In this document: positions 1-41,897 of the stretch, one piece after another
Numbering within the stretch: position 1 is the stretch's first letter
How the letters are laid out: each line of letters opens with the position of its first letter
NCBI GenBank assembly: GCA_030528155.1
Contig: JAUMZL010000018.1
Coordinates: 1 to 41,897 of the forward strand
Length of the DNA stretch: 41,897 nt
Source: Aerococcus sp.
GTDB taxonomy: Bacteria > Bacillota > Bacilli > Lactobacillales > Aerococcaceae
Direction: 5' to 3'
Made by a program: the position numbers and the translations under genes
Notes under the pieces: generated by a model
The model's database searches: none
Told to the model about the DNA's origin: nothing
What the model saw: only the letters and a program-made list of their open reading frames with translations

Positions 1-30
1 TTCCCATGTACTTGTAGCTTCCCATGTAGA

Positions 31-67
31 CGAGCCAATTAGTCGAAACTAATTGACTCGTTTTTTT
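31..67 (+). terminator. Intrinsic terminator of an upstream gene outside the window
   Basis: Two arms (31-43 and 48-60) pair through AATTAGT/ACTAATT and CGAG/CTCG around a CGAA loop, followed by seven T. It ends transcription from a gene to the left. A 10-base word, TTCCCATGTA, occurs twice just before it (1-10 and 19-28). Confidence 0.85.
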
Positions 68-448
68 GTTTCATAAAAATAAGTATTCTTTAATTACTGT
101 TGATGATCTATTTAGTCTGTATCCAATTTTTGATAGAGCTCGGTGTGGATCCTTCTATTGATATAGTAAAGATGGAATAATACGCCTATTTTGTCATTAT
201 TTTTGCATTGCTACAAAAAAGTGTGTCATACGAGTAAATGAGTAGTATAATATAATAAAATATGTGTAAAAGATCACAAATAGAAGTTGAATGCTAGATA
301 GAGCTAAGAACTTGGTCATCAAAAGGGCAGTGTTGAATAGAAGCGAGGTCAATCGCCCATCTAACGGAAACTTTGTGTGACTGATGCACCGTTTACTGTC
401 GTTGATGATGACTAGCGTGGCTAATCGAGATGGAAAGGGGTATAAAAC
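68..448 (+). promoter_or_regulatory. fucO promoter and long leader
   Basis: This 381-base stretch has no gene. A promoter candidate is GTGTCA (223-228), 17 bases, then TATAAT (246-251). It would start RNA near 258 and leave a leader of about 190 bases before the fucO start. I see no T-box, riboswitch or clear operator in the leader. The ribosome binding site is GGAAAGGGG just upstream of 449. Confidence 0.5.
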
Positions 449-1600
449 ATGACATATCGTATGATTTTGAATGAACGGTCTTATTTTGGTGCAGGGGCGA
501 TTAAGAATATTCCTGTAGAAGTGAAGAATCGTGGCTTAAAACAGGCTATTGTGGTGACGGACAGAGGCATTCGTGAAGCTGGTGTCTGTGATAAGGTTAC
601 TGATCTATTGGATGAAGCGGGGATTAGCTATGTGATTTATGATGATGTGCAGCCTAATCCTACTGTGGAGAATGTTCAACATGGTGTGCAGTTCGTGAAA
701 GATCATGCTGGGGATTGTTTGATTCCAATCGGCGGGGGGTCAGCGATGGATACTGCCAAAGCCATCGGAATTATCCTCACCAATCCAGAATTTAGTGATG
801 TGGTCAGTTTAGAGGGGACGGCTCCAACGAAGAATAAAACATTGGCAACCTTCGCTGTACCAACCACTACTGGGACTGGTGCTGAAGTGACGATTAACTA
901 CGTCATTACTGATACCGCCAACAAGCGCAAATTTGTTTGTGTAGATCCTAATGATATTCCTACGGCTGCTTTTGTGGATGCAGATATGGTTATGAGTATG
1001 CCGGAAAAATTGGCAGCAGCGACCGGAATGGATGCTCTGACCCATGCGATTGAGGGATATATTACGCCGGGTGCCTGGGAAATGAGTGATATGGTGCATA
1101 TTAAGGCCATTGAAATGATGGGGAAGGCTATTAGAGCATCAGTAGCTGGTGATAAAGCAGCGCGTGAACAGATGTCTATTGCACAGTATATTGCAGCTAT
1201 GGGCTACTCCAACGTTGGGTTAGGGTTGGTTCATGGAATGTCGCACCCACTGAGCGCTTGGTACGGGGCGCCTCATGGCTATGCCAATTCGCTCCTCCTG
1301 CCGACAATTATGCGCTGGAATAAAGACTATACTGGTGAAAAATATCGGGACATCGCTGTGGCACTGGGTGTGAAAGAAGCAGCCAATATGCCAATTGAAG
1401 AAGCAAGAGAAGCAGCATGTCAGGCTGTCGCTGATATTGCTCGGGATTTGGATATGGTGGCACCATTACATGAAATAGGAATGAAGATGGAAGATATTCC
1501 GCTTGTGGCTAAGGATGCAAAAGCTGACGTCTGCACAGCAGGTAACCCACGTGAGGCAAGTGTAGACGACATTATTGCTTTGTATAAGGAAATGTTTTAA
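449..1600 (+). CDS. fucO: Lactaldehyde reductase / propanediol oxidoreductase (iron-containing alcohol dehydrogenase, FucO type)
   Basis: A 383-residue group III alcohol dehydrogenase that interconverts lactaldehyde and 1,2-propanediol with NAD(H) in the cytoplasm. The whole length follows E. coli FucO closely, including the MILNE start, the GGGS nucleotide loop (95-98), the TTxGTxAEVT stretch and the C-terminal CTAGNPREA block. The expected Fe ligands are D195, H199, H262 and H276. Length is normal. It stands alone with its own promoter and terminator. No fucose or rhamnose genes lie nearby, so its aldehyde source is unclear: it may serve deoxysugar or methylglyoxal-derived lactaldehyde, or act as a broad alcohol dehydrogenase. 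Confidence 0.9.
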   Translation: MTYRMILNERSYFGAGAIKNIPVEVKNRGLKQAIVVTDRGIREAGVCDKVTDLLDEAGISYVIYDDVQPNPTVENVQHGVQFVKDHAGDCLIPIGGGSAMDTAKAIGIILTNPEFSDVVSLEGTAPTKNKTLATFAVPTTTGTGAEVTINYVITDTANKRKFVCVDPNDIPTAAFVDADMVMSMPEKLAAATGMDALTHAIEGYITPGAWEMSDMVHIKAIEMMGKAIRASVAGDKAAREQMSIAQYIAAMGYSNVGLGLVHGMSHPLSAWYGAPHGYANSLLLPTIMRWNKDYTGEKYRDIAVALGVKEAANMPIEEAREAACQAVADIARDLDMVAPLHEIGMKMEDIPLVAKDAKADVCTAGNPREASVDDIIALYKEMF

Positions 1601-1630
1601 GCGAACGGTTTTGGGCCACTGATGGGATAA

Positions 1631-1675
1631 AAACGTTGTGTACAACCTTTTTAGGTTGTATACAGCGTTTTTTTA
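1631..1675 (+). terminator. Intrinsic terminator after fucO
   Basis: Arms 1631-1647 and 1654-1670 pair over 17 positions with two imperfect pairs, followed by a T run to 1674. This isolates fucO from the OsmC gene. Confidence 0.9.
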
Positions 1676-1832
1676 GATAGAGAGCGGTATTTGCAGTCAC
1701 CACATATGGGGAGATGGGAAACTCTGTGCTAACATAAATACAGCAATACTTAATAAAATGTAAGATTAGCCACATGCGGATGAAACATTGATTTCGTGGA
1801 AAGTTATTGATATAGAAAGAAAAGGTGAGGAC

Positions 1833-2264
1833 ATGAAGAGTATGCACTTAGAACAACATGATCGCCGCTTTGAGTTAGTCAATGAGGGGCGTGAGCGCTG
1901 GCAATTTGTGAGCGGTGGTGTGCCTGCTTATTCGCCACTTGAAGGGATTGTAGGTGCATGTGGAGCGTGTGGGGGCTATGTATTCCAGGATATCCTGCTG
2001 CATTCAAAGGTCAAAGCAGAAGTACGTGAAATTGAAGTAACTTATGAGACAAAGCCATCGCCAGCGGTACATGCGTTAACGGCCCTCACGTTGCATTTCT
2101 ACGTGCAGGCAGAAACTCCTGTAGACTACGAGAAAGCAGAACGCTACGTTAAATTTGTCCATCGCTACTGCCCGGTCATTCAATCGCTGCGCGAAGATAT
2201 CATCATCACAGATCAGGTGCATGAATACCCTATGACTCCTGATAATGAGGCGGATAACACCTAG
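1833..2264 (+). CDS. OsmC family protein
   Basis: A 143-residue OsmC/Ohr-superfamily protein. Members are small homodimeric thiol peroxidases or redox proteins. The start at 1833 is chosen because AAAGGTGAGG sits 3-12 bases before it; an ATG at 1788 would add 15 residues without a good site. A Cys lies in the C-terminal YCPV motif, the usual place of the second OsmC cysteine. Two further Cys lie in a GACGACGG stretch, where many OsmC proteins carry the first one. It looks closer to the YhfA/general OsmC branch than to Ohr. Substrate is unknown. It is a single gene between fucO and the Gate-domain pair. Confidence 0.8.
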   Translation: MKSMHLEQHDRRFELVNEGRERWQFVSGGVPAYSPLEGIVGACGACGGYVFQDILLHSKVKAEVREIEVTYETKPSPAVHALTALTLHFYVQAETPVDYEKAERYVKFVHRYCPVIQSLREDIIITDQVHEYPMTPDNEADNT

Positions 2265-2559
2265 CTTTCGAGATTAGACCTGATAAAAGCTAACCCATCT
2301 GCTATAAGAAATTACGGTTTGTTAGCACCATTGTTTTTAGTCTTTCACTCATTTTAACGCGAGATTGTGAAATGTCGTTGTATATAAATTTTATCATTTC
2401 ATGGTAAGTACAGGATTGGTAAGGCTTTATTAGAGGGATTTAATTCATTCTGGCCTTTTCGTTTGTAAAAAGTTTAAATTTAGAGTATGATAGAACCTGT
2501 TTTTTACTTAAGTGCATTCTAATGAATGTATTAGCCAACTCAAATGAGGAGGAAATTTT
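2265..2559 (+). promoter_or_regulatory. Intergenic region with promoter for the first Gate-domain gene
   Basis: A weak stem (GCTAAC at 2289 with GTTAGC at 2321) before a T-rich tract could end the OsmC transcript. The clear signal is a promoter: TTGTAA (2463-2468), 17 bases, TATGAT (2486-2491). RNA would start near 2498 and the leader would be about 60 bases. Confidence 0.7.
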
Positions 2560-3750
2560 TTGAGTGACACACCAGATAATCAGAAAGAAACAGGTTTAAA
2601 AAAAGCCGTCTCCATTGAAGGGTTTGTCTGTTTAGCCATCTTTTTAGCGGTCGTTATTGGCGCTAGTTCGGTGATGGGATTCGTTAATTTTATGAATACA
2701 GCCTTTAATACGGCCTTTTCCTTGTTAACAGACACGGTATTCTACCTGATGGCATTGAGTGTTATCATTGGTGGTTTGATTCAATTGATGACGGAATTCG
2801 GCGTGGTTGCCATGTATAACAACCTTTTAGCTTATGTCATGGAACCCGTCTTCGGATTACCGGGGATCTCAGCGATTGGTGCGGTAACTACCTATTTTTC
2901 AGATAACCCTGCGTTATTGACATTGGGGAATGACCACAAGTTCCAGCGTTATTTTAAAAAATATCAGTTGCCGGCTGTCGTCAATCTTGCTACTGGCTTT
3001 GGGCTTGGGCTGATTGTGACAGTATTTATGATCGGGATTGCGCCTGAGGGAGAATCCTTCATTGGGCCAGCTTTAATCGGTAATGTGGCAGCTGTTGCGG
3101 GAAGCTGGATCTCTACGCACTTGATGCTGCGCGAAACGAAGAAGGTTTACGGCACGGAAGAAATGGCTATCAATGAGGAAGATACGGATGATTTCGATCC
3201 ATTGAAATACCGTGAAGTGCAGAAAGGATCCATTTTTGAGCGCGCCCTCTCATCTTTGATGGAAGGTGGAAAAAAAGGGGTTCAGACTGGTGTCAGCATT
3301 ATTCCTGGGGTATTGATCATTTCTACGATTGTGCTCATGCTAACGTTTGGCCCTGGCGATGGGGGTGTCTATACCGGTGCTGCGAACGAAGGCGTTGGGT
3401 TATTGCCTTGGTTAGGAGATAAACTTGCCTTCATTATTAAACCAATCTTTGGTTTTTCTGATCCCGGCAACATTTCTGTGCCATTGACAGCATTGGGGGC
3501 TTCCGGGGCATCTATCGGATTAGTTCCACGCTTGGTGGAACAAGGTCTCGCTCATGGCAATGATATCGCCGTCTTCACAGCGATGGCAATGTGCTTGAGT
3601 GGCTATCTTTCTACGCATGTGGCGATGATGGATAGTATCGGCTATTCTGAAGTGACAGCTCAAGCTATTCGTAGCCATACGATTGGGGCGTTAGCTTCCG
3701 GAGTGATCGCGAATGTATTGTATCAATTGATTTACGGTTTACTGCTCTAA
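2560..3750 (+). CDS. Gate-domain (nucleoside-recognition-like) membrane protein, copy 1
   Basis: A 396-residue polytopic membrane protein with about 9-10 hydrophobic segments. It starts at TTG; AGGAGG at 2547-2552 is seven bases upstream and fixes that start. The repeated architecture, with GLPG in the first half and SDPGNISVP in the second, fits the Gate/nucleoside-recognition membrane family, possibly the group annotated as CD0519/CD1768 family membrane proteins (from memory). No substrate is established for that group. A charged cytoplasmic loop lies at about residues 190-225. A second copy follows 600 bases downstream, about three quarters identical by eye. Confidence 0.7.
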   Translation: MSDTPDNQKETGLKKAVSIEGFVCLAIFLAVVIGASSVMGFVNFMNTAFNTAFSLLTDTVFYLMALSVIIGGLIQLMTEFGVVAMYNNLLAYVMEPVFGLPGISAIGAVTTYFSDNPALLTLGNDHKFQRYFKKYQLPAVVNLATGFGLGLIVTVFMIGIAPEGESFIGPALIGNVAAVAGSWISTHLMLRETKKVYGTEEMAINEEDTDDFDPLKYREVQKGSIFERALSSLMEGGKKGVQTGVSIIPGVLIISTIVLMLTFGPGDGGVYTGAANEGVGLLPWLGDKLAFIIKPIFGFSDPGNISVPLTALGASGASIGLVPRLVEQGLAHGNDIAVFTAMAMCLSGYLSTHVAMMDSIGYSEVTAQAIRSHTIGALASGVIANVLYQLIYGLLL

Positions 3751-3771
3751 AGCATAGGCCTAACTCCGTAT

Positions 3772-3804
3772 ACGTCTGATGTCAACGGCATCAGGCGTTT
3801 TTTT
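3772..3804 (+). terminator. Intrinsic terminator after Gate-domain copy 1
   Basis: CGTCTGATG and CATCAGGCG pair around a seven-base loop and run into seven T. The two paralogues are therefore separate transcription units. Confidence 0.9.
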
Positions 3805-4351
3805 ATGGTTGCGTTAGTACCTAGACCGTACAGATACTGCCGTAGAGAGAATGATAAGAAACGCATCCATTAGAAGGCATGATAGTCCTATTGATTGAAT
3901 AAGTGTTTATGGTGAAGAACAGTAGCCTTCTCAATGATGAATACAAAAAATGTACAGTCGTTTAATTTCTAAAAAAAGTAAGAAAGAAAAATAAAGGGCA
4001 TACATTGCCTATTTACTTGCATCAGTAAAGCGCCTATTATGTCTGAATATTAAAAAGCGAAAGAAAACAAAATTGAAATTAGAAGAATAAAGGGGTATGA
4101 TAAAGAAACTTTTAGTGTCGTATTTTTTTATGATAAAAAGGCATGCCGGTAAGCGGGGCAGCGGTTTTTGACGAGCCTCTGTTTGTGGCGATGGGATTTT
4201 CTGAAGCTAGAGTGATCAGGCATTTCATTCGTTGCCATTTTGAGTGAATATAAGCCAACGATGGCGAATAGCATGCACCATAGAGCGTTCCAAAGTGAGG
4301 TAAGGATACGGTCTCTTGAGGGCACTAGGAGTGATTAGAGGAGGAACAAAT
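3805..4351 (+). promoter_or_regulatory. Intergenic region and long leader of Gate-domain copy 2
   Basis: No convincing gene. A promoter TTGAAA (4073-4078), 17 bases, TATGAT (4096-4101) matches the copy 1 promoter in spacing and -10 sequence. It implies a leader of about 240 bases, far longer than the 60 bases of copy 1. The leader is less AT-rich than the DNA before it. I could not assign it to a known riboswitch. Confidence 0.6.
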
Positions 4352-5626
4352 ATGGAAAAAGTTGAATCGTTTGATCTAGCACATGAGAACGAGCGACGAT
4401 CATTTAGTAAGTCCGAAGAGCAATTAGTGCTTGATCGCGCTAATGAAAATGAGGCAGAAGGGCTGACTGTCAAGCGAGCGGTTTCTTTGGAAGGTTTTGT
4501 CTGCTTGATATTGTTTATTGTTGGTGTACTTGGTTTCAGCCACATCATGGGGTTTGTCAATTTCATGAATACGGCGTTTAGTACGGCATTTTCGCTACTA
4601 ACAGATACGGTATTCTATTTGATGGCTTTGAGCGTGGTGGTCGGTGGCTTAACGCAGCTATTGACAGAGTTCGGGGTAGTATCCTTGTTTAATCAGTTGT
4701 TATCCTACATCATGCGGCCGATCTTTGGTTTGCCAGGGATTGCTGCTGTTGGTGCGGTAACGACGTATTTTTCAGATAATCCAGCCTTGTTAACGTTAGG
4801 GAACGATCAAAAATTCCAGCGTTATTTCAAGAAATACCAACTGCCAGCGATGGTGAATCTCGCTACCGGATTTGGATTAGGGTTTATCGTGACGGTGTTT
4901 ATGATCGGAGTCGCGCCGGCTGGTCAATCCTACATCGTACCAGTTCTGATTGGTAATGTGGCAGCGATGGGTGGAAGCTTTATTTCGACGCGTTTAATGC
5001 TGCGGCAAACGCGCCGTCTGTATGGAACAGAGGCAATGGCCGTTGATGAGAGTCAGTTGTCCAATGATAGTTTCGACCCTTTACATGGACGCGAAGCACA
5101 TACGGGGTCAATTTTTGAACGTGGCCTTTCTGCCTTGATGGAAGGTGGGAAAAAAGGTGTTGAAACTGGGGTTAGCATCATTCCTGGGGTGTTAATTATC
5201 TCAACCATCGTCTTAATGTTGACGTTTGGTCCCGGTCAAGGTGGCGTTTATACCGGTGCTGCCAATGAAGGCATTGCTTTTTTGCCATGGCTCGGCGATA
5301 AATTATCATTTGTCATCAATCCAATCTTCGGTTTTTCTGACCCTGGGAATATTTCGGTGCCATTGACGGCGCTCGGTGCCGCTGGGGCAGCTATTGGATT
5401 GGTTCCGAATTTAGTGCAACAAGGGTTAGCTAATGCGCATGATATTGCTGTATTCACAGCGATGGCAATGTGCTTGAGTGGCTACTTATCTACGCATGTA
5501 GCAATGATGGATAGTATTGGATATCCTGAAGCTACCGCCCCAGCCCTTAAAAGCCATACGATTGGCGCCTTGGCCTCTGGGGTGATAGCGAACCTCCTGT
5601 ATCAATTAATAACGTTTATTTTTTAA
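4352..5626 (+). CDS. Gate-domain (nucleoside-recognition-like) membrane protein, copy 2
   Basis: A 424-residue paralogue of the protein at 2560-3750. The ATG at 4352 is chosen over one at 4316 because AGAGGAGGAAC sits just before it. The membrane core aligns without large gaps, with identical runs such as SLLTDTVFYLMALSV and STIVLMLTFGPG. The N-terminus carries about 30 extra, mostly charged residues rich in Glu and Ser before the shared KRAVSLEGF block. The cytoplasmic loop in the middle differs most. Own promoter and terminator. Probably a transporter or membrane receptor of unknown ligand; a tandem duplication with separate regulation. Confidence 0.7.
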   Translation: MEKVESFDLAHENERRSFSKSEEQLVLDRANENEAEGLTVKRAVSLEGFVCLILFIVGVLGFSHIMGFVNFMNTAFSTAFSLLTDTVFYLMALSVVVGGLTQLLTEFGVVSLFNQLLSYIMRPIFGLPGIAAVGAVTTYFSDNPALLTLGNDQKFQRYFKKYQLPAMVNLATGFGLGFIVTVFMIGVAPAGQSYIVPVLIGNVAAMGGSFISTRLMLRQTRRLYGTEAMAVDESQLSNDSFDPLHGREAHTGSIFERGLSALMEGGKKGVETGVSIIPGVLIISTIVLMLTFGPGQGGVYTGAANEGIAFLPWLGDKLSFVINPIFGFSDPGNISVPLTALGAAGAAIGLVPNLVQQGLANAHDIAVFTAMAMCLSGYLSTHVAMMDSIGYPEATAPALKSHTIGALASGVIANLLYQLITFIF

Positions 5627-5655
5627 AATAACTCTTTTTATTGAAAACCATCCAT

Positions 5656-5706
5656 AAAAAGCAGCTCTACTAGTCAATCGATATTGACTAGTAGAGCTGC
5701 TTTTTT
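5656..5706. terminator. Bidirectional terminator between convergent genes
   Basis: A perfect 18-base inverted repeat (5661-5678 and 5683-5700) around CGAT, with five A before it and six T after it. It can stop transcription from Gate-domain copy 2 on the plus strand and from the ABC operon on the minus strand. Confidence 0.95.
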
Positions 5707-5722
5707 AGTGGCTATAGCTGAG

Positions 5723-6658
5723 TTAATGTCTTTCCGCTAGACAGCGAAAGACCGCAGAGCGACTTAATACCCCCACAGCTTTTTTGTCTTCTGTCACAAT
5801 GACTTGGTCGTTGTTTTCCAGTAGCTGGAAGAGCTTTTGTTCGGTCTCGGTGATAGCGATGCTTGGTAGTCTATTTGCTTTTGTCAATGGCGTCAAGTGA
5901 TGACGGAAGCCTGCTACGGTGCGTTGTTGGTTGAGCGTTGCAAACATAGAAGCGACTGTATCCGTAGCAGGGTGTTGCTGAATATTATACGGCGTGTCGA
6001 CCTGAATGAGTGATCCCTGATCCATCACGGCAATGCGATCCCCTAAACGTACAGCTTCGTTCATGTCATGAGTAACAAAGATAATGGTTGTACCAAGTGT
6101 ATCATGCAAGTGGATGACAAGATCCTGAAGTTGGGTGCGGGATAACGGATCGAGGGCGCTAAAAGGCTCGTCCATCAAAATAATATCGGGACGCGCCGCC
6201 ACAGCGCGCACAATCCCAATCCGCTGCTGCTCCCCACCGGACAATTCACTCACGGCGCGGTGGCGATAGGTTTCTGGATCTAATTTGACATTGGTCAGCA
6301 CTTCATCGACGCGGCGTCGCCGTTTGTCTCTTGGCCAGTGGAGCATTTCAGGAATAAGTTCGATATTTTCAGCGACCGTCATATTCGGGAATAGGGCAAT
6401 CTGTTGGAGCACATAACCCATCTGCCAGCGCATCTGATCGACATCATATTCCTTAATGCATTGGCCTTTGAAGAAAACCTCTCCCATACTAGGTTCAATC
6501 AGACCATTGATCATTTTGAGGGTAGTTGTTTTTCCACTTCCTGATGGACCAACGAGCACGAATAACTCACCAGGTTCAATTGCCAGGTTTAATGGATGAA
6601 GGACTTCCTGATCCTGATAGGTTTTCGTGACATTTTTAAATTCAATGATAGGTGACAT
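5723..6658 (-). CDS. egtV: ABC transporter ATP-binding protein, EgtV/OpuCA-like
   Basis: A 311-residue ATPase of an importer of the OpuC/Egt group. Visible motifs are Walker A GPSGSGKTT (about 38-46), Q-loop (YVLQQ), signature LSGGEQQR, Walker B IILMDEP and the H-loop THD. A C-terminal extension of about 75 residues holds a partial CBS-like region, shorter than the paired CBS domains of OpuCA. The start overlaps the permease stop by one base (TAATG), so the two are translationally coupled. Substrate is inferred from the partner: ergothioneine is favoured, quaternary amines are the alternative. Confidence 0.78.
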   Translation of the reverse strand: MSPIIEFKNVTKTYQDQEVLHPLNLAIEPGELFVLVGPSGSGKTTTLKMINGLIEPSMGEVFFKGQCIKEYDVDQMRWQMGYVLQQIALFPNMTVAENIELIPEMLHWPRDKRRRRVDEVLTNVKLDPETYRHRAVSELSGGEQQRIGIVRAVAARPDIILMDEPFSALDPLSRTQLQDLVIHLHDTLGTTIIFVTHDMNEAVRLGDRIAVMDQGSLIQVDTPYNIQQHPATDTVASMFATLNQQRTVAGFRHHLTPLTKANRLPSIAITETEQKLFQLLENNDQVIVTEDKKAVGVLSRSAVFRCLAERH

Positions 6659-8202
6659 TATGGCTTCACCTCCACAAGTTGGTGTTTTACAAGGTAGTCA
6701 TGAGCGACAGCGGCTGGTTCTTTGCCTTCGACGTTCACCTGATAATTCATTTGGCGCATATCATCTTCAGTAATTTTACCAGCCAAACGATTGAGTGCTT
6801 GTACCAGTTCTGGCTGGTCATGAGCGAATGTCATCGATAATAAGGGTGCGCCTTGATAAGGCGGGAAGAGTTGGCGATCGTCTTTTAATACTTTTAGATG
6901 GTATTGCTCTAACTCACTATCCGTCGAATAAGCATCTACTACCTCAATATCACCATTCGCAATGGCCTGATAGCGCAAAGAAGGTTCTAAGCTTTGAACA
7001 GTACCGAATGTAAAGCCGTATTTGTTCTGTAGTCCTTTGTAGCCATCCTGGCGATCGATAAATTCGAGTGTAAAGCCCGCCTTGAGAGAAGGTGCAAATT
7101 TTTCTAAATCCGAGATGGTTTCAATGTGGTGTTGATTGGCAAAGTCTTCTTTGACGGCAATGGCATAGGTGTTTTGGTAAGCCAACGGGGAAAGTAAGGT
7201 CAGCTGCTTTTGTTCGGCCAGTTTGTCTTTCGCAAGCTGATAGGTCTCTTCGCTAGAGGTAGCGACTTGTTGGCGTTCCTGCTCTGTCACATCTACTAAA
7301 CTATCGAGGACTGTTCCGGTAAATTCAGGATAAATATCGATTTGATGATTTTCCAAGGCGCTGAAGAGAAAGCTGGTTTTCCCAAAATTAGCTTTCAAAG
7401 TGACCTTGGCATTTGGCATGGCACCTTCAATCAGTTCTTTGTACATATTGATGAGAATATCTGGTTCTGAGCCGAGTTTGCCGGCAATAGTTACATTGAC
7501 GCTAGCTTCATTCATCAGTGCATTAGCACCAAAAATGCCGCCAATCCCCAGCATGAGCGCCATAATACTAGTGAGGATGACTTTCGGAGATTTAGTTTGT
7601 AACCACTTAATCAGCCCACTGAAAATCATTGCGAGCAAGGCGGAACTGAGAGCGCCAATGAGGGTCAACATGGCATTGTTGCGGTCAATTCCCAATAAGA
7701 TAAAGGTTCCTAATCCGTTTGCGCCGATCAATGCTGCTAGGGTTGCCGTTCCGATCGTTAAGACGAGTGAGGTGCGCACACCGGAGATGATGAGTGGAAG
7801 GGCGAGAGGAATTTCCACTTTTCGTAATCGCCGCCATTTGGACATACCAAAAGCCTCCATTGCTTCTTTGAGGGAGGGATCAATTTCGTTGAGCCCGACA
7901 AAAGTATTTTGGAGGACGGGGAGAATGGCATAAATCACGAGGGCGATAATCGCCGGTACAGTACCGATTCCCACTAAAGGAATGAGTAGCCCCAATAGCG
8001 CCAATGAGGGGATGGTCTGTAGGATCCCGGCTACTTGTAGAGCAAATTCGCTATAACGCGGATGGTAATAAAGCCAGATGGCAAGCGGAATCGCGATCAA
8101 ACAGGCGATGAATAAGGCGGTCAATGAGAGTGATAGATGCTCTATGGTGGCCTGAATCAATGCCTCGCGCCGCGACAGGAGGGTGTCAAAAAATAAGGAC
8201 AT
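6658..8202 (-). CDS. egtU: ABC permease fused to substrate-binding protein, EgtU-like (probable ergothioneine importer)
   Basis: A 514-residue fusion. Residues 1-210 are a five- to six-segment ABC permease domain with the EAA-like stretch at about 115-140 (EAMEAFGMSKWRRLRKVEIP). A further hydrophobic segment at about 212-232 tethers a C-terminal OpuAC-type binding domain (about 235-514). Motifs AGKLGSEPDILINMYK, IYPEFTGTV, AGFTLEF, DAYSTDSEL and LFPPYQGAPL match my memory of pneumococcal and related EgtU proteins rather than classical OpuC or ProX. That makes import of the thiol antioxidant ergothioneine the best guess; betaine, carnitine or choline is possible. GGAGG lies eight bases before the ATG. 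Confidence 0.75.
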   Translation of the reverse strand: MSLFFDTLLSRREALIQATIEHLSLSLTALFIACLIAIPLAIWLYYHPRYSEFALQVAGILQTIPSLALLGLLIPLVGIGTVPAIIALVIYAILPVLQNTFVGLNEIDPSLKEAMEAFGMSKWRRLRKVEIPLALPLIISGVRTSLVLTIGTATLAALIGANGLGTFILLGIDRNNAMLTLIGALSSALLAMIFSGLIKWLQTKSPKVILTSIMALMLGIGGIFGANALMNEASVNVTIAGKLGSEPDILINMYKELIEGAMPNAKVTLKANFGKTSFLFSALENHQIDIYPEFTGTVLDSLVDVTEQERQQVATSSEETYQLAKDKLAEQKQLTLLSPLAYQNTYAIAVKEDFANQHHIETISDLEKFAPSLKAGFTLEFIDRQDGYKGLQNKYGFTFGTVQSLEPSLRYQAIANGDIEVVDAYSTDSELEQYHLKVLKDDRQLFPPYQGAPLLSMTFAHDQPELVQALNRLAGKITEDDMRQMNYQVNVEGKEPAAVAHDYLVKHQLVEVKP

Positions 8203-8250
8203 GGGCGATGCCTCCTTCCTGATTGGATACTAGATTTTAGTAAGGATAGT

Positions 8251-8278
8251 AGCATAGTTGATAGAGTAAGGCGAACAA
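8251..8278 (-). promoter_or_regulatory. Candidate promoter of the egtU-egtV operon
   Basis: Read on the minus strand: TTGTTC, 16 bases, TATGCT. RNA would start about 40 bases before egtU. The rest of the 8203-8471 gap holds only a weak extended -10 (TGTTATGCT at 8415-8423) for the aldo/keto reductase. Confidence 0.45.
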
Positions 8279-8471
8279 TTAGTGATGTGCCGACTTAAAA
8301 ATTTTTAATTGCATGATGAGAGCTAAAAAGTGGAATGACTTATCGATCGGACAGGTACGATTTTGTATGGACGCGGGCGGAGAAATCCTCATTCATGCAT
8401 TATGCGGTGGGATTTGTTATGCTTAAGGGTATAGAAGCAAAGAATAAGGATTGGAAAGAGAGGAACTACTG

Positions 8472-9314
8472 ATGGAAAATTATTTTACATTGAATAATGG
8501 CAGTCGTTTACCGCTGATTGGTTTCGGTACAGTCAACATCAAAGGAGCAAAAGGTGTGACCACCATTCAAAATGCCTTGAATAATGGCTACCGCCAACTC
8601 GATACCTCTACCAACTACCAAAATGAGGGAATGGTGGGAGAAGCGATCCGTCGTTCCAGCATCCCACGCGAAGACATTCTGGTGACTTCTAAACTACCAG
8701 GTGCGAATCATGAATATGATAAAGCCATCGATGCGATTCAAGAGTCACTGTATCGTTTGGGATTAGATTACTTTGACAATTATTTGATTCATTGGCCTCT
8801 GCCTAAGCAAGATCACTATGTGGAAGCATGGCAAGCATTGGTTGATGCACAAAAATGGGGTTTAATTAAAAATATCGGGGTATCTAACTTTTATCCTGAA
8901 CACCTCGACCGCATTATTGAAGCGACCGGCGTGACACCACAGATCAATCAGATCGAACGCCATCCTTACTTCAACCATAATGAAATTGTGAAAGCCAACC
9001 AAGATCGTGGCATCTTGGTAGAATCTTGGAGCACATTGGGACGTAAACTCAATGACTTAATGGAAAATGAAACCCTACAAGCCCTGGGTAAAAAATATGG
9101 TAAGACACCGGGACAGATTGTGATTCGCTGGAATCTAGAAAACGGCGTGCAGCCAATCGTGAAGGCGAATAGCAACCGACATCAATTAGAAAATCTTGAT
9201 GTGTTTGATTTTGAGTTGGATAGTGACGATATCAAACAAATTGATGCCTTGGACAAAGGGGAAGCAGGACGTGTTGAGGGACAACATCCGAACGAATATG
9301 AAGAATTTGATTAG
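8472..9314 (+). CDS. Aldo/keto reductase
   Basis: A 280-residue NADPH-dependent aldo/keto reductase of the prokaryotic AKR5-like type, reducing aldehydes or ketones in the cytosol. The catalytic tetrad is visible: D44, Y49, K74 and H107 (IHWPLP). The cofactor-binding C-terminus has IVKANSN and RHQLENL, where most relatives read IPKS-x-x-x-R. The start at 8472 is chosen over 8451 because GAGAGGAA precedes it at normal distance. Physiological substrate is unknown; 2,5-diketogluconate reductase or glyoxal/methylglyoxal reductase names are used for relatives. The glycosylase gene follows after 39 bases and may be cotranscribed. Confidence 0.88.
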   Translation: MENYFTLNNGSRLPLIGFGTVNIKGAKGVTTIQNALNNGYRQLDTSTNYQNEGMVGEAIRRSSIPREDILVTSKLPGANHEYDKAIDAIQESLYRLGLDYFDNYLIHWPLPKQDHYVEAWQALVDAQKWGLIKNIGVSNFYPEHLDRIIEATGVTPQINQIERHPYFNHNEIVKANQDRGILVESWSTLGRKLNDLMENETLQALGKKYGKTPGQIVIRWNLENGVQPIVKANSNRHQLENLDVFDFELDSDDIKQIDALDKGEAGRVEGQHPNEYEEFD

Positions 9315-9353
9315 TCATTAGGACCTGATGATAAAGAGAAAGGAGCCATCAGT

Positions 9354-10007
9354 ATGCGCCAAGGGATTGATTCCAAAGCGTTATATCAATTGCTACGCCA
9401 ACGTCATCCCGTTGATGGACATTGGCCAGCAGACACGCCCTTTGAGATGATCTTAGGCGCCTTTCTCGTTCAGAACACTACCTGGACTAATACGGAAAAG
9501 TCGCTTGCCCGCTTGCGGGAAGCCACAGCGTTCGATCCAAAGAAAATTGCGCAATTGGATAAGGAGACGCTGATTAGGTTAATCTATTCCAGTGGCTTTC
9601 ATCAGAACAAATCACAACTTATTCATGCCTTTTTTACGTGGCTAGTGAAGTACGATAGTGACGTAATGGTGATTAAACAAGCCTTTGGATCGATGAAGGC
9701 TTTGCGAGAGCATTTGCTTAGCTTCCGTGGCATTGGGCCGGAGACAGCCGATGTATTGTTACTGTATGCCTTCGATGAGCCCGTATTCATTGCTGATCGC
9801 TATGCTCAGAAGCTCTACCAAACACTAGATGCTCCCAGTGCTGGTGGTTACGATGAATTGAAACAATTTGTGGAAGCTACAACCACACTCACCGTTCCGG
9901 AGTGGCAGCAGTTCCATATCCAGATTCTTGATTACGGTAAAGCCTACCTCAAAGGAAAACCGCCTTATCAGGAACCGTTGAGTAAGGACTACTATCTGTT
10001 GAGCTAG
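9354..10007 (+). CDS. HhH-GPD DNA glycosylase, MagIII-like (no Fe-S cluster)
   Basis: A 217-residue base-excision-repair glycosylase of the endonuclease III superfamily. The helix-hairpin-helix reads FRGIGPETAD (about 124-133), followed by the catalytic Asp in FIADRYAQ (about 147). The Lys that gives endonuclease III its lyase activity is Glu here, and there is no cysteine in the whole protein, so the C-terminal [4Fe-4S] loop is absent. Both features, plus the N-terminal LGAFLVQNTTW block and the FHIQILDYGK stretch, match Helicobacter MagIII, a monofunctional 3-methyladenine glycosylase. Removal of alkylated purines is inferred. AGAAAGGAG precedes the start. Confidence 0.75.
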   Translation: MRQGIDSKALYQLLRQRHPVDGHWPADTPFEMILGAFLVQNTTWTNTEKSLARLREATAFDPKKIAQLDKETLIRLIYSSGFHQNKSQLIHAFFTWLVKYDSDVMVIKQAFGSMKALREHLLSFRGIGPETADVLLLYAFDEPVFIADRYAQKLYQTLDAPSAGGYDELKQFVEATTTLTVPEWQQFHIQILDYGKAYLKGKPPYQEPLSKDYYLLS

Positions 10008-10097
10008 AGCGTAGCCTCATTTTTAAGTTAAAGTATGTAAAAAAATCTACAGCATGCAAAAATAAGCACCACGAATAGGTTGCCGTGCATTTTGGTC

Positions 10098-10126
10098 TTG
10101 CATTTAGCTAATAAAAAGAATAGATT
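10098..10126 (+). promoter_or_regulatory. Candidate kup promoter
   Basis: TTGCAT (10098-10103), 17 bases, TAGATT (10121-10126). RNA would start near 10133, giving a leader of about 135 bases that contains the hairpin at 10148-10181. Confidence 0.5.
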
Positions 10127-10147
10127 ATTTTCATGTGATCGTATTAA

Positions 10148-10190
10148 CGCGGACTCAGTGCCAGAGCGGTGCAGAGTCCCGTTTTTATTT
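10148..10190 (+). terminator. Hairpin plus T tract in the kup leader (terminator or attenuator)
   Basis: GGACTC (10151-10156) pairs with GAGTCC (10174-10179), extended by outer G-C pairs, and is followed by TTTTTATTTT. It either ends the glycosylase transcript or, because the promoter candidate lies before it, acts as a conditional terminator in the kup leader. Confidence 0.55.
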
Positions 10191-10266
10191 TGCCTGGGAA
10201 GTGAATGTCTTTTGGACGAGAAAAGCTTTTTGGGTCAAACAAATAAGGAAGGGAAGACCTACAGCT

Positions 10267-12261
10267 ATGGAGAAAAAGCATAAGCTCCCCCTCTCATTGG
10301 GTGGCTTATTTGTAGCCTTGGGTGTCGTGTACGGAGATATCGGGACGAGCCCAATGTATGTGATGCGTGCACTTATTGATGGAAACGGCGGACTAGCAGC
10401 CATTTCTGATGAATTTATTATTGGGGTGGTATCACTCGTTTTTTGGACGGTAACACTCCTCACCACGGTAAAATATGTCATGTTAGCACTGGAAGCGGAC
10501 AATAACAATGAAGGCGGGATATTCGCCCTCTACACGCTGGTGCGTAAGGCTGGCAAGTTTATCATCGTTCCAGCCATGATCGGTGGGGCAGCGCTCTTAG
10601 CTGATGGGGTATTAACGCCAGCTGTTACCGTGACCACAGCTATTGAAGGATTACGGGGGATTCCGTTATTCTATGAAACTTTTGGTGAAAACCAAGCCAT
10701 CATTATTGAAATTACTATTACTATTCTAGCCACCTTATTCTTCGTACAACGTTTCGGTACTGAAAAAATCGGTCGTACGTTTGGGCCAGTGATGTTTTGT
10801 TGGTTCTTGTTCTTGGGCGTGATGGGGCTGAGCAACATCCCTTTGAATTTTGGAATTTTGCGAGCCATTAATCCGCTGCATGCCATTCATATTCTTTTTT
10901 CCGATGCCAATGGTATGGGTATTTTTGTATTAGGGAATATCTTTCTAGCGACAACGGGAGCCGAAGCACTCTATTCTGATATGGGCCACGTCGGCAAAGG
11001 AAATATTCGCTGGAGCTGGCCGTATGTCTTCACTTGCTTGATGTTGAACTACATGGGGCAGGGAGCTTGGGTAATGAGTGCCCGTCATAATCCGACGATA
11101 CTCGCTAACAGTGACGGATTGAATCCATTCTTTGCAATTATGCCGGATGCCCTGTTAATCTTTGGTGTGCTATTTGCAACGATTGCTGCGATTATCGCTT
11201 CACAGTCATTAATCACAGGAAGTTTCAGTCTCGTTTCAGAGGCGATGAAATTGAAACTCTTGCCTCGCTTAAAAATTACCTATCCAGGAAAGGGGATTGG
11301 TCAAAGCTACATTCCCGCTGTCAATCTGTTGTTGTGGTTGATGACAACTTGTGTGGTATTAGGGTTTAAAACCTCCTCGCACATGGAAGCGGCGTACGGT
11401 CTGTCGATTACCGTCACAATGCTGATGACCACGTTCTTGCTGTGGACGTACTTGCGTCAACGTGGCGTTTCATTGCTGTTCTCGAATCTAGTTTTGGTTA
11501 TCTTTGGACCCATTGAAGCTGTCTTTCTGATTTCAAGTTTGAAGAAATTCTTCCATGGTGGTTATGTAGCAGTAGGCATTGCCTGCTTAATTTTAACCCT
11601 GATGTACATCTGGCACCATGCGTCGATGCTGCAGGAAGAAGCGAGTGTTGATGTATCGCTTAGAAAATATTTGCCACAAATTCAACGTCTGCATGAAGAT
11701 GCACTCCTGCCTTACTATCAGGACAACGTGGTCTTTTTGGTGCCGCAGCTGGATGGCGATGTGATACCACGTCAATACGTTTATTCCATCCTTGATAAGA
11801 AGCCAAAGCGCGCCAAAGTGTACTGGTTTGTTCATATAACCGTTACCGACCGTCCCTATACGCAGGAATATACGGTGGATATGTTGGATACCGATTTTGT
11901 TGTAGTGGTTAATCTCTATCTTGGTTACAAGATTCCACAACGTATCAATGTTTACATGCGCCAAATTATTACCGCTCTGATGGAGGATGGGCGTTTGCCA
12001 AAACAACCACAGCGCTACACCAGCATTCCAGGACGTGAAGTGGGAGACTTCCGTTTTATTTTTATTTCAGAGGAGCTTTCTGCATTGACCAATTTCTCAC
12101 ATTGGGATCGTGAAGTCATGCGGGCTAAGCAGACCATTAAACGTTACACGGTGACACCGGAAAGTTGGTTTGGTTTGCAATTTAGTGAGGTCACTCGTGA
12201 AACAGTACCATTGGCGATTGGACGCCAGAACACGAGTTTCCTGACTGAACGAAAACATTAA
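10267..12261 (+). CDS. kup: Potassium uptake protein Kup (KUP/HAK/KT family)
   Basis: A 664-residue K+ importer, probably a K+/H+ symporter, in the cytoplasmic membrane. The N-terminus has the family signature VYGDIGTSPMY at about 17-27 (usual form GDIGTSPLY). About 12 membrane segments follow to about residue 455, then a hydrophilic cytoplasmic C-terminal domain of about 200 residues. An upstream in-frame ATG at 10135 would add 44 residues absent from the family, so the start at 10267 is used, with AAGGAAGGGA about a dozen bases before it. Members of this family are c-di-AMP targets in lactic acid bacteria; the c-di-AMP synthase gene lies 6 kb downstream. Confidence 0.93.
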   Translation: MEKKHKLPLSLGGLFVALGVVYGDIGTSPMYVMRALIDGNGGLAAISDEFIIGVVSLVFWTVTLLTTVKYVMLALEADNNNEGGIFALYTLVRKAGKFIIVPAMIGGAALLADGVLTPAVTVTTAIEGLRGIPLFYETFGENQAIIIEITITILATLFFVQRFGTEKIGRTFGPVMFCWFLFLGVMGLSNIPLNFGILRAINPLHAIHILFSDANGMGIFVLGNIFLATTGAEALYSDMGHVGKGNIRWSWPYVFTCLMLNYMGQGAWVMSARHNPTILANSDGLNPFFAIMPDALLIFGVLFATIAAIIASQSLITGSFSLVSEAMKLKLLPRLKITYPGKGIGQSYIPAVNLLLWLMTTCVVLGFKTSSHMEAAYGLSITVTMLMTTFLLWTYLRQRGVSLLFSNLVLVIFGPIEAVFLISSLKKFFHGGYVAVGIACLILTLMYIWHHASMLQEEASVDVSLRKYLPQIQRLHEDALLPYYQDNVVFLVPQLDGDVIPRQYVYSILDKKPKRAKVYWFVHITVTDRPYTQEYTVDMLDTDFVVVVNLYLGYKIPQRINVYMRQIITALMEDGRLPKQPQRYTSIPGREVGDFRFIFISEELSALTNFSHWDREVMRAKQTIKRYTVTPESWFGLQFSEVTRETVPLAIGRQNTSFLTERKH

Positions 12262-12398
12262 GAGCCTACTGCCGCTGATTCGCATTTTTCACACTGAAAG
12301 CGGATAATTATTATAAGAACTCCTTTTCTGTTATGATAAAGAAAGAATAACGAATAAAAATAATCAGTTGTTAGAAATAATGAGAGGAGTTTTTCGAT

Positions 12399-12704
12399 AT
12401 GGCCTACAGTCAAGAAGATATTGTCAAAGAAGGCAAAGCGTTTGTAATCAAAGATGATCATGGTGAACGTTTAGCTGAAATTACCTGGATGGTGCCAGAA
12501 TCCACTAATGAAGTGATTATTGCTAACCACACGTGGGTGGACGATTCTCTGCGCAATCAAGGCATTGCGGGGATGCTGTTGGATCGAATGGTACAAGAAG
12601 CAGACCAAGCAGGACAGAAGATCAAAGCCCTCTGTCCTTATGTGGTACGGCGCTTCAAAGAAGAACCAGAGAAATTTGATTTCATTAATTATGATAAACA
12701 ATAA
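12399..12704 (+). CDS. GNAT-like N-acetyltransferase domain protein (YjdJ/NATD1 type)
   Basis: A 101-residue protein of the small GCN5-like group (Pfam Acetyltransf_CG). Features are the HTWVDDSLRNQGIAGMLLD motif (Q/R-x-x-G-x-A acetyl-CoA loop) and the KALCPYVVRRF end block with its conserved Cys. Proteins of this type bind acetyl-CoA, but their substrates are unknown. GAGAGGAG sits well before the ATG. A TATGAT (12332-12337) may be its -10. It stands alone, ended by its own terminator. Confidence 0.82.
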   Translation: MAYSQEDIVKEGKAFVIKDDHGERLAEITWMVPESTNEVIIANHTWVDDSLRNQGIAGMLLDRMVQEADQAGQKIKALCPYVVRRFKEEPEKFDFINYDKQ

Positions 12705-12727
12705 TGTTCAAAAAGTTTGTGATAAAG

Positions 12728-12772
12728 CAAGTGACCGCAGTTCAGGTAGAGCGTGTGGTCACTTGTTTTTTT
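12728..12772 (+). terminator. Intrinsic terminator after the GNAT gene
   Basis: CAAGTGACC (12728-12736) pairs perfectly with GGTCACTTG (12757-12765), then seven T. Confidence 0.92.
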
Positions 12773-13004
12773 AATAACGAGACCCTTATAAACTAAGGGG
12801 TCTAGCGCAAAGACCTCCGTTATAGTGGTGAGGAACATCGGATTTCAGATAGAAAAAGAATGGTCATATTAAAATAGAGGAATTATATTACCAAAGCGTA
12901 TTACTTTACTTATCAAATGTAATCTTGATAGACTGATATCAAGTTAAAGAAATTTCTTGAACAGTTGGTTGTTTTTAGTATTTTTAAGAAATGGAGGCGA
13001 AGGA
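12773..13004 (+). promoter_or_regulatory. Upstream region of the alkaline-shock operon with a palindrome
   Basis: No gene in this stretch. It holds a perfect inverted repeat, CTTGATA-6 bases-TATCAAG (12924-12943), about 60 bases before amaP, and just before it an ATTAC/GTAAT pair. A -10 like TAGACT (12929-12934) overlaps the palindrome. This looks like an operator over the promoter; the binding protein is unknown. Confidence 0.45.
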
Positions 13005-13577
13005 ATGGGAGGATTTAGACGGTTGGTGCGTATCATCTGGACCATAGTGGCGTTCTTAGCTGTTGGAATAGCGATCGTCGCCTTTTATCCATTTGGTGCT
13101 TTATCAACATTCGTTTGGAACCATGTCTTGGTAAATAGCTCCCTTATTTTAGCCGAAGTTATTGTCCTTGGTGTTTTATTGTGCGGGATCGTGGTGGCTT
13201 TTGTCCATGGGCTGTTAGCGCCGTCTGCTCGCAATGATTTGACGCTGAAAAATGGACGTGGCACATTAACCATTTCCAAAGAGGCTGTGGCCTCAGCGGC
13301 AGCGAAAGCTACACGGCGTTTCAGCAGCGTAGTGGATGAGGAAGTGGTTGTCAGAATGTATCAGCAACCTGAAAAGACGCAGGTCTCTGTGACTGCCTAT
13401 ACAGAGGATGCGAATGATCAACCAGGTCTCGGCGAACGCATTCAAGAGACTGTTCAAAAGACGGTGGATCGTACCCTCGGTGTTACGGTGGAACAGGTCA
13501 ATGTCACGATGAAACAAGCTGACGTTCGCCCTCAACCACAACCTAAACTTCGTCGTAAGCAACCACGGGTAAAATAG
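13005..13577 (+). CDS. amaP: Alkaline shock response membrane anchor protein AmaP
   Basis: A 190-residue protein with two N-terminal membrane helices (about 9-30 and 45-68) and a cytoplasmic domain of about 110 residues, ending in a basic Pro/Gln/Arg-rich tail. In staphylococci, AmaP tethers Asp23 to the membrane. The cytoplasmic part (GRGTLTISKEAV onwards) resembles the Asp23 fold. The ATG at 13005 follows GGAGGCGAAGGA; an ATG at 12957 would add 16 residues without a site. It heads the operon amaP-DUF2273-asp23. Confidence 0.88.
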   Translation: MGGFRRLVRIIWTIVAFLAVGIAIVAFYPFGALSTFVWNHVLVNSSLILAEVIVLGVLLCGIVVAFVHGLLAPSARNDLTLKNGRGTLTISKEAVASAAAKATRRFSSVVDEEVVVRMYQQPEKTQVSVTAYTEDANDQPGLGERIQETVQKTVDRTLGVTVEQVNVTMKQADVRPQPQPKLRRKQPRVK

Positions 13578-13590
13578 GAGGTAAGGATCG

Positions 13591-13797
13591 ATGAATCAAT
13601 GGCTAAGATATTGGTACACCTATCGCGGGCGCATCATTGCCACATTCGCGTTCTTCCTATTGGGTATCCTGTTGGTAACGGTGGGATTAGGACGCACGCT
13701 GGTGATTCTATTGTTTGCGGCAGTAGGTTACCTTATCGGTGAATATGTCGATGGTGGGAGCACCTTATTGCGTTGGCTCCGCTCATTGCGGCGCTGA
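13591..13797 (+). CDS. DUF2273 small membrane protein
   Basis: A 68-residue protein with two membrane helices (about 15-34 and 36-50) between basic, Arg-rich ends. The GxxxGEYVDGG segment after the second helix fits DUF2273. It lies 13 bases after amaP with GGAGGTAAGG upstream. Its fixed place between amaP and asp23 is typical; its role in the membrane-bound Asp23 assembly is not known. Confidence 0.88.
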   Translation: MNQWLRYWYTYRGRIIATFAFFLLGILLVTVGLGRTLVILLFAAVGYLIGEYVDGGSTLLRWLRSLRR

Positions 13798-13874
13798 CCA
13801 GACGATAATCGCATTTCACACTAATGGTAGTGATCATTAATATAGCAGTATTTTAGAAAGGAACTGATTGACAT

Positions 13875-14366
13875 ATGGCAGAACAAGCAAAAGAAACTCA
13901 AAATGTAGAACGTAAAAATGAATTAACTTTTGAAGACAAAGTGCTAGAAAAGATTGCGAACTACTCTGTTCAAAACATCGATGGCATTTTGGAATTAAAA
14001 GGCAACTTCACCAATGATATTATGGGTTTCTTCACTGACAGTGCTGAAGATACTAAAGGGGTAAGCGCTGAAGTAGGTAAAGAAGAAGTAGCCATTGACT
14101 TGGAAGTTGTTGCTGAATACGGCAAAGACATCCGCAAAGCTTTTGAACAAGCGATCAAAGTGGTTGAAAGCAATGTGAAACAAATGACCGGTTTGAAGGT
14201 TGTTGAAGTGAACATGAACGTCAATGATGTGATTACCCGTGGCGAATGGGAACGCGCACAAAATGAAGAACGTCGCAAAGCTCAAGAAAAACGCCAAAAA
14301 GAAATCGCTAAAGTTCGTGAACAAAACGAAAATGGCGAATACGCAGACGGCTCACGTGTTCAATAA
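13875..14366 (+). CDS. asp23: Asp23/Gls24 family envelope stress response protein
   Basis: A 163-residue cytosolic protein. The Asp23 domain spans about residues 17-125 (LEKIANYSVQNIDGILELKG at its start). A charged, helical Arg/Lys/Glu tail follows, as in many Gls24 proteins. It is linked to cell-envelope homeostasis and is anchored by AmaP. It is the last gene of the operon, 77 bases after the DUF2273 gene. AAAGGAAC is its ribosome binding site. Codon use is strongly biased (CGT, GAA, AAA), suggesting high expression. Confidence 0.92.
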   Translation: MAEQAKETQNVERKNELTFEDKVLEKIANYSVQNIDGILELKGNFTNDIMGFFTDSAEDTKGVSAEVGKEEVAIDLEVVAEYGKDIRKAFEQAIKVVESNVKQMTGLKVVEVNMNVNDVITRGEWERAQNEERRKAQEKRQKEIAKVREQNENGEYADGSRVQ

Positions 14367-14388
14367 TTTTTAAAACATACATCTAATT

Positions 14389-14427
14389 AAGCGGTCGGAA
14401 GGTTTACCTTCTCGGCCGCTTTTCTTG
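14389..14427 (+). terminator. Intrinsic terminator of the amaP-asp23 operon
   Basis: AAGCGGTCGGAAGG pairs with CCTTCTCGGCCGCTT with one bulge and a short loop, then TTTTC. Confidence 0.85.
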
Positions 14428-14474
14428 TTTAAGGCAAGGAGAGGGCGAACATCGCATTTTAAAAATAGGTCAGC

Positions 14475-14516
14475 TATAATAAAAATGACGAGCGGTCTTT
14501 TTATTAGAAGACCGCT
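14475..14516 (+). promoter_or_regulatory. -10 box and 5' leader hairpin of the DJ-1/PfpI gene
   Basis: A consensus TATAAT (14475-14480) with no clear -35 is followed by AGCGGTCTT and AAGACCGCT arms (14491-14499 and 14508-14516). The transcript would begin almost directly with this hairpin. No T run follows, so it may protect the RNA end rather than stop transcription. Confidence 0.45.
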
Positions 14517-14548
14517 CATGAGGCTGATCGGAAAGGAAGAGATGAGAA

Positions 14549-15130
14549 ATGAAAACAATGATGTTACTGAGCAAAGGTTATGAAGAGACGGAAGCCATTA
14601 CCGTCATCGATTATTTGCGTCGTGCTGAAATTCCCGTAGATGTCGTCGCTACAGAAGGAAAATTAGAAACGGAAGGCGCACACCATATTCATATCACGGC
14701 GGATCACCTTTTGGAAGAAATTGATCCTAAGGCGTATGACCTAGTGATTACCCCCGGTGGTATGGGCGGTGTCAAAGCTTTGATGGCCAATGAACAAGTC
14801 ATTACCTTGCTTCAAAATCAAAAAGAAGCGGGCAAAGAAATTGCCAGCATCTGCGCTTCACCGTTAGTTTTGAACAAGGCTGGCATCAGTGAACAGATTA
14901 AAGGGACGGTATATCCCGGGCTTGAGGAACAAATGAGTTTCAAGGAACATGTAAATGATGAACCGGTCGTCTACGATGAAAAAGAAAAGGTGATGACGAG
15001 CCAAGGCCCAGCCACAGCAGTATATTTTGCTTTAGCAATTATTGAAAACCTCAAAGGTAAAGAAGTAGCTCAAGCGATCGCTAATGATTTATTGCTCCCA
15101 CAAGTGGAAGCTTGGGTATTGGAAAAATAA
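14549..15130 (+). CDS. DJ-1/PfpI family protein
   Basis: A 193-residue member of the DJ-1 branch. The nucleophile is C102 in ICASP, and E15 in GYEETE fills the place of DJ-1 Glu18. The GGMGG loop (70-74) is typical. Relatives are glyoxalase- or deglycase-like stress proteins or chaperones; the exact activity is disputed in the family. The start has GGAAAGGAAGAG upstream. yidD starts one base after its stop, so the pair is coupled. Confidence 0.88.
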
Positions 15131-15131
15131 G

Positions 15132-15434
15132 ATGAGGCAGTTAGCTATTATGCTAGTACGAGGCTATCAGCGTTTTATTTCGCCAGCCTTGCCGTCGAGC
15201 TGTCGTTACTATCCGACATGTTCTTCCTATATGATTCGAGCACTAGAAAAACATGGTTTTATCAAAGGGTTGCCCATGGGAATGGCACGGATTTTTAGGT
15301 GCCATCCCTTAGCACCAGGAGGGATCGATGTGGTGCCTGATCATTTCTCCTTGCGACGCAATACGGCACCGATCACAGCAAAAGAGCGTGCAGCGCTTGT
15401 CGAACAGTACGCTAAGCGCCACGCCATGAAATGA
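15132..15434 (+). CDS. yidD: Membrane protein insertion efficiency factor YidD
   Basis: A 100-residue small amphipathic protein that helps YidC insert membrane proteins. The signature is present: RGYQRFISP, then [10 protein letters not shown] and RCHPLAPGG, with all conserved cysteines. The ATG at 15132 lies one base after the preceding stop; no strong ribosome binding site is seen, so it probably depends on coupling to the DJ-1 gene. The C-terminus is about 20 residues longer than in short homologues. Confidence 0.93.
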
Positions 15435-15439
15435 TCACT

Positions 15440-15509
15440 AAAAAAATACCGCCAGGCGCTTGTGCTCTGTCCCATTTACGGAGATAGCACAAGGGCCTGG
15501 CGGTTTTTT
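15440..15509. terminator. Bidirectional terminator between yidD and glmM
   Basis: ACCGCCAGGC and GCTTGTGCT arms pair with AGCACAAG and GGCCTGGCGGT around a loop near 15467-15485. A-rich DNA lies before it and T-rich DNA after it, so it serves both converging genes. Confidence 0.92.
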
Positions 15510-15522
15510 AGGTTAAAGAGTT

Positions 15523-16887
15523 TTAAATACCAAACTCTTCTCTGACTTGGTCAGCAATAGCGTTGGCGTATTCTTCAGCTAGTTCATCCGTTGCTGCTTC
15601 CACCATGACGCGCAAGAGATTTTGCGTACCGCTTGGACGTACAAGGATGCGACCGTTGCCTGCCATTGCCTCCTCAACTTCTTTGATTTTAGCTTGGACA
15701 GTTGGAGACTTCATTGCGTCATCGCGACCAGCGCGGGTAACGTCTACATTTACCAGAATTTGTGGGTAGATTGTTACCTCATCAGCGAGCTCAGATAGTG
15801 GCTTTTCTGTTTGTTTCATGACATTTAACAACTGCAAGGCGGTCAATAATCCATCTCCTGTTGTGGCATAGTCACTGAAAATAATGTGCCCGGATTGTTC
15901 ACCACCGAGATTATAATGATGTTTCCGCATTTCTTCAGAAACATAGCGGTCCCCAACTTGGGTAACGATGTCTTTCATTTGAGCCGCTTCAACAGCTTTA
16001 TGGAAACCGAGGTTACTCATAACCGTTGAAACAATCGTATGGTCATTGAGTTTGCCTTTGTCATCGAGATATTTCCCGCAGATGTACATGATGTGGTCCC
16101 CATCAATGATGCGACCTTTTTCATCCACGGCGATGCAGCGGTCAGCATCGCCATCAAAAGCCACTCCGGCCATGGCACCGGCTGCTACGACAGCTTTGGC
16201 GAGATGATGGGGATGGGTAGATCCTACGCCATCATTAATATTGATACCGTTTGGCGTTGTACCGAGCGCCTCGAAGTCAGCAGCGACGTCACTGAATAAG
16301 CGGTTGACGAGTGGAGCGGCTGAGCCATTAGCGCCATCCACACAGATTTTTAAGCCAGACAGATCACCAGGAATGGTTTCTTGGAGATATTCTAAATACT
16401 TAGCGACGCCTTCTGGATAGGCATTGTAATGACCGAGCCCCTCCGCACTAGGCCGTGGGAAATTATCTAAGGACTCATCTTCGAGGTAACGTTCAATTTC
16501 TTCTTCTTGTTCATCAGAGAGTTTGATACCGTCGCTACCGAAGAATTTAATGCCGTTATCAGGTGCTGGATTGTGGCTGGCTGAGATCATCGCACCAGCA
16601 ACCGCCCCAGTATGTTTGGTGAGGTAGGCGACAGCAGGAGTAGTAATTACCCCCAAGTCGAGAACTTCAATCCCCACAGATAGGAGCCCGGCAATCAAGG
16701 CGTGCCCCAGTAATTCGCCTGAGATCCGCGTATCACGGCCGACGAGGCAACGAGGATGTTCCTCATCAGTGGTGTTGTGTTGGAGCAATACATAGCCACC
16801 GAAACGCCCTAATTTAAAGGCAAGTTCTGGTGTTAATTCACGGTTAGCAAGTCCACGCACACCGTCAGTTCCAAAGTACTTTCTCAT
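15523..16887 (-). CDS. glmM: Phosphoglucosamine mutase
   Basis: A 454-residue enzyme converting glucosamine-6-phosphate to glucosamine-1-phosphate for UDP-GlcNAc and peptidoglycan synthesis. The phosphoserine is S104 in SASHNP; the Mg loop DGDADR lies at about 242-247. The C-terminal phosphate-binding loop reads [12 protein letters not shown] where most GlmM have RPSGTEPLLRVM. It is the third gene of cdaA-cdaR-glmM, a conserved Firmicutes block in which GlmM binds and inhibits CdaA. A gap of 91 bases separates it from cdaR. Confidence 0.97.
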
Positions 16888-16978
16888 GACAAATAAATCT
16901 CCTAACTTTTAATCACAAATTCGTGTTCCTTCATAATTAGCGAAAACCCCATCTGCTGGCAATTAAAATCATGTCCTG

Positions 16979-18013
16979 CTAGGGGGATTGTTGGCTAGAT
17001 GATGCTTTTTGATCCGACTGAGTACTTTCATTTCCAGCTGAGGAAGCTTCATCTTTTGATTTAACAGTGATAGTAACCTGCACTTCTTTTGGGGAAATAT
17101 CACTGGCATTGGTTGGAATGTTGAGCATGACCTCTTTTTCTGTCGATTGGGTGACATCAGACAGGTCAACTGTACCGGCGACCTCACTGATAGCATTCAA
17201 AACGGAAGAGTCACCATAAACAGTGACCTCTTTGACATCGTCAGGCAATGAAACCTCGTACGTCAGATTTTTATCACCATTTACTGTTTGGATTTTTATG
17301 GGGACTTTTTTGCCTTTAGGACGAATAGCAATCGTCGCTTTGACAGTTTCTGGTGACGGTGAGAGATTTAATACCTTGCCGTTCGCATCTTCAGTAATGA
17401 CGGTCACTTCGCTACTGTAGTCATTTTTTTGATTATTCGGCAGGGTGAGGTTAACATACACACGTTTGATCTGTTGCAAGGTTTCCTTGGAGCCAGTCAG
17501 TGTAATGCTATTAGGATTTGTCGTCTCCGAAGCAATTTCATACCCAGAAGCGACGCCTTCGCGATTATTGAGCTGAATTTCTACGGGGAAGGCTCGTGAT
17601 TCTAATTCAGAAATAGTGATCTCTGCTGTCGAAGGGGAGATGCGGTAAGACACCTCATCGGAGAGATTTTCCATTTTGAATTGAACATAGTGTGTCCCCG
17701 CCCCCAACTTCGCGAGATCCTCCGTCACTACGCGGAATTTCTTGCCTTGCAGGGTTTGATTAATCACATTTTTTGGCCCTTTCAATTCGACCGAAACAGA
17801 TTCAGGGATACCGGTGACATAGTATTGATCAATATCACCGGTCACGTGAACGGGAACATCAGAGATCGTTTCGGTGACTTCCTCACTCACATTGTTGAAG
17901 AGATTAGCAGCATTATTGCTGTGAACCTCGGTTTTGACATAGAAGAAGAGAATCATTGTGAGGAAGAAGGAGACGATAAGGGCAAAAATTTTGTTGCCAT
18001 AGAATTTATTCAT
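16979..18013 (-). CDS. cdaR: CdaA regulatory protein CdaR (YbbR domains)
   Basis: A 344-residue extracytoplasmic regulator of the c-di-AMP synthase. One N-terminal membrane helix (about 7-25) is followed by three YbbR-like beta-rich repeats (about 45-130, 130-215, 220-300) and a Ser/Gln-rich tail. The start is placed at 18013, inside the end of cdaA, because GGAGGGG lies six bases before it; longer versions from 18019 or 18070 lack good spacing. It overlaps cdaA by eight bases. Confidence 0.92.
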   Translation of the reverse strand: MNKFYGNKIFALIVSFFLTMILFFYVKTEVHSNNAANLFNNVSEEVTETISDVPVHVTGDIDQYYVTGIPESVSVELKGPKNVINQTLQGKKFRVVTEDLAKLGAGTHYVQFKMENLSDEVSYRISPSTAEITISELESRAFPVEIQLNNREGVASGYEIASETTNPNSITLTGSKETLQQIKRVYVNLTLPNNQKNDYSSEVTVITEDANGKVLNLSPSPETVKATIAIRPKGKKVPIKIQTVNGDKNLTYEVSLPDDVKEVTVYGDSSVLNAISEVAGTVDLSDVTQSTEKEVMLNIPTNASDISPKEVQVTITVKSKDEASSAGNESTQSDQKASSSQQSP

Positions 18014-18875
18014 CGTCATCCCCTCCCTTCTGCTTGTCGTCATTATCAGTGGTGAAGAAAGTCGAAGCAATTTTTAGCCAGATGGATTCGGCCTGGTCGG
18101 CTTCTTCATTGACGTAGTAGAGCGCGAGCATATCGTGAATTTCGTCTGAGGAGAGCTTGCGATGCAGGCGTCCTCCCTCCGTAATCGTGATTTCCCCAGT
18201 CTCTTCCGAAACGACAACCGTGATGGCGTCGGTCGTTTCACTGACGCCAACTGCCGCCCGGTGTCTGGTGCCGAGTTCTTTTGGAATATTAGGATTCTCA
18301 GAGAGTGGCAGGAAACTGGCTGCCGAGGTGATCTGCATGTCCTGAATAATCACAGCGCCGTCATGAAGCGGCGTATTCGGAATGAAGATATTAATCAGCA
18401 ATTGCGAGGTAATATCCGCATTGAGGTTGATGCCGGTATCCGCAATATCATTGAGCGACTGTTCATTCTGAATGGTGATCAATGCGCCAATGCGCCGTTT
18501 CGACATGTATTCGCACGCTTTGATAATCGATTGAATCATCTGTTCACCAGGGTTAGCATAATTATGTTTGCGGGAAACAAATAAACTCTGACCGACTTTT
18601 TCTAAGCCACTGCGAATTTCAGGTTGGAAAATAATGATCACGCCCAGAGCGGCCCATTGAATAATGCTATTCATGATCCAATCGAGCGTCTCGAGATGGA
18701 AGAGAGTACTCAGCGTTTTTATCAGTAAAAAGACAATCACACCACTTAAAATGTTGAGTGCGCGCTTGTTACGGATCATCTTGATGAGTTGGTAAATCAA
18801 AAACCAGACGATCAAAATATCGACAACATTAAAAAGATGTTGCCAAGCGAATAGCTTTGACAAGTCGATGTGCAT
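18006..18875 (-). CDS. cdaA: Diadenylate cyclase CdaA (c-di-AMP synthase)
   Basis: A 289-residue membrane enzyme making c-di-AMP from two ATP. Three N-terminal helices (about 17-34, 41-60, 66-83) precede the DAC domain. The motifs LHDGA (170-174) and GTRHRAA (202-208) are intact. The C-terminus is an acidic tail. ATG 18875 is preferred over 18944 because AGAGGAACG precedes it and homologues start near the first helix. It is first in cdaA-cdaR-glmM. Its product controls K+ and osmolyte uptake, relevant to kup in this window. Confidence 0.96.
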   Translation of the reverse strand: MHIDLSKLFAWQHLFNVVDILIVWFLIYQLIKMIRNKRALNILSGVIVFLLIKTLSTLFHLETLDWIMNSIIQWAALGVIIIFQPEIRSGLEKVGQSLFVSRKHNYANPGEQMIQSIIKACEYMSKRRIGALITIQNEQSLNDIADTGINLNADITSQLLINIFIPNTPLHDGAVIIQDMQITSAASFLPLSENPNIPKELGTRHRAAVGVSETTDAITVVVSEETGEITITEGGRLHRKLSSDEIHDMLALYYVNEEADQAESIWLKIASTFFTTDNDDKQKGGDDDE

Positions 18876-18934
18876 GATACTCGTTCCTCTCCCATTCATT
18901 TTCATGGCACATTGGCCACTTATCTGCAATATCC

Positions 18935-18943
18935 AGTATAGCA
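18935..18943 (-). promoter_or_regulatory. Extended -10 promoter of cdaA-cdaR-glmM
   Basis: On the minus strand TGC-TATACT forms an extended -10 element about 60 bases before the cdaA start; no good -35 is seen. Confidence 0.55.
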
Positions 18944-19159
18944 TAGCCTTTTTTTGCGGTTAGTAGAAAAAAAGCAATTTAGAAAACTTTTACTAAAAAC
19001 AAGCGACGATTTTAGTGAAGAATGAAAATTATTAGCGGAATCATAGACAGTGGATAGAGAAATGGTAAATTTCAGTACCTTTTGCGGATACGTCGTTATG
19101 ATTGACAATAATGAATATGGAGAGGGGCAGGTGTTTCGTCGACGTTAGGGGAGAGGATC

Positions 19160-19168
19160 TGCTATCAT
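19160..19168 (+). promoter_or_regulatory. Extended -10 candidate for rbsR
   Basis: TGC-TATCAT lies 28 bases before the GTG start of rbsR. A palindrome CGTCGACG at 19137-19144 sits where a regulator could block it. Confidence 0.35.
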
Positions 19169-19195
19169 ATACGGAGAATGTAAGGGGGGAAAAAT

Positions 19196-20197
19196 GTGAC
19201 TCGAAAAAAAGTGACGATTAAAGATGTCGCACAAGCTGCTGGCGTGTCTATTACGACCGTGTCTTTAATCTTGAATGGCAATGATCAGCGCTTCAGTGAC
19301 CAAACCATCCAAAAAGTAAAAACTACTGCCCAGTCTCTCAACTATCAGGCGGACTATTTTGCCCAACGCCTAACGCAACGTGAGAGCTCGGCGATTGGCA
19401 TTATTGTGCCCGATATTACCAATCCTTTCTTTGGGCGAGTGATTCATGGTGTGGAATCTGTGCTCTTTCAGCAGCACTTTGTCACCTTGTTGGCCAATAC
19501 CGATGCAGATTTTGCCAAGGAGCAGAATTATCTCGCTGAATTTGTACGCCGTGGGACGGACGGGTTTATCATCCTCAGTTCAGCCATTTCTGATAGCGAT
19601 ATTATCGAAAATTTAGAGGCGAATGACCGCCCCTTTATCGTCCTGGATCAGAAGGAGGAACTGGGTGAACATGACCGCGTCTCTGTCGATGACTACCGCG
19701 GTGGTGCCTTGGCGGGAGATCATTTAAAGGCATTAGGACATGAAAAAGTGGCCGCAGTGTTTCCAAATTCTAGTTTAGTGAACCTCAAACACCGCTTGGA
19801 TGGTTTCCAATCTGTCTATCCTAAAGCTACAGTCATCGCCTCGCCCTTGACGAAGACAGGTGGAGAAGCAGCGACTAAGCAGGTCGTGATGAGCGGAGCA
19901 ACAGCCGTATTTGCAGCCAATGATGAGATTGCGTTTGGGTTGTACCGTGGCTTTCGGCAATTGGGATACCATATTCCAGAAGATATCAGTATTGTGGGGT
20001 ATGATGATAGCGAAATGGCTACCTATGTTACTCCAGGATTGACGAGCGTGGCGCAACCGGCGGAAGAATTGGGTCAAGTTGCCGCACAATTATTGGTCCA
20101 GCGCCTTAAACAGCCAACTGCCCCCTTTCAAACGAAAAAACTGCCGGTTGCCTTGATCGAACGACAATCAACCGCGCCATTGTTACGTGAACATTAG
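19196..20197 (+). CDS. rbsR: Ribose operon repressor, LacI family
   Basis: A 333-residue LacI/GalR repressor. The helix-turn-helix is at about 6-26 (IKDVAQAAGVSITTVSLILN), followed by the hinge region and a periplasmic-binding-protein-like sensor domain (about 60-330). GTG start with AAGGGGGGA upstream. It sits directly before rbsK-rbsD-rbsU in the same direction but has its own promoter region; a ribose or ribose-phosphate effector is inferred from this context. Confidence 0.88.
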   Translation: MTRKKVTIKDVAQAAGVSITTVSLILNGNDQRFSDQTIQKVKTTAQSLNYQADYFAQRLTQRESSAIGIIVPDITNPFFGRVIHGVESVLFQQHFVTLLANTDADFAKEQNYLAEFVRRGTDGFIILSSAISDSDIIENLEANDRPFIVLDQKEELGEHDRVSVDDYRGGALAGDHLKALGHEKVAAVFPNSSLVNLKHRLDGFQSVYPKATVIASPLTKTGGEAATKQVVMSGATAVFAANDEIAFGLYRGFRQLGYHIPEDISIVGYDDSEMATYVTPGLTSVAQPAEELGQVAAQLLVQRLKQPTAPFQTKKLPVALIERQSTAPLLREH

Positions 20198-20248
20198 TCG
20201 TTCATAAGTTGAAATGACGATGAAGGAATGCAGCGCGGTGAGATATTC

Positions 20249-20277
20249 TTGAAATCGCTTCAAATTCATGGTACTAT
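20249..20277 (+). promoter_or_regulatory. rbsKDU promoter with a cre-like site over the -35
   Basis: TTGAAA (20249-20254), 17 bases, TACTAT (20272-20277) is a strong promoter. The -35 lies inside TTGAAATCGCTTCAA (20249-20263), which fits the catabolite-response consensus WTGNAANCGNWNNCW at all but one position. CcpA repression is inferred. Confidence 0.7.
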
Positions 20278-20286
20278 CTCACTAAA

Positions 20287-20304
20287 TTGTTAAAGCGTTT
20301 TACT
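20287..20304 (+). promoter_or_regulatory. Putative RbsR operator
   Basis: TTAAAGCGTTTTA is a LacI-type half-palindrome centred on CG, placed at the expected transcription start, just after the -10 box. Repression by the adjacent RbsR is inferred. Confidence 0.5.
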
Positions 20305-20359
20305 AGTTGCTGTTAACCTAATAACAGCGAGTAAGTAAAAAAGAAAAGGAGTTACCGTA

Positions 20360-21268
20360 ATGAACAGAGTGACAGTGATTGGCAGTATCAATCTAGATCG
20401 TACTATCCGTGTGCCTTATATGCCAAAACCAGGCGAGACCATGCATTCGACCGAAGTGTTCTCTGCTGGCGGTGGTAAAGGAGCCAACCAAGCCGTTGCG
20501 GCAGCGCGTTTAGGGGCAGAAACTCGCTTTATCGGAGCGGTTGGAGATGATGAGTCCGGTCAAATGACCTATGAATTATTGTCTGAAGAAGGTATTGACT
20601 TAGAAGGCGTGGCACGTCTTACGGGAACAGCAACGGGTCAAGCTTATATTATCGTTGATGACAATGGGGAAAATAGCATCATGTTGCACGGCGGCGCTAA
20701 TCAAGCCTTTACCCCAGAACATGTGCGCCAATATGAAGAAAAAATTGCTAACAGTGATTTCGTGATCACACAATTTGAAAGTGATGTGCCAAGTAGCATT
20801 GAAGCGTTCAAATTGGCACACCAACACGGGGTGAAAACGATCCTCAACCCAGCCCCAGCCATGAAGGAAGTGCCCAAAGAACTGCTCGAAAATACAGATA
20901 TGATCGTGCCAAACGAAACAGAAACGGAAATTTTAACTGGTATTCACGTGGAAACGGAAGCAGATATGAAAGCAGCTGCCAAACAGTTGCATGACCAAGG
21001 CGTGCCGATGGTTTTAATCACTGTGGGTAGCAAAGGGGCCTTCTACGATGGGTTCAACAAGAGCGGCATGATTCCTGCCTTTAAAGTGAAAGCAGTAGAT
21101 ACAACGGCTGCTGGGGATACGTTTATCGGTGCATTGGCGAGTGAATTGGCTGCTGATTTCTCCAATATTGAGGCTGCCATCAAACATGCCAACAAAGCGT
21201 CTTCATTAACCGTACAACGCTTTGGTGCACAACCTTCTATTCCCTACCTCAGTGAATTAGAAGCCTAA
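20360..21268 (+). CDS. rbsK: Ribokinase
   Basis: A 302-residue PfkB-family kinase that phosphorylates ribose to ribose-5-phosphate with ATP. Near the N-terminus GGGKGANQAVAAARLG is the sugar-binding motif; DTTAAGDTFIGAL (about 246-258) holds the catalytic Asp and anion hole. Length is normal. AAAAGGAG is the ribosome binding site. First gene of rbsK-rbsD-rbsU. Confidence 0.96.
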   Translation: MNRVTVIGSINLDRTIRVPYMPKPGETMHSTEVFSAGGGKGANQAVAAARLGAETRFIGAVGDDESGQMTYELLSEEGIDLEGVARLTGTATGQAYIIVDDNGENSIMLHGGANQAFTPEHVRQYEEKIANSDFVITQFESDVPSSIEAFKLAHQHGVKTILNPAPAMKEVPKELLENTDMIVPNETETEILTGIHVETEADMKAAAKQLHDQGVPMVLITVGSKGAFYDGFNKSGMIPAFKVKAVDTTAAGDTFIGALASELAADFSNIEAAIKHANKASSLTVQRFGAQPSIPYLSELEA

Positions 21269-21292
21269 CATCAAGCAGAAAGGAAATGCAAA

Positions 21293-21688
21293 ATGAAAAA
21301 AACAAAAGTGATTAACTCAGACCTCTCCCGTGTGATTAGCCAGATGGGCCATTTCGATAAATTAGCGATCGGTGATGCCGGTATGCCAGTGCCAGCCGAT
21401 TGCGAAAAGATTGATCTAGCCGTGACGAATGGCATTCCAAGCTTTATGGATGTTTTGAACAATGTATTGGAAGAGCTGGAAGTTCAGCGGATCTATCTGG
21501 CGGATGAAATCAAAACCGAAAATCCAGATATGTTAACAGCCATCCAAGAACGCTTACCAGAAACCCCAATTACCTTTATCCCTCACGCTGAAATGAAAAA
21601 AGATTTAAGTCAATGTCATGCCTTTGTGCGCACAGGGGAGATGACCCCTTACGCTAACATTGAATTAGAAAGTGGTGTGGTCTTCTAA
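21293..21688 (+). CDS. rbsD: D-ribose pyranase
   Basis: A 131-residue enzyme interconverting pyranose and furanose forms of ribose, supplying the furanose to RbsK. The N-terminal [15 protein letters not shown] block carries the catalytic His (H20) and the GDAGMP loop. The C-terminal [11 protein letters not shown] stretch is typical. It starts 24 bases after rbsK with AAAGGAAA upstream, and its stop shares a base with the rbsU start. Confidence 0.96.
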
Positions 21689-22578
21689 TGAATCCAGTAG
21701 CTTTATTGATCGGGCTAGGCCCATTACTTGGGTGGGGGCTATTTCCAACCGTTGCCACTAAAATCGGTGGGAAACCCGTCAACCAGATTTTAGGGACGAC
21801 GCTCGGTACCTTGATCTTCGCTTTGGTGTACGCACTCGTTAATGGATATGCGTTGCCAACAGGGATCGATTTGATGTGGACGATTCTCTCCGGTATTGGG
21901 TGGGCATCGGCGCAGATCATTACGTTCATGTCCTTCCGCTTGGTGGGGTCTTCGCGCGCCATGCCGGTGACCACTGCCTTCCAATTAATCGGGGCATCGC
22001 TGTGGGGCGTTATCGTTCTTGGTGACTGGCCAGGCCTCATGCCAAAAGTTGTCGGCTTCCTTGCTTTAATCGTGATTATTGCAGGGGCATACATGACTGT
22101 TTGGCAAGAAAATAAAACCGCTTCTAAAGCTGGTGCGCTCTCCAAGGCAGTCGGCATGTTAGCAGTTGGGGAAATCGGATACTTAGTGTATTCTGCAGCC
22201 CCTCAAGCTGCGGCAGCGCATGGTGTTAATGGACAACAAGCCTTCCTCCCACAAGCCATTGGAATGGTGATTGTGGCAGTGGTATACAGTTTGGTTCAAT
22301 CACGCTCTGGCGACTCTCCATTGACCGAAGCAGTTTCTTACAAGCATATTATTTCGGGCTTCTTCTTTGCCTTTGCCGCTTTGACTTACCTCATTTCTGC
22401 TCAACCAGATATGAATGGGCTGGCAACTGGATTTATCCTCTCCCAAACATCAGTAGTATTAGCAACCCTAACCGGTATTTGGTTCTTGGGTGAGAAGAAG
22501 ACAAAACGAGAAATGCAAGTGACGATTGTCGGGTTAGTGCTCATTCTACTGGCAGCGACCGTTACTGTCTTGATCTAA
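21688..22578 (+). CDS. rbsU: Ribose/glucose uptake protein, GRP family (RbsU)
   Basis: A 296-residue membrane protein with ten predicted helices of the DMT-superfamily GRP group, which includes the RbsU ribose and GlcU glucose transporters of lactic acid bacteria and staphylococci. Motifs LIGLGPLLGWGLFPT and KIGGKPVNQILGTTLG are characteristic. Context with rbsD and rbsK makes ribose the likely substrate, imported by proton symport. TAATG overlap with rbsD gives coupled translation. Confidence 0.92.
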   Translation: MNPVALLIGLGPLLGWGLFPTVATKIGGKPVNQILGTTLGTLIFALVYALVNGYALPTGIDLMWTILSGIGWASAQIITFMSFRLVGSSRAMPVTTAFQLIGASLWGVIVLGDWPGLMPKVVGFLALIVIIAGAYMTVWQENKTASKAGALSKAVGMLAVGEIGYLVYSAAPQAAAAHGVNGQQAFLPQAIGMVIVAVVYSLVQSRSGDSPLTEAVSYKHIISGFFFAFAALTYLISAQPDMNGLATGFILSQTSVVLATLTGIWFLGEKKTKREMQVTIVGLVLILLAATVTVLI

Positions 22579-22600
22579 TTGAATCTAATTGGTGATTTTT

Positions 22601-22632
22601 GGGCAGCTCTTCTAATACGGGGCTGCCTTTTT
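22601..22632 (+). terminator. Intrinsic terminator of the rbs operon
   Basis: GGCAGC (22602-22607) pairs with GCTGCC, with G-rich inner pairs, then TTTTT. Confidence 0.9.
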
Positions 22633-22655
22633 CATGGGTTTTCACACGCTAAGGG

Positions 22656-22685
22656 TTGAAAAAAGTAGGCGGTTGATGGTATGAT
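22656..22685 (+). promoter_or_regulatory. Promoter of the tRNA-Tyr/tRNA-Gln unit
   Basis: TTGAAA (22656-22661), 18 bases, TATGAT (22680-22685), about 27 bases before tRNA-Tyr. Confidence 0.75.
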
Positions 22686-22712
22686 AACGAAGTGGTCTTA
22701 AAGATCAGGCAT

Positions 22713-22794
22713 GGAGGGATAGCGAAGTGGCTAAACGCAGCGGACTGTAAATCCGCCCTCTCAGAGTTCGAAGGTTCGAATCCTTCTCCCTCCA
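22713..22794 (+). tRNA. tRNA-Tyr (anticodon GUA)
   Basis: An 82-base type II tRNA with a long variable arm. Acceptor arms GGAGGGA and TCCCTCC pair, with A as discriminator. The anticodon stem and loop hold GTA, and the T arm has GGTTCGAATCC. The 3' CCA is not encoded. Confidence 0.97.
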
Positions 22795-22803
22795 TTTTAT
22801 TAT

Positions 22804-22875
22804 TGGGATATAGCCAAGCGGTAAGGCAACAGACTTTGACTCTGTCATGCGCTGGTTCGAATCCAGCTATCCCAG
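22804..22875 (+). tRNA. tRNA-Gln (anticodon UUG)
   Basis: A 72-base tRNA with acceptor arms TGGGATA and TATCCCA, discriminator G, anticodon TTG in loop CTTTGAC and T loop TTCGAAT. It lies nine bases after tRNA-Tyr and shares its transcript. Confidence 0.97.
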
Positions 22876-22880
22876 TTCCT

Positions 22881-22909
22881 AGCGTCCCAGAACAAGGGGC
22901 GCTTTTTTT
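22881..22909 (+). terminator. Terminator of the tRNA pair
   Basis: AGCGTCCC and GGGGCGCT pair around AGAACAA, then seven T. Confidence 0.92.
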
Positions 22910-22931
22910 ATTCGCCCAGTCATTGTCTGCA

Positions 22932-22973
22932 CAAAAAACGGCCGAAAGGTGAGAGTAATCCCACTTTTCGGCC
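22932..22973 (-). terminator. Terminator of the minus-strand five-gene unit
   Basis: GGCCGAAA-GGTG pairs with CCAC-TTTTCGGCC. On the minus strand the stem is followed by a T run (A run 22933-22938 on plus). Confidence 0.9.
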
Positions 22974-22988
22974 ATTTTTATGGCGATA

Positions 22989-23579
22989 TTATGATTTACT
23001 TTGCCGATCACGCAGAGCAATGAGAGGGCGGGTGATGATTGGTGTCAATACCGCTGCTACTAAGACTTCAAAGATGGCATTAAAGGCCACAGCGGCTACA
23101 AAGGCAATCAAAACAGCTGATTCCGGAATGTGCATGATCTGCGCATAGGTGGTTTTAGCGAAGAGCACAACCGCAATCGTCACCAAGACGGTGTTCGTCA
23201 ATGCACCGATTGCGCCAGAAATAGCTCCTGCTTTCAGTGGGCCCATTCGTTTGGCTAACTGCTGATAGAGAAACCCCACGATAACGCCAACGAGCAGACG
23301 TGGCAGGATGGCAACGATAGGATTGTAGAAGATGGGGGAGAGAATGTTTGGCTGCACGAGGTTACGAATAAGCGCGAGTACACCCCAAATCCCCCCGAGG
23401 ATCGCTCCTCCCTGAACGCCGAGAAGGACAGCCCCAATGATGACGGTGACATGAGCGATCGTTACGTTAGCAAAGCCCAGCGGTAGATATCCCAGCCATG
23501 GCACGAATGTCTGAATAATGAGGACGGCACTGATCAAGCTGAGCACCGTCAGTACATAAATTTTGTGTTTATTTTTCAT
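22989..23579 (-). CDS. ECF transporter S component (vitamin-type substrate unknown)
   Basis: A 196-residue integral membrane protein with about six helices. The IAHVTVIIGAVLLG segment and IFYNPIVAILPRLLVG match the energy-coupling-factor substrate-binding family (Pfam ECF_trnsprt, PF12822-like). It would pair with a shared EcfAA'T module, absent here. Start 23579 has AAGGAGAG upstream and overlaps the Nudix stop by 11 bases; 23609 is an in-frame extension inside the Nudix gene. Pantothenate is one possibility because the upstream gene resembles CoA-cleaving Nudix enzymes, but that is inference. No riboswitch precedes it. Confidence 0.8.
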   Translation of the reverse strand: MKNKHKIYVLTVLSLISAVLIIQTFVPWLGYLPLGFANVTIAHVTVIIGAVLLGVQGGAILGGIWGVLALIRNLVQPNILSPIFYNPIVAILPRLLVGVIVGFLYQQLAKRMGPLKAGAISGAIGALTNTVLVTIAVVLFAKTTYAQIMHIPESAVLIAFVAAVAFNAIFEVLVAAVLTPIITRPLIALRDRQSKS

Positions 23580-24237
23580 AATACTCTCCTTCATTGCGCA
23601 GTAATTCACACCAGCGCGCAGTGAGTTCTGCCGTCATGCCCCAGAGGTGTTCCTTTTTGATGGGATAAAAGGGCACTGATGAAACTTGTGGGAAAAAATG
23701 ATAGTGACGGCCATTAGGAATACGATCATAGGGAAAATCATCATCTACCTGGATTTCAGCTTTGAGCGTGTGCCATTCCGGTCTTAGCGTGAGGAGTTTC
23801 GCCACGGGAAGCGTGAAAAGGTGATCCACTTCGTTTGGGTTGGTTGTGAAATCAGAGGGAGTATGTTTCCCTAAATAACCGACGAAACACTGAATCCAAC
23901 GATCATGTCGCACCAGCATGTCCATTTTCCCCATCAATTCGATCTGATCACGAGAGATTCCCAGCTCTTCCTCAGTTTCTCGGAGCGCGGCAGCTTGAAA
24001 ACTTTCTCCATCTTCCACCTGCCCACCTGGAAAGGCTGCATCTCCGCTCTGTGAGATGCCGTGCGCCCGCACTTCATAGAGCAAGGAGAGGCCAGACGGT
24101 GTGTCGATCAGTGGCATCAAAACAGCATAGCGTTTGGTGATACCTAGGGGCTTAGGTTTATAATCCCTGAACGTTTGCTGGATTTGTTGCAGGGTAGGAG
24201 GTTGAGATGAAGACGGTGGATTAGTCATTGAAGACAT
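23569..24237 (-). CDS. Nudix hydrolase, CoA pyrophosphatase-like (NudL group)
   Basis: A 222-residue Nudix enzyme. The Nudix box is complete at about 76-98 (GGQVEDGESFQAAALRETEEELG), preceded by a UPF0035-like stretch (LLYEVRAHGISQSGDAAFPGG) found in CoA diphosphatases. It would cleave CoA or derivatives to phosphopantetheine and 3',5'-ADP. The start overlaps the end of the HAD gene by 17 bases; a second Met at 24228 also lies in the overlap, and neither has a strong ribosome binding site, so translation is probably coupled. Confidence 0.83.
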   Translation of the reverse strand: MSSMTNPPSSSQPPTLQQIQQTFRDYKPKPLGITKRYAVLMPLIDTPSGLSLLYEVRAHGISQSGDAAFPGGQVEDGESFQAAALRETEEELGISRDQIELMGKMDMLVRHDRWIQCFVGYLGKHTPSDFTTNPNEVDHLFTLPVAKLLTLRPEWHTLKAEIQVDDDFPYDRIPNGRHYHFFPQVSSVPFYPIKKEHLWGMTAELTARWCELLRNEGEYYEK

Positions 24238-25030
24238 AGGTCATCAAGCTTTCTGCAATGCCATCGTGATTATTATCTAAGGTCACACTATCAGCCATCG
24301 CTTTGACGCTATCGATGGCATTACCCATAGCGATGCCAACCCCGGCCCATTTCAACATGGCAATGTCATTCTCGTTGTCGCCGAATGCCATAATGCAATT
24401 TTGAGGAATCCCCGTTTTCTCTGAGAGTTGCATCAGACCGTTCCCTTTATTGACATTTTTCGGTGTGAACTCAAGGAAGTAAGGGGCGCTGCGCATGATT
24501 TCAAAACGGGTATAGAAGTCTTTCGGCAGAACCTCCATGACTTCAACAATACGGTCGGGATCGGCCGTGATCATCATTTTAGTGGGGGAGAGGTCTTTGG
24601 GATCGTTGATAAAATCACGGACGCTGACGCCCATATGCACAATTTCCGCCTCCATTTCGGCATAGCGATAACGTGGAGTGTCCAACAGTACGATGTTCTT
24701 TTCTGCGTAAGTATGCACATCAACTGCTTGATCTAGCGCAAAATTGGCCACATCGGCTAAATCTTTGGCGTCAAGTGCTGCTTGGTAGAGCACATCGTTG
24801 GTAGTTAAATCAAGCACGAGACCGCCATTGAAACAACTCGCGTAACGCACGCGCCGAGCTCCAATTTTTTCGACAATGGGTTCAACTCCAGAGTAAGGAC
24901 GCCCAGAATTGATCACGATTTCAATCCCTTTTTCATGGAGTTGGTCTAAGGCAGCTTTAGTGCTAGGGACAAGTTCATGGTTGTCGTTAAGCAAGGTACC
25001 GTCAATATCAAAAGCAACTAGTTGAATCAT
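24221..25030 (-). CDS. Cof-type HAD-IIB family phosphatase
   Basis: A 269-residue haloacid-dehalogenase phosphatase. Motif I DIDGTLL (8-14, nucleophile D8), motif II Ser in NSGRP (about 41-45), motif IV GDNENDIAML with the Mg-binding acids (about 217-226). The cap between about 85 and 190 is type IIB. Relatives dephosphorylate sugar phosphates or flavin/pyridoxal phosphates; the substrate is not predictable here. AAAGGAG lies before the start. It sits 37 bases after the GH13-like gene and overlaps the Nudix gene. Confidence 0.9.
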   Translation of the reverse strand: MIQLVAFDIDGTLLNDNHELVPSTKAALDQLHEKGIEIVINSGRPYSGVEPIVEKIGARRVRYASCFNGGLVLDLTTNDVLYQAALDAKDLADVANFALDQAVDVHTYAEKNIVLLDTPRYRYAEMEAEIVHMGVSVRDFINDPKDLSPTKMMITADPDRIVEVMEVLPKDFYTRFEIMRSAPYFLEFTPKNVNKGNGLMQLSEKTGIPQNCIMAFGDNENDIAMLKWAGVGIAMGNAIDSVKAMADSVTLDNNHDGIAESLMTYVFND

Positions 25031-25067
25031 AAATGCTCCTTTGTCTAAGTGTCATGAATAAAAAGAA

Positions 25068-26381
25068 TTAGTGTGGGAGGCGCATTTCCCCATCAAAACT
25101 CAAAATTACCGGCTGGTTGCCAACTTCTACGCGACCTTCGTTAACGGTATACCGCATACCGTCGATGAGATTTTCATACTCACCATGCGGTAACCCCACT
25201 TCCACGACATAAGTTTGATCATCGCTGCGCAATTTGAAAATACCCAGCACATGTTGGTTGTAGTAGTGATAGCTAGCGATGACGATGCAGTCATAATCTC
25301 CGCGCAGGAAATAATACCCGCTCTTGCAGACTTCACGACGCTTCAATTGAGAGAGGCGTTGGATCAGCTGAGTCATATCGTGTGGTTTATCCCAGGCAAT
25401 CGGTTGGTTTGACGTGCGCGAGACAGGCTTTTTTGTCCCAAATTCTTGGCCCATCATTAAACCACCCGCGCCTTTTTCAAATAGAGAGAAGGCGGTCCAG
25501 GCTTCAAGTTCCATCTCGTCTTTCAGATAGGAAGCAAAACGACGGTCATCCCCAATTTCCAGCCCGCGATTTTTCACAGCGGTCCCTGGCAACATCAGCT
25601 CATGCCAGTTGAGCGTGTAGACGAGATTATCGAGCGTGGTTTCTCCAGCGAGATATTGTAAGGGAAAACGCTGGAAGCTGGCTTCGTCGAGCACATCGAA
25701 AATATTGTAGACTTCTCCTTCTGTCCAGTACGTTTGATTATTCATCCGCATGGTCAAGAGAATGTCATCGGTTGTCGTTCCTCCCATCCAGTAGAAATAG
25801 GGATGGATATCTTCAATTTCGGCACGCGCGCTGTTGAGGAATTCAGGACGAATCAGCATGACTTGGCGGATGTAAAAGCCATCGACCAATTTCGCCCAGC
25901 CTTTCATGATGGCAATTAATTCTTCCCACATCTTGGGATTGTCATAATCAAGGTCGTACGCGCGTTGGTGGCTCGGCCATTCACTGGTCAGTTGCCCAGC
26001 GCGATCGTGTTTGAAATACTCAGGATGTTCAACAACCCACTCACTGTCGCGTGCCATATGATGAAGCGGCCATTCAATGACGACCTGCATGCCCTGTTCG
26101 TGGATGGCATCAACGAGGGCTTGGAAGTCTAGAAGTGTGCCATATTCTTTCCCCACACCGTCGAATGCCTTCACGTAGTCTGGATCGCCCAGCGGTTCGT
26201 GAGCAATTTTGATGTCAGTGGCAGGGAAGATCGATGCAAGCACAATAATGCTGACACCAAGAGCTTTTAGGCGGGGAAGGTCAGGAATAATCCCCTGAAA
26301 AGTTCCTGCTTCGGAGTAGTTTCTGATGTATAGACGATAAACAACTTTGTTACGCAATGTCAGGTTGGTTACTTTTGCCAT
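25068..26381 (-). CDS. Glycoside hydrolase 13-like protein, catalytic residues lost (pseudoenzyme)
   Basis: A 437-residue protein with the outline of the alpha-amylase family: N-terminal VVYRLYIRNYSEAGTFQGI, a TIM-barrel core to about residue 375 and a small beta C-terminal domain. Region I (usually DxVxNH) reads IEWPLHH at 102-108. Region II (usually GFRxDxxxH) reads GFYIRQVML at 168-176, so the nucleophile Asp is R172 and the Arg before it is Y170. No clear acid/base Glu is found, and the NHD of region IV is NWHE (258-261). It cannot work as a normal GH13 enzyme; a carbohydrate-binding or regulatory role is inferred. AGGAGG precedes the ATG. Confidence 0.8.
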   Translation of the reverse strand: MAKVTNLTLRNKVVYRLYIRNYSEAGTFQGIIPDLPRLKALGVSIIVLASIFPATDIKIAHEPLGDPDYVKAFDGVGKEYGTLLDFQALVDAIHEQGMQVVIEWPLHHMARDSEWVVEHPEYFKHDRAGQLTSEWPSHQRAYDLDYDNPKMWEELIAIMKGWAKLVDGFYIRQVMLIRPEFLNSARAEIEDIHPYFYWMGGTTTDDILLTMRMNNQTYWTEGEVYNIFDVLDEASFQRFPLQYLAGETTLDNLVYTLNWHELMLPGTAVKNRGLEIGDDRRFASYLKDEMELEAWTAFSLFEKGAGGLMMGQEFGTKKPVSRTSNQPIAWDKPHDMTQLIQRLSQLKRREVCKSGYYFLRGDYDCIVIASYHYYNQHVLGIFKLRSDDQTYVVEVGLPHGEYENLIDGMRYTVNEGRVEVGNQPVILSFDGEMRLPH

Positions 26382-26408
26382 TTTTTCCTCCTGAAATTAA
26401 GTTTTCTA

Positions 26409-27263
26409 TTAACAAGGCGCATTATCCTGATGGTAGTTGGAATGGTGCTCACTCATACTGTTGTCATATTCATTCACTTGCCATTGCATGACGATAAATG
26501 ACGCGACCACCACTGCCAAAATATCGAGCGCTGTGCGACTGATCAAGTTCCCCCAGGAAATGTGGTAATACAGACCAAATAACACGTGATAGCTCACACA
26601 TAGCGGAGCAAAGAAACGCAGTGAAAACTGCAACGCTTTGGCTGTACGTTGTTGTTTCGTGAGGTAGCGTTGAATGGAACAGAAGACGAGTCCAATCGTA
26701 ACCCCCATCAATACTGCCCAAGTATAAGAGGCGCTGATAAAAGCATCCGGTTCCGCATAAACGCCAATAAGTGCATAATTTATCCAGCGTGAGACAAGAA
26801 AAGTGATCGCGTAGACGCAGATCGCACGCCAATAAATAAAGGGGCGTTTTCCGGTCTGATAGCGCTCTGTTGCGAGTAATCCCTGTAGTATAAAGGCTTG
26901 AATAACAAATAATAGCGTCACTTTCACCGTATTCAGCGCGTAGTCTGCCAATAAGCGGTGGGGGAGAGGCTCGGTGATGTAGAGCACTAGGAGGATCCCC
27001 TGCAATAAGCTGAAGAAGATAGCCTTGGTGTTTTTGCTACCAGGTAAGCGCCGATCAACAATGTCGTAGGCACTGCTCAGCCACGTGAAGAGTGGAATTC
27101 CGACAATCAGCGCGAGCCACGGGGATAAACCACTTGTCAGCAACGGGTTTGGCGCGAGCACTCCTTGAAATGTTGGATTTTTAAACCAGTAGAAGAGGAT
27201 CACCATTAATCCACTGGTGATTAGACCGATTAATAAATAGCGTAGTAGACGTTTTCGCCCCAT
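26409..27263 (-). CDS. Uncharacterised multi-pass membrane protein
   Basis: A 284-residue protein that I do not recognise. It has about eight hydrophobic segments, basic inner loops (RRLPGSKNTK, RYLTKQQRTAK), and a hydrophilic C-terminus rich in His and Asn (SEHHSNYHQDNAPC). ATG 27263 is preferred over 27281 because GGAAGGTGA precedes it. It is the first gene of the five-gene minus-strand unit, 27 bases before the GH13-like gene, so the two may act together at the membrane. Confidence 0.7.
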   Translation of the reverse strand: MGRKRLLRYLLIGLITSGLMVILFYWFKNPTFQGVLAPNPLLTSGLSPWLALIVGIPLFTWLSSAYDIVDRRLPGSKNTKAIFFSLLQGILLVLYITEPLPHRLLADYALNTVKVTLLFVIQAFILQGLLATERYQTGKRPFIYWRAICVYAITFLVSRWINYALIGVYAEPDAFISASYTWAVLMGVTIGLVFCSIQRYLTKQQRTAKALQFSLRFFAPLCVSYHVLFGLYYHISWGNLISRTALDILAVVVASFIVMQWQVNEYDNSMSEHHSNYHQDNAPC

Positions 27264-27379
27264 ATTTTCACCTTCCGTCAAGTTTCAATCGCTTTGTTCG
27301 GTTAATGCCTTTTTGGCGCTAGGCATCCGCTGAGGGTAGAGAATGAGATTGAGTAAAGCGGATGCACAAATATAGCTTC

Positions 27380-27388
27380 ATTGTACCA
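27380..27388 (-). promoter_or_regulatory. Extended -10 promoter of the five-gene unit
   Basis: On the minus strand TGG-TACAAT, about 115 bases before the membrane-protein start; a TAGACA lies upstream at short spacing. All five genes from 27263 to 22989 are closely spaced or overlapping and no terminator is seen between them. Confidence 0.5.
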
Positions 27389-27445
27389 TTATTGCCCGTT
27401 GTCTACTTAATAAGATTGTTTAGCTTTAGTAAAAATTGAGAGAGG

Positions 27446-27477
27446 AAAAAGAGATAGGTGACGGCCTATCTCTTTTT
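27446..27477. terminator. Strong bidirectional hairpin terminator without an obvious client gene
   Basis: A perfect 13-base inverted repeat, AAAAAGAGATAGG and CCTATCTCTTTTT, around TGACGG. No intact gene points toward it from either side, so it may be left over from a deleted gene next to the SIS pseudogene. Confidence 0.8.
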
Positions 27478-27499
27478 AATTAATTAGAATTCAATTTTT

Positions 27500-27963
27500 G
27501 GCGCGCTGGGAAACAAAAGTTGTGCACAAATCAGATTGTTTAAAAAATCGCTGCTTCCTTCTCCAGTCTAGGGACACCGTCTTTCTTCATACAAAGCACG
27601 GAGTCTCTACACGGCGACTTAGGGATGATTACGGCACAGGATGTGGTGATCCTGCTATCCAACAGTGGGGCAACGAGCGAAGTATTGGCGATGTTACCCA
27701 CACTAAAAGACATTGGGGCTAAGACCATAGCTATTACGGCCAACCCAACATCACCATTGGCCAAACAAGTGGATGTTGCGATCATCTACACCTATGAACA
27801 GGAAGCGGATCATCTGCATTTAGCGCCCACAACGAGTGCTATGATGATGTTGGGCATTGGGGATGCTTTAGCAGCCACACTGTCCAAATCTAAACACTTT
27901 ACGCGCGCTGATTTTCATCGCTTTCACCCAGGCGGCAGTTTAGGACAGCAATTAGCCAAATAA
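27500..27963 (+). pseudogene. Degraded KpsF/GutQ-type SIS-domain sugar-phosphate isomerase
   Basis: From about 27544 one frame reads KIAASFSSLGTPSFFIQ, then HGDLGMI, then the SIS-domain SNSGATSEVL motif and ends FHPGGSLGQQLAK. This matches the arabinose-5-phosphate isomerase family, SIS domain only. Upstream, a stop falls directly before KIAA. Removing one A from the six-A run at 27542-27547 would join it to an upstream HKSDCL segment that aligns with the family GKSGH motif. The first 40 or so residues are missing altogether, with no start or ribosome binding site. It is N-terminally deleted and frameshifted; an internal ATG at 27625 could make only a fragment. Confidence 0.82.
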
Positions 27964-27965
27964 CT

Positions 27966-28006
27966 AAAAATCACTCCATTCCCACTGGTAGGATGGAGTG
28001 ATTTTT
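27966..28006. terminator. Bidirectional terminator between the SIS pseudogene and the esterase
   Basis: AAAAATCACTCCAT (27966-27979) and ATGGAGTGATTTTT (27993-28006) are a perfect 14-base inverted repeat. Confidence 0.93.
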
Positions 28007-28023
28007 TAATTCATAAGATAGAC

Positions 28024-28899
28024 CTACCCAATCACGTCATAGCCTCCGCGCTCTTGACGGTTGGATCCAAAATATTCTGCCATGGCCTGTTCAGTCTTTT
28101 CCCAAATGGCTTGGTCGCCATCCTCAGTGAGGCAGGCTTTGAAGAAAGCAGCTTCGCGGTAGGAGGCATGGTAAGGAACATGATGGCCGCCAGCAGGACT
28201 GCTGATGAAATGCAGATATTCGCCGTAGCTCTGCGTGGCATTTGCATCAAAAAATGCCCGATCAATTTCGTAAGGGACGATAGGGTCATCCATCGCATGC
28301 CAGAGTAGGAACGGACGATTGGCTAAGCGTTCGGGATGGCTGGAGAGGTCAACAGCATCTAATTGCGGAAGCAGTTCTTCTAGCATTTTTGCCATCGACT
28401 CATCGATTCCCTGAGCCAGAGCCTCTTCAGGGTTTTCCAGTGCCATTTGATAAAACCATTTAGAAAAGTTGACGATAGAAGTTGCCCCCTCCAGTGAAGA
28501 AGCGGCGCTAATTTCAGGATAGGTGGCCAGTAGCATACTGGTTGTGATGCCTCCCATCGATAGTCCGGAAACACCGATGAAATCATTCAGCAGTCCACGT
28601 TCGCGATATCCAGCGACAATGAGTGGAAATTCAGCCACATTATGTTGTAATGCTTCGAAGAAAATGAGTGGTGAGGGCATCACGTCAGGGGAGGTGCGGA
28701 CACCGTGGCCATAGCTCACTGGCACCACCACGCGGAAACCTTGTTTAACGAATTCTAATGCTTGGGTGGCACACTGTTCTGGGACACACTCCCAGCCGTG
28801 GTAGAAAAACACCAGTGGTACAGCATCGTTAAGCTGGTCTGTGGGTGCATATTCCATCACTGGTAGTTGATTAATCATTAATTCTCTAATTGTATACAT
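28024..28899 (-). CDS. Alpha/beta hydrolase (YitV-like esterase)
   Basis: A 291-residue serine hydrolase of the prolyl-oligopeptidase-like group. The oxyanion segment is FFYHGW (31-36). The nucleophile is S114 in GLSMGG, the acid is D204 or D205 in AMDDPIVPY, and the base is H239 or H240 in AGGHHVPY. It resembles Bacillus YitV-type esterases and probably acts on small acyl esters in the cytosol. Monocistronic: it converges on the terminator at 27966-28006, and the dha operon terminator lies upstream. Confidence 0.86.
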   Translation of the reverse strand: MYTIRELMINQLPVMEYAPTDQLNDAVPLVFFYHGWECVPEQCATQALEFVKQGFRVVVPVSYGHGVRTSPDVMPSPLIFFEALQHNVAEFPLIVAGYRERGLLNDFIGVSGLSMGGITTSMLLATYPEISAASSLEGATSIVNFSKWFYQMALENPEEALAQGIDESMAKMLEELLPQLDAVDLSSHPERLANRPFLLWHAMDDPIVPYEIDRAFFDANATQSYGEYLHFISSPAGGHHVPYHASYREAAFFKACLTEDGDQAIWEKTEQAMAEYFGSNRQERGGYDVIG

Positions 28900-29113
28900 A
28901 AGAAATACCTCTTATCTTTAATATTAATGTTCCTTAGTGTAGTGAAATCTTCTGGAAAGAAAAGTCGTCCTCATGACTCTTAATCAAAATTCAAGGAAAG
29001 AAGTGAGGGGATAAAATAGGCGCTGAAGAGGCTACGGTTTTGTTTGAAATGGCGGGGATTTGTGGCCTTTAGGTGAAATAACGAAATCTTTCATGATTAA
29101 GGGGAATGCAATC
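28900..29113 (-). other. Intergenic region upstream of the esterase
   Basis: I see no gene here. A TACACT read on the minus strand near 28940 could be a weak -10 for the esterase, without a good -35. Confidence 0.3.
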
Positions 29114-29147
29114 AAAAACAGGCCACGATGGTACGTGACCTGTTTTA
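29114..29147 (-). terminator. Terminator of the dhaM-dhaK-dhaL operon
   Basis: AAAACAGG-C-CACG pairs with CGTG-A-CCTGTTTT around ATGGTA; a T-rich tract follows on the minus strand. Confidence 0.85.
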
Positions 29148-29160
29148 GGCAATGTTTTTA

Positions 29161-29736
29161 TTAATGAAGGTGTTTAATCAGCGTCAAGAAGAGATAGCGA
29201 CTGGATTCTGCACCGGGATCTTTTTCACCGATGGAACGCTCACCGTAGTAGGAAGCACGCCCCTTTTCTGCTTTCATCGCAATGATCTTTTCATCGGCTT
29301 CATCTAAAACGGCTTCGGTTAGGTTATCTGAGGTCAAAGCGGCGATCGCTGGTTCCCACATATCGACCATCGTTTTCTCTCCGGCCGTTGATTTGCCGAG
29401 GGTCTTTACTTTTTCCACGCCGGCTTGGAGGGCCTCAGTAAGAGACTGTCCAGCGGTGAATGCTTGAGACATCGCAAGAAAAGCGGAACCATACAGGGGG
29501 CCGCTCGCACCCCCCACTTTGCTCATAAACGCCATGGCAATCAGTTTCATCAGCTCCGCGTCACTAGCCGCTTGTTTGTCAGCAATACTTTCTTTGGCAG
29601 CAGCAGCGCCGCGTGCCATATTGTTACCATGATCGCCGTCACCAATCTTTTGATCGAGATCACTGAGGTAAGCTTTTTGTTGATCAAGTTGATCAAACCA
29701 ATCGTTAAACCAGTTGTAGAGATTCATTGTCGTCAT
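29161..29736 (-). CDS. dhaL: Dihydroxyacetone kinase, ADP-binding subunit DhaL
   Basis: A 191-residue subunit holding a tightly bound Mg-ADP that is rephosphorylated by DhaM and passes phosphate to dihydroxyacetone on DhaK. The nucleotide/Mg site DQKIGDGDHGNNM is at about 27-39; the GGASGPLYG loop lies at about 75-83. The C-terminus carries DPGAESS. AAAGGAA precedes the start. It is last in the dhaM-dhaK-dhaL operon, 21 bases after dhaK. Confidence 0.95.
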   Translation of the reverse strand: MTTMNLYNWFNDWFDQLDQQKAYLSDLDQKIGDGDHGNNMARGAAAAKESIADKQAASDAELMKLIAMAFMSKVGGASGPLYGSAFLAMSQAFTAGQSLTEALQAGVEKVKTLGKSTAGEKTMVDMWEPAIAALTSDNLTEAVLDEADEKIIAMKAEKGRASYYGERSIGEKDPGAESSRYLFLTLIKHLH

Positions 29737-29757
29737 AAGTATTCCTTTCTTTATTCA

Positions 29758-30747
29758 TTACCAAGCAATGGTGGTTACGGGGGCTTTGAGGGCGGCTGTC
29801 CATTCATTGTCCGTTAAATGCAACATAGTGAGGGAAGCACCAGCCATATCAATACTGGTCATCCATTCTGCTACGCGAATAAAATCAACAGTAATGCCTT
29901 CTTTTTCGAGGAGGTCATGAATGTCATTCCAGAAGAGATATAATTCCATCTGTGGGGTAGCACCCATGCCATTCACGAGAACGGCGTAGTGATCTCCAGC
30001 TTGCCATTGAAATTCAGCTTTTAATTGCTGAATTAGTTCTTCCGCCATGTCGTGCGCAGGCACCATCTTTTCGCGTTTGTACCCCGGTTCCCCATGAATA
30101 CCGATACCAAATTCAAACTCATCATCGCCAATGGAAAACCCTGGTTTACCAACCTCTGGGACCGTGGCGGCACTGAGCGCGAGACCGATCGTTTTGAGGT
30201 TTGTCATGACAGCTTCTGCAATGGTTTTGAGTTCTTGAACGGATTTGCCAATGCGAGCATAGTAGCCGAGGATCTTGTGCATGAAGATAGTACCCGCAAT
30301 GCCCCGGCGTTTATCTTTGTTTTCCAGTGGTTCAATGGCAATATCATCACCAACAATAATATGATCGACCTCAATGCCTTCCATTTGGGCCATTTCTTCG
30401 GCTAATTGGAAATTAATCACATCTCCCGAATAATTTTTAACGATCAGGAATACGCCTCGGCCACGATTTGATGCTTCGATGGCCGCGAGAATTTGATCAG
30501 GAGTTGGAGAGGTGAACACTTCACCGGCAACGGCTACCGACAGCATGCCATCCCCGACAAAACCAGCGTGCGCGGGCTCATGTCCCGAGCCCCCACCGCT
30601 GACAAGACCAACAATTTCTTTGGTATCGTTTTTGCGATGAATGGCATTCGTTTGATCGAGCCGCTCGAGGAGATCATTGTGGGCAAGGATGAGCCCAGAT
30701 ACCATTTCATCGACCACTTGACTAGGATTATTAATGAGTTTCTTCAT
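29758..30747 (-). CDS. dhaK: Dihydroxyacetone kinase, substrate-binding subunit DhaK
   Basis: A 329-residue subunit that binds dihydroxyacetone covalently. The active-site residues fall at the same positions as in E. coli: H56 in GGSGHEP and H218 in GIGIHGEPG, the latter forming the hemiaminal. Its AGGAGG lies in the last codons of dhaM, three bases upstream, so translation is tightly coupled. Confidence 0.97.
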   Translation of the reverse strand: MKKLINNPSQVVDEMVSGLILAHNDLLERLDQTNAIHRKNDTKEIVGLVSGGGSGHEPAHAGFVGDGMLSVAVAGEVFTSPTPDQILAAIEASNRGRGVFLIVKNYSGDVINFQLAEEMAQMEGIEVDHIIVGDDIAIEPLENKDKRRGIAGTIFMHKILGYYARIGKSVQELKTIAEAVMTNLKTIGLALSAATVPEVGKPGFSIGDDEFEFGIGIHGEPGYKREKMVPAHDMAEELIQQLKAEFQWQAGDHYAVLVNGMGATPQMELYLFWNDIHDLLEKEGITVDFIRVAEWMTSIDMAGASLTMLHLTDNEWTAALKAPVTTIAW

Positions 30748-30750
30748 ATT

Positions 30751-31140
30751 TTAAGCCTCCTTCACGGCTGCAATGACTTGCTCGGGCGTAGCAGCAATTG
30801 AGCATTGCACGCTGGCAACATACGCGCCTTCTACGAGGGGCGCATCGCTGAGAATTTCAAATTTTTCTTGTTCATTTTCAGCGAGAAAACTGAGTGCTGT
30901 TTCAGCAGACATGACAGCACTGCCCATATCAGTGAACACATAGATATAGTCTGCTGCCGTTGCTTCTTGATAAGCATTGAGGACCGTCATCGGTGTGGTA
31001 CCGATAGCCCCCGTGTCATCCCCACCTGCTGAGAAAACGGCAAGGGTGTCAGGATCAAAAGAGACCATCGTATCGATCAATTCTTTTAATCCATCTGTAA
31101 TGGCCTTACTGTGTGAAATAAGGATAATCGCATTTTTCAT
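30751..31140 (-). CDS. dhaM: PTS-dependent dihydroxyacetone kinase phosphotransferase subunit DhaM
   Basis: A 129-residue single-domain EIIA-Man-like protein; phosphate from HPr goes to H10 (ISHS) and then to DhaL-ADP. The longer E. coli type with fused HPr and EI domains is not seen, which is normal in Firmicutes. GGAAGGCTTAC lies upstream of the start. First gene of the operon dhaM-dhaK-dhaL; many relatives have the order K-L-M instead. Confidence 0.94.
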   Translation of the reverse strand: MKNAIILISHSKAITDGLKELIDTMVSFDPDTLAVFSAGGDDTGAIGTTPMTVLNAYQEATAADYIYVFTDMGSAVMSAETALSFLAENEQEKFEILSDAPLVEGAYVASVQCSIAATPEQVIAAVKEA

Positions 31141-31195
31141 TGCTGTAAGCCTTCCTTCTAAATCCCTCTGTGAGAGAGTGCGATTCGCTAAGTTT

Positions 31196-31204
31196 ATTAT
31201 ACCA
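31196..31204 (-). promoter_or_regulatory. Extended -10 promoter of dhaMKL
   Basis: On the minus strand TGG-TATAAT is a consensus extended -10, about 55 bases before dhaM; the -35 region is poor. Confidence 0.7.
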
Positions 31205-31209
31205 AGGGC

Positions 31210-31234
31210 GAAAGCGAAGGGGAAACGCTTTCTT
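31210..31234 (-). promoter_or_regulatory. cre site and inverted repeat over the dhaMKL promoter
   Basis: AAGAAAGCGTTTCCC on the minus strand (31220-31234) fits the catabolite-response consensus except at two edge positions and covers the -35 area. It forms one side of a perfect inverted repeat, GAAAGCG-9-CGCTTTC (31210-31232). CcpA control of dihydroxyacetone use is inferred. Confidence 0.65.
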
Positions 31235-31242
31235 GTAGAAAT

Positions 31243-31278
31243 AAGAAAGGCACGCCCACAGCCACTATGGACGTGCCC
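31243..31278 (-). terminator. Terminator between gldA and dhaM
   Basis: GGCACGTCC and GGGCGTGCC pair on the minus strand, then TTTCTTATTT. It makes gldA a separate unit from dhaMKL, or allows partial read-through. Confidence 0.8.
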
Positions 31279-31292
31279 AAAAAGGCGAAAGC

Positions 31293-32396
31293 TTACGATG
31301 CGTGGTAAGCGGTAGTCACATATTTATTAACGGCAATCAGAGCTTCCGCCACAGCTTCTGGTGTCACCGTGAATGGCATTTCGCTCATAGTTTCTTCAGG
31401 GATGGTGGCTTGTTGGCCTACCTTTAAGAGATCATCATAACTGGCATCTCCCAAGCCTAGATCTGCCAGAGTGGTTGGCAAATTGAGGGCTTGATAGAAG
31501 GCGATGTAGCGGTCAATTTCTTCTTTTGGTCGGTTTTCCAAGAAGAGTTCGCTCAACACGCCGTAAGCGACTTTTTCACCATGGCCTTTGCCGTGGATAG
31601 GGCCATCAAGAGCTGTAAAGCCATCGTGAATCGCATGCGCTGCGGCGAGGCCACTACTCTCGAATCCCAGCCCACTCATCAAGGTGTTCGCTTCAACGAC
31701 GGCTTCTAACGCTGGAGTCACGACATGTGCTTCATTGGCAGCCACCGCTTGGATTCCATATTCAAAGATGGTTTCCATACACTGCTTGGCGATCGCTTGC
31801 GCTGCTAGTGGGCTATTCCCCCCTAGCATGTTCTTGTTGTACCCTTCAGCAACGGCCCGCGCTTCAATATAGGTTGCTGAAGCGTCACCGATACCAAATG
31901 CGAGGAATTTCGCTGGGGCGTTAGCAACCACTTGCGTATCGACAATCACGAGATCAGGGTTCTTGTCATAGAAGCGATATTTCTCAAAGTTCCCCGCGTC
32001 AGTATAAATCACTGACAAGGCTGAAGTTGGGGCGTCCGTTGAAGCAAGGGTTGGGGCAATGGCGACGGGAAGTGTCAGTTCATCTGCTACAGCCTTAGCC
32101 GTATCGCTAGTTTTACCCCCACCAAGTCCGATAATTAAGTCAGCGTGGTGTTTTTCCGCAACCGCTTTAATACGGAGGATTTCCCTATCAGAAGCTTCGC
32201 CGTTGAAGGCCTCCCGCTGTACGGCTAGTCCCGCTTCTTTGAGGGCTTTATAGAAGTCTTCACCTACAATCTCCCATACATCATCATCGGTAATGAGCAG
32301 TGGAGTGCTCCCTAAAGCTTGGAAATATTTAGTCCCAGTGAGGAGAATATTTTTCCCTTGAACATAATGTGATGGACTTCCGAATACACGTTCCAT
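31293..32396 (-). CDS. gldA: Glycerol dehydrogenase
   Basis: A 367-residue NAD-dependent, Zn-containing enzyme that oxidises glycerol to dihydroxyacetone, the substrate of DhaKLM. The NAD loop GLGGGKTSD is at about 91-99. Zn ligands are expected in GIGDAS (Asp, about 169), in the AAAHAIHDG block (His, about 252) and in GKGHGEK (His, about 269). TAGGAGG is the ribosome binding site. Placed directly upstream of dhaMKL, it completes oxidative glycerol dissimilation, although no glycerol facilitator gene is present. Confidence 0.95.
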   Translation of the reverse strand: MERVFGSPSHYVQGKNILLTGTKYFQALGSTPLLITDDDVWEIVGEDFYKALKEAGLAVQREAFNGEASDREILRIKAVAEKHHADLIIGLGGGKTSDTAKAVADELTLPVAIAPTLASTDAPTSALSVIYTDAGNFEKYRFYDKNPDLVIVDTQVVANAPAKFLAFGIGDASATYIEARAVAEGYNKNMLGGNSPLAAQAIAKQCMETIFEYGIQAVAANEAHVVTPALEAVVEANTLMSGLGFESSGLAAAHAIHDGFTALDGPIHGKGHGEKVAYGVLSELFLENRPKEEIDRYIAFYQALNLPTTLADLGLGDASYDDLLKVGQQATIPEETMSEMPFTVTPEAVAEALIAVNKYVTTAYHAS

Positions 32397-32438
32397 TTAA
32401 ATAGCCTCCTATATCATAAGTACCATACTGTTACCGAT

Positions 32439-32466
32439 TTCATAGTAGCGCGGTCTTGCCGCTCAA
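32439..32466 (-). promoter_or_regulatory. Candidate gldA promoter
   Basis: On the minus strand TTGAGC, 16 bases, TATGAA, about 45 bases before the start. The spacer holds GCGG-5-CCGC. The stretch 32467-32614 beyond it shows nothing else that I can name. Confidence 0.5.
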
Positions 32467-32614
32467 TTCAAGGGAAAGGCTGCTTGTTATCCGCTACAAA
32501 CGTCCTAAAAGAGCTGAACACTCGACGTACTAGGGAAATTAAGAATAGGGAAAATACAACCTATTGTTTTTTTATCTGAGGCAACGCCGAAAGTCGCTTT
32601 TTCAGATTTAGGAG

Positions 32615-32642
32615 TTGAAATTTCGCTGGAAAGGTGTATACT
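32615..32642 (+). promoter_or_regulatory. Promoter of tRNA-Gln(CUG)
   Basis: TTGAAA (32615-32620), 16 bases, TATACT (32637-32642), about 34 bases before the tRNA. Confidence 0.75.
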
Positions 32643-32675
32643 GAGGGAGTTGACGCGGGATTGTGCGTTCAATAT

Positions 32676-32746
32676 TGGGATATGGTCAAGTGGTAAGACG
32701 GGAGATTCTGGCTCTCCAATCCCAGGTTCGACCCCTGGTATCCCAG
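32676..32746 (+). tRNA. tRNA-Gln (anticodon CUG)
   Basis: A 71-base tRNA with acceptor arms TGGGATA and TATCCCA, discriminator G, anticodon CTG in loop TTCTGGC closed by GGAGA/TCTCC, and T loop TTCGACC. A separate isoacceptor from the UUG gene at 22804, transcribed alone. Confidence 0.96.
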
Positions 32747-32753
32747 TCCATTT

Positions 32754-32776
32754 AGCTCCAGTGCTGGGGCTTTTTT
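32754..32776 (+). terminator. Terminator of tRNA-Gln(CUG)
   Basis: AGCTCCAG pairs with CTGGGGCT with a very small loop, then six T. Confidence 0.88.
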
Positions 32777-32795
32777 CTTTGCTTGAAAAAATTTT

Positions 32796-32840
32796 GTAAA
32801 AAAGAAGCGCTCGTTACCTTTTTTGGTGGTGAGCGCTTTT
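32796..32840. terminator. Bidirectional terminator between the tRNA and the LysR gene
   Basis: GCGCTCGTTACC (32807-32818) pairs with GGTGGTGAGCGC (32825-32836) with G-T pairs, flanked by A-rich and T-rich tracts. A second, AT-rich hairpin, TTTTTGCTT/AAGCAAAAA, follows at 32842-32867. The rest to 32988 is empty. Confidence 0.85.
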
Positions 32841-32988
32841 GTTTTTGCTTGTGAAAATAAGCAAAAAAGAAGGATTGTTTGTTTGTGAAAAAAGAGAAGG
32901 GTATTACCTCATAACGTCATTCTATTGTGCATGGCTGTACGGTTATCTGTTGGTCGTTCGATAAACAGTGACCACAAGCCAATGCCAC

Positions 32989-33912
32989 CTAATCCTCCCA
33001 GAGTACATCAGTGTCAGGTAAGGTGTAGTGCTGACGGACAAAATGAACGAAGGTATTTACGATGGGAAGATTAAAGCGGCTCTCTGTATAAGCCATGTAG
33101 AATAAGCGCTGCTCATACACGTCATGTAATGGGATGAGCGTGACGTCATAAGTCTCGATGTTAGTGAATTTCGGCATGATCGTGATGCCAAATCCCTGTT
33201 CCACCAAACCCATGATCGTATCATCCTCACTCGCTTCGTAGGTGACGTGTGGGACAATGTGATGTTCTCTAAACAATTGGTCAATGTTGTCGCGCAACCC
33301 CGTATTCTTAATGAAATGGACAAAAGGATAGTTCTCCACGACATTGAGCGCAGCGGTAGATTGTTTGGCAAGCGGATGTTGATCAGGCACGGCAAGGTAG
33401 AATTCTTGGGCAAATACAGGAACAAAAATCACATTTTCAGGAGCATCTTGAAGCTTTGAACAAAAGGCAACATCGATTTCATTGCGTTCCAGCGATTCTA
33501 GCATGTCAGGTGTGAGTCCAGAAGCGTGATTGAAGAAAAATTGCACATCTTGTTCGGCGTCAGGTTGTTCGACGAGAAAACGCCGGCATAGGCTAGGGAC
33601 AAAAGATTTGCCGAGTTCACGCAAGGTGGCAACGCGGATGGGGCCTTTGCCTTCTCCCAACAATTGGATGTCTCTAACTTCATCATCGAGGAGTTCGAGA
33701 ATCAATTCTACTCGTTTGAGGAAGAGCGTCCCAACCCGTGTCAGCTGAATGTTTCGGCCGGAGCGTTCAAATAATGGGGCGCCAAGCTCTTCTTCGAGTT
33801 TTTGGATAGCATTGCTCAGTGTCGGTTGGGTGATTCGTAATTTACGGGCAGCCTGGGTGTAATGTTCATATTTTGCCAGCGTAGCAAAATAACGCAAATG
33901 ATAGAGATTCAT
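32989..33912 (-). CDS. LysR-family regulator of the quinate/shikimate-type operon
   Basis: A 307-residue LysR-type regulator. The winged helix-turn-helix is at about 1-60 (HYTQAARKLRITQPTLSNAIQKLEEELG), followed by a linker helix and an effector-binding domain (about 90-300). It is transcribed away from the three-domain reductase operon with 242 bases between the starts, the usual LysR layout, so it most likely controls that operon. The effector is inferred to be a pathway compound such as quinate, shikimate or dehydroshikimate. TCAGGAGG is its ribosome binding site. Confidence 0.88.
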   Translation of the reverse strand: MNLYHLRYFATLAKYEHYTQAARKLRITQPTLSNAIQKLEEELGAPLFERSGRNIQLTRVGTLFLKRVELILELLDDEVRDIQLLGEGKGPIRVATLRELGKSFVPSLCRRFLVEQPDAEQDVQFFFNHASGLTPDMLESLERNEIDVAFCSKLQDAPENVIFVPVFAQEFYLAVPDQHPLAKQSTAALNVVENYPFVHFIKNTGLRDNIDQLFREHHIVPHVTYEASEDDTIMGLVEQGFGITIMPKFTNIETYDVTLIPLHDVYEQRLFYMAYTESRFNLPIVNTFVHFVRQHYTLPDTDVLWED

Positions 33913-33939
33913 GGCAGTCCTCCTGAGTGGGTAAGTGGG

Positions 33940-33950
33940 ATTGTGAAATA
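33940..33950. promoter_or_regulatory. ATTGTGAAATA element in the LysR/operon divergent region
   Basis: An 11-base word that recurs exactly, inverted, at 40137-40147 before the downstream transporter, and shares GTGAAAT with the palindrome at 33984-34003. Confidence 0.45.
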
Positions 33951-33983
33951 ACCGGTAAAAACTTACTTAACATAGAATAATAA

Positions 33984-34003
33984 TTATGTGAAATTTCACG
34001 TAA
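33984..34003. promoter_or_regulatory. Palindromic putative LysR operator
   Basis: A perfect 12-base core, GTGAAATTTCAC (33988-33999), extends to TTA-x-...-x-TAA, so 18 of 20 positions are symmetric. It contains a T-N11-A arrangement. If the -10 is TATAGA at 34051, the palindrome centre lies near -68, the usual LysR activation site. Confidence 0.6.
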
Positions 34004-34050
34004 AAAAACATCTGTATGCGGTTTTTGTAACCCCAATCATAAAATATTTC

Positions 34051-34103
34051 TATAGATTACACAAATAATAGTGATTAGATTTTTGGATTGATGTGCTATT
34101 AAA
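34051..34103 (+). promoter_or_regulatory. Alternative promoters of the reductase operon
   Basis: Two candidates. TATAGA at 34051-34056 without a -35 is well placed for LysR activation. TTAGAT (34075-34080), 17 bases, then TGC-TATTAA (34098-34103) is an extended -10 type. The sequence cannot decide between them. Confidence 0.4.
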
Positions 34104-34154
34104 TAAAGGCAAGTGAAGAACTAAACAAGATATAAAGTGAAAGGGACGAATAAA

Positions 34155-37049
34155 TTGGATAAACGCTTATTTGAAGCGGTTCAGTTGCCTAACGGTGTGG
34201 CATTGAAGAACCGTTTAGTAATGACCCCGATGACAACAGAGTCAGGGTATTACGATGGAAAATTCCCTAAAGAACTCGTTGACTACTATGCTGAACGTGC
34301 TGGTGAGGCAAGTATGGTGATTGTTGAGAGTGCATTTGTGGAAGATAATGGCCGTGGTTTTGCGGGGGCAATCGGTGTTGATAAAGATGACAAGATCCCT
34401 GGCTTGAAAAAATTAGCGACAGCCATTCAAGAAAAAGGATCTAAAGCACTACTGCAGCTCTATCATGCTGGACGGATGGCGTGGCCGAATATCAACGGGG
34501 GCCTGACACCAATTGCACCAAGTCCGGTACCGGCGTTGCGTCCGAATGCACCAGTACCGCGGGAAATGTCCGCCGATGAAATTGACGACATGATTAAGAA
34601 ATTTGGGGACGCTGCTAGACGTGCGATCGAAGCAGGCTTCGATGGGGTAGATATTCACGGGGCCAATACGTTCCTACTGCAACAATTTTTCTCCCCTCAC
34701 TCTAACCGTCGAACGGATCAATGGGGTGGTACTCGTGAAAAACGCGCGACCTTCCCGGTAGCTGTTTTACGGGAAGTACAACGGGTAGCAAAAGAAATGG
34801 GCCGAGATGACTTCATTATTGGATACCGCTTCTCGCCAGAAGAGTTGGAAGAACCAGGGATCCGTTTTGAAGATACCATGTTCCTCTTGAACACCTTAGC
34901 CGAAGAACATCCTGATTATGTCTTCTTCTCCATGGGCAGTTACGATCGTCCTTCCATTGTGAATACGGATGATCCAGAGCCAACGATCCGCAAGTACCAT
35001 GCTTTGGCTTCTAAAACATTGAAGACGATTCCAGTAATGGGAGTTGGTCGAATTTTGCAACCGGCCGATGCGACAGCGGCGTTAGACATGGGGTATACCC
35101 TGCTAGCTGCTGGGAAGGCATTCTTGTTAGCACCAGACTGGGTAAGCCAGATCAAACAGGAGGCGACCTTGCCAGATTATGTGGACACGCACAAACAAGA
35201 AGCGTTGAAGATTCCAGCGCCATTGTGGGACTTCATTGACTACATGCGCGTTGATCCAGACGAAGAGATGGCACGTAAACAACGGTTGCAGAAGATTCAA
35301 GAAGAAGGCGCGCATTACACGCCAGGTTCCTACAATGTCATTGCTAAAGGGCATATCAGTGACTTACCGATGACCGTTACCTTCAGCGCTGACCGTATTG
35401 AAGCGATTGATGTGGATCAGAGCGGTGAATCGGAAGGGTTATCCGACCAAGTGTTTGAACGGATGCCAAAACAGATCATCGAAGGCCAAACGTTGAACGT
35501 GGATGCCGTCTCCGGAGCTTCTGCTTCTAGTCAAGGATTGATTGACGGAGTGAGTGAAGCCGTTATGCAGGCTGCAGACGCGGATACCGTTGAATTTCTG
35601 AAACGCCAACCAAAACCAGTAATGCAATGGTCGAAGCAGGTCATTGATGAAAACTTTGACGTGGCCGTTATCGGTGGTGGGGCTGCCGGAATCAGTGCAG
35701 CTTTACGTGCGGATGAATTAGGCTTGAAGACCGTCCTCATTGAAAAGCTTAGCTTCCTGGGAGGATGCATTTCCATCAGTGGTGGGAATCAGGTCGTTAT
35801 GGGGTCTAAGCTCCAACAACAAGCCGGTGTCACTAACGATACGGTTAAAGCGATGGTGGAAGACTTCCAGAAGAATGGGAACTACGAAAATAATGTCGAA
35901 TTATTGACGCTCCTTGCTGAAAACATTGGTCAAACAACGGATTGGTTACATGAATATGTTGGCGTAAACTACGATGAAAAACTGCACGTCTTGGCAGAGT
36001 ACCGTTATGATCGTGAATTAGCCTACGAAGGTGGTGGGCATGGCTTTGCGGCAGCTGCGCGTCAGGCCATGGACAACAGCAACGTGACCGTGTACTACCA
36101 AACGGCTGTGGACCATCTCGTTACTGACAATGGTCAAGTTAGTGGGTTAGTGGCTAAAGAAGCGACGGGTGAAACCCACAATATCCAAACAAAAGGAGTT
36201 ATCTTAGCGACCGGTGGGTTTGGACATAACAAGGATCTCTTACCAGAAGCCTTACGTCCCGTGCTCTACTACGGGCCAACCTCATCCAATGGGGAAGGGT
36301 TAATCGTTGCACAGAAAGATGTCAACGCAGCAACCACTAATATGCAATTTGGAAAGATCTATCCAAATGGGATCGAAGCAGCAAATGGTATCGCTAAATC
36401 CACGATTGACGGAAACTTACGTGTCTTGAAAGATAACGCCTTGTTAGTCAATATGGACGGGAAACGTGTGATTAATGAACGGGCATCGAACCATGAAATT
36501 CTCGATGTCTTGATGAAACAAGAGCAACCTTTACTGTTCTTACTGATGGATCAGCAAGCCTTCGATAACTTCCGCGAAGGGGTATTAGAAGGCGGAATCG
36601 CTGGAACAGATATTGATCGTTGGTTACAAAACAACGGCTCCCAAACGCCACTCTTCTATCATTCTAACGACTTGGTAGAGTTGGCAGAGCGTGCGGGCAT
36701 GCCGAGTGACTCATTAAAAGAAACGGTGGCGCGCTTCAATCACTTTGTAGAAACGAAGGAAGATACTGATTTCCATCGCCAACCAGAATACTTAGAACGG
36801 CAAGTGGCTGAAGGCACATACTACTTAGTGGAACAAAAACCGCGTTTCGCAACGACGATGGGTGGTTTGGTTGTCGACACACAATTACAAGTGCAAAATG
36901 CTGATGATCAAGCCGTTAGCGGCCTCTACGCTGCCGGTGAAGTTGTCGGTGGAGTCATGGGAACAGACTCCCCATCCGGTGCTAACAACGCTTGGGCTTT
37001 GACTTCCGGTAAATTAGCCGCTGAAGCGATTGCCAACCAAAATAAATAG
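34155..37049 (+). CDS. Three-domain NADH-dependent enoate reductase (OYE-like / FMN_bind / FAD_binding_2)
   Basis: A 964-residue cytosolic flavoenzyme. TTG at 34155 is chosen since AAAGGGA lies eight bases before it; GTG 34137 has no site. Residues 1-365 are an Old Yellow Enzyme-like barrel (HGANTF keeps the His/Asn pair but has Phe for the proton-donor Tyr). Residues about 385-470 are an FMN_bind domain with DAVSGAS near 450-456, an ApbE-type covalent-flavin site with Ser. From about 490, FDVAVIGGGAAG opens a fumarate reductase/KSTD-like FAD domain. The same layout occurs in Vibrio NADH:acrylate and cinnamate reductases: NADH enters the first domain, a carboxylated alkene is reduced in the third. 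With ydiB and aroD beside it, shikimate or dehydroshikimate is the inferred acceptor. Confidence 0.8.
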   Translation: MDKRLFEAVQLPNGVALKNRLVMTPMTTESGYYDGKFPKELVDYYAERAGEASMVIVESAFVEDNGRGFAGAIGVDKDDKIPGLKKLATAIQEKGSKALLQLYHAGRMAWPNINGGLTPIAPSPVPALRPNAPVPREMSADEIDDMIKKFGDAARRAIEAGFDGVDIHGANTFLLQQFFSPHSNRRTDQWGGTREKRATFPVAVLREVQRVAKEMGRDDFIIGYRFSPEELEEPGIRFEDTMFLLNTLAEEHPDYVFFSMGSYDRPSIVNTDDPEPTIRKYHALASKTLKTIPVMGVGRILQPADATAALDMGYTLLAAGKAFLLAPDWVSQIKQEATLPDYVDTHKQEALKIPAPLWDFIDYMRVDPDEEMARKQRLQKIQEEGAHYTPGSYNVIAKGHISDLPMTVTFSADRIEAIDVDQSGESEGLSDQVFERMPKQIIEGQTLNVDAVSGASASSQGLIDGVSEAVMQAADADTVEFLKRQPKPVMQWSKQVIDENFDVAVIGGGAAGISAALRADELGLKTVLIEKLSFLGGCISISGGNQVVMGSKLQQQAGVTNDTVKAMVEDFQKNGNYENNVELLTLLAENIGQTTDWLHEYVGVNYDEKLHVLAEYRYDRELAYEGGGHGFAAAARQAMDNSNVTVYYQTAVDHLVTDNGQVSGLVAKEATGETHNIQTKGVILATGGFGHNKDLLPEALRPVLYYGPTSSNGEGLIVAQKDVNAATTNMQFGKIYPNGIEAANGIAKSTIDGNLRVLKDNALLVNMDGKRVINERASNHEILDVLMKQEQPLLFLLMDQQAFDNFREGVLEGGIAGTDIDRWLQNNGSQTPLFYHSNDLVELAERAGMPSDSLKETVARFNHFVETKEDTDFHRQPEYLERQVAEGTYYLVEQKPRFATTMGGLVVDTQLQVQNADDQAVSGLYAAGEVVGGVMGTDSPSGANNAWALTSGKLAAEAIANQNK

Positions 37050-37058
37050 TTAAGAAAC

Positions 37059-37120
37059 TGCTCCACCCCAAAGCTGATGATTAGTTTTGGGGGGCGAGCA
37101 AGAAGTCGCACTGAAGCGAC
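37059..37120 (+). other. Intercistronic hairpins between the reductase gene and ydiB
   Basis: A strong stem, TGCTC-CA-CCCCAAA with TTTTGGGG-GGC-GAGCA (37059-37072 and 37085-37100), has no T run after it. A second, GTCGC/GCGAC (37105-37120), follows. They probably limit RNA decay or read-through within the operon, giving unequal expression. Confidence 0.6.
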
Positions 37121-37159
37121 AATTTAATTAGTTAAAAAATATAATGGAGGAAGATTATC

Positions 37160-38044
37160 ATGGCAGAACGTTTAGATGGACACACATTATTGATTAGCTT
37201 ATTGGCAACCCCAATTCGTCACAGCAAGTCACCAACGATGCACAACGAAGCTTTCGCAAAATTGGGCTTGCCTTATGCTTACCTCGCCTTTGAAGTGGGC
37301 AATGAAGAACTCCCACAAGCTGTTGAAGGGATCCGGGCATTGGGAATTCGTGGGTCTAACATCTCTATGCCAAACAAACAAAAAGTTATTCCATTGTTGG
37401 ATGAACTCTCCGAAGAAGCTGAATTGATTGGTGCGGTGAATACCGTGACGAACAAGGATGGTAAAGGGCATCTCGTTGGTTACAACACAGATGGGATTGG
37501 CTGTATGAATGCGTTGAAGGAAAACGATGTGAACGTCAAAGGTGAAATCATCACCATGGCTGGTTGCGGTGGTGCTGGGACAGCCATTGCAGTTCAAGCA
37601 GCATTGGAAGGGGTCAAAGAATTACGCATCTTCAATCGTGATGATGACATTTATGCGAATGCAGAAAAGACCGTTGAAAAAATCAATGCCAAAACCAACT
37701 GCAAAGCGAGCGTTCATCACTTGGAAGACGATGAAGCCTTCAAACAATCAATCGCTGAATCCAGCATCTACATTGACGCGACCAGCGTAGGGATGCACCC
37801 ATTGGAAGATCAAAAATTGATTGACGATCCAGCGGTTATCCGCGATGATTTAGTGGTCTTCGATGTGGTTTATGCCCCAGCTGAAACCAAATTGTTAGCT
37901 TTTGCGAAAGAACACGGCGCTAAAAAAGCGATCAATGGGTTACCAATGATGATTCATCAAGGGGCAGCAGCCTTCAAGCTCTTCTGCGGTGAAGACATGC
38001 CAATCGACTACATCCGCGACTTGCTCTACAACAACGAAAAGTAA
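37160..38044 (+). CDS. ydiB: Quinate/shikimate dehydrogenase (YdiB-like AroE paralogue)
   Basis: A 294-residue shikimate dehydrogenase-family enzyme, oxidising quinate to 3-dehydroquinate and shikimate to 3-dehydroshikimate, reversibly. The substrate site is seen in S22 and S24 (HSKSP), K73 (SMPNK), N94 and D111 (YNTDG). The nucleotide loop GCGGAG is followed by FNRDDD, which lacks the NRT-x-x-R that marks NADPH-specific AroE and matches E. coli YdiB, which uses NAD or NADP. The C-terminal half also follows YdiB. Catabolic use is inferred from its operon. GGAGGAAG precedes the start. Confidence 0.85.
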
Positions 38045-38070
38045 GCGGTGAATGAGGAGGAAAAACAAAA

Positions 38071-39300
38071 ATGACGTCAAATCGTTACTTCCCCACGAGT
38101 TTAGCCCTGTACATTAACTATATCATTCATGGAATGGGGGTATTGATTATCTCCCAAAACCAGAATTATTTGATGGAACAGTGGCACACCAATCTAGCCG
38201 GAGTGTTATCTGTTGTCGGTTTCATCGGGATCGGGCGCTTAATTGCGATTATTATTTCCGGCCCACTTTCCGATAAATTTGGTCGGAAGCCTTTTGTATA
38301 CTTGGGAATGCTGACCTATGTGATCTATTTCCTCGGTTTGGTTTTCAGCCATAGTGTCTTGATGGCTTCGATTTTTGCTTTGATTGCAGGATTATCCAAC
38401 TCCTTCCTCGATTCCGGAACCTATCCGGCACTGATGGAAGCTTGGCCAAAACAAGCAGGGACGGCGAATGTCTTGATCAAAGCCTTCGTTCAAATTGGGC
38501 AATTTGTATTGCCATTACTCATTGGTTTGTTGACCACGACCGGATTGTGGTTCGGGTGGTCCTTCATGGTGGCAGCCATCGTCTTAGTGATTAATATGCT
38601 GATCATGTGGCGGATGCCATTCCCAGATGACGATGCCCGTTCTCAAGCAGAAGCGAGCGGTCAATCCGAGGAGGAAGCAGTGGTTGATAACGGAATTCGT
38701 TACAAACAACAACCAAAACTCTACTTAGAAGGGGTTGCTTTCGTTCTTTATGGGTTTATCTCACAGGCAACGTTCTACCTGATCCAACAATCATTGAATA
38801 CGTACGGCCAACAAGCAGCCGGCATGAGTTTAAACGATGCCAATCTATTGATCACTTACTACTCTGTAGGGGCATTAGCCTGTGTAGCCGTGACTGCCGT
38901 GATCGCAACGAAAGTGAAATCTACGCACCTCATGCTCGGTTACACCTTCATGTCCTTCCTCAGTGCGATGGGAATGGCAATGTTCCCGGTGAGCGCCATG
39001 CTGAAAATTGGTGCCGTATTGATTGGGTTCTTTGCTGCTGGTGGAGTCATGCAATTAGGGCTCACGATCATGGGAGAATTCTTCCCTAAAGGCAAAGGAA
39101 CCGTCACCAGCATCTTCTACACTTTTGGGTCACTGGCATCCTGGACGATTCCAAATGCCATTGGTTGGTTTATGGAAAACCATGGGATTCATTCCGTCAT
39201 GTGGTTCGAAACGGTACTGGCGGCGATTGGATTTGTAATTGCGATCATCGTCTTTATCCGTTATGAACAGGTAATTGATACCAGCCAACGCGAAGCATAG
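38071..39300 (+). CDS. MFS transporter, probable quinate/shikimate importer
   Basis: A 409-residue major facilitator protein with 12 predicted helices and a charged central loop (about 190-220, rich in Glu, Gln and Ser). The loop 2-3 signature reads GPLSDKFGRKP (about 64-74). It starts 26 bases after ydiB with TGAGGAGGAAA. Being inside the operon between the dehydrogenase and dehydratase genes, it most likely imports the pathway substrate or exchanges substrate for reduced product; the family alone does not fix the substrate. Confidence 0.82.
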   Translation: MTSNRYFPTSLALYINYIIHGMGVLIISQNQNYLMEQWHTNLAGVLSVVGFIGIGRLIAIIISGPLSDKFGRKPFVYLGMLTYVIYFLGLVFSHSVLMASIFALIAGLSNSFLDSGTYPALMEAWPKQAGTANVLIKAFVQIGQFVLPLLIGLLTTTGLWFGWSFMVAAIVLVINMLIMWRMPFPDDDARSQAEASGQSEEEAVVDNGIRYKQQPKLYLEGVAFVLYGFISQATFYLIQQSLNTYGQQAAGMSLNDANLLITYYSVGALACVAVTAVIATKVKSTHLMLGYTFMSFLSAMGMAMFPVSAMLKIGAVLIGFFAAGGVMQLGLTIMGEFFPKGKGTVTSIFYTFGSLASWTIPNAIGWFMENHGIHSVMWFETVLAAIGFVIAIIVFIRYEQVIDTSQREA

Positions 39301-39315
39301 AAGGAGCGAATACAG

Positions 39316-40071
39316 ATGAAAACAGTAACGATTGATGAGATGACCATTGGAGCAGGTAAACCAAAAGTCATCATTCCAGTGGTTGGTCAAAATGAAGCAG
39401 AAATTTTAGCGAAAGCCAAAGAAGCCCACGATCTCGGTTGTGACTTCATCGAATGGCGCATCGATTTCTTTGAAGAGGTATTAGTTCCAGGAGCGGTTGC
39501 CGTGCTTTCTAAAAAGGTGAAAGCTGAAAGTCACTTGCCACTCTTGATCACCTTCCGCAGCCAACGTGAAGGGGGCGAACGGGAGCTGGATGATGCCGGT
39601 TATCTCAAACTCTATCAAGATGTTCTCGCCAATGGGACGCTCGACTTGATCGATGTGGAATTATTCATGCCTGCTGAAAATGTAGAGGCACTGGTCAATC
39701 TCGCCCACCAACAAGGGGTCAAAGTCATCATGTGCAACCATGATTTCGATGCGACGCCAGCGCAACAAGAAATTGTTAAGCGCCTGACCATGATGGAAGA
39801 AAAAGGGGCAGATATTGCGAAAATCGCGGTGATGCCGAATAGTGCTAAAGACGTGCTGACCTTGTTGGCAGCAACGGAAGAACGTCATGCACAAGCGGAT
39901 ATTCCATTGATTACGATGTCTATGGGGCAGCTCGGAATGGTTTCGCGTTTGTGTGGAGAAGTCTTCGGATCTTCAGCATCGTTTGGGGCTGCTGGGCAAG
40001 GCTCTGCACCAGGACAAGCGCCAGTTGGCCAATTGCAGGATGTTTTATCGCTCCTCTCATTGAATAAATAA
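39316..40071 (+). CDS. aroD: Type I 3-dehydroquinate dehydratase
   Basis: A 251-residue class I enzyme that converts 3-dehydroquinate to 3-dehydroshikimate through a Schiff base. K169 (IAKIAVMP) is the imine lysine and H142 (CNHDF) the general base; E46 and R48 (EWRID), R81 (TFRS) and the SAPGQ loop near the C-terminus bind substrate. Length is normal. GAAGGAG precedes the start, 15 bases after the MFS gene. No other shikimate-pathway genes accompany it, so it works here with YdiB in a catabolic or reductive route rather than aromatic synthesis. Confidence 0.95.
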   Translation: MKTVTIDEMTIGAGKPKVIIPVVGQNEAEILAKAKEAHDLGCDFIEWRIDFFEEVLVPGAVAVLSKKVKAESHLPLLITFRSQREGGERELDDAGYLKLYQDVLANGTLDLIDVELFMPAENVEALVNLAHQQGVKVIMCNHDFDATPAQQEIVKRLTMMEEKGADIAKIAVMPNSAKDVLTLLAATEERHAQADIPLITMSMGQLGMVSRLCGEVFGSSASFGAAGQGSAPGQAPVGQLQDVLSLLSLNK

Positions 40072-40086
40072 TTGTCGAAACGAAGT

Positions 40087-40120
40087 GCGGTGTTGCAGCG
40101 AAGTAACGCCGCCTTTTTTT
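40087..40120 (+). terminator. Terminator of the quinate/shikimate-type operon
   Basis: GCGGTGTT (40087-40094 region) pairs with AACGCCGC, then seven T. Confidence 0.88.
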
Positions 40121-40136
40121 AACCATATTTGTATTG

Positions 40137-40156
40137 TATTTCACAATTAATATGAT
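40137..40156 (+). promoter_or_regulatory. Shared motif and -10 box before the SulP/NCS2-like gene
   Basis: TATTTCACAAT (40137-40147) is the exact reverse complement of the element at 33940-33950. It sits four bases before TATGAT (40151-40156), within the promoter spacer. Control by the same LysR protein is inferred. Confidence 0.45.
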
Positions 40157-40213
40157 AGAATAACGTGAATTTTTTAAAGGGAAAAATAAAAAGGGAAGAA
40201 AGAAGGAGATGTC

Positions 40214-41572
40214 ATGAAACCAAAAGCTGCACAGGAAACACCTTATCTACCGCTGGGGCCGTTTAAATTGCGCTTGCCATTTATTCATTATCGCTTGGAA
40301 AAAGTAGAATTTATTCAGGGATTGATTATTGGGGCGACCGCCTTGAGTATGATGTATTACATTATGGACTACATTGGACTCAGTGAAGAATTGGCGTACA
40401 GTGTGGTTATCTTTGAGGTGATGCTCTACTTGCTGCATGGGTTGCTTGGTGACCCCGTAGTACCTGGATGGATAACGGCAGCTTTACCATTAGTTTTGGG
40501 GTATCTGGACGGCTTTCAACCGGGTGTGGAGCGGGTACATGCCATGATGGCGCTCCAATTGTTGGTAGCCGGGATCTTTTTATTCATGGGAATGACAGGG
40601 CTAGCACGCCGCTTCGTCCATTTGGTGCCTAACGCCTTGAAGGGGGCGATCCTGATGGCAGCCCCGGTATCGGTGTTGAATCAACAGCTCAAAGCAGATG
40701 GGACATTACACACACATCCTTTTTCATTGATCATTGGCTTCTTATTTTTAGTCATCATCATGTACTCGACGTTCTATCAGAAATGGCGCAAGCAAAGTCG
40801 CCTTCTCGATCTGATTGGGCAATATGGCAACCTCTTTCCCTACTTATTGGCGATGCTCGTCGGTGTACTCGTGGGTGAACTCGCAGCCCCGGCATTGACG
40901 TTGGGGACACTGATTAAGATTCCAGACTGGAGTGGTGTCATTCACCAGGTCAGTGTGTTCGCTATCGGCGTGCCATCCTTGAACTTATTTATCCAAGCAA
41001 TTCCGCTCGCCTTCATGATTTACATTATTGCTTTTGGAGATTTTATTACCGCAAAGTCCTTAGTCAAAGACGCTATGGCAGAACGTCAGGACGAAAGTAT
41101 TGATTTTGATGAAAATCGTTCGAACCTGATTAGTGGGATTAGGAACTTACTTTTAGGCTTATTGATGCCATTTCCACCATTCGCAGGGCCGTTATGGGCA
41201 GGCATTATGGTGTCGACCACGCAACGCTACAAAGAAGGCAAACAAGCCATGCAGACACTGTTCGGCGGGCTAGTATCATTTCGGATTGGAACATTGCTCT
41301 GTGTATTGCTTGTGCCAATTTCCAGTTTCATGCAGCCAGTATTCAGCGTGGCGGGGGCCATCACGCTGCTCTTCCAGGGGATTGTTAGCGGGCGGATCGG
41401 GATCGATTACTGCCACAACGATCTGGATCGTTTGATTGCACCATTTACTGCCGTCATCATTGCTTTAGCAGGAGCTGGCTGGGGATTACTCGCCGGAATC
41501 ACGCTCCATGTTTTATTGGGGAACTTTTCCGCACGAACGGGTCAGGCTGAAACAGACGAAAGATCGCTGTAG
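40214..41572 (+). CDS. SulP/NCS2-like permease of unknown substrate
   Basis: A 452-residue membrane protein with about 12 hydrophobic segments. The block GDFITAKSLVKDAM, then IDFDENRSNLISGIRNLL (about 275-315), resembles the central region of SulP and nucleobase-cation symporter 2 carriers, where an acidic/Asn helix faces the substrate. I do not recognise the subfamily, and no STAS domain is present at the C-terminus. GAAGGAGATGTC precedes the ATG. It follows the aroD terminator with its own promoter. Substrate could be an organic anion of the neighbouring pathway; sulfate, molybdate or nucleobase is not excluded. Confidence 0.65.
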   Translation: MKPKAAQETPYLPLGPFKLRLPFIHYRLEKVEFIQGLIIGATALSMMYYIMDYIGLSEELAYSVVIFEVMLYLLHGLLGDPVVPGWITAALPLVLGYLDGFQPGVERVHAMMALQLLVAGIFLFMGMTGLARRFVHLVPNALKGAILMAAPVSVLNQQLKADGTLHTHPFSLIIGFLFLVIIMYSTFYQKWRKQSRLLDLIGQYGNLFPYLLAMLVGVLVGELAAPALTLGTLIKIPDWSGVIHQVSVFAIGVPSLNLFIQAIPLAFMIYIIAFGDFITAKSLVKDAMAERQDESIDFDENRSNLISGIRNLLLGLLMPFPPFAGPLWAGIMVSTTQRYKEGKQAMQTLFGGLVSFRIGTLLCVLLVPISSFMQPVFSVAGAITLLFQGIVSGRIGIDYCHNDLDRLIAPFTAVIIALAGAGWGLLAGITLHVLLGNFSARTGQAETDERSL

Positions 41573-41807
41573 AAGCCATTTTCAGGTTTATTTCGGTTGG
41601 CTTGGATTGCGTCTGGGGCACTGTTGTAAGCGAGGCAAGGTCTAAAACCTGGACGATTAATCATAGCCATTCATTTAAGTAAAGGAGAGAAAGTAGCCAT
41701 AACATCATTGGTCACTTCGCGGTTTGTAAGCGTACAAAAATCCCTCAGAAACTCATTGGAATTTCTGAGGGATTCTTTGTTGATAGGTGACTATGACCAA
41801 TAGGCTT
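41573..41807. terminator. Right-end intergenic region with a bidirectional terminator
   Basis: ATCCCTCAGAAA (41740-41751) and TTTCTGAGGGAT (41762-41773) are a perfect inverted repeat with A-rich and T-rich flanks. The remainder has no gene I can support; AAAGGAGAG near 41682 is not followed by a usable start. Confidence 0.8.
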
Positions 41808-41897
41808 GCCTCAATTTTTTGTGGACAGAAACTAATGACAGCTGAGCTTTGACGCAGGCCTCAATTTTTGTGGACAGGAACTGATGACAGCCGAGCT
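41808..41897. repeat. Two tandem about 50-base direct repeats at the window edge
   Basis: GCCTCAATTTTTTGTGGACA and the following bases to GAGCT (41808-41848) recur as 41858-41897 with a few substitutions and one T fewer. The period is 50 bases and the second unit is cut by the window end. Such a repeat could be an insertion-sequence terminus, a repeat family or the start of a longer array. Confidence 0.75.

Follow-up and report, generated by a model that had tools for sequence, protein, structure and literature searches.

The window, by which we mean the whole stretch of 41,897 nucleotides analysed here (Aerococcus sp., contig JAUMZL010000018.1), carries a group of genes whose strand map, obtained from ORF calling, Pfam, NCBIfam and a hairpin scan, was as follows:

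32989..33912, minus strand: LysR-family regulator (HTH_1 and LysR_substrate in Pfam), just outside the interval 33913..40071.
33913..34136, no strand: divergent intergenic and control region of 224 bp, from the ORF coordinates.
34137..37049, plus strand: flavoenzyme with the layout OYE-FMN_bind-FAD_binding_2, 970 aa, GTG start (ORF and Pfam).
37160..38044, plus strand: YdiB-type quinate/shikimate dehydrogenase (Shikimate_dh_N and SDH_C in Pfam; family NF001313).
38071..39300, plus strand: MFS transporter (MFS_1 in Pfam), presumed quinate/shikimate carrier.
39316..40071, plus strand: type I 3-dehydroquinate dehydratase, AroD (DHquinase_I in Pfam; TIGR01093).
40087..40112, plus strand: terminator-like hairpin, 10 pairs followed by a U-rich tract (hairpin scan).
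40214..41572, plus strand: NCS2/SulP/MOT1-like permease beyond the terminator, labelled by eye, with a sub-threshold match to MFS_MOT1 only.

This map, in which the LysR gene diverges from the flavoenzyme, YdiB-like, MFS and AroD genes, bore out the gene order of the original prediction, including the closing terminator, although a single hairpin is weak evidence for the latter, as the region contains 17 terminator-like sites where shuffled sequences gave 12.0 +/- 3.6. An in-frame TTG at 34155 offers an alternative start for the flavoenzyme. The genes look real, since their order is kept in another Aerococcus sp. MAG (L037), with identities of 85% for the flavoenzyme, 94% for YdiB and 77% for AroD; the nearest MFS gene of that MAG was only 35% identical and lay beyond AroD on the opposite strand. 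A relative of the window MFS protein, 70% identical, was found in the G091 cluster, and the permease at 40214..41572 is possibly associated with the operon, as a 64% identical relative lies within the G289 quinate cluster.

The YdiB-like protein scored 436.7 bits against NF001313 (cut-off 431) and 291.2 against the narrower quinate/shikimate model NF009390, under its cut-off of 349. It contains K73 (in PNK) and D111 (in NTDG), which we take to be the catalytic pair. By family model and Lys/Asp motifs it is a YdiB-type enzyme, with a putative activity on both quinate and shikimate with NAD(H). AroD scored 238.6 bits against TIGR01093 (cut-off 139.3) and showed the motifs HDF at 142 and KIAVMP at 169, whose H142 and K169 are presumably the catalytic residues.

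The original prediction also stated that aromatic-biosynthesis genes were missing, which held genome-wide for the two families searched. Chorismate synthase was not found in the source genome (0/1, with 14/14 control genomes positive), and no other shikimate dehydrogenase was detected there, the sole Shikimate_dh_N match being the window gene; at a genome completeness of 95.5%, these absences are strong but not absolute. They make a biosynthetic role for the YdiB/AroD pair unlikely, and aromatic biosynthesis or salvage in the source genome was rejected on these grounds. Salvage of quinate or shikimate for aromatic amino acids, with the reductase as an incidental neighbour, is thus largely refuted for the source genome and very improbable as an explanation of the operon. 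It draws on genus g44, where six of seven genomes carried YdiB-AroD without a reductase, with a carrier beside the pair in the two loci read gene by gene, but it leaves the regular adjacency of reductase and YdiB unaccounted for. Aerococcus locus L101 likewise showed YdiB-AroD without reductase.

This adjacency was surveyed on 59 YdiB-family genes over the cut-off, from 295 genomes (the YdiB-centred locus L110, where no YdiB ORF was called, was left out of all counts). An ene-reductase lay within 500 bp of YdiB in 44 of the 59, and in five more at 3.0–8.1 kb. The slot was occupied by reductases of several types: BaiCD-like, FMN_bind-FAD, FMN_bind-FAD-FMN_red and the window type. In the reverse test, every one of the 38 BaiCD-like genes found, from 8 genera, adjoined YdiB, at a distance of 351 bp or less. 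Where a sampled YdiB had AroD close by and lay away from aromatic-synthesis genes, a reductase was found within 5 kb in 21/22 cases, against a background of 2 per 193 kb of ORF, the sample being genus-based and its g44 genome being the one with the reductase. The corresponding values were 3/8 for YdiB lacking both AroD and aromatic genes in its vicinity, and 5/12 for YdiB near aromatic-synthesis genes, all five in L107 and L108. In these two loci, the quinate cluster abuts aro genes. The proposal of a quinate/shikimate module that includes an ene-reductase is therefore supported, both by the lack of chorismate synthase and by the reductase being a regular member of such modules.

The flavoenzyme itself contains, in this order, Oxidored_FMN (aa 11–342), FMN_bind (408–476) and FAD_binding_2 (508–945), with the following features, all on the plus strand:

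34137..35291, plus strand: OYE domain, aa 1–385, proposed NADH-to-FMN input module (Pfam and sequence comparison).
35502..35522, plus strand: flavinylation motif DAVSGAS, aa 456–462, in FMN_bind (motif match).
36360..36362, plus strand: Y742, aligned with Fcc3 H365.
36489..36491, plus strand: N785, aligned with the catalytic Arg of Fcc3 (R402) and UrdA (R411).
36849..36851, plus strand: A905, aligned with Fcc3 H504.
36969..36971, plus strand: S945, aligned with Fcc3 R544.

The HGANTY motif of the OYE domain carries Phe (aa 179) in place of its Tyr. Covalent attachment of FMN is predicted at the sequence level from DAVSGAS, the flavinylation motif being given as D-x-x-[S/T]-G-A-[S/T] (PMC12052999), and from two ApbE genes in the genome. 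An AlphaFold model built from a 3-row alignment had a mean pLDDT of 41.3.

Among PDB sequences, the best relatives of the FAD domain were Fcc3 and UrdA, which could suggest one more fumarate or urocanate reductase with the quinate genes as mere neighbours. The catalytic Arg (Fcc3 R402, UrdA R411), invariant and indispensable in both Fcc3s and UrdAs (PMC10882135), is nevertheless Asn785 in the window enzyme, H365 is Tyr, and the carboxylate-binding His504 and Arg544 are Ala905 and Ser945. Such an identity was rejected on these residues, and an enzyme with the canonical fumarate-reductase residues is encoded separately on contig C6 of the same genome, so that this explanation is scarcely credible. 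Y742 would be a candidate acid or hydrogen-bond donor.

The original prediction had equated the enzyme with known ones of the same layout, and this part did not survive. The Klebsiella-type soluble NADH:fumarate oxidoreductase has the layout OYE-FMN_bind-FAD_binding_2, and it and its look-alikes in Rahnella and Pantoea share with the window enzyme the three domains and also the flavinylation motif. The Rahnella/Pantoea proteins were 55–56% identical to it in the OYE domain but 25–26% in the FAD domain; unlike the window enzyme, they keep the canonical fumarate residues, and their neighbours are fumA, dcuR with a sensor kinase, and ApbE. Domain architecture was consequently discarded as a guide to substrate. 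In layout, the window enzyme belongs with the NADH:2-enoate oxidoreductases, and NADH-dependent reduction of a 2-enoate is its putative activity.

In a tree of FAD domains calculated with the active-site columns excluded, the window and lactobacillus domains formed one clade with support of 100/99, on long branches which, as the tree tool warned, meet in the clade join. The divergent active site was common to all 25 rows of this clade, which lacks the Arg/His/Arg set of fumarate reductases and HcrB-like cinnamate reductases. Losing both carboxylate-binding Arg residues is odd for a flavoenzyme whose proposed substrate is a carboxylated ring. The loss is no proof of substrate, as VprA likewise lacks the Arg residues; the vinylphenol-reductase family search gave 1/98 genomes. 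YdiB/AroD lay beside 7 of the 10 window-clade members seen, and hence the comparison of gene neighbourhoods called for earlier did not find homologues mostly without these genes. The other three (L038, L043, L044) stood away from quinate genes; in one of them, the flavoenzyme is a lipoprotein adjoining an ApbE-like gene, as judged by eye. The lactobacillus type C flavoenzyme was beside ApbE, AroD and YdiB in all 15 neighbourhoods read, and the exceptions in the lactobacillus group were L103, without AroD nearby, and L111 and L112, without quinate genes (the L112 contig being of 8.4 kb). A phylum-wide search for close flavoenzyme relatives, with at most three candidates scored per genome, returned 1/398 genomes, the window itself.

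Like the window enzyme, L. plantarum HcrB is a flavin ene-reductase with FMN_bind and FAD_binding_2, an NADH-side flavin domain and an adjoining LysR gene, but it keeps R402/H504/R544 and has no YdiB/AroD adjoining. This comparison was made through three proteins classed as HcrB-like on their gene order and domains, and all three had the residues; an HcrB-like cinnamate reductase identity was rejected accordingly. The genus with lactobacillus type C clusters also has hcrA/hcrB genes like those of L. plantarum (PMC10295242).

These residues bear on the use of chlorogenate, in which the flavoenzyme would reduce the hydroxycinnamate freed from caffeoylquinate while YdiB and AroD handle the quinate. 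In plants, quinate accompanies caffeate, a similar alpha/beta-hydrolase-like gene is present in the three f4 clusters (Pfam on that of L039), and the window has an esterase-like gene at 28024–28899, scoring under its model's cut-off. The window operon is, however, without a hydrolase, and where other reductases fill the slot none was labelled beside them, the f4 hydrolase being the sole query. Cinnamate reductases need not be HcrB-like, as with Weissella FarA/B, unrelated to Hcr (PMC13101492). The absence from the window clade of residues kept by HcrB-like enzymes counts against chlorogenate use, which we regard as unlikely. Quite unlikely, too, is that the flavoenzyme works as a dehydrogenase, oxidising a hydroaromatic intermediate in a KSTD-like manner, for example towards catechol or protocatechuate, with electrons passing to NAD or oxygen. 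NCBIfam did give superfamily-level matches to 3-ketosteroid and 4-oxocyclohexanecarboxylate dehydrogenases, but far under cut-off. Reduction is indicated by the NADH-side modules (OYE, FMN_red) to which such enzymes are fused, and by their exchange with BaiCD-like ene-reductases.

The window operon is, then, probably a reductive quinate/shikimate module with a ring-reducing flavoenzyme. The genes, their conserved neighbourhood, the clade, the lost residues and the absence of chorismate synthase are observed; the compound reduced, the direction and physiology of the pathway, the route of the electrons, the preferred cofactor and the cargo of the carrier are inferred. The MFS carrier would import quinate or shikimate, and NAD-linked YdiB together with AroD would convert quinate, 3-dehydroquinate, 3-dehydroshikimate and shikimate into one another. 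Electrons from NADH would enter the cytosolic flavoenzyme through its OYE domain and pass over the covalent FMN of FMN_bind, for whose attachment an ApbE from elsewhere in the genome would serve, to the FAD, where the ring C=C would be saturated. The active site and ring chemistry favour 3-dehydroshikimate, a cyclic enone, as the acceptor, shikimate being possible. The redox sink as first proposed, with quinate oxidation supplying the NADH used by the reductase, would come out redox-neutral. To act as a net sink, the pathway must also reduce the ketone of dehydroshikimate, or else start the reduction from shikimate itself. With the remaining ketone reduced by YdiB or an SDR, each quinate or shikimate would use up one NADH on balance.

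Lactobacilli reportedly reduce quinate and shikimate to hydrogenated cyclohexanecarboxylates (Whiting and Coggins, 1970s), and the same net chemistry would apply to the window module. The genus with hcrA/hcrB genes like those of L. plantarum carries a quinate cluster whose FAD enzyme belongs to the window clade; the lactobacillus enzymes lack the OYE input domain of the window enzyme. No gene tied to this lactobacillus hydrogenation, nor this gene module, was found in the titles and abstract starts of the open-licence PMC papers searched. The E. coli operon ydiN-ydiB-aroD-ydiFO-ydiQRST-fadK shares the MFS/ydiB/aroD core, with CoA-transferase, acyl-CoA-dehydrogenase and ETF genes where the window has its flavin ene-reductase, and one might speculate that it does equivalent chemistry via a CoA ester. 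BaiCD/2-enoate-reductase-like operons (Listeria innocua, a Klebsiella plasmid record) cluster LysR, a flavin oxidoreductase, a YdiB-type SDH and AroD as in the window, but their reductase is OYE plus Pyr_redox_2 (relatives L076 and L106) instead of FMN_bind/FAD_binding_2.

More tentatively, and with somewhat more doubt than belief, we propose a widespread, unnamed reductive quinate/shikimate pathway in fermenters, in which a LysR/YdiB/AroD/MFS core would have recruited its ring reductase repeatedly among flavoenzymes of unrelated architecture, and in which the window enzyme would represent a new FAD subfamily with an arginine-free site that would reduce 3-dehydroshikimate. A candidate gene set for quinate/shikimate hydrogenation is defined here in a Lactiplantibacillus-looking genus, on a Ligilactobacillus salivarius megaplasmid and in Aerococcus. 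If correct, this proposal would define a flavoenzyme subfamily among proteins now annotated as “FAD-dependent oxidoreductase”, and would account for the use of abundant plant acids as an electron sink, both in the gut and in fermented plants.

Pfam and NCBIfam upheld the gene labels originally given to the window operon, whose features, together with those just downstream, are the following:

32989-33912, minus strand: LysR gene (ORF call, Pfam/NCBIfam)
34137-37049, plus strand: flavoenzyme, 970 aa (ORF call, Pfam/NCBIfam)
37160-38044, plus strand: YdiB-type protein, 294 aa (ORF call, Pfam/NCBIfam)
38071-39300, plus strand: MFS protein, 409 aa (ORF call, Pfam/NCBIfam)
39316-40071, plus strand: AroD, 251 aa (ORF call, Pfam/NCBIfam)
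40087-40112, 3' of AroD: terminator-like hairpin
40214-41572, plus strand: membrane protein (permease), 452 aa, past the hairpin

The flavoenzyme, YdiB and AroD recur in the same order in an Aerococcus sp. MAG (L037), at 85, 94 and 77% identity, respectively, with no MFS gene in between, which makes an Aerococcus or a near relative the most likely host. No family scored above threshold for the permease, a 64% relative of which lies within the quinate cluster of G289, a genome of the window family. Beside the LysR gene (29161-32396, minus strand), DhaM/DhaK/DhaL-like genes and a GldA-like glycerol dehydrogenase, labelled by eye, look like a second redox-linked fermentation cluster, and two clearly similar tandem membrane proteins, NupC-like by eye (2560-3750 and 4316-5626, plus strand), are likely the product of a duplication.

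The lack of aromatic-biosynthesis genes, originally noticed in the window, extends genome-wide for the two families searched, chorismate synthase and Shikimate_dh_N. No chorismate synthase was found in the draft genome of the organism (1.67 Mb, 95.5% complete), the 14 control genomes all being positive, and the single match to Shikimate_dh_N was the window gene itself. With no chorismate synthase detected, the orphan pair of YdiB and AroD points to a catabolic or redox role, not a biosynthetic one.

The family model to which the window YdiB belongs, NF001313, was used to search the order and the phylum, and 35 YdiB-centred loci were read. The arrangement LysR / ene-reductase / YdiB / (MFS) / AroD recurred among them, with variations, one slot being filled by different reductase architectures:

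Type A: OYE + Pyr_redox_2, BaiCD-like, 640-780 aa
Type B: FMN_bind-FAD, about 575 aa, as in the Ligilactobacillus salivarius megaplasmid pMP118
Type C: FMN_bind-FAD-FMN_red, 767 aa, its operon also encoding ApbE
Type D: the window type
Type E: window-clade FMN_bind-FAD

Where AroD was near YdiB without aroA, aroB, aroK or pheA, a reductase lay within 5 kb in 21 of the 22 sampled cases, 17 of these within 200 bp, against a background of 2 reductases per 193 kb among ORFs at least 5 kb away. For YdiB genes near neither AroD nor aromatic genes the count was 3 of 8, and for those near aromatic genes 5 of 12, all five from L107 and L108, two loci with aro genes bordering on a quinate cluster. Among all 59 YdiB matches over the cut-off, at least 44 had a reductase within 500 bp, a further 5 had one at 3.0-8.1 kb, and 10 had none among the matches listed, the FAD-type coordinates being those listed from a search of 295 genomes. 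Two of these ten (L089, L095) proved on reading to look like aromatic-biosynthesis loci; one, outside the loci read, is a second copy in G033, of the same genus; one (G200) has a carrier as its sole neighbour of note; and the six from genus g44 combine YdiB-AroD with the absence of a reductase, a carrier adjoining the pair in both genomes read gene by gene. In the reverse direction, with four candidates per genome scored, all 38 type A genes (E <= 1e-180; 8 genera) had a YdiB-family gene at most 351 bp away. Several quinate clusters also carry SDR and xylose-isomerase-like TIM-barrel genes, which may serve later pathway steps; neither is present in the window operon.

Relatives of the flavoenzyme itself were searched in the 295 genomes of the order. 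Among the matches listed, full-length relatives (about 60%) were found in three genomes, all from one other family, AroD directly adjoining in each, and an OYE-less version was found inside YdiB/MFS/AroD clusters in G091, of the window genus, and G289. Within the window genus, the enzyme was present at E <= 1e-100 in 3 of 15 genomes. In the comparison of homologue neighbourhoods proposed with the original prediction, 7 of the 10 window-clade members seen sat in quinate clusters; G002, G207 and Raoultibacter timonensis (L038) showed no YdiB or AroD in the 8-10 kb read per side. The L038 relative (9749-12737) is lipoprotein-like, with a window-type active site and, by eye, an adjoining ApbE-like gene, and is possibly an extracytosolic respiratory version.

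Of the 21 genomes of genus g63, 18 carry the type C enzyme, G275 has one of type B size instead, and G695 and G702 have neither. ApbE, AroD and YdiB were found together in all 15 neighbourhoods read, a count that leaves out G710; two more loci, L080 and L081, hold AroD and YdiB, the former also ApbE. The g63 loci L169 and L170 contain genes for a LysR regulator, for a 210-aa FMN_red protein and for an HcrB-like protein of 820-830 aa, plus a small gene, in an order that matches the L. plantarum locus tags (hcrR ... hcrB, hcrC) in a figure legend of PMC10295242. The text of that article places hcrR downstream of hcrB; in L169 and L170 the LysR gene is divergent. Because of this hcr-like gene set, g63 is probably, though not surely, Lactiplantibacillus.

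Whiting and Coggins reportedly showed that lactobacilli, including L. plantarum, can hydrogenate quinate and shikimate. FAD domains, among them those of the window group and of a lactobacillus group from quinate clusters, were aligned to Shewanella Fcc3 (41 rows in the final alignment). R402/H504/R544 are retained in 12 rows: Fcc3 itself, a separate enzyme on contig C6 of the own genome, the three-domain enzymes of Rahnella and Pantoea, three proteins of HcrB-like type and another five flavoproteins. They are missing from all 25 rows of both quinate-cluster groups. There, R402 is replaced by Asn in the window group (10 rows) and Tyr in the lactobacillus group (15 rows), H504 by Ala or Cys, R544 by Ser (Pro once) and H365 by Tyr, and two motifs are common to both, K-x-YP[NH]G-x-E as well as RF[AC]T[TS][ML]GG, slightly varied in a few rows. 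In Fcc3s and UrdAs, according to PMC10882135, the Arg is a strictly conserved, essential proton donor. Judged from the alignment, the loss of these residues argues against fumarate or HcrB-like use; since two VprA and two Par-like proteins (so labelled from domain order) also lack the set, it does not name the substrate. In a tree built without active-site columns, the window group (10 rows) and the lactobacillus group (12 rows) formed one clade (100/99) against 11 other rows, a join at which long branches meet, which drew a warning from the tree tool and may be false. YdiB and AroD adjoin in 8 of these 12 lactobacillus rows, two of nearly identical sequence; of the other four, L103 lacks AroD beside its YdiB, L113 retains part of AroD, and L111 and L112 show neither gene. 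L113 (9150-13766), with transposase-like ORFs by eye and a partial LysR gene as well, is a decayed quinate cluster.

The window and Rahnella/Pantoea enzymes share 55-56% identity in the OYE domain and only 25-26% in the FAD domain, and the latter enzymes lie in a fumarate setting (fumA, an anion carrier, dcuR with a sensor kinase, and ApbE); the OYE part therefore looks like an exchangeable NADH-input module. Its Tyr, catalytic in classical OYEs, is Phe in four of the five three-domain enzymes from quinate clusters and Tyr in the 31 other aligned OYE sequences. The window FMN_bind domain has the flavinylation motif, as given in PMC12052999, and the own genome has two ApbE genes. Elsewhere (L046-L048 and L050, about 6600-13400), OYE-FMN_bind proteins that lack a FAD domain have in their vicinity an ApbE-like gene, labelled by eye, and an FMN_bind-like protein (matched weakly by blast in L047 and L048); they possibly feed NADH into membrane or secreted flavoproteins.

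The E. coli K-12 cluster (L075, 3072-16678) has the MFS/YdiB/AroD core in common with the window operon, in the order ydiN-ydiB-aroD-ydiF-ydiO, then divergent ydiP, ydiQRST and fadK, with ydiM also present. There, the core is followed by CoA-transferase, acyl-CoA-dehydrogenase-like and ETF genes, and one may speculate that it too encodes a reductive route, as a CoA-dependent counterpart.

In 3-dehydroshikimate the C3 ketone and the carboxylate are both in conjugation with the C1=C2 bond, and this cyclic enone is a better hydride acceptor than shikimate. It could be held in the flavoenzyme site with no Arg clamp, in keeping with the loss of those residues; Y742 is a candidate acid. The original observation stands, and its interpretation, reduction of the ring double bond of shikimate or dehydroshikimate, is partly supported and is strengthened by the comparative evidence; the exact substrate and physiology of the module are inferred. 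Of the steps then named, quinate oxidation yields one NADH, the same amount that enone reduction consumes; together they are redox-neutral. If the remaining ketone were also reduced, the module would become a net sink, consuming one NADH for every quinate or shikimate.
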